Source of the DNA: Rugalucina vietnamica
Lineage: Eukaryota; Mollusca; Bivalvia; Lucinida; Lucinidae
Length of the DNA: 64,000 bases
Direction: 5' to 3'
Assembly (NCBI GenBank): GCA_964017185.1
Contig: OZ024874.1
Location: 55,345,356-55,409,355, forward strand
The stretch's first letter is position 1, and each line of letters opens with the position of its first letter. The notes below the pieces were generated by a model. It had not been told where the DNA came from, did no database searches, and worked only from the letters and a program-made list of their open reading frames with translations. Below are positions 1 through 64,000 of the stretch, piece after piece. The position numbers and the translations under genes are program-made.

Positions 1-169
1 TCTACAAATATGGGGTTATTTGAATCTTAATCAGTTAGAATCTACTCTTATCAAAAACCAGGACATTTAATTCCAAGTTTATACACCTTATTTAAGTTTC
101 CTTTCAAATATGACTGAAATACACTGCTTGTAAGATGATGCTGGAACTTCAAAGATATGATTTTCTTAT

Positions 170-297
170 GTCAATCATCAGTCATTTTTATGCTGCTCAG
201 TAATGTTAAAATGCCAACAATTGATGGCACCTTAACATTTATGTGCAGGATACATTCTATGCTGAGCTAAGTCAAGCATGAAAAAAGACAATTTCAT
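170..297. repeat. Partial copy of the pal-I palindromic MITE
   Basis: Shares the segments around aatgttaaaatgccaacaat and gctgagct...catgaaaaaag with the intact pal-I copy at 40460-40688, but the palindrome is degraded. Bases 1-169 show nothing I can name. Confidence 0.5.
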
Positions 298-306
298 TAG
301 ATATAT

Positions 307-541
307 GAGCCGCGACGCGAGAAAACCGGTCTTCGGGGTTTCCGACCAGGTCCGACACAAACCGGCCTGTACAGTCTCAGAAGCCGGCTAGAAGCTTGAA
401 ATTTCGGATTTAAGAAGAAGAGAAATAGTACTATCCGTGTAGCGAAAACAAAGGCGCTGATCAGCTTCGCGGTTACCGCGAAGCTGATCTGCGCCTTTGT
501 TTTCGCATAGGCAAAAATCCGGTTTTCTCACGATGCGGCTC
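307..541 (-). mobile_element. pal-A MITE copy 1
   Basis: Ends gagccgcgacg/gatgcggctc, target duplication ATAT at 303-306 and 542-545. Perfect central palindrome with arms gatcagcttcgcggt. Orientation is given relative to copies that carry the short arm first. Confidence 0.9.
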
Positions 542-549
542 ATATAAGA

Positions 550-735
550 AAGCTGCATCAGGAGAAAACCAACATTGTGCAGTGCGAAAACAGGTGCAGA
601 TCACTACGATACTACAATTCCTCTTCATTCTACTTCCAAAATTTCCAGCCTCCAGCCAGTTTTTGTGGCTGTACAGACAGGTTTGTGTCTGACCTGGATG
701 GAAACCACAATGTTGTTTTGCTCATAATGCAGCTC
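550..735 (+). mobile_element. pal-A MITE copy 2, diverged
   Basis: Both ends recognisable (agctgcatcaggag / aatgcagctc) but the central palindrome is mostly lost. It abuts copies 1 and 3. Confidence 0.75.
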
Positions 736-743
736 ATGTATTT

Positions 744-978
744 GAGCCGCCCCATGGGGAAAACCAACAATCTGCATAGGCGAAAACAAAGGCGCAGATC
801 AGCTTCGCGGTAACCGCGAAGCTGATCAGTGCCTTTGTTTTCGCTACACGGATAGTACTATTCCTCCTCTACTTAAATCCAAAATTTCAAGCTTCTAGCT
901 CTTTTCTGTGCTTGTACAGGTCGGTTTGTGCCAGACCTGTTCGGAAACCACATTGTTGGTTTTTCCACGAGGTGGCTC
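744..978 (+). mobile_element. pal-A MITE copy 3
   Basis: Target duplication ATTT at 740-743 and 979-982; perfect central palindrome. Its right end lies 8 bases before the exon starting at 987, so the pyrimidine tract of that acceptor is MITE-derived. Confidence 0.9.
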
Positions 979-986
979 ATTTTTAG

Positions 987-1952
987 GTTCCAGCAGCTTT
1001 GTTCTGACATCCCCATACCAGCTGTCTCTAGGCAAGTTACGACTAGAGAGACTACAGCTTGAGGAGTCTAAGTTACTACAGCTGAAACGACTGGCGGAGC
1101 TGGAGAGAATAAGAGGACCTAAACCTCAATGGTAAGATTGGTTGTTCTGGTGTATACTAAATGAACCACATGAAATGATATGATGTTATTTGCATCTATA
1201 GGAGAAAACAGAATCTCATGATCAGTGCCTTTGCTTTCGCTACATACTCATTATAACCCTGCTATTTTAAAACCTAAAGTTTTACACATCTAGCCATAGT
1301 CAGCCCACTTTGTGCCAGACCTGGTTGGAAACCTGAAATTTTCCCATGACACTGGGTCACACTGCTCAAATAAATCAAGAAATCAAATTTTGCTTTTGAC
1401 TCAGCGTTTGCTGTTCATATTTTAAGTTTTTGTCCACATGAAATGTGGGCATATATCAGAACCTATCACAAATGCTACAAGCTTCAAGCCTTGAAACAAA
1501 GTAGACTGTCACCCCTCGGAGCTGTGGATGACCCAATGAATTGTAGGTCTTGGGCAACAGTTTATCGGGTCATCCACAGCACCTCGTGGTGATAGTTTAG
1601 CTGTTACACAGGAAGGTATGAAATAGTTGTAAACTGTCATTTTCATAACTTCGCTGTTTTATGATGAATACTGAGAGCAGTAAATGATTCTTATCACTGG
1701 TACAGAAGCCCACCATTTATTCTGTACAGAGTAACTGTCATGGAATGGTATTTATTTAGGATACGGCAATAACATGTACCTTTAATGTTACAGGTATTCG
1801 TCTAAGGGCCTGGACTTCCACTATGAGGCTCACAAGAACACTGAGATGATAAAGTGTGAAGAACAGTACCAGGATCTACTCGACTATAGAGAAGATTTGC
1901 TACGATCTTCCTATCTTAACCTTAAGAAACATAACAAAACATTTTCAAAATA
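987..1952 (+). CDS. 3'-terminal two exons of an unrecognised gene
   Basis: Exon a runs 987-1131 (acceptor ttttag; an in-frame alternative is 994) and exon b 1794-1952, ending in TAA. The donor gtaagat at 1132 and acceptor tacag before 1794 join through a split TGG (Trp) codon, and the frame stays open across the join. Exon a encodes a charged, Leu/Glu/Arg-rich helix (KLRLERLQLEESKLLQLKRL) likely to be a coiled coil; exon b encodes a basic C-terminus with HYEAHKN and LLDYREDLLRSS. A polyadenylation signal AATAAA lies at 2042, about 90 bases past the stop. Earlier exons lie left of the window. I do not recognise the family; the composition resembles small ciliary or coiled-coil proteins, but that is a guess. 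The splice acceptor sits 8 bases after a pal-A MITE. Confidence 0.6.
1200..1350 (+). mobile_element. pal-A remnant, old
   Basis: Only scattered blocks match the family (gatcagtgcctttg, tttcgctac, gccagacctggttggaaac, ttcccatgaca). It lies in the intron between the two left-edge exons. Confidence 0.55.
1504..1597. repeat. Short inverted repeat element
   Basis: Imperfect hairpin with arms ctgtcacccctcggagctgt...acagcacctcgtggtgatag and the perfect inner arm gtggatgaccc / gggtcatccac, loop of about 35 bases. Confidence 0.6.
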
Positions 1953-2460
1953 ACGGTGCATAATTGCTGATAGGATTTTTGATGATACAGATCATTGTAG
2001 ATTTTCTTTTATAATGCACCTTTTATACAACATAAGATAGTAATAAACTTTAAGAAATCTGTCCATATAAAACAATCCTTAATAATGTCTTTGTTTGCAT
2101 CTTAAGGAACTAGCCCAGGGGTGGATCCAGAATCCCTGCCATCAATGGGGATTCGTTTTCTACATTTTACTAGATTTTTCTTAAATTCCCCCATAAATTC
2201 AAATCCAGATGGGGGTTTAGAGTGAACCCCCTCTAGATCGCTCACTGTAGCCCAAAAGACACATCAGTGTCGTTTTTAAAAGAATGCAAAAAGCTGTAAT
2301 TTTGTATGAAGAAAATATTATAGGCCGATTGTTTGAATTATACGACACATTAGGAATAGTTTTAAATTTCAAGTATTAAGAGCAGGCTTACGTTTTAGAC
2401 TTGTTGTAGGAGAAATTAAGAATTTTCTATGTTATATAGTTTTGGTAGAATTAAGAAATT
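1953..2460. other. 3' UTR and downstream region of the left-edge gene
   Basis: Contains the 3' UTR and a mobile-repeat fragment around 2115-2240 (ggggtggatccagaatccc ... gaaccccctctagatc). A related fragment lies at 29050-29210. No coding signal seen. Confidence 0.4.
2042..2047 (+). promoter_or_regulatory. polyadenylation signal of the left-edge gene
   Basis: AATAAA about 90 bases after the stop codon at 1952, a normal distance for a short 3' UTR. Confidence 0.5.
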
Positions 2461-2462
2461 AG

Positions 2463-2812
2463 GCAGGGATTTTTTGGGCAATTTTGGGAAGGGGCCCTAG
2501 GGCCTTATTAGCAACGTAAAGCCCGAATTCGGAAAATTTTCAGAATATTCAGAGTTGATAATATTTTCCAAGTCGACATAGTTTATCAAGCTTATGCATT
2601 TAGAATCATTAATAATAGCATAAAATCAAATTTAAACAGCATTTCAAACAGCAGAACATGATTTTCACAATGAATTGAACTATAGTAAATTATTTTCAGC
2701 TGTGATTTGGATTTTTTTCTCCAAATTGGGAAAAAAGTCACCTAAATCTCATTGGGAATGGGGCCTTATTTCGGCCCCCGAGACACCCGAAAAAAAATCC
2801 CTGTTAGGACCT
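2463..2812. repeat. MITE-like element with purine/pyrimidine-rich inverted ends
   Basis: Left arm cagggattttttgggc...ggggccctagggcc is matched on the right by ggggccttatttcggccccc...gaaaaaaaatccctg in inverse complement. No coding content; the interior is AT-rich. Confidence 0.6.
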
Positions 2813-3353
2813 GTATGTTAAGTAGTTTTAGTAGAATTTAGAAGAAATTTAGTAATTGCTTTATGTCAATCTCATGCATAGTACTACATTCGTTTTTATT
2901 AGCACACAGTGTACTTAATTTTTCAGAATAACTAAACTTAAAGTTAAGGTAACAAAATATTGTTCTAATAAGCACACTCTAGGAATGAAAACAACACATA
3001 AACTGTTGAAATTACCAAATCAAATATACCAATGATTATGTCATTTAAAATCATCAAGCAAAATAGTGTTGGATCATCTAGGGTTACCTAAGTTTAAATG
3101 TGGCTAATACGGAATTAACGTGTAAAAGTGGTTTAAAATAACAATAATTTGCTTGTTGAGTAGTGTGCGCTTATGCCCATGATTTTTCTGATATAACCAG
3201 GATGTGCGGTTATTGGAGCATGTGTGCTAATCAGAATGAATACAGTAGATAAAAATGAGCCTATATTAAAGGAACTTAGCAGGAGCTTAAAACTTGAGAT
3301 GAAGAAAAAATCAAGCCTGTAAATATAAATGTGCTGAGAGGCTGAACTACTTA

Positions 3354-3632
3354 GCATTAAGAAAACTTGCCCATGCAATATACACAGATTTTTTCAGCTG
3401 TAAAAACTGAAAATTTTGTTTGAAAAATACTACGTTTTTAATACATGTATATTTGTTCAAAATATAGATTGTGAATACACGTTAGAACCGCCTCGGCGTG
3501 GTGGTTCTAACGAGTACCCACAATCTATGTTTTTGATAAAAAATAAGGAGAATAGGTATACCCCTGCAAACCCCATTTTCGCTATATAAAATTGGGGATT
3601 AAGGGGGTATTTATTGCATGGACATGATATCC
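3354..3632 (+). mobile_element. pal-B MITE copy 1
   Basis: Ends acttgcccatgcaatatac and gtatttattgcatggacatg are inverse complements. The centre is a palindrome: cgttagaaccgcctcg with the inverse ggtggttctaacg, inside tagattgtg...cacaatcta. 2813-3353 and 3633-4540 hold no feature I can support except a run of 18 G at 4117-4134. Confidence 0.75.
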
Positions 3633-4550
3633 TGATACTTTTTGTGAAGTATCTATAAAGCCAGGCTCTGCCATAAAAAGACCTGTAACACAATTTTACT
3701 TGCCACTACCACATTTATGTACATGTAGCTTTAATTTAGTCTTTTTAAAAGTATGTTTTGCATTTATTCATTGTCAAGCATTTCAATACAAGTTATTTTA
3801 TATGTATGGTAGAATGTTCTTAAAACAATTTTCAAATGTCATATTTGAAAAACCATATTTTTACAAGATATCCAATATCCATTTAAAAGATACTACTTTC
3901 TTCATCAGGAAAAATGTATTTCTTTTCAATGAAATCACTGCCATTGTGAATGCATTTCAAATTGTTTTATGGAATGGTCGAGGAGGTTTTGATACCACTG
4001 GACAGATTAACTGGATATGTATGAGAGGGCATACATAAGGTGAGAAGGGCTATTTATTTTCAGGGAGCTGGGGAGAACTAGTGATTATTTGTGGAGCTGG
4101 GGCTAGCACAAATGGGGGGGGGGGGGGGGGGCAGGCAGGTGCATAAGTGAAATACTTTTAGAGAGATTGGGAAAAGCCCTTGTGAGATCAAGACAATTTC
4201 TTTAGGGAGTAGGGAACAACCTTAGAGAGGCCTCATAGAAGCATGGTGCCTAAATGGTGGGTACCAATATTTATGTTCGTATTTGAATAATTCAAGCTGT
4301 TTAAATTGTTTTCTTCCAGAATCAGTTAAAAAAAAAATCACAAGAAAATCATGTTAATAAGGAGCTATGTTTTTGGTGTTTTTAAACATTTGCAGATTTC
4401 ATGGTTATTGCTTTAAGGAAGACTGTCTTGTACAAAGAAACACAAATAGCAAGACGTAGTATTCTAATGGCATGTCTAATTACTTAAATGATAGTCACAG
4501 TATTACACAAAGGGCATAATACATGTATTGTTATCGTTAATTATATCTGG

Positions 4551-4742
4551 GCCCAGTTGTTCAAAATTAATTTGTCGTTTGTTAACGATTCGTTAAAATT
4601 TCAAACATGAATATTACAAATACTTTCAAACATGAATAATACAAGTATACTTGTACATGTATTTGCTTATGTAGTCGGCATTTACTTAACAAGTTGAGAT
4701 CTTACGGATGACGTTAAGCTTACGAAGTTTTGAACAACTGGA
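4551..4742. mobile_element. pal-C MITE copy 1
   Basis: Inverted ends gggcccagttgttcaaaa and ttttgaacaactggacc; interior AT-rich with TTAACGATTCGTTAA. The same ends recur at 45822 and 47476. Confidence 0.7.
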
Positions 4743-4970
4743 CCATGTTCACTGTGATAGGTTGTTAGATTGTTACATTGTATTATTCTGTGCCACAGTA
4801 TTTATGCTTTATACTTGTATTTATTGCTGTTATAAATTAGTCAAATATGAGATCATGTAGTATAATTATATTGTAAAAATATTTACGAAGTTTCTTTGAT
4901 TTTATGCCCTAACCAAAGTAGATCCTTTCTCAAATTTCTCATCAAATACTCCAATGTTGCTTAATAATTT

Positions 4971-6371
4971 GAGCCGCATCATGAGAAACCGGTTTTTTAT
5001 ACTCGCCACATGAAAAAGTGCGGGGTATTATGTTATACCCTCCGCAAAAAATTTGCGTTCAAGTGTCCTTCCGTCCGCCCATCTGTCCGTCCGTCAGCAC
5101 TTCGTTTCCGTGCTCTAACTTGAGCATTTATTCGCCAATTTTCTTCAAACTTTGTATAGGAGTTCATATCAGGAAGGAGTGGTTTGGGATTGAAGATGGG
5201 CAAATTTCGTCAAATAGGTACAGAGTTTTGGCCCTTGATTTACGTTAAAATTTCATTTCCGGGCTCTATCTTGAGCATTTATCGACCAATTTTGTTCAAA
5301 CTTTGTATAGGAGTTCATATTAGGAAGGAGTGGTTTGGGATTGAAGATGGGTAAATTTTGTCAAATGAGTGCAGAGTTATGGCCCTTGATTTATGTTAAA
5401 ATTGCATTTCTGTGATCTATCTTGAGCATTTATTGACCAATTTTCTTCAATCTTTGTGTAGGAGTTCATATTAGAAAGGAGTGGTTTGGGATTGAAGATG
5501 GATTAATTTTCGTCAAATAAATGCAGAGTTATGGCCCTTGATTTACATCAAAATTACATTTACAGGCTCTTTCTTGAGCATTTATCGACCAATTTTCTTC
5601 AGACGTTGTATAGGAATTCATATTAGGAAGGAGTGGTTTGGGATTGAAGATGGGTAAATTTCGTCAAATAAGTAGAGTTATAGACCTTGTTTTATATTAA
5701 AATGTCATTTCCGGGCTCTATCTTGAGCACTTATTGACCAATTTTTTTCAAAGTTTGTGTAGGAGTTCATATCAGGAAAAAGTGGTTAGGGATTGAAGAT
5801 GGATAAATTTCGTCAAAACAAGTACAGAGTTATGGCCCTTGATTTACGTTAAAATGTACTTTCAGGGCTCTATCTTGATTATTTATTGACCTTTTTTTTC
5901 AAATTTTGTATGGCAGTTCATATCAGGAAGGAGTGGTTTGGGATTGACGTTGGGTAATTGTGGTCAAATAAATACAGAGTTAATGCCCTTGATTTATGTT
6001 ACAATTTCTTTTCCAGGCTCTATCTTGAGCATCTTTAGACCAGTTTGCTTCAAGCTTTGTATATGAGTTCATATCTGGAAGGTGTGGTTTGGTATTGTAG
6101 ATTAATGTCATCAAGATATTCTGTGCATTTGTACTAAATTAAATTTGCGTGGCGGGGTATCATGCATGCCTGCAGCACTTTTATTTGCCTATGCGAAAAC
6201 CAAGGAGCAGGTCAACTGCACAGCTGATCAGCACCTTTGTTTTCACTACATGGATAGCACAATCCCTCTTCTCCTTAAATCTGATATTTCAAGCTTCTAA
6301 TCACCTTCTGTGGCAGCACAGGCTACTTTGTGTCAGACCTTGTCGGAAATCCCAAAGACGCATCACAGCTC
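4971..6371 (+). mobile_element. pal-A MITE copy 4, split by another element
   Basis: Left part 4971-4997 and right part from about 6181 to 6371 are one MITE: the flanking ATTT at 4967-4970 matches ATTT at 6372-6375. The 1.18 kb between them is an inserted tandem-repeat element. Confidence 0.8.
4998..6180 (+). mobile_element. Tandem-repeat-bearing element (family E) inside pal-A copy 4
   Basis: Starts atactcgccacatg...gcggggtatt and ends gcgtggcggggtatc. After a (gtcc)-rich stretch it carries about six and a half tandem units of about 155-165 bp, each with ggagttcatatyaggaagg, ggtttgggattgaagatgg and gagttatggcccttgattta. Non-coding and non-autonomous; the structure resembles bivalve elements with central tandem arrays, possibly Helitron-related (inference). 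Confidence 0.75.
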
Positions 6372-6635
6372 ATTTGGAAATGGCTAATATCAGTTTGATA
6401 AAAGAGCTCATCAAGAGCTTTAATACCAGGGTATGCAAAAAGAATCATCCAGGGAGATACTAGAAAATGACTGATAAGCGTGTTGCCGAGTCTGGACACA
6501 CCTGCTTATTTGGACATAAAGCATTCTTATGTGATGTTTGACTTGCACAACTGTACAAAGAACACTCAATTTGTTTCTGTAAATATTGCCTTTTCCCTTT
6601 TGTTCAGAGAAATTTAAATCAAGTTAAATTATTAA

Positions 6636-6795
6636 TCATTAAAGTCCATTGTTCATCCTTCTCATAAATGTTATTACTAGCAATTGGTACATATGAAAGC
6701 AGGGAGAGGTTTAAAACCTTGTAAGTTATCATAATATTGACTTTAGCACCATCATTTAATGCACATATCGAGCGTTACTCAACACTCAACTATAT
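6636..6795 (+). repeat. Direct repeat, left copy, flanking pal-A copy 5
   Basis: About 160 bases ending gcacatatcgagcgttactc; it recurs diverged at 7044-7200 on the other side of the MITE. 6376-6635 shows nothing recognisable. Confidence 0.7.
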
Positions 6796-7035
6796 GAGCC
6801 GTCTCGTGGGAAAACCAACAATGTGGTTTCCGAACAGGTCCGACACAAACCGACCTGTACAGTCACAGAAAAGAGCTAGAAGCTTGAAATTTCGGATTTA
6901 AGTAGAAGAGGAACTGTACTATCTAAGTACATGTAGCGAAAACAAAGGCGCAGATCAGCTTCGCAGTTACTGCGAAGCTGATCTGCGTCTTTGTTTTCGC
7001 CTAGGCAGATTGTTGGTTTTCCCATGTGGCAGCTC
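6796..7035 (-). mobile_element. pal-A MITE copy 5
   Basis: Ends gagccgtctcg / ggcagctc. The central palindrome is the GCAG variant, cttcgcagttactgcgaag, perfectly paired. Confidence 0.88.
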
Positions 7036-7043
7036 AAGTTTAT

Positions 7044-7200
7044 TCATTTATCATTAAATTATGTCATAAACATTATAATACTAGCAATCGTTAAGTATGA
7101 AAACATGGAGAGCTTAAAACCTTGAAATCCGTAGGTTATAATATTGACTTTAGCATCATCATGTAATGCACATATCGAGCGTTACCCAACACTCAATTAG
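7044..7200 (+). repeat. Direct repeat, right copy
   Basis: Matches 6636-6795 (ataatattgactttagca, gcacatatcgagcgttac). 7201-8080 after it is AT-rich and shows no gene I can support. Confidence 0.7.
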
Positions 7201-8084
7201 ATATGGACAGTTCACAATTCCTGGCATTCCTATTCTCACTTTTTAACTGGTCAGCCCAAAAAAGCTTTATAAACTCAGAGGAAAAAGTTTAGTCAGTAAC
7301 TTTGACAAGCCCGATTACCATCATATCCTGCTGCTTGCCTTAGATGACCCCTTTTATTAAATTTGCAAAGCAAGTTTCTTTCTTATTTTGAAAAGAAACT
7401 CCACCAGTTGTCCATTTCGACAGAGTTATTGGCCTTTTTCATAAAACATCATTTTTGCAATTACCCGATAAATGATAAAACTGGCGCTTTGGTTAATAGC
7501 GCTTTCTGATAGAGGTTGTTGCTCGTGACAAAAGTCCGAAAAGGTCTTTTCAAAATTTAGTCACAGTCTCGAGAAATAAGATGTCAAAAATTCATTATTT
7601 TGAGATTACCTCCCTTTCATTTAAAATAAGAGCGAAAATCGGTGTATGCATTCTGGCAAAACCACACGCGATATTTCAATCTTTTTTGTTGGAAATGTTA
7701 GGTTTTATTCACAGTTTTACGACTGGTAATTTTAATCCCAAACTTTCAAGGGGGTTTGTAGCTATAGCTATTCAAACAGATCTTATGGGATTAACATGTA
7801 TTTTCTCTGACTAAACTTTTGCCGCTGAGCATACATGATCTAAGAATAATTTTTTATTCTCCAGCCTGTCTTGGTGCTTTTGAAAAGAATTTTCTTATTT
7901 TGTTGAGCACACTTTAATCAGAATTCATAAAAATGGTAATTGGGTTAGCAGCTTCTCGGTAAAAGTGATATATCTAGATGGCTACCTTGTTGGGAAAGAG
8001 CTAGTCAGCCTGCTCCTTGAATGTGTTATCGAAAAAAATGTTTTGGTATGTTTTTCGTATTTGCTCCAAAACATTGATTCTGGA

Positions 8085-8205
8085 TACTCACTAGGCGGTT
8101 CTAACGTGTACCCACAATCTATGTTTTGAGCAAAAATGATAAAAATACAATTTTAACAGCTTTTAAAACCCGCTATACATTGCATGGGCGTAATGGCAGC
8201 ATGTT
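8085..8205 (-). mobile_element. pal-B MITE copy 2, partial
   Basis: Half of a pal-B element: ggcggttctaacgtgtaccc, acaatctatgttttgagcaa and ctatacattgcatgggcgta are recognisable; the other arm is missing. Confidence 0.65.
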
Positions 8206-8548
8206 AACCTAGATAATGGCAGCATGTTAACCTCTAGGTTATCCGGGCTCAATTTATTTATCAAAGCAGAGGCAATGAATTGAAACTAGAAATCTTGTGT
8301 GCAAAAATATCATTCTTTCTTGAACAAAATCAAAATGTGCATAAAAATAGTCGGTGTGAAGATACTAAATTGTATATGTGAGCATTGATCATAAAGCATA
8401 ATTTTCTGGTGTAAGTTTATAACAAAGATTAAAATTTATTAACAATATCACAGTACTCAGTGCAAATTAACCGGGGTAACATTTATTATTGCTGGAGACA
8501 ATTTTATCTTTCTTTGGTCTTTAGCAAATTAAAATTCTCTTTCAGTGG

Positions 8549-8640
8549 TTTCCATCCAATCAGAATTTTCTTTTACAAGATCCCATCCAATCAGAATTAT
8601 CTTTCACTAGATTCCAATTCCATCCAATCAGAATTTTCTA
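8549..8640 (+). repeat. Three short direct repeats with CCAAT
   Basis: The block ccatccaatcagaattttct occurs three times with 25-40 base spacing, each carrying CCAAT. No gene start nearby, so a promoter role is not supported. 8640-9180 holds no recognised feature. Confidence 0.6.
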
Positions 8641-9181
8641 TCTTCTTTTCACCTTTACATGGAATGGTTCCTCTGGTTGCTGTGTCCCAACCAAATGTTT
8701 TCGGCTCTGAAAAAAAGGTACAGTAAATATTGAGCAGACTAAAATATTTTATTTACGCAGTACCGTGAACCAAAAGGTTTGGTTGGTTGATTTGGGGTTT
8801 AAGGTCCCACCAACAGCTAAGGTTATTTGGGGACAGGATCTCGGTTTGAAGTCTCATGCGACAGACAGGAGAAGCCTGGGATCTAACACACGACCCTGGT
8901 TTACAAGACACGCGACTTAACCACTGTGTCTGAACCAAAGGGAAGTATCAAATTTTATAATGCTCCTGTATACACCTCTAAAATGTAAGGCAGGTGAATT
9001 TGGTCACTAGTAAAATTGAAAATGCTGCCAAAAAGGTCATTAGTACTGGCATCCGGAGGTCCTCATTAATGCTGCCAAATTATGTTTACCGGTAATATCG
9101 GCCAGAGGTACAGGCACTGAGTATTCTGAATATAATGAATTTCTGTGAAACTTGCTACAGATTGGTCTATTCTTAACAAAT

Positions 9182-9410
9182 GAGCCGCCTCATGGGAAAA
9201 CCAACAATCTGCATAGGCGAAAACAAAGACGCAGATCAGCTTCGCGGTAACGGCGAAGCTGATCAGCGCCTTTGTTTTCGCTACTCGGATAGTACAATTC
9301 CTCCTCAACCCCAAAATTTCAAGCTTCTAGCCTGCTTCTGTAGCTGTACAGGCTGGTTTGTGTCGGACCTGTTCAGAAACCACATTGTTGGTTTTCCCAC
9401 GAGGCGGCTC
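9182..9410 (+). mobile_element. pal-A MITE copy 6
   Basis: Target duplication AAAT at 9178-9181 and 9411-9414; central palindrome with one mismatch (ggtaacggcg). Confidence 0.9.
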
Positions 9411-9537
9411 AAATATGTGTACGTACATAATCAGGAATGTGGTCACTCACTGGTACAGTTTCAAACTTGTGCAGGAATAACACAACAAATAACTGAATCT
9501 CCATCTGGGCAAACCACCTGGAAATGTAGGAAATATA

Positions 9538-9722
9538 TGCCGCTAGAAAACCAGTCTTTGGGGTTTCTGACCATGTCCGACACAAATCAGCCTGTACACT
9601 CACATTAGCAGGCTAGAAGCTTGAAATTTCAAATATAAGTAGATGAGGCATTGTACTATCCCTGTTACTGCACAGATGATCTGCTTCTTTGTTTTCGCAT
9701 GAGTGAAAGACCGGTTTTCTTG
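9538..9722 (-). mobile_element. pal-A MITE copy 7, diverged
   Basis: Recognisable from aaaaccagtctttggggttt through gaagcttgaaatttc to ccggttttcttg; the centre is shortened. Confidence 0.7.
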
Positions 9723-9831
9723 TCATATAATTTTTATTTCTTTTCATAGCAGTGAACAAAGTTACTTACATGTATTTTGTAAAGGGAGAGACTTTATGAC
9801 AATAACTGCATAGTCCTTGCTTCAGCATTAA

Positions 9832-10053
9832 TGCGTTGCGACGTGAGAAAATTAGTCTTCGGGGTGTCTGACCAGGTCTGATACAAACCAGCCTGTACAG
9901 TCACTGAAGATGGAAGCTTGAAATTTCGGATGTAAGAAGAAGGGAAATGGCACTATACGAGAAGCGAAAACAAAGACACTAATCAGCTTTGCAGTTACTG
10001 CACATCTAATCTTCTTGTCATGGCAAAAAGACAGTTTTCTCATGATGTGGCTC
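9832..10053 (-). mobile_element. pal-A MITE copy 8, diverged
   Basis: Ends near tgcgacgtgagaaa and ttctcatgatgtggctc; the central palindrome is decayed (tcagctttgcagttactgca). Confidence 0.75.
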
Positions 10054-10095
10054 AAATGACACCAGTATTATACTATACTTAGATTTTGTATAAAT

Positions 10096-10331
10096 GAGCC
10101 GTCTCGTGAGAAAATCAACAATGTGGTTTTCGAACAGGTCCGACACAAACTGGACTGTACAGCCACAGAAACAGGCTAGAAGCTTAAAATTTCGGATTTA
10201 AGAAGAAGAGGAAGTGTACTATCTGTGTAGCGAAAACAAAGGCGCTGATCAGCTTCGCGGTTACCGCGAAGCTGATCTGCGCCTTTGTTTTTGCGCCTAG
10301 GCAGATTGTTGGTTTTCTCATGATGCGGCTC
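10096..10331 (-). mobile_element. pal-A MITE copy 9
   Basis: Target duplication AAAT on both sides; perfect GCGG-type palindrome. Confidence 0.9.
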
Positions 10332-10798
10332 AAATGTACCTACCTCCCAGGACACATGTACCTTCCCCCGCCAAAACCAGCAAAACCTGGACAGGTATTA
10401 ATGGTCTTATCCTGCCAACGATCCTACAAAATATAGTCAGAAATACAGATGACAGGAAAAGTACAAGCAAACAAGTGTTTTATCTGTTTAATATACAAGT
10501 AATTAATTTCTGGCAATTGTACTGCACAAAAATACATCATATCATGATAAAATCATTGGAAAGAAGTTACTGGGTAAAATAAGGAATTCTAAGAAGGGTT
10601 GATTAGTCAGAACCAAGCTACCTTATAAAGCCTGCTGTATTCCGGAACCAAGTTTACTATATATATGTACCATCAATAGCATGGTTTCGATGCACAGCGA
10701 TAAGTGTTAAGTCGAAATGTAAAATTAACTAAAAGATTGACTTCTCAATATATGCAAATAACCATATCAAGCAAACATTTACATATTTGTATACTTAC

Positions 10799-10894
10799 TG
10801 GATTATAGGTATGAGGATCTGGGAAGTAGTCAGGATTTCTGTGTGCCCAGAATGGTGATAGCATCAACATATCTCCCTGGGGTATCACATAGCC
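10799..10894 (-). CDS. CYP39A1: CYP39A1-like exon 9
   Basis: Acceptor tttgcag, donor gtaagta, 96 nt, phase 0 to 0. Encodes GYVIPQGDML, SPFWAHRNPDYFPDPHTYNP, the PERF-approach region of P450s. This is the last exon I could find. Confidence 0.85.
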
Positions 10895-13800
10895 CTGCAA
10901 ATGAGAAATGTAACAGAATATTCTTAAACAATACCAAAAGAAAAATCAGAAAATAAAGCATTATAGTGTGTTTCATCTCATAAGTTGACAACATAGAAAT
11001 ATTAACTTGTTTTGCCCACCAGTGATTTTTTTTTCTTTTTTTTTATGCTTTCAACTCTTTCATCCAAATACATGTATACATCAGAATAAGAATAGTTTAC
11101 AGGTGAAACATTGAATTGACAATACCATGTGCACCGGGTACTAAACATGCAATAAACAGACTTTTTGAGCTTCAAAAATTGAAAATTTTCAACTGATTTT
11201 TTTTATATTTTCTTATTTTGACGCAAAACATAGATTGTGGGTACACGTTAGAACCGCCTCGCCGAGGCGGTTCTAATGAGTACCCACAATCTATGTTTTG
11301 GAGCAAAAATAAGAAAAATAGGTATACCCATTCATACCCCAGTTTTGCTATATAAAAGTGGGGTTCAAGGGGGTATACATTACACGGACATGTTTTCGTG
11401 ATAATGTAGTCACTTCAGAAACATAAATATCCTCGATGATAAGCTTTATGAATAATATCACTGCTATTTGGCCTATCCTTAAATCTATCAAACTTAACAT
11501 TTATAAATGCTATGATTTAACTTCCTATCTTGAAGCGTACAAACATAACTGTTGAGGCATGATCATAAGATTTTACTGATTACTGTCCAAAATCGTGTTT
11601 GTTTGTCCTTCTTGTTTCTAGACGTTATTAGTAAGTAACACAGGCAAATTACCATCCTAGCAATAGCCAAGCAGTAGGCAATATCCAGGTGTATTATAAA
11701 GCTAACTGACTAGAAAACCAGTATGGGTGGGGGGTGGGGGTGGGGAGGAGGTGCGATGGATATACAGTGATGGAGTGACCTTGTTGCTGAATAATACATA
11801 TGCCATCAATATCAAATAATTATGGTTTGACGAAAACAAGGAGGTAAAACTGAAGTCTTTGCACACTGTGAACAACAAATCATACATTCTAACCTTTTTG
11901 TTCATACGCTTTGTATTGTTAGTGATGTTATATTTTGGAGAGATTATACCTTAACAGTGAAATCATTGACAACTCTTCTAGTTATTATCCCAACTGGGTG
12001 CATTCTGATGGCCTCTAGCACACAACATAGTAAATATGGTACCCTGTTTAAATCTTCCTCCTTCAGATTAAACTCAGAAACTGTGGGTGAAAAAAAATGT
12101 CCTGGCAACAAAAACAAATGAGCTGCATCATGAGAAAACCAACAATCAGGTTTCCGAATAGGTTTGACACAAACCCAGCTGTACAGTCACAGAAGAAGGC
12201 TAGAGGCTGGAAATTTTGGATTTGAAAGTTGGAAAGTAAAGGGACTGTACTAACTGTGTAGCGAAAACAAAGGCGCAGTAACTGCAAAGCTGATCTGTGC
12301 CTTTGGTTTCGCATATGCAGATTGTTGGTTTTCTCATGACATGGCTAAAATATTAGTAAGCAAACTCAATGTTAGTATGTTACTTCTAAAAAGGGTTTAT
12401 TCTAGACAGTTAAAAAGTACCTTAAGAGTAAACTCATTCACAACTCTTCTTGTTATAATTCCAGCAGGATGCAATCTGATGGCTTCTAAGACACAGCATT
12501 GTACATATGGTACCCTGCTTAAATCTTCCTCTGTCATGATTAACTGAGAAGCTTTGAATATAGAAACGAATTGTCCATGTAACAACAGCATACATTCAAC
12601 GATTATAACATAACACTTGTAGGAAGGCTTACATGTTAACAAATAGATTGTTGCCGTTCAACAAAGTACTTATTATACTTCGAATTTAACAAAAGCTGTG
12701 ATCTGTTTTATAAAGAGATAGTTTTCTATATAAATTTTAGAAAAATACCCATTTGGGAGCAAATACGTGGCCTGGTTATTATAAGTAAAATGAGCCGCCC
12801 CATGGGAAAACCAACAATCTGCAGAGGCGAAAACAAAGACGCAGATCAGCTTCGCGGTTACCGCGAAGCTGATCAGCGCCTTTGTTTTCGCTACTCGGAT
12901 AGTACAATTCCTCCTCTACTTAACTCCAAAATGTCAAGCTTCTTGCCTGCTTCTGTAGCTGTACAGGCAGGTTTGTGTTGGACCTGTTCAGAAACCACAT
13001 TGTTGGTTTTCCCACGAGGTGGCTCAAATGTAAAACGACAAGTAGAAGTGTAGAGACTACATGTATTTCCATTCACAACTTCAATGCCATATAATTTAAC
13101 CACATTGTAAAAATTTAGAACAATTGAGAGTGAACATTTTCAAAGTATGATATACGGGGTCTGTCCCAGAAATACGTAGACATTTGTGATAAAACAGTAA
13201 TGGGTCTGCAGAATTTCATAAAATTTATATGATCTGTTTGCATACATCTAATAAATGTTACGACCTAGCGTAACTAGACAGGTACAGCGAAAAACAACCA
13301 AGTAATTTAAACTTAACAATATTTAATCAAACAAATAAATGCTGCAAATACATACAAACAAACAAACAGATAAGTAAATAAATAAATAAATAACTTACAA
13401 AGTTAATGTCAAATAAGTCCTTGTCCCTCAAATGTAAGTCCACAATCCAATAACCAGAATATGAGCACATGTATATTTTAATCCACACTTTTCTTCTAAT
13501 CCAAAACACTAGTGAAACAACCAAAATTATATACTTTAAATCACTTCAAATTTCTGAATGCCTAAGACTGAATTGGGACCTATATTTATACATCTAAGGA
13601 AATTCTACAGGTTTCTAGAGAATGATATAATAAACTTTTCTCTAGAAAAGAAACGAACTAAACGAAAGTTCTTTTAAATTCTCCAAAGAGAATTTAGAAT
13701 TCTCCAGAGAAGAATTCAAGGCCGCAACGACCATCAAGACTAAACGAAAGTCTACTAGATCCTTCGAGATCTCAGTAGTAGTATACATAGTCCAAATATA

Positions 13801-16800
13801 TTTTTAACTTATGGTAAAAAAAAAAACACTCACTCCATTTTCATCTGGAATTATCCACAAAGTGCTCATAGAATTTTCTATACTTCTAAATTATAAAACA
13901 GTTATAAAAATAATCAATGACATTCTTCTATAAAGTTCTAGATAATAAATTGTAGAAACATAAAAAGAAATATATATTAATCAAGGTTACTCCCCTTTGA
14001 TTATATATATAAATAAATTATAAGTAATAGCTTTAAAAAGAATCAATATTATTGAATCAATTATATATAACACTTCCCCTCTTCAATGAAAAGAAAGTTT
14101 TATGAAATAAAACTTTCTTTTGCAATACACATATGCAAACATACAAGGCAAAACTGTCAAGCTCTTGAAAGGGTGTCTGGAATTATATTATCTCTACCTT
14201 TTATGTGTCTAATGTCAAGATTGTGCTCTTGCAACATGAGACTTATGCTCTAGCTGATACTCAGATGGAGTCTATTTTTCAGATTAACAGTGTAAATAGA
14301 GCTGAAACACTTTTAAGTATGGCCCAAACTGAACAAAAAACTCTGACAAGCCTTATTCCAAACATACCTGACCTTCTTATCATAAAGTAAGTTTGTCAAA
14401 GGCTCAGCTAAAACTGAAACATTATTACAGAACTTTCTGTAATATCCAGCCATACCCAAAAAGCGCATCAGTTGCCATTTTCCTGTAGGTACAGGAAAAT
14501 CTGATATAGCCTCAACTTTGGCTTCTACAGGTCTGACCTGACCTTGTCCAACAATATGTCCTAGAAATGTCAAACTAGCATGGCAAAATTCACTTTTCGG
14601 TAAGTTTATTGTCAGTTTAGCATCACTGAGTCTTTTGAAGAATTCTCTGATGATCTCCAGGTGTTGTTTCCACTCTTCACTGTAGATGATGGCATCGTCG
14701 ATGTAAGCTTTACACCCATCCAGACCGAAAATCAAACTATTAACCAAGCGCTGAAATGTTGCTGGAGAGTTTTTCATGCCAAAAGGCATCACTTTATATT
14801 GATAAAGTCCATCAGGAGTAACAAATGCCGAGATCTCCTTTGCTCTGTCTGTAAGTGGAATCTGCCAAAACCCTTTCAAAAGATCGAATTTCGTCACATA
14901 TTTGGCGTGACCAATGTTGTCGATGCAGTCATCAATTCTTGGTATGGGAAATGTGTCAGTTTTTGTGACAGAATTTACTTTTCTATAGTCTGTGCACATT
15001 CGAAATGTCCCATCAGATTTTGGCACAAGTATACAAGGAGAACTCCATTCACTTTGACTAGGTTCTATAAAGTCATTGTCCAGCAAATACTTAACTTCTT
15101 TCCTGAGATATTGTTGTCTTTCAGGATGAAGTCTATACGGATGTTGTTTCACCGGTTTTGCTCCTTCAATAATGTCTACATCATGGTAGATTTTATCGGT
15201 TCTGGATGGAATGTCCGGAAATAAGTGCTCATATTCAAGAATTAATTGTTTAAGTTCATGTTTCTTGTCCGGATCTAGATGTGACAGTTTCTGATCGAGG
15301 TCATGCAGAATGTCAGAATTCTGGAGTTTTGAGGATAATGGTTCACAGTTCACAGAGTTCATTTCTTCAAAGTCTGTCTGATTTTGTTCATGAGGGACAG
15401 AATTAACTATGCTTACTGAGGAAATAACTGAACTATCATTATCACTATCCCTATCAATGTACTTTTTAAGCATGTTAATGTGACATAATTGTTTTTGCTT
15501 GCGCCTCCCAGGAGTGTTAACAATGTAATTTACATCACTTAACTTTTTCTCAACAGTATATGGACCATAATATCTAGCTTGTAATGGCCTGCCAGGAATG
15601 GGCAAAAGAGCAATCACCTTGTCTCCAGGGTCAAAATTTCTGTTCTGAGCATTTTCATCAAAATGCAACTTCATTTTGCTCTGAGCTGACTTAAGATTGG
15701 ACCGAGCAACTTCCCAAGCTTTTGTCAATCTAGTTTTGAAGTCAGACACATACTGAAGTAAGTTCAAAGGACTGTCATTACTTGAAAGAAACTTCTCTTT
15801 CATAAGTTTTAAAGGTCCACGAACAGTGTGTCCGAAAACAAGTTCAAACGGACTGAACCCAAGAGACTCTTGTACTGACTCTCTGACAGCAAATAATAGC
15901 AAATGTATGCCTTCATCCCAATCTTTTTCGGTGTCAAAGCAGTAAGATCTGATCATGTTCTTCAAAGTTTGATGGAATCTTTCTAAGGCACCTTGGCTTT
16001 CAGGGTGGTAAGCCGATGACTTGTATTGCTTAATTCCAAGTTCGTACATGACTTGCTGAAAAATTCCTGACATAAAATTTGAACCCTGATCTGATTGGAC
16101 TGACTTTGGAAGACCTACAAGTGTGAAAAACTTCACAAGTGCCTTAACTATTGTTTTCGTCTTGATATTCCTGAGTGGAATTGCTTCAGGAAAACGTGTT
16201 GAAGCACACATTATAGTCAAGAGATATTGACAACCTGATTTAGTCTTGGGTAACGGACCTACACAGTCAATGATAATCCTACTAAATGGTTCATCAAATG
16301 CAGGAATAGGCTGTAAATTAGCTTTTGGAATAGACTGATTAGGTTTTCCTACCATTTGACAAGTGTGACAGGATTTGCAATGTTGTGAAACATCAGATTT
16401 TAATCCTGGCCAGTAGAAATGCTTGAGAATTTTATGATAAGTCTTATTTATCCCTAAATGACCTGACATGGGAGTTTCATGGGCCAAGTTTAAGATTTCA
16501 GGACGATAAGCCTTAGGAACCACAATTTGGTGATTTATGGTCCATTCGTCTTCCGCTGAAACATCAGGAGGACGCCATTTTCTCATTAAGATGTCATTTT
16601 TGACATAAAAACAAACAGGAACCTGAGAAATTTCATTTTCATCTAAAGCCCTTTCAAATAAAGGCGAGATTTCAGGATCACTGTGCTGTTCTTGACAAAG
16701 TTGTGACCTTGACATTTGGTCGTGACCTTGGTCAAAAATTGAAGGTGAAAGGTCATTGTCTGACCTTTGATTGTTGAAGTCAGTTTGACTTGGAGAAAGA

Positions 16801-19800
16801 GATTTTGAAATCTCATCATGAAAAGACTGACCTATAAAAGTGTCAGTTAAGTCAATATCCTGTATCCCATCATTCAATTTGACTTTCTTTGCCATAGCCC
16901 TTGTAACGGCACATGAAGGGTAAAGATCAGGAATTTCCTGCTCAATGGGATCAGGCAATTGATCCTCACAAGGTGTATTGGTCAAAAGTGGGTTTACCAC
17001 AACCTTATCTCCGGCTAAGTCATTGCCTAATAGCAAGTGAACACCTTTAAAAGGTAAAGAAGGCCTAATACCTACAGCCACAGGACCAGAAACTAAGTCT
17101 GAAGACAAATAAATGTTATGGAGCGGTACATTAACAAATCCACACTCTACTCCCTGAATAAGGACACTTGTCCCAGTTGAAGTCTTCTCGGAAAAAGGCA
17201 AGGTATCTGCTAAAATAAGAGACTGAGAAGCTCCGGTATCTCGTAAGATTTTAATAGGGGTAGACTGGGCAGAATCACTAGTAAGTGACACAAAACCTTC
17301 TGATAAGAATGGTTCATAAATCTCCATAATACAATCAGTCGCAGACGTTTTGGCCAAAATAGGATTTTCATCCTGAATAATCGACTGTGGTTTTGACCTT
17401 AAAGAAGTAAGACCTGTTGGTCTAGAATTATTTTGATTTTGTCTCTCTTTTCTTCTTTTCAAAGTTTCACATTCAGAAATGACGTGACCGTCACCTTTAC
17501 AATAATTGCAAAACAGCCGGGGTGAGTATGAGGATCTTTGACCTTTGTTTTCACTAGTATCTTTATTTTTAGGATTATGTGAAGGACTGGAACTATCAGC
17601 TGTTAGTCCAGCTTGTGGTTCAAGGTTGTGGATTAGGTTGAGGAGAATTATTTCTCTGTTGAGGGTTAAATGGTTTTGACTGAGGTGTATTAGGTTTAAA
17701 TTGAGGGTTAAAAGGTTTCTTGTAAGGCTTATTTACAAAAGACACCTTATGAGTCAAAGCATAATCATCAGCTAATCGTGCTGCTACATCTAAAGTTTCT
17801 ACTTCCCTTTCGTCAAGAAAAGATTTGACATCAGAGTGTATGCATCGTTTGAACTCTTCAACAAGCATGAGCTGTCTTAATTTTGCATGATCAGACTTTA
17901 CATCCTTTGAAGAACACCACCTATCAAATAATTGCTCCTTAGTTCTAGCAAATTCTACATGGGTTTGATCATGTTCTTTCCTACAATTTCTGAATTTCTG
18001 CCTATAAGCTTCAGGTACTAATTCATAAGCCTTAAGAATCAGATTTTTGACTGTGTCATAATCTGAACTTTGATCAAGTGGAAGCTGAGTGTGAATTTCT
18101 CGAGCTTTACCAATAACAACACTCTGTAGAAGCAAGGTCCAATGCTCTTTTGGCCATTTTAAATTTTCTGCTACCTTCTCAAAATGTAAAAAGTACTTGT
18201 CTACCTCTTTTTCTTGAAATGGAGGAACGAGCCTGATATGCTTTGTAACATCAAATACTTTACTAGGATCAAAAGACACAGGAGGCATTGATTTACTGCT
18301 TAATTCAAGCTCTTTCATTTTAATATCATAATGCATTCTTTCTTTTTCAAGTTCTATTTCTTTTAACATTTCTCTGTGTTTTTCCTTCTCTCGTTCTTCC
18401 ATTTCCCTTTGTTTTTCTTTCTCTCTTTCTTCCATTTCTCTTTGTTTTTCTTTCTGTCTTTCTTCCATTTCTCTTTGTTTTTCTCTTTCCCTTTCTTCAA
18501 ATGCTAACTTTTCTTTTTGCATTCTTTCTTCCCTTTCTTCCTTATCTGCCCTTCTTTTTTCTTCAAATTCTAATCTTAATTTTTCCAATTCAAGATGCCT
18601 TTTTAATTCTAACTCTTTCAGCTGTATGTCGGTTTGTGAGACCATAATTAGAGATGTAGCTGAGGGTTCAAAAAATTCCTCATCAACAAGAAACTGAATG
18701 ATAACATTCTTAATTTCACGTTTTAACATAGATGTTTTGACATCAGGTATGCTATAATGACTAGCAATGTCTAAAAGATCACTCTTTTTGGCCAAGTTTA
18801 ACAGCTCTTGAGAAGGCGCAGCAATGAAATCTCCAAGTTTGAATGACATGGTTGCTTTTTGCTGGTATGACAAACAATAAATATCTTTTCAAATTCAGAA
18901 TAAAATAGGTGCACAAAATGTTCAATCCCGACTCAGAGCCCCCAAAATCTGTTACGACCTAGCGTAACTAGACAGGTACAGCGAAAAACAACCAAGTAAT
19001 TTAAACTTAACAATATTTAATCAAACAAATAAATGCTGCAAATACATACAAACAAACAAACAGATAAGTAAATAAATAAATATATAACTTACAAAGTTAA
19101 TGTCAAATAAGTCCTTGTCCCTCAAATGTAAGTCCACAATCCAATAACCAGAATATGAGCACATGTATATTTTAATCCACACTTTTCTTCTAATCCAAAA
19201 CACTAGTGAAACAACCAAAATTATATACTTTAAATCACTTCAAATTTCTGAATGCCTAAGACTGAATTGGGACCTATATTTATACATCTAAGGAAATTCT
19301 ACAGGTTTCTAGAGAATGATATAATAAACTTTTCTCTAGAAAAGAAACGAACTAAACGAAAGTTCTTTTAAATTCTTTTGGAGAATTTAGAATTCTCCAG
19401 AGAAGAATTCAAGGCCGCAACGACCATCAAGACTAAACGAAAGTCTACTAGATCCTTCGGGATCTCAGTAGTAGTATACATAGTCCAAATATATTTTTAA
19501 CTTATGGTAAAAAAAAAACACTCACTCCATTTTCATCTGGAATTATCCACAAAGTGCTCATAGAATTTTCTATACTTCTAAATTATAAAACAGTTATAAA
19601 AATAATCAATGACATTTTTCTATAAAGTTCTAGATAATAAATTGTAGAAACATAAAAAGAAATATATATTAATCAAGGTTACTCCCCTTTGATTATATAT
19701 ATAAATAAATTATAAGTAATAGCTTTAAAAAGAATCAATATTATTGAATCAATTATATATAACATAAACATTTCGTACAAATATGGATGAATTCACCCCT

Positions 19801-22800
19801 TACACAACAGATTTATATGCATTTATTCTAAGAGGGGTAGGTGTCTACGGCGCACGTCAAAAACGCTGTTTTGAAATTCATCAAGATCAAATTCAACAGT
19901 TCCTGTAATTGCGAATTTAGGTGATATTACACAATTCTAACTTTCAGTTGCACAAGTAATTATGTAAGATAAGTTTTTGAAAATTTGAAATAATTTCCAC
20001 CATCAGCGTTGATTTTATAGAAATATTCTTAAACCTACGGCAATTATTTTATTGGAAAATAATGACGTAATGTAAGTTTTGCGGCGCAAAATTAGACCTC
20101 GGCAAGCTTTTCTTTCCAGTTAAGTATATTTAACAAAATAAATTTATAAAATCAACCTCCTATTGTGTCATTAATAATCCTGTGATGATTCTGAATGCAT
20201 TTTTTCTTTAAATATTCTAAATGCTCGCTTCGTGTTGTCATTTTAAACAAGCAACATTTTTTGTTTTATTTCAGTCTAAATTAAAATTAGTGTTCCCTCA
20301 TATAAAATGAAACTGATCATGCTATTTTTTTCTACTTATCATTTATAACTCAAATTATTGACTATAATTTTGATTAAGAAGACTTAATCAATGCTTAGAT
20401 GACAATATTCATCACCATTACGGCTCTAATAAAGAGACTGCACACAAAACATTCAACCACCCCTCCACAAAAACGTAGCAAAATGATTTTCAGCGTGCTC
20501 CGTAAACGCGGATACACGATCATATAAATCTCCATAACTTTTGTAATTTGTAAGCGATTGGACTAATATTTTCATAGATTGCTCAGTACAAATGTAGTTT
20601 AAAAGCATGAACGTATCCTTAAGTTTCAAGGAACCGTTCACGAAATATCAGACATTTTTATGATTTCCCGGGACAGACCTCGTACATAGCTACCTGTTCC
20701 AAAATTTTTGAATTGTTGCCTCAAATCATTTTCTAGTTTTGCCTTCACTTTGGGATGTCCAAGGATAAGCATCAATGTCCAGGCTGTTATCTATAATTAT
20801 TAAATGACTATTATTATGACATAAACGTGAAATATCAATGTCACAAACAGTGTGTGACTGGCCCAAATCAAGCATGTTTATAAACGTGCGTATACCATGA
20901 AATATGAAGGTTATGAAATGCATTAATGATTTTGCAATATTTCCTCTTTTTTGGTTTAGTTAAACAATAGTGATACAGCTTGATTTTGCCATTCATTAAC
21001 ATTTACAAGGTCCTAAAGGAGTGTTGAAAACTTTGGGCTTCACACTTTTAACTATTTTCCTGAGACCTTAGGAGTTTCGCGAATGTCAGTGAACAGAAAA
21101 CATGTTTGATGCCCCTTACTGTGATATTGTCACAAAGCAAAGAAAGAAAGACATTATCGATGCTTTTGGCAGGTTTAAATCAACCTAGCCTGTACCGCAT
21201 AAAGATGTAATGAGCAATCAGCTTTTTAGCTCACCTGAGCCAAAGGCTCACAAGGTGAGCTTATAGGATGGCCATGCTCCGTCATCCGTCCGTCGCCGTC
21301 GTCGTCATCCGTCGTCGTCGTCCGTCCACAATTTCAAAGATCTTCTCCTCTGAAACCGCTTGGCCAATCAAAGCCAAACTTCATGTGCAGTATCCTTATG
21401 AAAGGGGAACGAAAGTTTATATAATTAAATGGTCCAGGTCACATGACCAAGATGGCCGCCATGGCTATAAATAGCAAAAACCTTTAAAAATCTTCTTCTC
21501 CAGAACCAGTGGGCCGATTCCACGAAACTTGGTATGTAGCATCTGGGACGCGGGCACATCATAGTTAAAATAAATCATGACCCTAGGATGCCCTTGACCT
21601 ATTTTACGGCAAGGTCAACTTAGATCACCAATGCATTTGAATGGGAAAAAATGGTAAAATGCTATTTAATGGGTAAAACTTACTGGGAATAGGCAAATTA
21701 ATGGACAGAAGATTAATGTTAATGGAAAATTTTAGCCCCTGGGGGGTTGTCTGCCCCTGTCCCGGGGCTATATACATGTATATGACCATAATATTCAAAC
21801 ATCTTCTTTGAAACCACTAGGCCAATCGAAGCCAAACTTCATGTGGAGCATCCTTGGGAAGGGGGAATGAAAGTTTATATAAATGGTCAAGGTCACATGA
21901 CCAAGATGGCCACCATGGCTATAAATAGCAAAAACGTTTAAAAATCTTCTTCTTCAGAACCAGAAGGCCTATGATTTTGAAACTTGGTGTGAAGCATCTG
22001 GGAATGGAGGCTTATGGAGCTCTACAAAGTTTATATAAATCATGACCCTGGGATGACCTTGACCTATTTTACGGCAAGGTCAACTTAGGTCTCCCATGCA
22101 TTGGAATGGGAACAAATAGGAAAATGTAATTAAATGGCAGAAAACTTGCTAGAAATGAGCAAATGGACAGAAGATTTATGTTTAAGAAAATATTTTGGGC
22201 CCAGGGGGTTGTTTGCCCCTGCCCCGGAGCTATATACATGTAGATGACCATAATATTCAAACAGCTTTTTCTCAGAAACTGCTTAGCCAATCAAAGCCAA
22301 ACTTTATGTAGAGCATCCTTAGGAACAGGAAATGAAAGTTTATATAAATGGTCAAGGTCACATGACCAAAATGGCCGCCATGGCTATAAATAGCAAAAAT
22401 GTTTAAAAATCGTCTTCTTCAGAACCAGAAGGCCTATGATGTTGAAACTTGGCATGAAGCATTAAGGAACAGAGGTCTACAAAATTTGTATAAATCATGA
22501 CACCGGGATGACCTTGACCTATTTCATGGCAAGGTCAACTTAGATCGCCCATGCATTTGAATGGAGAAAATTGTTAAAATGTCATTTGAAGGACAAAACT
22601 TGCAGTTAATTGGCAAATGGACTGAATTTTTATGATTTGAAAAAGACATTGACTCCAGGCGTTATTCTGACCCTGCCCTAGGGTTATATACATGCATTGT
22701 ACCATTCTTGTCTAACAAGTTTCTTGGTACATGTTTATATCTCAGGTCTCAGGTGAGCGTTTACAGGACCATTGGTCCTCTGGTTTTTATTTTTGATGGT

Positions 22801-25800
22801 TTAGGTCCAGGAATACAATACAATTTAAAATCCCAACCAAGACACCAATTCTGTACAATACTTACAGGTATTGCATTAGCCAGTGACGCCCAGAGCAGCA
22901 ACATACCATAGTTAGGAGCACACGACTTGTCAACGTTGGACAGCATAGCCTCAAGAAGACTCTGAAATACAATAATACCAGAAAAAATTGTTTACCATCA
23001 TAATTGCTCTGATAGATGAGTTGCCATGGTCATAAAACTCTATTTGAAAAGTTACAGCACAACAACACCACAGTGGCTGATATAGCTTTTAACGAAACAT
23101 TAATTCTATAAATGAGCCACATCATGAGAAAACCAACAATCTGCATATGCGAAAACAAAGGCGCAACTGAGCAGCCCCTTTGATTTCGCTACACGCATAG
23201 TACAATTCCTCTGCTTTCTTAATCCAAAATTTCCAGTCTTTAGCCATCTTCTGTGCTGGTACAGCTTAGTTTGTGTTGAACCTGTTTGGAAACCACATTG
23301 TTGGTTTTCTCATGATGTGGCTCATTAATGTTCAAAACTCAAGACATTCAGCATCATTCCAAAGCAAATGTTTGTGCGTCTAAATATGAAGAAAATTTTG
23401 TTTATTTGTAGTGTGGCAGTCCCAGACAACAATTTTTTTAGTCATGTTGGGATGGAGTCCCCACTTTTAGGGTCTGTACTAATATTATAGGGAGTTAATG
23501 TGTCATGCACAAGGGCCTGTGGGGACCAAACCCAGGATGACAGTCCTCTTACACTCCATCAGGAAAACACGTCCGTGAAATGTATCCTCCCTTAAACCCC
23601 ACTTTTATATAGTAAAACTGAGGTTTACAGGGGTATACCTATTTTTCTTATTTTTGGTCCAAAACATAGATTGTGGGTATTCATTAGAAATGCCTCGCAA
23701 AGGTGGGTACTCGTTAGAAATGCCTCGCCAAGGCGGTTCTAACGTGACCCACAATCAATGTTTTTAGCAACAATATTAAAAATATCAAACTTTTTCCAAT
23801 GAAATTTTCAATTTCTGCACCTGAAAAGAATCTCTGTATATTGCATGAGAAGTTTTCGTAATGCTACCATTAATGATGATGTGTGACGTCAAGTGATCTT
23901 GTATCTACCTGTTGGTCAGGTGACTTTTTCAATTTCAGTTTTTCAGCAGCAATTCTTTGAAACATCGTGAGAAGATAATCCTTGGCTGAGGCCCAGTCCT
24001 TGAGGCACCAAGCTGGGAGCCGGGCACCGTACTCAAACTGGTCATCATAGGTCACAAACTGTCGAACCAACTTGGGAAATTCTTTCTGTAAAATGATGTT
24101 ATACTAAGACATTTTCAATAAATTATTAATGTGCCAGAGGGACTTTTGATTTTTATAGAAATACATGTATAATGAATGTTGAATGGTATTTATCTTCTTT
24201 TTTCATCTTTAAATGTACACTGTATTATGCAGACAGTAAGCAGTGAACGGATACTGCAAAAGTTGTGCCTAATTTAAATGTTTACTTTAAGTTGCAAGAA
24301 AGCTAAAAATGAGCACCATTCACTGATTAATTTTCATGACAGACACTCTGTTCATGAGCATAAGCTCTGAGTCATTCTGAAATACCAGAGGACCAATGGT
24401 CCTGTAAACGCTCACCTGAGATCTGCTGCATATACCAATAAACATGTTTGAATATTATGGTATTTAACTCCAGTGCAGGGGCATTTTAACAGTTTTCCCA
24501 ATTCAAATGCATAGGCAACCCATGTTGACCTTGCCATAAACTTGGTCAAGGTCATCACAGGGTCATGATTTATATATACATTGGAGTACTTTAGCCATCG
24601 ATGCTTCACGCCAAGTTTCCTTGAAATCAGTCTATTGGTTTCAGAGAAGAAGATTTTTGATGGGTTTTTACCATATATGGGCATGGCGGCCATCTTTGTC
24701 ATGTGACCTAGATTATTTATATACACATTGATTCCTCGATTCTCGATTCTATAGATGCTTCACATAAAATTTGGCTTTGATTGGCCAAGCGATTTCAGAG
24801 GAGAAGAGGTTTGAATATATATTATGGAAATATACATGTATATTGCCCCGGGGTGGGGGCACATGAGCCCCTGGGGTCCAATTTTTTTCAGAATCATTAA
24901 TTTTCAGTCCTACTTCCCAAATCCTGCAAGACTTTCACTTTAAATTACATTTTAAAAATTTTCCCCATTCAAATGCATTCGCGACCTATGTTGACCTTGC
25001 CGTAAAATAGGTCAAGGTCATGAAAAGGTCATGAATTATATACACATTGTAGTGCTTGAGCCATCAATACTTCATGCCAAGTTTTGTTGAAATCGGTCCA
25101 CCGGTTCTGGAGAAGAAGATTTTTGAAGGGTTTTTACCATATATGGGCATGGCGGCCATCTTGGTCATATGACCTGGATTATTTATATACACATTGGTTC
25201 CCCCTTCCCATAGATTCTTCATGTAAAATTTGGCTTTGATTGGCCAAGCGGTTTCAGAGAAGAAGATGTTTGAATATTATGATAATATACATGTATATTG
25301 CCCCGGGGTGGGGGCGGATGAGCCCCTGGTGCCCAATTTTTTTCAGAATCATTAATATTCAGTCCTACTGCTCATTTTCTGCAAGATTTTTCCTTTAAAT
25401 GACAATTTAACAATTTTTCCCATTCAAATGCAAAGGTGACCTATGTTGACCTTGCCGTAAAATAGGTCAAGGTCACCGCAAGGTCATGATTTATATACAC
25501 ATTGTAGTACTTGAGTCATCGATGCTTCATGCCATGTTTGGTTGAAATCGGTCCAGTAGTTCCGGAGAAGAAGATTTTTGAAGGGTTTTTACCATATATG
25601 GGCATGGCGGCCATCTTGGTCATGTGACCTGGATTATTTATATACACATTGGTTCCTCCTTCCCATAGATGCTTCATGTAAAATTTGGCTTTGATTGGCC
25701 AAGCGGTTTCAGAGAAGAAGATCTTTGAAAATGGTGGACGACGGACGGACGGACGCCGGATCATGGCCATCCTATAAGCTCACCTTGTGAGCCTGACGGC

Positions 25801-28800
25801 TCAGGTGAGCTAAAAATGCTCTGAGATAAAATGCTCAATGTCGAGAAAATCTTTGCTTCTTCCATTGCATCCACAGTTATGAAAATGACAGCATCAAAAT
25901 GTTATGACTGCACTAAAACTCTGGTGCCAGTTGCTAGCTTAACATAATTGTTAAGACTTCAACTGGCTAAGTAAATGCCGACTACATAAGCAAAGGATTC
26001 TCACATTTTATCAACAAAAAATAACAGTGTATTTGTAATATTCATGCTTGAAATTTTAAAGAATCATTATCTAACGACATCATTAATTTTGAACAAAAAC
26101 ACTACCTTATCTGATACTGGTAGGACATCATGACCAAATAGATTGTTCATCACAGAGGCATACATTGTCTCTCGGACAGAGGGAAACAGGTCAATCGTTC
26201 CTGAAAAGCCATTAAAGGAAAAAAGGAAAAATAAAATATGTATAAGAAAAAAATTGGAATTTTTATTGTAGAATAGAAACATATGAACTGTATCATGAGA
26301 AAACCAAAATTTTGCATAATGCCAAAACAAAGTTGCAGATCAGCACCTTCGTTTTTGTTAAAAAGGTAGTACAATTCCTCTTTAAGTGAAATTGAAAATT
26401 TCAAGCTTCTATCCTTCTTCTGAGACTGTGCAGGTCTGACAGTTTCTGTCAAACCTGGATGGAAACGCTGAAGACCAGTTTTCCAACATCACAGCTCATA
26501 CTGTAACAGCCTTTGATCTGTCTAACAAACAGATGAGCCTGTGCATGAGAAAACCAACAATTTGCATAGGCGAAAACAAAGCCGCAGATCAGCTTCGCGG
26601 TAACCGCGAAGCTGATCAGCACCTTTGTTTTCGCTACACGGATAGTACAATCCCTCTTCTACTTAAATCCAAAATTTCAAGCCTCTAACCATCTTCTGTG
26701 ACTGTACAGACCGGTTTGTGTCAGACCTGGCCGGAAACCCAAATTGTTGGTTTTCTCATGCACAGGCTCAGATCAAGGTTAACATTGCACATTAAGATCA
26801 GACAGATCTGCATCTTTTCAAAGCATTTAAATGTGTTGATACAAAATTAGTACTTTCTGTATAGCAAATCTTCAGGAGTCCATATCTTCATATGAGCCAA
26901 ATCATGAGAAAACCAGATTTTTGCATATGCGAAAACAAAGGTGCAGATCAGCTGTGCAGTTGCTGTTTTCGCTACTCAGATAGTACAATTCCTCTTCTAC
27001 TGATAGCCAATATTTCAAGCCTCTAGCCTGCTTCTGTGACTGTACAGACTGGTTTGTGTTGGACCTGGTCGGAAACCAAAATTGTTGGTTGTCTCATGCA
27101 CAGGCTCATACATATCGTTTCCACTTTTGAGTCCTGGAAATAATCAGTCAGCCAAGTAGTTAATGAACACAGTTATATTTTTTTCAAAGTTCATAATTTT
27201 AATGTCATATTTGCTCGTTTAGTTGCCATGTATATGCCTTACCATCAGTTAGCCTATCTAACTGTGTATTAAATTCTAAACAGAGACTCTCCATAATTGG
27301 TGGTAGTTTGGCTGATGCCAACTTTCCCTTCACAATGTCATGTAATACTGTATGGTACTTGAAGAAATTTTCTTGGCTTATGGATCCTGCCAAAGAAAGA
27401 AAAATGTGCCTTTTACACGAACTCAAAGCTTTATAATAATGTATGTATTTTACCGCTGGATGCATTTAAAGGCACTATACAACAAGATGCTGATCTGTCT
27501 ATGTTCCACAGTTACCACGGTATGCACCAGTTATTTATATCCATGACGCCCCAGTCCCGGGTGAGGGTGATGGATAGCCATGGAAATGAGTGGAGTTTTT
27601 ACCTTCTTATTGTCCCCACAGTACAGGAGAATTACCCGAGGTTTGCCCTATAAAAACCGCAGTGCAATAAAAACTTAGCAGACAGTGAGTGAAATTAGCA
27701 GGTTTTTTTACCAAATAAGACAGTGTTCCAGCAGTGTGGAGCTTTTACACTGGGTGCTTCCTTGGTCCCGATATAAAAAGGTTTTGTTTGACTTTTTGGT
27801 ACCAGATTTTTTTCTACTATGTTAACAGAGTAAATCTCCACAAAACAGAGTCGGCAATAGCATTAATTTCACAATTTTTATCACTTCTTAACGAATCAAA
27901 TAAAAACTTATTATGAAATTGCATACAATGCACTATTTTATGACTTGAAATTCTTTCAATGACGTCATAAATGAGAATCAAATCAAATCATTGACCAAAT
28001 TCTAGGAATTATTGTAGAAAAAAATCTGGTATCAGGATCAAACAAAACCAAATCCTATTGGGACCTATAGTCAAAATCAAACAAAACCTTTTTATATCGG
28101 GACGAATGAAGCACCCAGTGTTTTAGCAGGGGTTTGATTTTAGAAAAGCCAAAGTCCCCACTATTCCCCAGGACTTCAATGGGCCGTGGTTACAAAATTT
28201 AATGACTGGTGCATAATGCCTTTGTTCTTTTTGCATATCTGTAAAACAGCCTTAAAAACTTTGATGGTATTCTCAAAGCACATATTATATAATTCTTCAC
28301 TGTGAAGTGCAGCACTAGCTTACCAGTATTGGCCTCACTGCTAAAGATATTATCAGTGTATTATCAAGTTGTGGAAAGATTACAAACATATCTGCAATGG
28401 TCATAATGTTTATAGTCAATATCAGTATTAAATGAACACAGTGAGTCACTAACCGACTTTCATGACGGCATCTTGAACACCATGCTGGAAGTCCACATCG
28501 CTTGAGTTGAAGAAATAACCAAAATCATCAGGATCTGTTAGAAAAGTAAGCCTCTCACCAGCAACACATAGTGTGAATATGGAACCAAGCTGGAATAGCA
28601 ATATCAAGAACAACACATGTACATAAATGACTTTTGCATATGTTTTTACCTCAGGAGCAATTGTTGTAAGCAACTTGGCCTTGACAAGCAATGTATTTAT
28701 TGCAGCAGTGGCATGCACGATGTTGATCCCTACTTGAAACCAATTGGGTACAGAGAAATAATGCCCTTTGCTTTGTTGCACAGGATCTGCAATCAAGACT

Positions 28801-29652
28801 GTGTGACTTGATAAACAAAGAAGAAGCATAGCCAATACCCCTTTTCATACTTTCTATAGGCATGTTGCAGGCAGCGAAGAGTGATCAAGAGTTCATTGTC
28901 TCACCATTACTGTTGTTGCCCAATCAATCTGGCTTCCAATCCATGCACTCTATTTTGTTACATATCCTTTGATATTGCATCACTAATTCACTATTTGGGT
29001 AAACATCAGTGACTATCTGGAATTAATACTTGAACCGCGGCTGTGATAACTCAAACTGCAGTGGCAAATCCAGGATTTCTGAAGAGGGGTTCAAATTCTG
29101 AAAAGAAGGGTTCAACTAATAATTTTTCCACGAAATGTTATAAATTTTCAAACTGAAATAAGATAATTTGGCTGCAGAGTGGGGCTAGCGAACCCCTTGA
29201 ACCCCCTCCCAGGAAGTGCGATAGCTCAGTGGTTAGCGCACTGGCCTTGGTGCTAGAGGTCCCGAGTTCGCTCCCTGCCGGCGGCGAGGAAAATTTGGTG
29301 TCCGAATGCGCTTCCCTTTGTGTCATTTGCAGGGATGACATGAACACAGTGCACCGTCCTTCGGATCAGGACATTAGATTGAGGCCCCATGTGCATGGAC
29401 AGTCATCCTACCCAGTTTTACCTCTTTCCTTTTCTGTTCAATGAAGTCCAGTGGCTGTTTTCCAAACTCTATTGCACATCCCAGCCAAGGAATCCATCCT
29501 TTACAGACTGGAGGATGTGAACTTGACCTACGTGTTCTAAAATACACAATACTTATCAAAATCAAGCATGACACAACTAGGAAATTGGCTAAATTCTCTT
29601 TTGGATTGACCAATTGCAAACCGAAAGTAGAACTGTCATCCATGGCGATCAC
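10799..29652 (-). CDS. CYP39A1: CYP39A1-like cytochrome P450, nine exons, C-terminal exon not found
   Basis: Exons in transcript order: 29422-29652, 28454-28589, 27243-27386, 26106-26200, 23909-24085, 22866-22961, 20694-20790, 12421-12551 (or 11950-12080), 10799-10894; all junctions are GT-AG and phases agree, giving 401 codons. The product has an N-terminal membrane anchor (about residues 20-38), a proline hinge PPVCKGWIPWLG, then blocks that align to vertebrate CYP39A1 as I remember it: DQFEYGARLP, NYGMLLLWASLANAIPV (I helix), ITAWTLMLILGHP, EAIR of ExxR (K helix) and SPFWAHRNPDYFPDP. CYP39A1 is an ER-bound 24-hydroxycholesterol 7-alpha-hydroxylase; here the substrate is inferred only. About 80 C-terminal residues, including the heme Cys motif, were not located down to position 1953. 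The 5' end is head to head with OSCP1. CYP7/CYP8-family relatives are the alternative identity. Confidence 0.85.
11140..11398 (+). mobile_element. pal-B MITE copy 3
   Basis: The central palindrome is perfect here: gttagaaccgcctcg followed directly by its inverse, inside tagattgtgggtac...gtacccacaatcta. Ends aacatgcaata and cattacacggacatg. Confidence 0.8.
11950..12080 (-). CDS. CYP39A1: CYP39A1-like alternative exon 8b
   Basis: 131 nt with acceptor cccacag and donor gtataatc. It encodes VSEFNLKEEDLNRVPYLLCC then VLEAIRMHPVGIITRRVVND and FTVK, parallel residue for residue to exon 8 at 12421-12551. It keeps the ExxR pair (E and R of EAIR). Length and phase (1 to 0) are identical to exon 8, so either can join exon 7 to exon 9 but both together break the frame. 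It is open with intact splice sites. Confidence 0.8.
12120..12347 (-). mobile_element. pal-A MITE copy 10
   Basis: Target duplication AAAT at 12116-12119 and 12348-12351. Lies between exons 8 and 8b, its edge 39 bases upstream of the 8b acceptor. The centre keeps only one palindrome arm. Confidence 0.85.
12421..12551 (-). CDS. CYP39A1: CYP39A1-like exon 8 (K helix, ExxR)
   Basis: 131 nt, acceptor ttcaaag, donor gtacttt. Encodes ASQLIMTEEDLSRVPYVQCC then VLEAIRLHPAGIITRRVVNE and FTLK. In P450s this stretch contains the conserved Glu and Arg of helix K and, just after, substrate recognition site 5. Confidence 0.88.
12792..13025 (+). mobile_element. pal-A MITE copy 11
   Basis: AAAT on both sides; perfect central palindrome. 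Located in P450 intron 7. Confidence 0.9.
13256..14072 (-). repeat. 3' LTR of the Gmr1-like element
   Basis: 817 bp, TG...CA ends, near-identical to 18950-19764; preceded on the plus strand by TAAA. Confidence 0.92.
14313..17462 (-). CDS. pol: Fossil pol frame: protease, integrase, reverse transcriptase
   Basis: A 1049-residue open frame. Seen in order: aspartic protease motif DTGASQSLIL (about residue 75); H2C2 zinc finger (HLGINKTYHK ... CKSCHTC) near 335-370; integrase core with D, D, E (IIIDCVGPLP, VQSDQGSNF, HPESQGALERFHQ) near 395-500; reverse transcriptase with CTDYRKVNSV, KFDLLKGFWQIPL, MPFGMKNSPATFQ, YIDDAII and FLGHIVG near 815-1000. A CCHC knuckle is visible between this frame and gag (about 17475-17520). 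Part of a broken element. Confidence 0.9.
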   Translation of the reverse strand: MKRRKERQNQNNSRPTGLTSLRSKPQSIIQDENPILAKTSATDCIMEIYEPFLSEGFVSLTSDSAQSTPIKILRDTGASQSLILADTLPFSEKTSTGTSVLIQGVECGFVNVPLHNIYLSSDLVSGPVAVGIRPSLPFKGVHLLLGNDLAGDKVVVNPLLTNTPCEDQLPDPIEQEIPDLYPSCAVTRAMAKKVKLNDGIQDIDLTDTFIGQSFHDEISKSLSPSQTDFNNQRSDNDLSPSIFDQGHDQMSRSQLCQEQHSDPEISPLFERALDENEISQVPVCFYVKNDILMRKWRPPDVSAEDEWTINHQIVVPKAYRPEILNLAHETPMSGHLGINKTYHKILKHFYWPGLKSDVSQHCKSCHTCQMVGKPNQSIPKANLQPIPAFDEPFSRIIIDCVGPLPKTKSGCQYLLTIMCASTRFPEAIPLRNIKTKTIVKALVKFFTLVGLPKSVQSDQGSNFMSGIFQQVMYELGIKQYKSSAYHPESQGALERFHQTLKNMIRSYCFDTEKDWDEGIHLLLFAVRESVQESLGFSPFELVFGHTVRGPLKLMKEKFLSSNDSPLNLLQYVSDFKTRLTKAWEVARSNLKSAQSKMKLHFDENAQNRNFDPGDKVIALLPIPGRPLQARYYGPYTVEKKLSDVNYIVNTPGRRKQKQLCHINMLKKYIDRDSDNDSSVISSVSIVNSVPHEQNQTDFEEMNSVNCEPLSSKLQNSDILHDLDQKLSHLDPDKKHELKQLILEYEHLFPDIPSRTDKIYHDVDIIEGAKPVKQHPYRLHPERQQYLRKEVKYLLDNDFIEPSQSEWSSPCILVPKSDGTFRMCTDYRKVNSVTKTDTFPIPRIDDCIDNIGHAKYVTKFDLLKGFWQIPLTDRAKEISAFVTPDGLYQYKVMPFGMKNSPATFQRLVNSLIFGLDGCKAYIDDAIIYSEEWKQHLEIIREFFKRLSDAKLTINLPKSEFCHASLTFLGHIVGQGQVRPVEAKVEAISDFPVPTGKWQLMRFLGMAGYYRKFCNNVSVLAEPLTNLLYDKKVRYVWNKACQSFLFSLGHT
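17620..18873 (-). CDS. gag: Fossil gag frame
   Basis: A 417-residue open frame. Residues about 75-190 are a strongly charged coiled coil with EEREKEKQREM-type repeats; about 225-370 resemble a retrotransposon capsid of the SCAN-like type (FLHFEKVAENLKWPKEHW, CIHSDVKSFL); the C-terminus is rich in Pro, Asn and Gln. Confidence 0.85.
   Translation of the reverse strand: MSYQQKATMSFKLGDFIAAPSQELLNLAKKSDLLDIASHYSIPDVKTSMLKREIKNVIIQFLVDEEFFEPSATSLIMVSQTDIQLKELELKRHLELEKLRLEFEEKRRADKEEREERMQKEKLAFEEREREKQREMEERQKEKQREMEEREKEKQREMEEREKEKHREMLKEIELEKERMHYDIKMKELELSSKSMPPVSFDPSKVFDVTKHIRLVPPFQEKEVDKYFLHFEKVAENLKWPKEHWTLLLQSVVIGKAREIHTQLPLDQSSDYDTVKNLILKAYELVPEAYRQKFRNCRKEHDQTHVEFARTKEQLFDRWCSSKDVKSDHAKLRQLMLVEEFKRCIHSDVKSFLDEREVETLDVAARLADDYALTHKVSFVNKPYKKPFNPQFKPNTPQSKPFNPQQRNNSPQPNPQP
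18950..19764 (-). repeat. 5' LTR of the Gmr1-like element
   Basis: 815 bp; followed on the plus strand by the flank TAAA. Contains the presumed promoter of the element. Confidence 0.92.
19765..20693. other. Rest of P450 intron 7
   Basis: AT-rich intron sequence. I see no gene, repeat end or RNA gene here. Confidence 0.5.
20694..20790 (-). CDS. CYP39A1: CYP39A1-like exon 7
   Basis: 97 nt, acceptor attatag, donor gtagcta, phase 0 to 1. Encodes ITAWTLMLILGHPKVKAKLE then NDLRQQFKNFGT, matching the end of helix I and helix J of the family (vertebrate FWTLAYVLSHPDIHKAI). Confidence 0.85.
21223..22789 (+). mobile_element. Family D tandem-repeat element, copy 1
   Basis: Begins tttttagctcacctgagcc and ends ctcaggtgagcgtttacagg accattggtc, so the termini are inverted around gctcacctgag. 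After a gtcc/gtcg-rich stretch come three tandem units of about 460 bp, each with ggccaatcaaagccaaact, ggtcaaggtcacatgacc and aaatcttcttc. Non-coding. An inverted copy is at 24383-25816. Confidence 0.8.
22866..22961 (-). CDS. CYP39A1: CYP39A1-like exon 6
   Basis: 96 nt, phase 0 to 0, acceptor tatttcag, donor gtaagta. Encodes SLLEAMLSNVDKSCAPNYGM and LLLWASLANAIP, the helix I region. Confidence 0.88.
23114..23323 (+). mobile_element. pal-A MITE copy 12
   Basis: Ends gagccacatcatgag / catgatgtggctc; central palindrome lost. No clear target duplication. Confidence 0.8.
23567..23852 (-). mobile_element. pal-B MITE copy 4
   Basis: Reverse orientation: cacgtccgtgaaatgtatcc ... tatattgcatgagaagtttt. 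The central part contains a short internal duplication of gggtactcgttagaaatgcc. Confidence 0.75.
23909..24085 (-). CDS. CYP39A1: CYP39A1-like exon 5
   Basis: 177 nt, phase 0 to 0, acceptor ttttacag, donor gtagata. Encodes KEFPKLVRQFVTYDDQFEYG ARLPAWCLKDW and downstream residues; DQFEYGARLP parallels DEDFEYGSQLP of vertebrate CYP39A1. Confidence 0.88.
24383..25816 (-). mobile_element. Family D tandem-repeat element, copy 2 (inverted)
   Basis: Starts ccagaggaccaatggtcctg and ends ggctcaggtgagctaaaaa, the reverse of copy 1. Contains about three units of about 470 bp with ttggctttgattggcc and atgggcatggcggccatctt. Confidence 0.8.
25926..26095. mobile_element. pal-C MITE copy 2
   Basis: Left part gccagttgctagcttaacat and right part ttaattttgaacaaaa; the interior matches 47375-47470 (ggattctcacattttatcaa). 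Confidence 0.65.
26106..26200 (-). CDS. CYP39A1: CYP39A1-like exon 4
   Basis: 95 nt, phase 1 to 0, acceptor cttttcag, donor gtagtgt. Encodes GTIDLFPSVRETMYASVMNN LFGHDVLPVSDK, helix E region. Confidence 0.83.
26285..26497 (+). mobile_element. pal-A MITE copy 13, diverged
   Basis: gaactgtatcatgagaaaac ... ccaacatcacagctc, left flank ATAT, right ATAC. Central palindrome lost. Confidence 0.75.
26535..26769 (+). mobile_element. pal-A MITE copy 14
   Basis: Target duplication AGAT on both sides; terminal variant gagcctgtgcatgag / ctcatgcacaggctc; perfect GCGG palindrome. Confidence 0.88.
26894..27107 (+). mobile_element. pal-A MITE copy 15
   Basis: gagccaaatcatgag ... catgcacaggctc, left flank ATAT. 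Only half of a CTGTGCAG-type palindrome remains. Confidence 0.8.
27243..27386 (-). CDS. CYP39A1: CYP39A1-like exon 3
   Basis: 144 nt, phase 1 to 1, acceptor ttggcag, donor gtaaggc. Encodes GSISQENFFKYHTVLHDIVK GKLASAKLPPIMESL and beyond. Confidence 0.83.
27747..28121. mobile_element. pal-K MITE copy 1
   Basis: Inverted ends of about 40 bp: acactgggtgcttccttggt...aaggttttgtttga and the inverse at 28078-28121. A half copy lies in SPAG17 intron 2. Confidence 0.8.
28454..28589 (-). CDS. CYP39A1: CYP39A1-like exon 2
   Basis: 136 nt, phase 0 to 1, acceptor attccag, donor gttagtg. Encodes LGSIFTLCVAGERLTFLTDP DDFGYFFNSSDVDFQ, matching GPIFTVFAMGNRMTFVTEEE of the vertebrate enzyme. Confidence 0.87.
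28895..28965. repeat. pal-L fragment
   Basis: gttcattgtctcaccatt ... gttgcccaatcaatctggct matches one arm of the inverted repeat at 45234-45366. Confidence 0.5.
29207..29415 (+). repeat. tRNA-derived SINE
   Basis: Internal RNA polymerase III boxes: A box tagctcagtggttagcgc at about 29222 and B box ggtcccgagttcgctccc at about 29259, followed by a SINE body with accgtccttcggatcaggac. It lies in P450 intron 1, seven bases from exon 1, and no tRNA acceptor stem closes, so it is not a tRNA gene. Upstream 29050-29206 is another repeat fragment (ctgaagaggggttcaaattc). Confidence 0.7.
29422..29652 (-). CDS. CYP39A1: CYP39A1-like exon 1
   Basis: 231 nt, donor gtaaaac. Encodes a short lumenal N-terminus, a hydrophobic anchor FLVVSCLILISIVYF, a basic stop-transfer RTRRSS and the hinge PPVCKGWIPWLGCAIEFGKQ, which is a CYP39A1 hallmark. 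ATGs at codons 1 and 4 are both possible starts. Confidence 0.88.
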
Positions 29653-29767
29653 CTTGACCTTTCCGCTCTCGTGAAATCTCGTGTAGAAAAGTTACACACG
29701 TGAGGAGCGGGCACCTGTCAAAAACGGACCGGATTTACACGGGTTGCTAAGTAATCGTTTGAACAAA
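29653..29767. promoter_or_regulatory. Shared bidirectional promoter, CYP39A1-like / OSCP1
   Basis: Only 115 bases separate the two start codons, so both 5' UTRs and the core promoter must fit here or overlap. Visible motifs: E-box CACGTG near 29697, tgacctttcc near 29653 (nuclear-receptor-like half-site) and GGTTGCTAAG at 29742-29751 (RFX X-box-like). No TATA box. Confidence 0.7.
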
Positions 29768-32700
29768 ATGTCTTTGAAGACCTTACCCCTCCTTTTCATC
29801 AATTTAGGTGGTGAAATGGTCTATATTCTTGATCAGCGTCTAAGAGCACAAAATATTCCAGACGAAAAAGCTAAGAAAGGTGAGGTTCCACTGCTGTCAA
29901 ATTTCTGTGAAAAGTGGGTGGGGTATGGTTTTGTTTATTGTTTTCTTCATATCCTCTGTAGCAGTGATCAGAAGAAGTACTGTAGTTTTGCAATATCTGT
30001 TGAGAGATTTAGTGTTTTCATAATAGGAATGTTAATTAGACTAAGCACTATTAATACGGGCTTCGCTGTTGCAAGCTTTCTCATTAATTAGACTCTGGCT
30101 GCCCGATGCACGACATTTCGTCGAAAATGTGTTTTGTCGAAAATGTTGTGACTTCAAAAATATTCACCGCAAATTTTGAGATTTATTCCGTAGAAGACTA
30201 GTCTATAGGTCCACATTTTGAGCCACCAACCACTAGGGTTAGGTTAAAGGTCTGGGTATGGGGACATTTTCGACAAATGTAATTTTCGACGAAATGTCGC
30301 GGAGGCCTGGCTGCCACCAGTCATTAATAGAAGGGGTAACTGGTCATTTCGGCAATGAAATTGCTAGTTCAACTGTTATTTTGGGTAATAATTAAATAAA
30401 GCAGTCATTTCATCGATGCTGGTTGAATAGTAAAAACTCTGTCCCTCAAAGCCATTGGCAGCATAAAATAACCATAAGGTACTTATTTTCAACCTTATGT
30501 ATATTCATTTTATGCGTCTTGGATGCCAGTAATAGGTAAAATCTATTTATTTCATGATATAGCATAGTTAGGGTTCACAGCTACTTGCTCGAATGATGAC
30601 AATATCACTCTCTGTGGACATATGGTATAGCCATTTTCTTTGTGACAGCTTGTCTTTCCTGCCTATTGTTTAGGGTGGTGCCATTTTGTTGAAATTAGAG
30701 GTTGTCAATAGAAGGCCCTGGTGCAAATACGCTGATTATGTTCATGTCACATCTCGGTGTCAAATATAGCAGGGGCATATTCGGAGATAACTGCAATTTT
30801 TGGACACCATCGTTTCCAGAAATGAGTAGCGTGCTTTGTGATTCATAGCCCATAATGGCCTTGAGCAATTTTGCATTTATATGGCGTGCCAGGCGACCTG
30901 CCAGGACTTATGTGGGGTTTTATCAGAGCTTTTATCATAAACACATAATATATATATGTACACATTACCTTGATTTCGAAAGAGAAAATGGAATATCCCT
31001 GCTATTCCCGGCTCCAAGGGGAGCATTGATGCAAATGACTGGTGCATTATATATGACAACTGTATGTAAAATGCACAATATATGTTTGAAACTGTTAAGA
31101 CTGCACTTTCATACAGCTTTATCCCAAACCAAATAATCATACAGCAAGAAGTAACAAATGCAGTGTTTCCAAAAACTGCAGGACCGTCTGACCAAGTCAA
31201 GTTAAATTTCATTTGACCTTGTGACTATGTCATTATTTTCTACTACAAATAGAGTTTATCCAAAATTTATCCCAATTCAATGTCAGTCCTAGAAACAGGG
31301 ACACTGCAAATGTTATCTAGGCATTTGATATGCACAGGTTATTCACTAATCTCCTGGTGAAATCGGGAGACAATGCCCTATGTAAGCAGGTATAACAAGC
31401 TCATTACGTCTTTTGTTTTTAATTTCAGTTTTACATGACATCGTGTCAACAATGTTTCACAAGAGATTTGTTGAAGAACTGTTTAAGCCACAGCCTCTCT
31501 ACTCTAAGAAGGCTCTGCGGACGGTGTTTGACAGACTTGCTCATGCTTCCATCATGAGATTGAATGCTGCCAGCATGGATAAGGTGATTATGTTGTCTTC
31601 ATATCTTCAATTAATAGAATAAAATGAGCCGCGGCGTGAGAAAACCGGTCTTCAGGGTTTCAGACCAGGTCTGACACTAACCGACCTGTACAGTCAAAGA
31701 AGAAGGCTAAAAGCTTGAAATTTCGTATTTAAGAAGAAGAGAAATTGTACAATCCGTGTAGCGAAAACAAAGGCGCTGATCAGCTTCGCAGTTACTGCGA
31801 AGCTGATCTGCGCCTTTGTTTTCGCACAGACAAAAATCCAGTTTTCTCACGCTGCGGCTCAAATATTTCGTGATATTAACAGAAAATAAGCATTAAGGAA
31901 AATGCCACTCAGATCAGCACGGCATAAAATCTGCATCATTTCTGTTTGTATCAGACATTATGTCTCTCTGACAGTTTCTACTTCAAAAGTCGTTATTTCT
32001 GAAGTTACTTGACATGTTTTTACAGTATTGCCACATAATTCATTTTTAATGGAATAAATATTGATTTCCACACTAATTGCTGTAAGTCTGTTAAAGGCTG
32101 AAATAAAAGGCTTTATTTTATGCTAGAATGTCAATAATGGCTACAAAAGATATTTGAGCCACCTCGTGGGAAAATCAACAATTTGGTTTCCGAACAGGTC
32201 TGACACAAACCGACCTGTACAAGCACAAAAAAGAGCTAGAAGCTTGAAATTTTGGATTTAAGTAGGAGAGGAATTGTACTACAGTTTACTAGACAATGGC
32301 GAATCACTAAGAGATCTAACGCTATTATTTTAAACACGACCATGGGAATGTTAATCTATTTGATACTAAGAACATCTAACATATCTCAGCTTTACAGGAA
32401 AATAATAATTTTAATTCATTCAATTTCTTAATGGGAGATAACTCTGTTGATATGATACCTCCTGCATTAGACAATGGCGAACCAAACTCGACAATGGCGA
32501 ATCAATTAGCCTATAGCCCAAAAGAAACCATTTTAGAAGGGAATTTTTGCACACAAATGGTGCCATTATCATGCGAGACTAAATGGTGTTCGATAGTATT
32601 GTGTTAATTTGCTTTTGTGCTTTACGTTAACTGTCACCAGCAAATGCCATATCGGAAAGGTCAGTTTTACCGATTTAAGGTTCCTTATTACTATAATAAT

Positions 32701-35700
32701 AGTGTTTTCTGCTCATAAATATTTCATAGATTTTTTTAAAAAAATGTGGCATGTTACATACCAGAATAATCCCTAAACCTTAAACTTTCTTATGAATGAT
32801 AATGTTTTCCAAAGGGAAGCCATTGTAATAGAAGTTTTTAGTGAAATTACCTATTTTTCTAATAAATTTCCATAAATAATCCTTTAAAATAAATTTTTGA
32901 TTTTAATTGATAGAAACCTTTGTGAAGGTCTAAATAATGTTCTCCAACTAATTTGCAAGCTGAAAAATTTGCTTAGAAACGATTAGCATGAATAGCAGGT
33001 GCATCATCTTTATCAGATTTATTACTTTAAATAATATTGTCCGTCACTTATGCAAATACCTGTACCTTAAATATACCATGCCAAATAAATTAAGCAACTT
33101 TTACTTTGAACAGTGTCTTCATACGTTTTAGACATTAGGGAAGTTCTTCTGACAATATCTTTTATATATCTAATAAGGGTAAAAACAATTGTTGTGTGGT
33201 GTTGAAGTAACGTTGGATTTAAAGTCCTCTGAGACATGTCTCAAATAAAACATAGATAAAATTATTTTGTACAGTATATTTATATGCATTATAGTATGTA
33301 CACGCTGTGTATACCTGTTAAAATAGGACAGGTAGTCTGTTCATTCAGGTAGAACATACATATACAGTATATTTCCATAGCCTTTTTACATAACAAATAA
33401 GCCCATTAATTTGACCTTGATTAGTCTCAAAAAAACGGGCTTTTTGTCTGCAGATATTTTGGTAAGAATCGTTTCAAACAGAACAAAAATGATAGCAGTT
33501 GATAGATTTTTCTACTTACTAACTACCGTGCCAACACTCATCCCACAATATTTCTTATTTAAGCGTAAAACAATGCAAGAAAGATAAAAGCAGTTTTCAA
33601 ACTAACAGTGCATTTCACTACCAACATGCATGAAAATGCAAATACAAATTCTGGTTATATTACTAGGATAACGTTTGTCATTCATAGCCCTTTCAGGAGA
33701 TGTAATATCATGAATGATCTGTATCCCAGGACTGAGAACAACATGTTCAAAGTTTAGGGGGGGTTAGGGACTTTGTAAATATATCAATCCACGTTAAGCA
33801 TGTCTTATTGCGTTAAAGAATCAATGTAAGCCTAAAAGCAAGATGGTTAAACCACGACTTGCACCAATATTAGTTACGCAATTGACCAAACCAAATGGTT
33901 CCAGGGCAAGCCTTCAAAAGGTAGATTATCAGTACTTTGTACACATTCTTTTCACCACACAAAGTATGATTCGCTATTGTCGAATTTACATGTACATCTT
34001 TCTCCGCTTATATCTACCTTCAATGTCAAAACTTTTATCAAAAACAGGCATATTGCACAAATACGGATATTAGGCATTAAAGTAATGCAAAAGTGGCCAT
34101 CATCAAATGCTAAGAAACGAGGTATGAAACGCATTTTATCTGAATGTTACATTTTGTGGAACAATAAACTAGGCATCTTAGTTAAGGGGTCAAGCGTTTC
34201 AGAAACCCTGATTTTATTGTCCGGTGGAATTTTGACTCCATTCTTTTACCAAACACCAAGGCTTAGATGAAAGTAAATGACTGAGTTATAAAATAAATAA
34301 TATTTTGTCTAAGTTTCAAGAAATTCTGCAATATCTTTACGAGTGGTTCGCCATTGTCGATGATTCTCTATTGTCGAGTTCACTGTATCCGAGTAGCGAA
34401 AACAAAGGCGCTGATCAGCTTCGCGGTAACCGCGAAGCTGATCTGCGTCTTTGTTTTCGCCTATGCAGATTGTTGGACCTGTACAAGCACAAAAAAGAGC
34501 TAGAAGCTTGAAATTTTGGATTTAAGTAGGAGAGGAATTGTACTATCCGAGTAGCGAAAACAAAGGCGCTGATCAGCTTCGCGGTTACCGCGAAGCTGAT
34601 CTGCGTCTTTGTTTTCGCCTATGCAGATTGTTGGTTTTCCCATGAGGTGGCTCATTTAGTTAATAAATCAATTCTATATGCCTTTAGCCGACATTATAGA
34701 CACCAATAAACTAATATGCTGGATCATCTTAATGCACTAGGCCATCAATGTGAAAGAAGTGTCACTGAAAGATATTGGAAACTACAATTTTAAAAATGTC
34801 ATCCAGTCTGGGCCTTTCTAATATTTGAAAAAAATAAACAACAACAAAATGTGTATAACTATATCCACAAACTTGCTTTTTACTTTTATAACTACAAAGC
34901 CATGTGCCACATAATTGCACAGGAATATTATGATTTAGTTGTCAACCTTCAGCTGTTTACTATACTTGTAAGCAAAATATTTGTTTTAGTATGCATATGA
35001 GTAAGAAAATGATGAATAAATATTATGAAAACACACCATTTCTATCGTTTATTTTCAGCTTTATGATCTGATGACTATGGCGTTCAAGTACCAAGTTTCC
35101 CTTGCTTTATGTCCTAAAGATATTCTACTGATAACGCTCAACCACATGGATGCCATAAGAAACTTTGTGAAAGGACAATCTAATATAGAACAACAAGTTG
35201 ATCATGTCTACAGACTATTATTAGAGGTAGGCAGACAAGATTTTGTCTGGGATTTGGGGGTCATCAAGACTTCTTTAATCATTTTGAGTATAGTCAGTCA
35301 CAGGCCAGTCTTAGGTGAAGCAAAAATGGAAGATCACAGTCACTTAGAAAAAGCACACACCCAACTACAAACAGGATTCATTGAAAGAAGCCTGTCTTGT
35401 GAAACAGAGGTTTTAACTTCACTCAGGATGTTCTAATATTTGAGCCACTGCATAAGAAAACCAACAATCTCCATGTGCGAAACCAAAGGTGCAGATACCA
35501 GTATTATAAAGCAGTGCAGTAATTGCACAGCTGAATAGCGCCTTTGTATTCGCTGCATGGCTAGTACAATCCTTCTTTTTAAGCTTCTAGTAGCTTCTAT
35601 GATTGTACGGGCCGGTTTGTATTGGACCTGGTCAGAAATCAAAATTTTGGTTTTCTCATAAGAAGGCTCAATTTTTTGTTGTATTCAACATTTAAAAAAG

Positions 35701-38700
35701 ACTTCCAGGTAGTTTAACATAAGAGTCATGCAAGCAGAATCTGGTGTCACAAAATCTTTCCAACAAGCGTATTCCATGATAAGTTGAACCTTGGTTTGCT
35801 TAGATGATTTTCTGGTGACATACAAATTTTGCTGTATTTATTCTCTATGATCTTTTTCAGACCCTGGTGACATACAAATTTTGCTGTAATTATTCTCTAT
35901 GATCTTTTTCAGACCTATTCCCCCATGAGTTCTGGTAGGTTTCAACTTGTGCGACAGACACTGCTCAGCTTCTTTCAAGACATGCATATCAGGGTAAGAC
36001 TTGTCATTGTAATGTTTCTTGACAAAATGATGAGCCACCCTGAATAGCAATAAAGAAGCGAACCTTCCTATGTGGCCACATGATTTCATTACATGGGGAA
36101 ATTGGAGAAAACTAGAAATTGGCTGCAAGCAAGGCTTTCAGTATACCCCCCGCAAAATTATCTGGAGCTGGCCAATAACTTCCTAAGTCAAACATGCAGA
36201 AAATTTGTCAAAGATATCTTTTCAGCATTATGATTCTTCATGTACATCCTCAGTATGCCAGTCACATCTATAAGACATTAAATTAAGAATATATTGGAAG
36301 CTTGAGGTTGATTTCATTATTGTATATAAGCAATGGTCAAGAAATAGCCTATGCTGAAAAATGATGTAAATTTGTCAAAAATCACTTTTTCAGTATTATA
36401 ATCATTCATGCACATCTTCAATATGTGTGGAACATGTCTGCAAAGTATTGAAAAGAAATACTGAAAGCCCTAGGAGGAGTTGATTTCACAAACTATGCAT
36501 TACCAACCATTTTTGTATATACGCAATGGTAAAAAAATGGCTATGTTAAAAATGCTGTAAATTTGTCAAAAATTAATTTTTCAGTATTATAATTCTTCAT
36601 GCACATCTTCAATATGAGTGGAACATGTCTGCAAAGTATTGAAAAGAAATAGTGAAAGCCCTTGGATGAGTTGATTTCACAAAGTAAGCACTACCAACCA
36701 TTATTGTATATAAGCAATGGTCAAAAATGACTATGTTGAAAAATGCTGTAAATTTGTCAAAACTTTTTTTTTCATCATTATAATTCTTCATGCACATCTT
36801 CAATATGAGTGAAACATGTCTGCAAAGTATTGAAAAGAAATACTGAAAGCCCTAGGAGAAGTTGATTTCACAAAATATGCACTACCAACCATTATTGTAT
36901 AAGCAATGGTCAAAAAATGGCTAAGTTAAAAATTGCTTTAAATTTGTCAAAAATTATTTTTTCAGCATTATAATTCTTCATGCACATCTTCAATATGTGT
37001 GGAACATATCTGCAAAGTATTGAAAAGAAATACCGAAAGCCCTAGGAGGAGTTGATTTCACAAACTATGCACTACCAATCATTATTGTATATAAGCAATG
37101 GTCAAAAAATGGCTATGTTGAAAAATGTTGTACATTTGTAAAAAATTATTTTTTCATCATTATAATTCTTCATGCACATCTTCAATATGTGTGGAACATG
37201 TCTGCAAAGTATTGAAAAGAAATACTGAAAGCCCTAGAAGGAGTTGATTTCACAAAATATGCACTACCAACCATTATTGTATAAGCAATGGTCAAAAAAT
37301 GGCTAAGTTAAAAATTGCTTTAAATTTGTCAAAAATTATTTTTTCAGCATTATAATTCTTCATGCACATCTTCAATATGTGTGGAACATATCTGCAAAGT
37401 ATTGAAAAGAAATACCGAAAGCCCTAGGAGGAGTTGATTTCACAAACTATGCACTACCAATCATTATTGTATATAAGCAATGGTCAAAAAATGGCTATGT
37501 TGAAAAATGTTGTACATTTGTAAAAAATTATTTTTTCATCATTATAATTCTTCATGCACATCTTCAATATGTGTGGAACATGTCTGCAAAGTATTGAAAA
37601 GAAATACTGAAAGCCCTAGGAGGAGTTGATTTCACAAAATATGCACTACCAACCATTATTGTATAAGCAATGGTCAAAAAATGGCTAAGTTAAAAATTGC
37701 TTTAAATTTGTCAAAAAATATTTTTTCATCATTATAATTCTTCATGCACATCTTCAATATGTGTGGAACATGTCTGCAAAGTATTGAAAAGAAATACTGA
37801 AAGCCCTAGGAGGAGTTGATTTCACAAACTATGCACCACCAACCATTGTTGAATATGGCAATTATTGAAAATTGGCTAAGTTCAAAATGCTGTAAATTTG
37901 TCAAAATTTATTTCTTCTGCATAATACTTCTTCATGCATATCTTCAATATCTCTGGCACATATCTGCAAAGTATCAAAAGAGAATATTAAAAGCTGTAGG
38001 AGGAGTTGATTTCACAAAGTATGCACTATTAGCACTATGGCAAACATTCTATGTATAGGTTTAAGAAGTCCCATAACTCTTGCAAAACTGACCCTTTGGC
38101 CCCTAAATTCATATCACACATGTGTTGTCTAATGGTGCAAGTGTGTTGAAAATTTGAAGAACATCGGGCAAATACTACTTAAGTTATTCAGCAAAGATGT
38201 CAAAATGTTGACGGAATGACGGACAGGCTGAAAACAGTATACCCCACTAAAACTTCGTTTTGCGGGGGGTATAATATAGGTGAAAGTATGAAAACTAACC
38301 TGTTGGTAAATTAGAATCTCTTGTCCTGAAATCCGAGGTCCATCCCTTATCTGCTCTAAGTAAAGGTGGTCTCAGCATGAATCCAGTCCAGTCATAGTCT
38401 CTGCTGTCCATATTTGCTATATTTGTTTAGTTCCAAAACATGCACATGTACAAGCTGATCTGAAATTAATTTTATTGCAGTTGCCAGTAAAATTATCAGT
38501 ACTGTCATGATACAGCTGAAAAATGAAGATCAACCTGATCATATGAGCCGCCTCATGGGAAAACCAACAATCTGCATATGCGAAAACAAAGACGCAGATC
38601 AGCTTCGCGGTGACCGCGAAGCTGATCAGCGCCTTTGTTTTCGCTACTCGGATAGTACAATTCCTCTTCTACTTAAATCCGAAATTTCAAGTTTGTAGCT

Positions 38701-41700
38701 CTTTTCTGTGACTGTACAGGCCGGTTTGTGTCGGACCTGTTCGGAAACCACATTGTTGGCGGCTCGTATATTTGACATTTTACACCACAAACTCTTTATA
38801 ACACTATTGTTGGGGTCCAAGCCAATTTCCGCGTAAGCTATCCAATTTGTGTTATAATGAGAGTAAAATGTATAGACATGCGGCAAAAATAGTCTAAAAT
38901 GACCAATTTGGGTCCATTAATGATCAGTGGTATATCCAAAACCATTTTGTAACAAAGCTTGTTATAAAGAGGTCCAGGTGTATCTAGGACTTTGTCATTT
39001 TGTTTAACCGAGATAGTGTTATTGTAAAATTTTGCATTTTAAAATCATATTTAATTTTACAGGTATCTATATTTTTAAAAGACAAGGTACAGACGAGTAA
39101 CGGTCGGTTTGTTCTGTCAACAGGAGGTCCTTTACCAAATGGTACTGAAACACCAGGGTGCATTAGGTAATGTAGTTTACAGGGTTTCGTCTTCCCCAGC
39201 TATGATAGATTATGACAATTAGCCCAGATTATCCTGTAATACCTGCTCTTTAATAAGCTTTGCTCATTTTGTTTTCCTGCACATCAGGATGGAGCCAACA
39301 TTCTCCATATACATAAGAAAGTATTATACTGTGAATTATCGAGATAAATGCTGGATGTTGGAGGGCATATTCATTTACGACAGTGTAGCTGCTCAACATG
39401 TGAATCAAAGATAATGTTGTGTTACAATAAAGAATTTTGGTGATGAAATAAAACACTGAGATCCTTAAAAAAGGAATGGGAAAAGGAATGGGCCATACCG
39501 CGGTTTCGGCTACTTAAGCCTCTTAAGTGACCCTCTAGATTTGGCAAAATGAAGCCAAAGAGAAATACTGTAATTTTGCAACTTTCAACAGGATAGTCAA
39601 TACAAAGACTACTTTTATCCAAACATTGCCAAATATATAAATGTTCAGGGCTTTTTTAAGAGGGGGCCCACTGGCCAGTGGGCCCTGGCCAGTGAAGTTT
39701 GGTCTTGGGCCAGTTAAAATATGGTGCAGTTGGTCCTCCGGGCCAGCTCAATTTTTCAGAAAAAAAAAGTGTTCGAAATGGTGTTGCTTATTCTCAAAGT
39801 GAAAGTGCAAGTGTGATGTAAATAGTTTAACCAACTGAATGTAGTGTTGAAAAGCTGTTGACTTGTAATTGCTGCAATGACTGGCTACATTAGTATTGTG
39901 TGCAAATAATTGCACTGTTCAGACAAAAATCATCGTAATTTGTTTGTGCCATATTTGTCTTGCAATGCGCTGACCTCTGTATCCAAAACAACTTTGACCT
40001 GGAAAGAATAGTTGGGCCAATTGAAAATTCAGAGGGCCAGTAGATTTTTATACCAATTCCGGGCCAGTGCCATGTTGATAGTTAGCAAAACCCCTGAATG
40101 TTGTTTAGAAAATGAATCTTAACTGATAATTAATTACTGATTTTCTCAGAATACCATTGCTGATCTCAAAGGACCAAAAGGAAAATATAATCTGCATTAT
40201 GGATAATGTACGGAGAGACTTTTTAGGGCCGCCACACGGCACAACACCAGCTGCAGTAATAGCAAATAAAACAAACTGAGATCCTTTAAAAGCAGTGTCA
40301 GAGCATATTAATGAGAAAAGGAATGGGCCATACCGCGGTTTTGGCTACTTAAGCCTCTTCAGTGACCCTCTAAAGTGTCTAGTGCAACTAAGAAAAGGCC
40401 ATAACAAGGCGATAGTATGTTTTGAACCTTAGACCTCCCACGTGGGAGTCCAGGGCCCTAGGTTATAAAACTTTTTTCATGCTCAGCTCAGCTGAGACTA
40501 AAATTTATCCTGCTCATAAATGTTAAAATGCCAACAATTGTTGGCATTTTAACATTTATGAGCAGGATAAATTACCAGATTTTGAGGTATGGACCTGAAT
40601 TTTCCACTTATTTTGACTATGTCAGCATTTATGAGCAGTTGAAATTTCATGCTCAGCTGAGCTGAGCTTGAAAAAAGTTTTATAACCTCGGGGCCAGGAC
40701 TCTTATCACCGAGCCATCATTTTGCCCCCAGGTAGCAACCTCATCCTGTGATGAAATTCAATATTTTGTGGTGATATCTAAGCAGAATGTGATGAAGATT
40801 CATACATATCTGCTGTCATTAAAAATCTCTGCCCAACATTAAATTTTTCTTTTCGATTTCATACATGTTGCTTCTAACAAATTATGTGCATCTTTGGTCA
40901 ACTTTTTGTCTCTTATACATTTCAGATTATTTGACGAGAAAGGGAATCAAGTAAAGACAACCAACTTTCCCTCTGGTGGTAACTACAGTAACTCAATGAA
41001 ACAAGGCTCATTTGAACTGAAAGGTGACAGGGTAACCAAACTAGGAACAAATATGTGAGTACAAATACAGTATAAAAATCGTAAATGTTAATTTTGATAC
41101 ATTTGGGAATTTGACGCTTCATGAATTCAAAGCTTTTGCTAAGGTTATAGAGGGGCAAGTCAGGTATCCTAGCCACAGAGTTCCTGGGCAAACACCCCAG
41201 TGGCAGATGGCCTTTACTTAGTGCAAAATTTCTTTCACCACTCACTGACAAATGAGCCTGTGCGTGAGAAAACCAACAATTTGGGGTTCCGACCAGGTCC
41301 GACACAAACCGGTCTGTACTATCACAGAAGAACGATAGAAGCTTGAAACTTTGGATATAAGTAACAGAGAAATGGTACTATCCGTGTAGCAAAAACAAAG
41401 GCGCTGATCAGCTGTGCAGTTACATAGTTTTCGCATATGCAAATGTTGGTTTTCTGATGCGGAGGCTCAAATGTTTTTGTTGAATCAGCGGAAGTGGGAG
41501 CTGAGATTGGTCGTAGAAATATTTTCACGACCAAATCATGAAAGAAATGTATGGAAGTGAGTTTTCATCACAGCTCTACTCTGTTAAGAATCGGACATGC
41601 TACAAGCAGTCAGTAAGACATTTGAGCCGCCTCGTGGGAAAACCAACAATGTGGTTTCCGAACAGGTCTGACACAAACCAGGCTGTACAGTCACAGAAGC

Positions 41701-44700
41701 AGGCTAGAAGCTTGAAATTTTATAGCTAAGAAGAGGAGGGATTGTACTATCTGTGTAGCGAAAACAAAGGCGCTGATCAGCTTCGCGGTTACCGCGAAGC
41801 TGATCTGCGTCTTTGTTTTCGCATATGCAGATTGTTGGTTTTCCCTTGAGGCGGCTCATTTATTTCTAAGATAAAATTATATAACAGTTGAATTTTCATC
41901 CATTTCTAAATATGTCAAATGAGTTTGGGATCTTGCCCTGATTTGAGTAAGATCCAAATTGTTTATATGGAACCTTATTGTGGCTATGTTGTCTGTCAAC
42001 ATTTGAGCCACGTCATGAGAAAACCAACAACCTGTATATGCAAAAACTAAGATGCAGATCAGCTTCATTATAGTAAGCGTGAAGCTAATCAGCGCCTTTG
42101 TCTTCACCACACAGATAGTACAATTCGTCTACTTTCTAAATCCAAAATTTCAAGCTTCTAGCCATCTTCTGTGATGGTACAGACCAGTTTGTCGAACCTG
42201 TTGAAAAAACAATTGTTAGTTTTCTCATGACGTGGCTCATTTGTTGTTGTTCTCTGTTTACAGGTATTCAATAGCGAGACCAGTAGAAACACAGGCATTG
42301 AAGTCTAAAACTACTACTATATCAGATATAGTAAGTACAGACAGAGAACATAACCTTTATTTTACTCGGGTCATATAACATGACATATGAGGTAATACAA
42401 CTAGCAGATAAGGACTGTTATCAATACTCTCATGTTGTATCTACAGCCAGAGTGAAATAAGTTATGTTAAGTACAAAAATAGAAAATGACAACTTTTTTA
42501 CTTATTTTGTGGGGTAGGTGGCACAAGAAATAATATGCAACCACTATATTACTCATACTGGTAAAATTTATATATTAATAATGTTTTTGAAAGAGATAGA
42601 TAATGGATGAGCATAAAATAAGGACAGTATTTTGCAACCAGCATTAGTGTTTATATTTGTCCGTCTTTCAAGTTTGTATCTACGAATAACAAACTACCCT
42701 CTGTAAAAAAAAATTAATTTTCAAATCGTTAATCATTTATGAATTGGGTAAGTGGCATAAAATGAATAGAGCCAAGCAGCTCCATTGTCAAGAACCAAAC
42801 CAAACCAGTCTAAGATCTCTCATTTTTTTTTCTTTCAGGAAAACCAACCTCCAGACCCACTCGCCAAAGCTCAACTAGACCTACTATCTCGTCTTATAGG
42901 CAGTAAAGCTACCAAAGAAACACATGGCTTTAGACTCAACTTGTTCAATACAGACAAAGAAGAAGAGTAAGAACTAATGTGTTTTCATACCATGCTTAGA
43001 ATCCCAGTCAACAGCTGTGGTCATGTAGGGACTTTGCCCACTGGCCCCTGATCTATCTGTTAGGGCCCAAGAATGTATTTCAGAAATACAGTCTTGGACC
43101 CTAACAAACGGATTAGGGGCCAGTGACTTTGCCTCCATGTAGGGACTTCTATCCAACATTAGGATGACATGACACCCAAATGTGCTGAAAGATTTAACCA
43201 CCCGAGTAAGCAACTAAGGCTTATATGTATGGATGGTTTGACTTGAACCTCTTTCCCTGGGCAGGCTCAGACCTTCATAGAGCAGTAAACCAGTAATCAG
43301 ATGGTCAGTCGGTAGTTTATAAGCTTTACCTGGAGGTACAAGCAGCTCATCTATTTCTCAAGGCCACAATGGGTGGGAGCCACAGTAGTGTAGTTGGCAG
43401 TTGCCACCCTACACTTCATCTGAATTGACCTTTACTATATAGTGAAATATTTCTAAATCACTTGACCAGGTGGCTACTTTATGGTTTGTCTGCTTGATCT
43501 AATACTATTCTAATTAAATGAGACACATCATGAGAAAACAGGATTTTTTGCCTATGCGAAAACAAAGGTGCAGATCAGCTTCGTAGTCACTGCGAAGCTG
43601 ATCAGTGCCTTTGTTTTCTCTACACTGATAGTACTATTCCTCCTCTACTTATATCCAAAATTTCAAGATTCTAGCCTGCTTCTGTGACTGTACAGGCCAA
43701 TTTGTCGTACCTGGTCGGAAATCCCAAAGACCGGTTTTCTCGCGTCCCAGCTCAAATATTGGTCATATCCCTCTCATGCAGAGAAAAATATTCAGAGCAT
43801 GATACATTTTGGCATTGTGGCCCTTGTTAGATCTGTTTACATATTTCATAAATCCTTTGGATAAATGAACACTAGTTTATCCTTACAGCTATAAACCAAA
43901 CATAGTTTTTACAAATGAGCCGCCCCATGGGATAACCAACAATCTGCATAGGCGAAAACAAAGGCGCAGATCAGCTTCGCGGTAACCGCGAAGCTGATCA
44001 GTGCCTTTGTTTTCGCTACTCGGATAGTACAATTCCTCCTCTACTTAACTCCAAACTTTCAAGCTTCTAGCCTACTTCTATAGCTGTACAGGCCGGTTTG
44101 TGTCAGACCTGTTCAGAAACCACATGGTTGGTTTTTCCACGAGGTGGCTCAAATGAAAGATACCATCATTTAACTATTTCAGGCAAGCAGCTGTGTTAAG
44201 ACCGGTGGAGACCGCAGAATCTCAAGTTGTGAAAATAGATGCTTCAAAGGTTGGTATTATATTCTCTCAAAGAAAGATTTGATATCTTGGTTATTCAAAA
44301 TAACACACAGAAAAATGCATTTTGGAGATTTTCTGAGTAATTACTTATAACTAATTTGTCGCTTTTGTTTTCTCTATAGTACCGACAGTATGAGCAGCGT
44401 AATGAGAAAACTGGATTTTTGCCTAGGCGAAAACAAAGGCGCAGACCAGCATCTCACTAACTGCACCGTTGTTTTCGCTACTGGGATAGTACAATCCTCC
44501 TTCTATTTAAATCCGAAATTTCAAGCTTCCAGCCTTACTCTGTGACTGAACAGGTTGGTTTGTGTAGGACCTGGTCTGAAACAGGTTTTCTCACGTTGCG
44601 GCTCGTATAATACTCCTACTTTCATGGGGAGAGTGGTGGCCTTGTGATAGAGTGTAGGACCAAAGCAAGAGGTCCCGGGTCTGAACCCTACCTGTGCCAT

Positions 44701-45140
44701 GCTGTGTCCTTGAGGGTGACACATTTACTCCTAATAGTACTGGTAATGTACTCAGGAAGGGTTGGCTCCTTCACAACATTACTCAGAGATTATTGACTGT
44801 GATGTTAAGCCATAATTTATCCAACAAACCCAAATCCATGAGCTTCTTACCAGATACAATGGCTGCATTAAACCTTTCTTGTATCTGATCTACGGTAGGT
44901 GGAAATCCTTTCAGTTGAAATAAGAATAGGTCCAGGAATTGATAGAATTAAATATGAAATTCCATCCCAGACACCAAGCAAAAAAGAAAGAAAAATACAA
45001 AATCCTTACAGTGATCTGCTTATATTTTACAGCGCCAGAAGAATGAAACTCTAACGAGAATTATGGGAGAACTGAGTGTGGAGGACGAGGGTTCAGGAGG
45101 GGGAGGGGATGACCTTCTTGACCTCATGGACAATGCATGA
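29768..45140 (+). CDS. OSCP1: OSCP1 (organic solute carrier partner 1), complete, ten exons
   Basis: Exons 29768-29879, 31429-31583, 35059-35226, 35913-35993, 39063-39166, 40926-41054, 42264-42330, 42839-42966, 44183-44249, 45033-45140; GT-AG junctions, consistent phases, 372 residues, close to the vertebrate length of about 380. Diagnostic blocks: TLPLLFINLGGEMVYILDQR LRAQNIP, FKPQPLYSKKALRTVFDRLA HASIMRLN, LYDLMTMAFKYQV, SIFLKDKVQ, GSFELKGDRVTKLGTNMYS, GFRLNLFNTDKEEEQAA and the C-terminal RIMGE and GDDLLDLMD. The family is named for promoting organic-solute uptake in oocyte assays and has been linked to cilia; it has no membrane segment here. The ATG at 29768 is chosen because homologues start MS(V)RTLPLLF. 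Introns carry about nine pal-A copies. Confidence 0.95.
30111..30299. mobile_element. pal-M MITE
   Basis: Inverted ends cgacatttcgtcgaaaat / attttcgacgaaatgtcg; tggctgcc occurs just outside on both sides (about 30096 and 30308), a possible 8-bp target duplication. OSCP1 intron 1; the rest of that intron (29880-31428) shows nothing else. Confidence 0.7.
31626..31860 (-). mobile_element. pal-A MITE copy 16
   Basis: AAAT on both sides; perfect GCAGTTACTGC-type palindrome; 42 bases after OSCP1 exon 2. Confidence 0.9.
32156..34653 (-). mobile_element. pal-A MITE copy 17, interrupted and partly duplicated
   Basis: ATTT at 32152-32155 and 34654-34657 bound one MITE. It holds a 2.1 kb DNA transposon (32282-34385), and its inner arm plus palindromic core occurs twice: cctgtacaagcacaaaaaag starts at about 32214 and again at about 34474, and two perfect palindromes are present. 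Confidence 0.85.
32282..34385. mobile_element. Non-autonomous pogo/Tigger-like DNA transposon
   Basis: TA target duplication at 32280-32281 and 34386-34387. Inverted ends start CAGT (cagtttactagacaatggcg / right end cagtgaactcgacaatagag). The motif gacaatggcgaa recurs subterminally at about 32470-32500, and attcgctattgtcgaa at about 33968. No transposase is recognisable in any frame; AT-rich interior. Confidence 0.75.
35442..35669 (+). mobile_element. pal-A MITE copy 18, diverged
   Basis: gagccactgcataag ... cataagaaggctc; half of the palindrome kept. OSCP1 intron 3. Confidence 0.75.
35812..35915 (+). repeat. 52-bp tandem duplication of the OSCP1 exon 4 acceptor
   Basis: Copies 35812-35863 and 35864-35915 both end gatctttttcagacc. 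The second acceptor fits the OSCP1 frame. The first would bring in an in-frame TGA at 35900. Confidence 0.85.
36141..38273 (+). mobile_element. Family F tandem-repeat element with inverted ends
   Basis: Inverted termini gtataccccccgcaaaat / ttttgcggggggtata. Inside are about nine monomers of about 190 bp (starts at the caatggtca phase: 36331, 36524, 36715, 36904, 37096, 37286, 37478, 37668), each with ttcatgcacatcttcaatat and gttgatttcacaaa. Two 382-bp dimers, 36904-37285 and 37286-37667, are nearly identical. OSCP1 intron 4. Confidence 0.85.
38545..38765 (+). mobile_element. pal-A MITE copy 19
   Basis: ATAT left, GTAT right; perfect palindrome with central ggtgacc. The right terminal repeat is shortened to ttggcggctc. 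Confidence 0.88.
39452..39540 (+). repeat. Repeat J, copy 1
   Basis: Shares aaaaggaatgggccatacc, gcggttt and ggctacttaagcctctt with 40272-40372. Confidence 0.65.
39650..40100. repeat. Element rich in gggccagt, with a 22-bp palindrome
   Basis: Near 39666 sits a perfect palindrome with centre cactggccagtg and arms gggcc. Related blocks (gggccagttaaaat, gagggccagtag, gggccagtgcc) recur to 40075. It lies between the two J copies. Confidence 0.5.
40272..40372 (+). repeat. Repeat J, copy 2
   Basis: See copy 1 at 39452; about 90% alike by eye across 80 bases. Confidence 0.65.
40460..40688. mobile_element. pal-I MITE with a 72-bp perfect palindrome
   Basis: Terminal inverted repeats of about 37 bp (aggttataaaacttttttca ... 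gctcagctcagctgag and the inverse). The core 40502-40573 is a perfect 72-bp palindrome. OSCP1 intron 5. Confidence 0.85.
41254..41468 (-). mobile_element. pal-A MITE copy 20
   Basis: AAAT on both sides; terminal variant gagcctgtgcg; half palindrome ctgtgcagtta. Confidence 0.85.
41624..41857 (-). mobile_element. pal-A MITE copy 21
   Basis: ATTT at 41620-41623 and 41858-41861; perfect palindrome. Confidence 0.92.
42005..42238 (+). mobile_element. pal-A MITE copy 22
   Basis: ATTT on both sides; palindrome diverged. Its right end is 25 bases before the first base of OSCP1 exon 7. Confidence 0.88.
43024..43145. repeat. Inverted-repeat element
   Basis: Imperfect hairpin: actggcccctgatc...gttagggcccaag, then tatttcagaaata, then cttggaccctaac...aggggccagt. 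OSCP1 intron 8. Confidence 0.6.
43520..43753 (+). mobile_element. pal-A MITE copy 23
   Basis: AAAT on both sides; near-perfect palindrome (gtagtcactgc). Confidence 0.88.
43917..44150 (+). mobile_element. pal-A MITE copy 24
   Basis: AAAT on both sides; perfect palindrome. Right end 32 bases before OSCP1 exon 9. Confidence 0.92.
44392..44604 (+). mobile_element. pal-A MITE copy 25
   Basis: Target duplication GTAT at 44388-44391 and 44605-44608; central palindrome lost. Confidence 0.85.
44635..44880 (+). repeat. Probable tRNA-derived SINE, degraded
   Basis: B-box-like ggtcccgggtctgaaccct near 44670, followed by gtccttgagggtgacacatt and tgtgatgttaagcc, typical of invertebrate SINE bodies. The A box is unclear. 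OSCP1 intron 9. Confidence 0.5.
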
Positions 45141-45233
45141 CATTATTCACCACTTGTGATTCATAACTGATATAGCACCCTATATACCCATGTTGCAACC
45201 AAATTTCGTACTGTGCAGAGTTATGTAAGTGGA

Positions 45234-45366
45234 ATTATTGGAAGCCAGATAGATTGGGCAACAATGGACAGCAATGAGTTCATTGCCTCACAGATTGGGC
45301 AACAATGAACAGCAAAGAGTTAATTGCCTCACTGTAGATTGTTGCCCAATCACTTTGGCTTCCAAT
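45234..45366. mobile_element. pal-L inverted repeat element
   Basis: Left ttggaagccagatagattgg gcaacaatg; right attgttgcccaatc...ggcttccaa in inverse complement. It lies about 95 bases past the OSCP1 stop, probably within its 3' UTR. Confidence 0.65.
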
Positions 45367-45821
45367 CACCGCACTCCATTTTGTCATTTGATGTGTGATT
45401 TTGTATCAATCTGTGCAGTAAGAAACTTGGTTGCATAACGAGTATTAGAGTTCTAATTGACCAGTGACAAGTGAAGCTTACATGATGATATGCACTCAAA
45501 AATACTGAGATTCTTTGACAGATATACACTGAAAAAAAGTTATAAGAGGCCACTTTTCATACTCATTTTTGTTTTCTAAGCCATGATCAAAATTGCATGA
45601 TTTTTCGCCTGGAGACGTATCTCTCATTAGGTAAAGTTGCCAAGTGTTCAGAATTATTTTTTTCACTAAACGCGTTTGTTTTTGGAGTAAAAGTGCAAAA
45701 ATCAATAATAAAAATTGGTTAAAGCACATCATTTATTGTAATGAGGAACGGGTGTCATCAAAAGGGTCCTTCTGGCTTGGAAAAACATCATTCGAATTTT
45801 CTCAAGTAATAGTGCAAACTG

Positions 45822-47476
45822 GGGCCAGTTGTTCAAAACTTCTATAGCTTAACATCATTGTTAAGACCTCAACTCGATAAGCAAATACACTGTTATTCAT
45901 AGAATGCCGGGGTGACATGCTAATTGCTATTTGCTAAATGCTTGTTGTATTTGAGAATTGCTAACTACCACATCATAAGTGCAAAATGTGTGGCCAATCA
46001 TGCTTTTGTTTAGTTACGACAACTATCAGGGAATGAAAAGGGAATAATAAAGACCACACTGATGAGTTTGTCTGCTATGGAACGCCGGTCCGTCATGCTA
46101 ATTGTAAAATGCTAAATGCTAATTGTTAATTATATGGTAATACTGCACTAGAGGATGGTTGGGAAGTTATAATTAGTAACATAATAGATAAATAGTACTT
46201 GCTAAATGATAATTGGTAAATTAAAATTTGAAAAAAGTGCATGCGAAAACTTAATTGCAGATTGCTAAATGACCAGTCATGCAAATTGTAAAAAATAAAT
46301 GTCAATTGTTAATTGTTAATTTCATTTTTCGTCGATCCATCATGCTAATTGTAATATGTTAAATGTTAATTTTATTTTGCATTTTTCACCGTCATGCAAA
46401 TTTTAAAACGTTAAATGTCAATTGTTAATTGCATTTTTCGCCGGTCCGTCATGTTAATTGTAAAATGCTAAATGTTAAATGTTAATTGTTTATTGCATTT
46501 TTCGCCGGTCCGTCATGCGAATTGTAAAATGTTAACAGTAAAGTGTTAAATGTTCATTTTTATTAGCAAAATGAATGACAACCTGAATTATCATTTATAT
46601 TAACATTTAACAATTAGTATAACGGACCGGCTTAAAATGCAATTAACAATTAACATTTAAAATTTAATGTTTCACACTTAGCATGATGGATTGGCGAAAA
46701 ATGCAATTAACATTTAACACTTTACTTTTAACATTTTACAATTAGCATGACGGACCGGCATAAAATGCAATTAACAATTTCATGTAATATTTAACACTTT
46801 ACTTTAAACATTTTACAATTAGCATGACGGACCAGCGAAAAATGCAATTAACAATTAACATTTAACACTTTACTTTTAACATTTTACAATTAGCACGACG
46901 GACCGGCGTAAAATGCAATTAACATTTAACATTTGACATTTTACAATTAGCATGACGGACCGGCGAAAAATGCAATTAACAATTAACAATTGACATTTAA
47001 CATTTAACAATTTGCATGACGGACCGGCGTTCCATAGTCTGCATTATAAATGCTAAATGCTGTTTGCAAAATGCTATTTGCAAAATGCAATTTTGATGCT
47101 AAATGCTAATTGCTAAATGCTGATTGCAAATTTGATCGACTATGCTTGTACATATTATGTTTTTATATTGTTAATTAATCAAACATACTGTAAAATTATG
47201 ATTATTCTCAATAACCTTCCTTGGCCCTTTTCAAAATTCTTAGTTACAATTTATCATTTTGCAATACGCATTTAGCAATTAGCATTTAGCAAATAGCAAT
47301 TAGCATTTCCCCCTGGCCTTCCACATTATTTTTTGTTGATAAAATGTGAGAATCCTTTGCAATGCAAAGGATTCTCACATTTTATCAACAAAAAAGTAAC
47401 TTTATTTGTAATATTCATGTTTGAATTTTCAACGAATGGACAACTAACGATGGCGTTAATTTTGAACAACTGGGCC
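45822..47476. mobile_element. pal-C MITE copy 3 carrying a large nested palindrome
   Basis: Left end ggggccagttgttcaaaact, right end ttttgaacaactgggccc. Between them is the 45900-47320 foldback block and a second hairpin at 47334-47393 (aaaatgtgagaatcctttgc and its inverse). Confidence 0.7.
45900..47320. repeat. Nested foldback block of short AT-rich repeats
   Basis: Outer arms: atgctaattgctatttgcta near 45918 and the inverse near 47290. Inner arms: from about 46072 (ctatggaacgccggtccgtc) in to about 46560 and out to 47038 (gacggaccggcgttccatag). Each inner arm is an array of about six units with gccggtccgtcatgctaatt, then runs of gttaaatgttaattgttaat, then gcatttttc. Confidence 0.85.
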
Positions 47477-48330
47477 CTGATCAGTTCAGTGATGGAGGCC
47501 TGTCTAATCCGACTCTTTGCTTTGTGCATACATCATTTTGTGAAGGTTTAGTATGTCTTGGTCCTTTTTCTCATTTCTGATTCATGGCATTATCAAGAAG
47601 CTTTAACATTGTGTTGAGAGCAGCTACATGCATATATGATTGCATATCAATAACATTTTGCTTAAATGAAAGACACCTAACAGTGACACAAAGGTTCATA
47701 GTAGAACCTTTTTGTTGCATACATATGTAATGTTAAGTAATTTATAAATGATAAAAAGGCATATGAATTCAAAACTAAGGTTGTACATGCAAGCAAGTGA
47801 TTTGTAAAATAACAGATTTGAAATGCAGCTTTAATAGTCATATGTGACAGTTTTTCCCTTTGTTTCTGTTATATTGTAGTTGTTTGTTCCTTTTTGTGAA
47901 ATGTCTGTTTCAAGTACACTTGTTTGCTTTTCAAGATCCAAATAATATTATATGCTTTAAAGGGTACTCAGTGTGCCTCTTTTCTATGTTTGAAATATAT
48001 TTAAATGTTATAACTTCGCATAACACAGGTATAAATGCCAACTTCAGCTGAATTATGTGTAAATTAAAACTCATCATGTATCATTGTTTTCCTTAACATC
48101 TTTGACATTTTGAGTAATAAATCTGAATTTTAAGAAACAGCTTCCATGATGGAGAATCACCTGAAGTAGATGATGTTTGCAAAATTTGTGTGAAGTACTT
48201 TTTTCAGTAATGCTGAGCTCTTCTTGACAATTTGGAATTCTTGGTACCTTGCTCGATAATTCATTTTACATTTTTTGACAATCAGTGTAGAATTTTAATA
48301 TTTTGAATCTCACACAATGTTGCCTAAATT
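47477..48330. other. Intergenic, no feature
   Basis: AT-rich sequence between OSCP1 and MECR; several AATAAA strings occur but cannot be tied to a transcript. Confidence 0.5.
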
Positions 48331-48564
48331 GAGCCATGGCGTGGGAAAACAACCATTTGGGTTTCCGACCAGGTCCAACACAAACCGGTCTATACTGTCA
48401 CAGAAGATGACAAGAAATTTGAGATTTTGGATTTAAGAAGAAGAGGGATTGTACTATCTGAGGAGTGAAAACAAAGGCGCTGATCAGCTGTGCAGTTACT
48501 GCACAGCTGATCTGCGCCTTTGTTTTCGCATATGCAAATTGTTGGTTTTCTGATGTGGCGGCTC
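48331..48564 (-). mobile_element. pal-A MITE copy 26
   Basis: gagccatggcg ... gtggcggctc. The palindrome is the third variant, ctgtgcagttactgcacag, perfectly paired. No clear target duplication. Confidence 0.87.
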
Positions 48565-49920
48565 AACATGTTTGAAAAGGTGTATAGAATTCAAAAACCT
48601 GGAATCTCTCACATTCTATCATGTTTATATTCTAAAGAAGATGCACTGTATCCAATGACTTGTAGTTGATTAGCAACAAGAAATGTAGTGATGTTTTACA
48701 TTATGTTTATTATAGTTTGGTTTTGTCTGTGTGCGTTTACATGATACATGTTCTATATTCATTATTGTGATCTCTTAAAAGGAGCTGCACCATGACAAAG
48801 TCAACGTTATGATTTGTATGTCCAGCAGATACTTAGATCAGCCTGTGCACCATAACTTAATAACAGCGAGATTAGCCCAATGTCTCATGGAAATAAAAGG
48901 AACATAGCTAAAAATATTATAAGTCACTTAGGAGGCATATGACATCAAAAACATGCCAAACAATGTCAATGCAATAGCATAATGATGATAAAGTTGCGCC
49001 ACATTTCATTTACATTTTGACCTCATATGCCAAAATTGTGGCTTGTTCTGACTCAGGAAGTGCATTGGTTAATCTGTTTCTTTGCTGAATGAGCAATCTG
49101 CTTATATGTCTTATTGTGGCAGCTCATTTGTTGTCTGTGATGCATGATCATACATTTTATTTTCTTGCTACATTTTATTTTTTCTGCTACCACATACATG
49201 AATAGCAGAATAAAATATTTTCACAAATATTTTGTTGAATTATACTTTTTCTTCCATCTGAAAGATTATATATTATCCTGGTTAAGTCTATAGTCTAGTT
49301 GATTCACCTTCAAGCTACATGTATGATCAACAATAGTTTTGTGTTTTGTTTTTTTTGCTTGGCTATAGACTTAAGCAATACTTAATTATGGGGGTAAAGT
49401 TTCTTCCTAAGTTCACAACACAGCAATGGTAAGATCTGAAATTCTGAACCCTCCAAAACCTATCATAATCTATAGAGAAATGCTCTTCCACTCAACTGCT
49501 TCCACTGAGCCACTACACCTCCATGGTCATGATGGTCAGCGACATAGTTTGAAGGGATGTTAGGTAACCCAGTCAACAAATTGTTGGTCATCTTTTGACA
49601 GAGCTACAGCTTCCTTGGTACTTTTATACCAGTAACATGAGGAGTAAAGTGTCTTTTAGAAGGATGTGACATAATTGTGCTAGATTTACCTATTGCTCCA
49701 GTCGCACTGCCACTAAACCAATGCACTCCCAAGCAATGGTGTCAGCAATCTAGACATTGAACAATGCAATGAAACAATGCAACAAATTCATTTGACTAAC
49801 AATCTCATGCAAAATGTATGATTCATTGCAAAAAAAAAAACTATACAAATTAAAGATTCATTCCAACAACACTATTTTATTTATGAAATCTACTCTGGGA
49901 TGTATCTACTAGTTGAGAAG
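48565..49920. other. Intergenic region and MECR 3' UTR
   Basis: No gene seen. A minus-strand AATAAA (plus tttatt near 49876) about 45 bases past the MECR stop could be its poly(A) signal. Confidence 0.45.
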
Positions 49921-51054
49921 CTACAACATTTTCAGTACTTTCTTTTTTCCTTGGAACCCTGACATTGATGTTTTTACAGCTTCAGCATAGTTCTCAAATG
50001 GGATTAAATCACTTGCTGGTGGACTAAGTTTCCCTTGCTTAATCAAGTCACAAATTTCATTAAACATCTTGTCCTTCTCAGGATTACCCATGTTGTCTTT
50101 ATTCCACTGAGAGTTCCAGTAGCCTACTGCTTTCACTTCTTTAAAGATAAAAACACCTGTGGGAACTGTAACTGGCTTTCTAGACATGCCTCCATATGTT
50201 ACCATTACACCTTTTTGTCCAAGATTTCGAAGAAGTTCAGTAGCACTTTTGCCACCTACACCATTAAATGCCAGCAATGGAGGTTTCTTCAAACTTTTCA
50301 TAAATTCTTTCATACCAGCTGATGCAACAAAGTCTTCAGTTAGCACATGAGTTGCGCCTAGATCTTTCAGTTCCTTAATTAATGTTTCAGTATCATCTCT
50401 TGCCCTGATAATATTAATGGTATCAATATTCCAAGCATTTGCAATTTGGATAACACTTTGTCCTACAGCACTGTTGGCTGAATTTTGAATAACTGAATCT
50501 CCAGGCCTCAATGACACAAAGTCTTTCAGCATCCTATATGCAGTGCATGGGTTTACAGCAATAGTTGCTGCCCCAAGAGCTGGTATGTCATTTGGAATTT
50601 TACGGAAAAAATCTGCGTCACCAACTGCATAAGTTCTCCAAGTACCAAATCCTGCATCCCCTGGTATAACCCAATCACCCAGTTTCAATGTTTTAACATC
50701 TTGACCAACATCTATCACCTCACCAACCCCTTCATTTCCTACAACTGCTGGCAGTTTAGGTTTGAGAAAGTATGTTCCTTCAATCATATTAATATCTGAA
50801 GGATTTATAGGTGCCATCAACATTTTAATGAGAATATCATTGTTTCCAAGTCTTGGAAGAGGGGTCCTTTGAATTTGGAGCACTTTGTTTGGGTCTCCAT
50901 ATTGACTATAAAGCACTGACAGCGATTCTGTTGGTGTGGAATAGTATCTACAGTTTCTTGTCTTGAGTATACGTGTATCTATTTGGAATATATGCCTTTT
51001 AATCTGGCGTGAAACATGTTTGAAAAACACCATTTTTGACAAGTCTACTTTCAC
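49921..51054 (-). CDS. MECR: MECR, mitochondrial trans-2-enoyl-[ACP]/CoA reductase, single exon
   Basis: A 377-residue open frame, full family length. It catalyses the NADPH-dependent last step of mitochondrial fatty-acid synthesis (family knowledge), in the medium-chain dehydrogenase/reductase fold. Residues about 1-40 are Arg/Lys-rich with no acidic residue between about 8 and 25, then RYYSTP, a typical mitochondrial presequence end. INPSDINMIEGTYFLKPKLP carries the expected catalytic Tyr (Y95), and GNEGVGEV and GDWVIPGDAGFGTWRTYAV follow. The cofactor site is QNSANSAVGQSVIQIAN and the C-terminal part has TYGGMSRKPVTVPTG. Met8 is an alternative start. It has no introns, unlike every other gene here and the vertebrate gene, which suggests a retrocopy or intron loss. 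The frame is intact, so probably functional. Confidence 0.95.
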   Translation of the reverse strand: MKVDLSKMVFFKHVSRQIKRHIFQIDTRILKTRNCRYYSTPTESLSVLYSQYGDPNKVLQIQRTPLPRLGNNDILIKMLMAPINPSDINMIEGTYFLKPKLPAVVGNEGVGEVIDVGQDVKTLKLGDWVIPGDAGFGTWRTYAVGDADFFRKIPNDIPALGAATIAVNPCTAYRMLKDFVSLRPGDSVIQNSANSAVGQSVIQIANAWNIDTINIIRARDDTETLIKELKDLGATHVLTEDFVASAGMKEFMKSLKKPPLLAFNGVGGKSATELLRNLGQKGVMVTYGGMSRKPVTVPTGVFIFKEVKAVGYWNSQWNKDNMGNPEKDKMFNEICDLIKQGKLSPPASDLIPFENYAEAVKTSMSGFQGKKKVLKML

Positions 51055-51145
51055 TTTTTGAGGTAGATAACAGAAGGTATCCGATTAAGATCATAGTCAT
51101 TGAAATGCTTTTTAACCAATTGGCTATCGTCTTGATTATCGTGTT

Positions 51146-53170
51146 AGATCAGAATCAGAATCAGAATAGTTTACTGGTGACACGCCAAATGACATTATTT
51201 CACCAGGGGGTTCGGATGGGGGGGGGGGGGAATTAGTCCCTTGAACGCACGAGTGAAGCGAACTTGGACACACAATCATCTGACATTTCAGCAGTAGAAA
51301 ACAGAGAGTCAGGGAGGTCATTCCAGTCCCTGATAGTCTGGGGAAAGAAACTACATTTATAGGTCTCTATACTAGCAGATGGAAGCTGAAATGCATTGGA
51401 GTGGCTATTTCTACAACGCCTAGTCTTTGTGATAAGGTCATCTGTAGGTATTCTGGCTTTACCCTTCAGACCTTTGTATAGTAATATAAGTCGATTATCC
51501 GTCCTCCTTTTCTTGAGAGATTCCCATCTGAGTTGTTCAAGAATGCCAGTCATACTACCTTCCTCGAAAGTATAATTCCTAGTTACAAATCTAGCGGCAC
51601 GATTCTGAACCTTCTCCAATTCCTCCTGGAGGCATTTAGTATGAGGATCCCAAACAGAACTTCCATATTCCAGGACTGGGCGCACCAGTCCTTTATAAGC
51701 TGCTTCTTTAACATCTTGGGGGCAAGAAAATAAGTTTCTCCTCAAGAATCCAAGTGTTCTGTTGGCTTTAGTACAGATATTATTGATATTCACCTTTTTG
51801 CATTATCCGCTGGTTCCCAGCTTTAAAAAATCAATATTGGAAATACAGGTAACCAGAACCCCCCTGAGGGGGGGTTTCTGGTTACCTGTTTTTCCAATAT
51901 TGATTTTTTTCAGCAGGTAACCAGCCGATAATGCAAAAATGGTGAATGGGTATTCCACTTGAGGTCATTTGTAATTGTTACACCTAGATATTTAATGCTA
52001 TCAACATTTTCCAAAACCGTTCCCTCGAGGGTGTACGAGGCCTCAATTTTATTTATCCGCTTATTTGTCAGCTGCATCATGTTGCATTTGACAGGTTGAA
52101 ATCTCATGCCCCATTTTCGGGCCCAGCTCCCTAAAAGGTCAATGTCTTTCTGAAGTTTCAATGTATCTTCTACTGTTTTAATTTCACGGTAACAAACACA
52201 GTCATCAGCAAAAAGCCTGATTTGAGAGTCAATGCCAACGGGTATGTCATTTATGTACAAGGAGAACAACAATGGACCGAGAACGGTGCCCTGAGGGACA
52301 CCAGACACAACAGCGGCCCAGTCAGATTTAACACCATTAACTACTACCCTTTGCTGCCTGAAGCACAAAATAGCATTTATCCATTCCAATGTCTTTCCAC
52401 CTATACCATAACTAAACAATTTGCTTTTAAGAAGTTCATGTGGAGGGGTGTCAAAAGCTTTTTCAAAGTCCAAAATAAAAGTGTCAACCTGACCCTTTTT
52501 GTCCAATATTTTTGCCCAATCATTTATCACTGTAATTAACTGAGTTTCACAACTATGCCATTTCCTGAATGCATGCTGTTTGTCCGACAAAAGATTATAC
52601 TGGTCAAGATGACCCATGATATTTGAGCAGACAATATGTTCTAGAAGTTTGCAAGGAATACAAGTCAAAGAAACTGGGCGGTAATTACAAGCAAGGGACC
52701 TGTCACCTTTCTTGAAAAGTGGACAAATATTAGCAAGTGACCATTCCTTGGGGATTTCACCCGTATTGATTGACTGCTGGAAGAGATGTGCAAATACAGG
52801 TCCTAATTCTTTTGCCAGTTCTTTAAGGACTCTAGGATGGAGTTCATCAGGTCCTAAGGCTTTAGATGGGTTCAGACCTTTAAGGAGTTTTGTTACTCCT
52901 TCCTTTGTTACAACAATTTCATCCATGAATGGGGCCGACCTATCCAGAAGTGGGACTTGGTTGTGTACCGTTTTGGTAAATACATCTGTGAACTGTCCAT
53001 TAAATTCTTCTGCTTTTTCGAAATCTGATTGAGCAATACCACTTCCATTTTTCTTTTTCAAAGGGGGAATGCCTTGAGTATCTTTCCTCTGACTATTGAT
53101 ATACCTATAAAAATCCCTGGGATTAGCCTCAATGTAGATAAAAAATGTACGACTCATTTCGCTACCCAAT
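51146..53170 (-). mobile_element. 5'-truncated CR1/Jockey-type LINE with a MITE inside
   Basis: Minus-strand reverse transcriptase remnant: PLFKKGDRSLACNYRPVSLT, DFEKAFDTPPHE, SGVPQGTVLGPLLFSLYIND and RLFADDCVCYR are visible upstream of position 51948; the C-terminal NNICTKANRTLGFLRRNLF and AYKGLVRPVLEYGSSVWDP lie below 51787. No endonuclease domain: the element begins around IEANPRDFYRYINSQRKD. Its 3' end has a tail of three gattct units (51146-51168). It stops about 90 bases from the MECR start codon. The catalytic FADD is intact; the HAFRKWHS segment departs from the usual QHGFRxGRS. Confidence 0.85.
51787..51947. mobile_element. pal-N MITE inserted in the LINE
   Basis: Inverted ends attcaccttttttgcattat-like and ataatgcaaaaatggtgaat. 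Inner palindrome of aatcaatattgg...caggtaaccagaaccccc and the inverse. Removing it rejoins WNTH and INNIC of the LINE frame, leaving an AT dinucleotide duplication. Confidence 0.85.
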
Positions 53171-53319
53171 TTCCGATAAATACAAAATACGTGTACACTG
53201 AAATCACTAGAAAATTTTAGGTATTGTAATATGAAATAAAGGCACGCTGTCTTATCTGCAAACACACACAGCAAACCTTACGCTAGAAACTTTTGTTGAT
53301 AAACCTGCTCCCTGATTCA

Positions 53320-53417
53320 CCATTTTTGCATTATCTAATGGTTTCCATCTTCCTGAAATCAAGAACGGGAATCGAAACTCCCGGGGATTATTGATTTTCA
53401 TCGGGGGTTTGGTTAAA
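53320..53417. mobile_element. pal-N MITE, left half
   Basis: gattcaccatttttgcatta followed by tctaatggtttcc and an inner part with ttgattttcatcgggggttt; the other end is replaced by the (GGTA)n array. Confidence 0.6.
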
Positions 53418-54630
53418 GGTAGGTATGTAGGTAGACCTAGGTAGGTAGGTAGGTAGGCAGACTTAGGTGGGTAGGTAGGTAGGTAGGTAGGTAGGTAGGT
53501 AGGTAGATAGACCTAGGTAGGTTGGTAGGTAGGTAGGTAGATAGACCAAGGTAGGTAGTAGGTAGGTATGTAGGTAGACCTAGGTAGGTAGTTAGGTAGG
53601 TAGACCCATGTATGTAGACCTAGCTAGGTAGGTAGACCTTGGTACGTAGGCAGATAGGAAGGTAGACCTAGGTAGGTAGAAAGGTAGACCAAGGTAGGTA
53701 CGAAGACCTAGGTAGGTAGGTAGATAGGTAGACCTAGGTTGGTAGGTAAGTAGGCTTAGGTAGGTAGGTAGACCTAGGTTGGTAGGTAGGTAGACCAAGG
53801 TAGATAGGTAGATCTAGGTAGGTAGGTAGGTAGATAGTTAGACTTAGGTAGTTAGACCTAGGTAGGTAGGTAGGTAAGGTAGGTAGGTAAGTAGGTAGGT
53901 AGGTAGACCTAGGGATGTATGTAGGTAGGTAGGAAAGTAGGTAGGTAGGTAGATCGGTAGGTAGGTAGGTAGATCGGTAGGTAGGTAGGTAGGTAGGTAG
54001 GTAGGTAGGTAGGTAGGTAGGTAGGTAGGTAGGTAGGTAGGTAGGTAGGTAGGTAGTTAAGTAGGTAGGTAGGTAGACCTAGGGATGTATGTATGTCGGT
54101 AGGTAGGTAAGTAGGTCGGTCGGTCGGTCGGTCGGTCGGTAGGTAGGTAGGTAGGTAGGTAGGTACATGTAGGTAGGTAGGTAGGTACATGTAGGTAGGT
54201 AGGTATGTAGGTAGGTAGATAGACCTAGCTTTGTGGGTAGGTCGACCTAGTTAGGTATGTAGGTAGGCAGCCCTAGGTATGTCGGTATGTAGACCTAGAT
54301 AGGTAGGTAGGTAGACCTAGGTAGGCAGATAGGTAGACCTAGGTAGGTGGATAGGTAGGCCTAGGTAGGTAGGTAGGTAAGTAGCTAGCTAGGTAGGTAG
54401 CTAGGTAGACCTAGCTTTGTAGGTAGGTAGACCTAGGTAGGTATGTAGGTAGGTAGGCCTAGATATGTAGGTATGTAGACCTAGGTAGGTAGGTATGTAG
54501 ACCTAGGCCGGATAGGTAAACCTAGGTAGGTGAATAGGTATACCTAGGTAGGTAGGTAGGTAGGTAGGTAGGTAGGTAGGTAGGTAGGTAGGTAGGTAGG
54601 TAGGTAGAGTTAGGTAGATAGGTAGGTACC
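53418..54630 (+). repeat. (GGTA)n microsatellite/minisatellite, 1.2 kb
   Basis: Long runs of ggta broken by the higher-order word gtagacctaggtaggta and by (ggtc) at 54113-54140. GG-TA-GG-TA spacing permits two-tetrad G-quadruplexes on the plus strand. Reverse-strand frames read as Tyr-Leu-Pro-Thr repeats and are not genes. Confidence 0.95.
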
Positions 54631-55037
54631 TTAAAATGTTTTCTTCAGATTCCCTCAAACCCCAAAAGTGTCTGCTTGCTCCCCAGGTCCCTGATATTAC
54701 TAAAACACGGAACGGAATACGGGACAGAATTAGAAAGGTTTTACAATGTCTTTCGTCAGATTGAGAGGAACACTTTGTTATCATACATTAAATCTTAAGA
54801 TGTGAATTTAACAATGACCTTTTACCTTTGCAAAGACGGGAGGCCCCTTCGCCGCAAGAACGATGATTGAAACAATAGATAAAAAATATGCAAGCGTTTG
54901 TGGAACCGACAGGTGCTCGTGCGCACGCGCACAACTCTTAGCAACCTCGCGAAAACAAATATGGTGGAAAAAGTCAAGTTGGTGTGAGAGTAGTTTATTT
55001 TCATGCGCTGGGCTTGTAAACGCGGGTTGACGCTACC
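54631..55037 (+). promoter_or_regulatory. SPAG17 upstream region
   Basis: GC content rises towards 54900-54960 (gtgcgcacgcgcacaa). cttagcaacc at 54937-54946 is the inverse of GGTTGCTAAG in the OSCP1 promoter. The SPAG17 start codon is 92 bases downstream. No TATA box near the start. Confidence 0.55.
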
Positions 55038-58000
55038 ATGTCAAAGGCTGCAAAGAGAGGCAAGAGTGCCCAAGGTGGAGGTGCGGGTGCAAAATGGGAA
55101 CAGGGTCTTCTTGCTGCACAATTTGAAGAAGTGAGTTTCATTGAACTTTCATTTTTTTTCCTGAAGCTGAATCTTCGTAATTCATTACAGTTTGCAGTCA
55201 AACATTTATAACAGCGGTTTAATGTTCAACAAAGTGAGTATCGAGGTTTCATCAACAATCGTTTTTGTGCTCTTGCCAGGATTCTTGGAGTTTCATGAAC
55301 CATGGCCCGAAGTTGTACCACTGGCGTCTGACCTTCGATAAATCTTGGATTAATATTTTTCGATAAATGCACTAAACATTAGTATTTTAGCTTTGTTTAC
55401 ACTTTTGATTGAAAAAAATCTAACCCCGGATGAAATCAGGGTAAGGCAATGTATATTGACACAAAATAATTTCACGTCGTTTTCTTGTGTAAAACAAAAT
55501 GTCATGTGACTTGTACACCACTTCGCGGTCTCATAAGCTAATGTCCATTTACAAAATACAAAAAGCAGAATTCGTGTACCCTCCAATCTCCTGAGAAAAT
55601 CACATTTTTATAGTCAAAAATTGACAGTCCATAATGGAGGCCACCACTTCGAAAAATCATACACATGTCATGCAGTTCGTTTTCTCTACTGGGTTAATTT
55701 GGTTCATGGTCGTCTTGGCCCCAAAACCCATTCTTATTTCGTTTGGACAAGAAAAACATCAGAAACTATTTCATTTCAAAATACAAAGGTTCACCATTAG
55801 AAGTATATACATACAAGGGTCTTCTTTTTTAAAAGCTTAAACATGCTAAAATTACTAATGATATAGAGTGCATTTAGTGAAGGTAAGACGCCAGTGGTTG
55901 TACTAATGCACAAAAAAGTGCCAGTTTTTGTGAGCCACCTCTAAAAAAAAATACAGCTACCAGAGCACTGCTAAATTCGCTTGAGGAGCATATCCATTTA
56001 ACTACTCTAAAAGTAAAATCTCAGCATTTTGTTGACCTGAGTCAGATCTGCTTTTGGTAATAATCCGACTCAGGACTTTTACTGAAAATAGGACCATATT
56101 ATTGAGAGAGCTTAAAAACTCTATGTTATGTATCTTGCCATTTTAAATCATGTCTTGTTTTGTCTTGCAATTAAGCTTTTTTCCATGTAATCTTGTTAGC
56201 AAAGACCATTAATAATTTTCAATAATATCTTTAGAACTGTAGTATAACTGCCGTAGTTTGAGAATGGCATTTTATTATATAAATAGAGTTGTTGTGTTTT
56301 TTGTTTGTTTTTGAAAAAGTGAGATTTTGATACAAATGAGCCGCCTCATAGGAAAACCAGCAATCTGCATAGGCGAAAACAAAGACGCAGATCAGCTTCG
56401 CGGTAACCGCGAAGCTGATCAGCGCCTTTGTTTTCGCTACTCGGATAGTGCGATTCCTCTTCTACTTAAATCCGAAATTTCAAGCTTCTAGCTCTTTTCT
56501 GTGCTTGTACAGGCCGGTTTGTATCGGACCAGTTTGTAAACCACATTGTTAGTTTTCCAACGAGGTGGCTCAAATAATCTGTATTCACAGGAGAAATGGA
56601 AGGCAAACATCACATTTGTTGTTGGTAGAAGAGCAGATGACTACACATGGATAAATCTCCTGGGAGCCGCAGTGGCTTCTGGATCAAGAAGACTATTTAG
56701 TGCCTTCTCCAAGGATGAACTGTATAATGAGGTGAGAGAGCCATGTTATAAGAAAATATGCTTTGTAGCTGCAGAAGATATCTAGAAACTTGGAATTATG
56801 GACAAGGAAGAAAATACTGGGTGCTTCCTTGTCTCGATATAGAACGGTTTTGTTTGACTTTTTGGTAACAGATTTTGTTCTACTACGCAGCAAATCTCCA
56901 CAAAAGTTGAAAACTGAGTCAGCATTAACATTAATTGCATAATTCGTATCACTTCTTAAGGAATCAAATGTAAACTTACATAAAGTTGCATTCAAAACAC
57001 TATTTTATGACTTGAATTTTTTTCAATGACGTCATAGATTAGAATCAGCCAGCTTACATTTGTTGGTTAAATGTTAATTTTATTATTGTGGCTTTCTGTC
57101 CATATTTATATCCTGATGTCTAGTGGAAATGTTTAACATAATTCACTGTTTTAAAAAATCTTTAGAAAGAAATAAAATAAATTCAAATACATGCTTTTTA
57201 TTAATATAGGTGAGAGAGCTTGGCAACCCTAAAGGCAAGAAACCCAAGGAAGTCCCTCAGCACTATGAAGTCTGTGAACCTTGTAAGACACACCTTGATG
57301 CTGGTGAGGACATACCACTTCACTTGCTGGCTAAACTTCTCAAATACAAGTTCCTCGCCATTAAAGCCAATGATTTCAAGAGAAGAGAAGCTGAGAAAAA
57401 GGTATATTCTTGCTATCTTTTGATGGACTACTTTAATCAAATTCTGTGTTTTTGGGGAATAGTTTGTAGCTCCTCTAACTTGGGTTTTGATTTGTTTCAT
57501 TTTTTCAACACTCTGACTTGTTGAAGGTGTTTGAGAGCTCTTTATTGCATTTTGATCTTAAGCATATATGTGAAATTATGGAATGCCCAAGGGGTGTCAT
57601 TGTCAAATACAACAGTTATTTAGTGTTCATGTTTCTTTCTTTCAAAAGCTTACATTCAGAATTACATTTGAATATTTTTGCCAAGAACTTTCCATTCCAA
57701 TTGTATTAATTTACAAATATTCATGTAATTTACAATTAAATGAAACATCTTTCTGATTCACACCAGGCTGCCCTAGAGAAAGAAAAGGCCAAAGCCAAGG
57801 CTGCTGAGAAGGCTGCTGGTGGGGGTGGGAAGGAGAGAGCCAAGTCCCCGGGGAAGGGAAAGGGTGGGGGTAAGAAGACCCCAGAGCCCCAACAGGCTAA
57901 AGATGGGAGTAAACTCAGGAAGAGGGGAGAGGAAGATCCCGATGGGAAATACATTGGTAGGTTTGAGGTTTAGAAAAAAAATAAGCTTGTCTTCTGGTCA

Positions 58001-61000
58001 AATCCTTTAAGCTTGATAAATGAATTGTGGATGTTTCAAAATAAGCATCTGATTGTAATGGCTGCAAATGAGAAAGCTTGTATCAGCATGATTTATTCTA
58101 TAACTTTGTTGATATTTTGCTTTGTAAACTTTACAATTTCTATATAATAAAAAGCCTCCAGCTCTTGCTAGCTTTCTTATAGCAGAACTTCTAATGTGGC
58201 TGTTGAAAGAAATCAAAGCAGGTCAGTGTGAGCCATATGTAAAACATACCTGAGCCGCCACATCAGAAACCAAACAATCTGCTTATGCGAAAACAAAGGC
58301 GCAGACCAGCTTCGCGGTAACCACTAATCTACGCCTTTGTTTTCGCTTCATGGATAGTACAATTCCTCTTCTTCCTAAATCCAAAATTTCAAGCCTCAAG
58401 CCTGCTACTGTGACTGTACAGGCTGGTTTGTGTCGGACCTGGTTGAAAATCAAAATACAGGTGGCTCGCGTTACCTCAACGCTTGTCTTGATACTACCGT
58501 TTACGTTGAATCTAAAGACTACCAGTCACAATCATTTTCTCTTATTTGTTCTTTGTATTTCAACAACGTATAACTCGAACTTTGCCTAAATTGACAAAAT
58601 GGGTAACTCAACAAAAATTTTGTGGCCCGGTCATGTATATTCAGTTCATTTTACGACGCTTAACTTGTACGCCACATATCCATGCTCTTTTTTGTATATT
58701 TCCTCTTGTAAATGTATTTGAATTCAGGAAAATAGTTTTCAACAAAACACAAAAGAACAAACAAACCTTACTAGATTTAACGATTAGAATCCTTAAAGTC
58801 ATTTTTAATTTTCCCAATTAAATGAGCTGCAAAAGCAGACCTGTTTTGCAATCAGCTGATTTTACAACTACACAAGCGTGACGTAATTATTGGTCTGCTT
58901 TACGATGACTGTTTGCTGTAATTATGCCCCCAACTTCGGAAGAAGTTGAGGGGGCATATTGGTTTGGCTGTCCATGCAGTGCAGTGCAGTCAGTCAGTCA
59001 GTCTGTGATGCGTGGGTAACGCTTAGCACTCGGTCAGGAACTGTTAGAGCTAGGATCTGGTAATTTGGTATGTAGTTTGTATATGAAAATTAAGAGGACC
59101 CATATTTTTTCTTTCAGGTAAATTCAAGGGGCTAGGGGCCCATTCTGTGAGAGTTATTTCCCTTTTAATTCTTGATAAAGTGAATAGATAGTGGGTACCT
59201 TGTGTGTGCAACTCCTCCTACAGTTTTATTTCGATTCTCTTGAAACTTTACAGATGTTGTGTCCATGCTTTGAAGATATGCATTTGGTTTGGATATAATC
59301 CTCAGATTAATTTTTGTCACTTTTTTTGCAATTTGAACTTAGCCATTGTTTGGGCATTTTCACAATGAAAGTGAATGGGCATTGGGTACCTTGTGTGCGC
59401 AACTCCTCCTACAGGTTCATGCCAATTCATTTAAAACTTTACATGTGATTTGGATATAATCCTTGGATTATTTTTTGAGATTTTTTTCACAATTTGAACT
59501 TAGTCATTTTTTCGGGCATTTTAGTGAATGGATAGAGGGTACCTTGTGTGCGCAACTCCTCCTACAATTTAATACCGATACTTTTGAAACTTTGCAGACA
59601 TTGTGACCATCCTTTGAAGATATGCATGTGGTTGGGATATACACCTCAGATTAATTTGTGTCTTTTTTTTGCAATTTGAACTTAGTCATTTTTTGGACAT
59701 TTTTACATCTTGAAAGTGACTTCATAGTGTTTCATAAACACATTTTCTAGTTACTCCAAATGTTGACACATCTTACTCAATACCTAATTGATGCGGGTCT
59801 CGTTTGATCTATTGTTGAATAAGTTGTTGGAGGAGGAGCACCTTTATGTGAATTCAGCCGTCCTTAATTGATTTATAACAATGGCAGACTTTGGGATTCG
59901 TAAGAAATTGTAAGAATAACCTTCTATAATGCCCGATCATACGGCCGAGCAATCTAATGAAGGACCCAGCTTGTCTTACGATTTTGGTAGCTATGACGTC
60001 ATGAATTGGTTAACTCGTAAAACTGATAAATCGAAGTGATAAGCTCAGTCCCTTGAGTTCGAGTTAACGAGAGTCACCTGTAGTTACGTTTTCTCATGTG
60101 AATGCTCATGTAAATTTCCTGTTGTTTTTTTTTTTTTGTTTACAGATGATGAGCCTGATGACGGTGCGAACCACTATATCATCGTGTATGGTTTCCACCA
60201 ACCGCATCTGTTCGGTCTCCTGGCCGAGCTTGGACTGAATGTCAGCTCCATTATCAGGATGAACAGTCAGGACTATGGCAGGTTTGCCCCACCCCAGCCT
60301 GACGAACAGCCTGTTGAGAAGGATGAAAAAACACTAGGTAAATATTAAATGCCAGAAATTTTTAGACTAATTTTCTCTTACAACTGTTGCAGCTATGTGT
60401 TTCATTAGATCAAAGCATGTATAAATATAAAGACATTATGTAAAATGTTGAACTGTAAAAAGGAAGAAAAATAATGTGTAGTATATGAGCCGCGACACGA
60501 GAAAACCGGTCTTTGGGTTTCGGACCGCATGGGATACAAATCGGCTTGTACAGTCACAGAAGGTGGCTAGAAGCTTAGAATTTCGGATTTAGGAAGAAGA
60601 GAAATTGTGCTATCGGAGTTGCGAAAACAAAGACGCTGATCAGCTTCAAAGTAACTGCGAAGCTGATCAGCGCCTTTGTTTTCGCATAAGGGAAAATCCG
60701 GTTTTCTCCTGACATGGCTCATATGTAATGGTTAAATAGTATATATGTCTATGTATTTTTCATCCTTGTGGTTTTTGTCATAGCAAAATCAAGAGGTAAG
60801 AGTATTTTATTTTGCCAGGTTTACTTTGTATCAATTATTCTTCATTTTGAAAGTTTATATTTTATACATGTAAGCCTTAACAGCTTCATATTTGCATATA
60901 TCTTTAATACACAAGATAAAGGATTTTTTTTCTTAGGCAAAACACTGACTTAGTTCTCTGATACAATACTGAGTTAGTTTATCTCCATGTACTTTGACAC

Positions 61001-63172
61001 ATATTTGCTTTCAGTAGGCATAAAAATTATAAGCATGGTCATAATGACCTTTGTTGTCAAAATGATCAACAGTAATGAATAATGTACTCAGTAGAGTACT
61101 ATTTCATTTTTATGGTGTGCATGCAAAAAATGATTTTTGAAAAATCTTGTCACTGCTTGGCATTTCAAGGTGAGTCTGATTATGCCAAATAGTGAATGGC
61201 CCATGGAACAAATTTTCATATCTGTGTTCCATAATCTTAAGATCTTAGTTTTCACCTGTATCTTCCCATGAACACAAACTGAATTTTTTTCACCATTAAT
61301 TGTGTATAACTTTTATTTGACTTTGAATATAAATTTGCTTATTTCTGAAGTGAGCAGAAAATCCAAATCCGAGAAAGAATCTCAAATAGGTAAACAAAGA
61401 AAGTTAATCTTTTCAGTTGATTGGGAGTGGCTAGAATTTGTAGCTAGATGTTATTTTATTTCTTAATAAAGATTCAGTATTATCAGTAATTAACAGGTGA
61501 AAGGAATGACCAAGATAACCAGGACATAATTTCCTCCCATTTTTCTTACACATTTCCAACAAGAATGATGTGAGCCACATAATGAGAAAACCAACAATGT
61601 GGTTTCTGACCAGATCTGACACAAATCGGCCTGTACAGTCACAGAAGAAAGCTAGAAGCTTGAAATTTTATAAACATGTATAAGTAGAAGAGGAATTGTA
61701 CTATCCGTGTAGGGAAAACAAAGGCAGTGATCAGCTTTTCAGTTACTGCAAAGCTGATCTGCGTCTTTGCTTTTGCATATCCAAAATGTTGGTTTTCTCG
61801 TGATGACACTCATTTTTTTTTTCATCAGCACATACTAGTTCAAAGCTAGACAGAGAATGCTCCTTTTAATAGATTTGTTTGAATATTTTTCCTATTGATA
61901 CAGCATACTCATGAAAGTGTGAGAGTCAAAAATGATTGAGTCAACTCATTCCATGATATACTTGACCCGCTGTGAGTGTTATCAGCCTTTTTTACTATAT
62001 CAGCCTTTAAAACAGCATTTCTTGATTGTGTGTAGGCGAGAATATTTTTTCTCTCAATTCATATATTTTTTTTCTAATTCTTGAAGAAACATGTATATAC
62101 ATTTACATTTTAGTTAATAAAGAATGATATTATAATTGTAATTATTTAACCTTTATGTAACAGAGAATAGATAAATGCTATAGTGTTAACACGTCAGTAA
62201 AGCTAAAAACAAACAAATACAGTATTTCTATGTAGTTTAGTTTACATGGAAATAGGATGTAGGGGGTGTTGTTGTTTCTTTACCTATGGGTTTAAGAATG
62301 TGTGACATATCGCAGTTTTAATGGCTGATTTGAAGATGACTAGTTTTAGTTTCACTGAACAAAATATTGGAACTGCACTCAGTATTTAGTTACAGTACTG
62401 ACATTATGTTTTTAGTATGGTGTACCCAAGAAATTACAGTTTTATATAAGCAACTTGAGTTGAAGGTTGTCAAGAATTCCATAAACACTTCTTTAGGGAA
62501 TAGTATTGGCATACGTGTTGCCATCCTGTTTCTGCAATATATGAGCCGCCTCATTGGAAAACCAACAATCTGCATAGGCGAAAATAAAGACGCAGATCAG
62601 CTTCGCGGTAACCGCGAAGCTGATCAGCGTCTTTGTTTTCGCTACTCGGATAGTAAAATTCCTCTTCTACTTAAATCCAAAATTTCAAGCTTCTAGCTCT
62701 TTTATGTGCTTGTACAGGTCGGTTTGTGTCGAACCTGTTCGGAAACCACATTGTTGGTTTTCCCACAAGGAAGCTCATATGTATTAAATGTTTTCTTTCT
62801 GAAGACAGGATGGTTAAGTTGTGCCTCATATAATCAGATATTTGTTTTTAGCTATTCTCTTTTATCGTGAAAGTTCACGATTCACAATTAATTTAGCTAC
62901 TTCTTCATTCTTGTGATCATTCACGAAAGGCAATTTTCTGACAGTTTTGCATAGACATGTTCACATATTCACATATTCACAACTTCCCAATTTCAGCTTT
63001 AGAAGAAGCAGCCAGAGAGGAGAAGAACCAGCTGAGGAAGGAGTTGAAACAGTTCTGGAAGGACCTGCCCCTTGTGTTACAGAAACAGCCCCTATTACAT
63101 GACATTGCCAGGAAAGATTACGAGGTTAAGGAGCTGGTTGTACCGCAGGACCTAGAGGACCAAGAACAGAAG
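55038..63172 (+). CDS. SPAG17: SPAG17 (ciliary central-apparatus PF6 homologue), N-terminal eight exons
   Basis: Exons 55038-55130, 56591-56731, 57210-57401, 57767-57956, 60146-60337, 60784-60795, 61351-61389, 62997-63172; phases agree (345 codons) and the gene continues past the window. Matches to vertebrate SPAG17 as I remember it: WEQGLLAAQFEE, FVVGRRADDYTW, LLAKLLKYKFLAIKANDFKR REAEKK, LRKRGEEDPDGKYIDDEPDD GANHYIIVYGF, LLAELGLNVSSIIRMNSQDY and LRKELKQFWKDLPLVLQ. Exon 4 encodes a low-complexity Lys/Ala/Gly basic linker. SPAG17/PF6 is the scaffold of the C1a projection of the axonemal central pair (family knowledge). The 12-nt and 39-nt exons are the least certain. Confidence 0.93.
56338..56571 (+). 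mobile_element. pal-A MITE copy 27
   Basis: AAAT on both sides; perfect palindrome. Right end 19 bases before SPAG17 exon 2. Confidence 0.92.
56813..57050. mobile_element. pal-K MITE copy 2, half
   Basis: atactgggtgcttccttgtc, ggttttgtttgactttttgg and caatgacgtcata match 27747-27970; the right inverted end is absent. SPAG17 intron 2. Confidence 0.75.
58252..58467 (+). mobile_element. pal-A MITE copy 28
   Basis: gagccgccacatcag ... aggtggctc; the palindrome's right arm is decayed and no target duplication is seen. Confidence 0.78.
58926..59830 (+). mobile_element. Family G tandem-repeat element
   Basis: Starts with a palindrome (atgcccccaacttc ... gaagttgagggggcat), then (cagt)n and three units of about 170 bp, each with gggtaccttgtgtgcgcaac tcctcctaca. 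Exact right end unclear. SPAG17 intron 4. Confidence 0.7.
60487..60720 (-). mobile_element. pal-A MITE copy 29
   Basis: ATAT on both sides; palindrome with a few mismatches (ttcaaagtaactgcgaa). Confidence 0.88.
61572..61811 (-). mobile_element. pal-A MITE copy 30
   Basis: gagccacataatgag ... cgtgatgacactc; palindrome ttttcagttactgcaaa. Left flank unclear. Confidence 0.8.
62543..62776 (+). mobile_element. pal-A MITE copy 31
   Basis: ATAT on both sides; perfect palindrome; 220 bases before SPAG17 exon 8. Confidence 0.9.
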
Positions 63173-63198
63173 GTTACACATAGAAACTTTTTAATGCA

Positions 63199-63583
63199 TT
63201 AAGAAAACTTGCCCATACAATATACACAGATATTTTTTAAGTTGTAAAAATTTAATCCTGCCTGTTCATGTGTACTATAGGTTAGTACAGAATGACCAGG
63301 AACATCATGTTCGTAAAAGAGGAATTCTGTACAAATGGTTGGGCCGACCTAGTAAAACTTGAGAAAAAAAAAATCACTAAAAAATATTGATTTCTTCTGT
63401 ATTTTTGTTCAAAACATTTATTGTGGGTAAATGTTAGAACGGCCTCTGTGATTCTAACAAGTACCCACAATCTATGTTTTAAACTGAAAATAAGAAAAAT
63501 TGTATACCCCTTTAAACCCCTGTTTTTCTATATAAATAGGGGGGGGGGGTTTAAGGGGGTATGTATTGCACGGACATGTTATC
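63199..63583 (+). mobile_element. pal-B MITE copy 5
   Basis: aacttgcccatacaatatac ... gtatgtattgcacggacatg; shortened central palindrome and a G9 run at 63539. Starts 27 bases after the SPAG17 exon 8 donor. Confidence 0.8.
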
Positions 63584-63779
63584 GCGATGTAATATATTTT
63601 ACATTTAAAAACAGTTGAGAATCAGAAATTAATTAATAAATTTTATTGGAATTGATTTATGGATTCCTGTCAGAAACTTCTTTAACTATCCAAGATCTAC
63701 CTTTTAGAATACAAAATTTACCCTGTTTTGTGAGTTTCTTAACAGTAAAGACTCAGCCATGAAGTATTTAGAGTTGCTT

Positions 63780-64000
63780 TTAATGGTTGAACAGGCTTAG
63801 TGTAAGAGAATTGGACTATGAATTGAGAGGTTTTGGGTTCACACCCCATCACTGACAAGTTGTATCCTTAAGAAAGGCACATTAATTTTGATAGTACTGC
63901 TTAGGAATCCAGGATATTTTGCCTCTGTCCAGATATGACTGAAAAATTATTAATTGTTACTGGGATGTTAAACAACAACAAAATAAACAAACCAACTTTT
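63780..64000 (+). repeat. tRNA-derived SINE with A-rich tail
   Basis: A-box-like ggcttagtgtaagagaattgg... near 63795, B-box ggttttgggttcacacccc at about 63829, body with gtatccttaagaaaggcac, and the tail gggatgttaaacaacaac aaaataaacaaacc. Confidence 0.65.

Follow-up and report, generated by a model that had tools for sequence, protein, structure and literature searches.

According to PMC7434440, exons of coq-2 are spliced in a mutually exclusive manner in helminths, annelids and molluscs; exons 6a and 6e are two internal alternative exons that remodel the core of the enzyme, a prenyltransferase, and the switch is tied to rhodoquinone synthesis. The same paper calls exon-swap control of enzyme active sites rare, with CYP4F3 singled out as the foremost other example (PMC7434440). 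In human CYP4F3, mutually exclusive splicing of exons 3 and 4 (CYP4F3A/B) within one P450 gene is described, and the isoforms differ in substrate preference (PMC7434440, PMC3022543). Among bivalve enzyme genes, that of oyster alternative oxidase (AOX) has its exon 10 duplicated in tandem, and the choice between the copies is reported to depend on stress (PMC5589949). OGDH exons 4a and 4b form a duplicated pair with a size-restricted intron in between, in which distant branch points are described as causing exclusion and preventing transposon insertions (PMC7969005).

We analyzed a window of 64,000 nucleotides from the lucinid bivalve Rugalucina vietnamica, in which a gene that we call CYP39-type carries two neighbouring versions of one internal exon, 8 and 8b. 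The pair resembles that of coq-2 in its arrangement, and its two copies are less diverged than those of the coq-2-like pair found in the same genome. The CYP4F3 switch is reported to have experimental support (PMC7434440, PMC3022543) and concerns another P450 family and other exons; the CYP39 pair is seen in sequence. In oyster AOX, the duplicated exon is terminal and carries the stop codon, and the mRNA of one variant has both copies, so that strict exclusion or frame enforcement of the CYP39 kind is not seen there (PMC5589949). In contrast to the OGDH intron described in PMC7969005, the intron between 8 and 8b holds a MITE-like element.

Exon-swap control is already known in CYP4F3, in mollusc COQ2 and, for a terminal exon, in oyster AOX; a CYP39 case would add to these. 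A limited search of open-licence PMC papers returned, among the matches listed, no report of an exon switch in CYP39, in agreement with the remark in a first-pass annotation of this DNA that no such switch was described for CYP39A1. If the pair is what we propose, it would be an independent P450 case in a mollusc sterol-clan enzyme and would point to tandem exon duplication as a repeated route to P450 tuning. If 8b is dead, the pair is an ordinary decaying duplicate.

Anatomy of the CYP39-type gene and of its exon pair

A complete gene with 12 coding exons was found on the minus strand, from 29643 to 8638 of the window. All of its introns start with GT and end with AG, their phases are compatible, and the spliced product has 477 amino acids whether exon 8 or exon 8b is used. 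The exons, and the two MITE-like elements next to the pair, have the following window positions.

29422 to 29643, minus strand: coding exon 1, with the start ATG; the P450 match begins at residue 48
28454 to 28589, minus strand: exon 2, placed by the gene model and by a genome protein match
27243 to 27386, minus strand: exon 3, placed by the gene model and by a genome protein match
26106 to 26200, minus strand: exon 4, placed by the gene model and by a genome protein match
23909 to 24085, minus strand: exon 5, placed by the gene model and by a genome protein match
22866 to 22961, minus strand: exon 6, with the I-helix motif ASLANA, common to Capitella CYP39B1
20694 to 20790, minus strand: exon 7, leaving in phase 1
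12788 to 13029, plus strand: MITE-like element of intron 7, in opposite orientation to the copy at 12116 to 12350
12421 to 12551, minus strand: exon 8, 131 nt, residues 323-366, with EAIR as its ExxR motif
12116 to 12350, minus strand: MITE-like element (approximate edges) in the 340-nt intron that separates 8 from 8b
11950 to 12080, minus strand: exon 8b, 131 nt, the homologous alternative to exon 8
10799 to 10894, minus strand: exon 9, entering in phase 0
10344 to 10423, minus strand: exon 10, with the heme loop GFGGGRYMCPG
9427 to 9517, minus strand: exon 11, with inverted MITE-like copies on both sides
8638 to 8706, minus strand: exon 12, including the stop codon

The Pfam p450 profile matched residues 48-470 of the product with 167.2 bits when exon 8 was used and 169.8 bits when 8b was used (cut-off 22.8); putting 8b in the place of exon 8 did not reduce the score. 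P450 motifs were present in the form of EAIR (ExxR) at 345, the meander YNPDR at 396 and the cysteine-bearing heme loop GFGGGRYMCPG at 414. The usual I-helix motif of P450s is [A/G]GX[D/E]T[T/S], and ASLANA, at 283, stands in its place here. Among solved structures, the best matches were two CYP7A1 sequences (3.5e-34 and 3.6e-34), with sterol 14-alpha-demethylase chains close behind (6.1e-33). We call the gene a CYP39-type P450, that is, CYP7-clan and sterol hydroxylase-like, because its motifs agree with those of Capitella CYP39B1 in the table of PMC4229089: the I-helix hexapeptide is identical (at 283 here vs 282 in CYP39B1), ExxR lies at 345 vs 347, the meander is YNPDR at 396 vs FKPDR at 398, and the heme loop is GFGGGRYMCPG at 414 vs PFGGGRFQCPG at 419. 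An exon duplication is, by contrast, not mentioned for CYP39B1 in the available text of PMC4229089, from which the string "alternative splic" is absent. The product may have oxysterol 7-alpha-hydroxylase activity.

The assembly searched comprises 47 contigs and 1.09 Gb; contig C17 has 35 Mb and C18 81 kb, and the chromosomes probably number 17. The search yielded no second CYP39 gene, since protein matches elsewhere reached at most 34% identity among those listed (89 of 134 candidates were scored), and 8 and 8b can therefore not be polarised by a paralog from the same genome.

Exons 8 and 8b are adjacent and have AG/GT borders, with entry in phase 1 and exit in phase 0. Of their 131 bases, 105 are identical, as are 31 of the 44 encoded residues; the local alignment score is 174.5, and none of 200 shuffles scored above 40. 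The gene model confirmed the coordinates, the 131-nt lengths, the GT-AG borders, the common phase and the 44-residue products claimed in the first-pass annotation. Its further claim, that including both exons or skipping both breaks the frame, was also borne out: translation stops after residue 371, inside 8b, when both are included and after residue 343 when both are skipped.

The 300-nt flanks downstream of the two exons were without homology (97 of 200 shuffles scored as high), and the upstream flanks gave a weak match that begins in transposon ends (3 of 200 shuffles as high). By blastn (E 0.01), the window contained no second full copy of any of the gene's other exons, and the one further match spanned 16 nt. 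At the DNA level, 8b as a query against the whole genome returned nothing beyond itself and exon 8. An assembly artefact was ruled out, as the copies differ at 20% of their bases and the contig is chromosome-scale (72 Mb). No relative turned up in a collection of prokaryote contigs scanned with the 133-aa C-terminal part or in one of virus contigs scanned with the 477-aa 8b form, as expected there.

A tandem exon pair was also found in a COQ2-like gene of the same genome (C7:41303500-41313499, reverse strand, exons at 5121-5251 and 7491-7621 of that segment). Its exons match the CYP39 pair in phase and in length (131 nt each), 23 of 44 residues are alike, synonymous sites are saturated, and 2239 nt lie between them. 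Neighbouring exons of this gene matched the UbiA profile with 43.2 and 28.2 bits; of the paired exons taken singly, one reached 24.8 bits, below the cut-off, and the other was without a match at E 0.001. We take this UbiA-type gene to be COQ2, in part on the basis of its motifs. The CYP39 pair has the anatomy of this COQ2-like pair but is younger or more constrained.

Selection and splice sites of exons 8 and 8b

We propose that exon 8 was tandem-duplicated in a single-copy CYP39-type gene and that selection keeps both copies, so that one or the other would be used in each productive mRNA. Both exons would be spliced in vivo, the choice between them would be regulated, and mRNAs with both or neither would undergo nonsense-mediated decay. 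The resulting isoforms would differ before helix K and by A352V, with modest tuning of substrate, partner or stability. This mutually exclusive reading is the best supported because of the intact gene, the borders, the phase, the frame stops and the substitution pattern, and we consider it quite probable that the pair is of this kind and kept by selection. The lack of homology between the downstream flanks and the COQ2-like pair of the same genome, whose type is reported to be mutually exclusive in molluscs (PMC7434440), also speak for it. Where the first-pass annotation spoke of frame-enforced mutually exclusive exons, the anatomy, frame and substitution pattern support it; the splicing itself we infer.

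Twenty-four codons differ between 8 and 8b, 13 by replacement and 11 synonymously. The NG86 method gave dN 0.139 and dS 0.670, the latter resting on the 11 synonymous codons. Divergence was simulated (2000 runs) along two branches, the first constrained at omega 0.1 and the second neutral with stops allowed. A stop-free outcome with 13 or fewer amino-acid changes was obtained in 16.8% of runs at dS 0.35, 1.25% at 0.5, 0.15% at 0.64 and none at 0.8 and 1.0; with omega 0.2 on both branches, it was obtained in 36.5% to 99.9% of runs. Codons 19-44, which cover helix K and the expected SRS5, contain 4 replacement vs 11 synonymous codons. When they were simulated separately (constrained branch omega 0.05, 4000 runs, at most 4 changes and no stop), the neutral share was 7.2% at dS 0.3, 1.2% at 0.4, 0.45% at 0.5 and 0 from 0.67 on. 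In this within-genome comparison of the pair, purifying selection on both exons would have support if dS is at least 0.5 and weak support if it is 0.35.

In codons 1-18, all 9 changed codons are replacements and synonymous changes number 0. The split between codons 1-18 and 19-44 gave Fisher P values of 0.0012 (synonymous sites, rounded) and 0.0006 (codon classes), with a cut point picked post hoc. The pattern in codons 1-18 fits relaxed or diversifying change before helix K. Gene conversion or hidden nucleotide constraint may lie behind the synonymous split.

Splice sites were scored with small matrices made from the gene's own 10 constitutive acceptors and 10 donors. The acceptors of exon 8 (0.8) and 8b (-1.2) both scored below all constitutive ones (1.7 to 12.5), that of 8b being the lowest of the 12 in the gene. 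The donor of exon 8 was mid-range (6.2) and that of 8b (2.8) was again the lowest of 12. The exon 8 acceptor ends in AAG, and the pyrimidine contents of the two exon-8 acceptor tracts, 0.71 and 0.76, are ordinary. In-frame alternative AGs are present at -21 and -42 of the 8b acceptor, and about 36 nt separate 8b from a MITE end on its upstream side. Weak splice sites such as these would suit regulated exons and also decay.

The open frame, the intact borders, the undiminished P450 profile score and the 4 replacement vs 11 synonymous codons of the helix K-SRS5 half all argue against 8b being a tandem duplicate that is unused, now or always, and heading to decay, with exon 8 alone serving the enzyme. 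We regard this explanation as unlikely but give it a real, if small, chance: no acceptor or donor in the gene scores lower than those of 8b, whose acceptor is also close to a MITE end, the uniform replacements in codons 1-18 are as under relaxed selection, the simulation is compatible with a decaying 8b if the true dS is about 0.35, and a recently silenced 8b would have the same appearance. Because few sites lie behind dS, the substitution test counts against old neutrality of 8b and not against recent silencing; an 8b that has long been decaying appears unlikely.

The reverse case, with 8b as the working exon and exon 8 as a fading copy, is highly improbable. The 8b form scores 2.6 bits above the other in Pfam p450 and the exon 8 acceptor, with its AAG end, falls below all 10 constitutive acceptors, but exon 8 outscores 8b at both donor and acceptor, its frame is open, and the substitution evidence is symmetric between the copies. 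Dosage control, in which double inclusion would create a target of nonsense-mediated decay and so reduce CYP39 expression, with the difference in protein being of little consequence, draws on the stop that double inclusion puts inside 8b and on a 340-nt intron probably long enough for splicing, but a pure poison exon needs no single-use frame, while codons 19-44 of 8b look constrained, and we give this account very little credence.

Isoform differences and inverted MITE-like elements

The residues replaced between the isoforms are 323, 325-329, 334, 339, 340, 349 (L/M), 352 (A/V), 362 (E/D) and 365 (L/V), and the ExxR motif, EAIR, occupies residues 345-348. Nine replacements precede the cysteine pair 341-342, L349M lies in helix K and A352V in the expected SRS5, and E362D and L365V are conservative and follow SRS5. 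From P450 topology, we take the residues ahead of the cysteine pair to be the J-J' region. Residue 352 aligns with an alanine in the ESLRLSSASLNIR stretch of CYP7A1, which, again from topology, is presumably where SRS5 sits. The first-pass annotation described this stretch as leading into SRS5; the exon itself contains the expected SRS5 stretch, and 12 of the 13 replacements lie outside it.

A switch of sterol specificity, also suggested there, can point to A352V as one replacement in the expected SRS5, but 9 of the 13 lie upstream of helix K. Judged by these positions, the choice of 8 or 8b may change substrate specificity, but this is not the most evident consequence; an effect on partner binding or on stability is just as possible.

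Bivalve CYP39A1 has been linked in PMC13401447 to symbiont sterol supply in the bacteriocytes of a deep-sea mussel, and two CYP39 isoforms would be testable in such a symbiont-sterol setting. In the most far-reaching version of the proposal, one bivalve CYP39 gene would give two sterol hydroxylases through an exon swap over J', helix K and SRS5. These would serve two sterol pools, for example sterols from food or symbionts and endogenous oxysterols, and the choice would be biased by a stem of inverted MITEs looping out exon 8. To this combination we allow a slender chance.

The MITE-like insert takes up about 235 nt of the 340-nt intron between 8 and 8b, so that this intron would have been near 100 nt before the insertion. 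Steric exclusion between 8 and 8b today is unlikely because the intron is now 340 nt long. The inserted copy is 14% diverged from the window consensus (JC distance 0.156). The MITE-like element is abundant in the window, with 21 copies of 190 nt or more (e.g. 12788-13029 and 9178-9414) that deviate from their consensus at 5% to 21% of sites. It is about 240 nt long, contains an inner palindrome and ends in inverted repeats of about 31-34 nt.

An inverted copy lies 237 nt upstream of exon 8. In a 1-kb fold, the element on one side of exon 8 formed 190 pairs with that on the other, and their co-fold gave -272.8 vs -132.3 and -79.6 for the elements singly. Exon 11, which is without sign of an alternative, is also closely flanked by an inverted pair, with 103 pairs between the elements, and for 6 of 13 exons the closest copy on one side is inverted relative to the closest on the other. 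The stem is not specific to exon 8, because exon 11 is likewise flanked, 6 of 13 exons have inverted nearest copies and the window holds 21 copies; as an exon switch it was set aside and remains a lead only.

Other features of the window and genome

Several other features were observed in the window.

14316 to 18888, minus strand, in intron 7: two long overlapping ORFs (422 and 1139 residues), oriented as the CYP39-type gene
49924 to 51084, minus strand: intronless ORF whose 370 residues from the chosen Met match MECR (mitochondrial 2-enoyl thioester reductase), with 1zsy as the best solved structure (6.6e-110)
51236 to 53277, minus strand: open frames of a putative repeat element
53255 to 54787: long tandem repeat that gives YLPT repeats when read on the minus strand

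The ORFs in intron 7 presumably are gag and pol of a Gypsy-type retrotransposon, and we take the frames at 51236-53277 to be reverse-transcriptase-like and from a non-LTR element. The MECR-like ORF would be a gene without introns or else a retrocopy that is still intact.

Among P450 matches in the genome, 71 of the 93 scored lay in single open frames of at least 450 residues, by a count by eye of the listing, which suggests that intronless P450 genes are common; this listing favours intronless genes, because scoring covered the best 92 of 411 candidates and intron-bearing genes match exon by exon. The mitochondrial contig (C47, 30.7 kb) contains repeated coding-like blocks and a COX2 frame with extra inner segments, as judged by eye. 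In the 20 kb of it that were translated, the recognised genes (by eye; COX1 by profile) lie on one strand and read in the invertebrate code.
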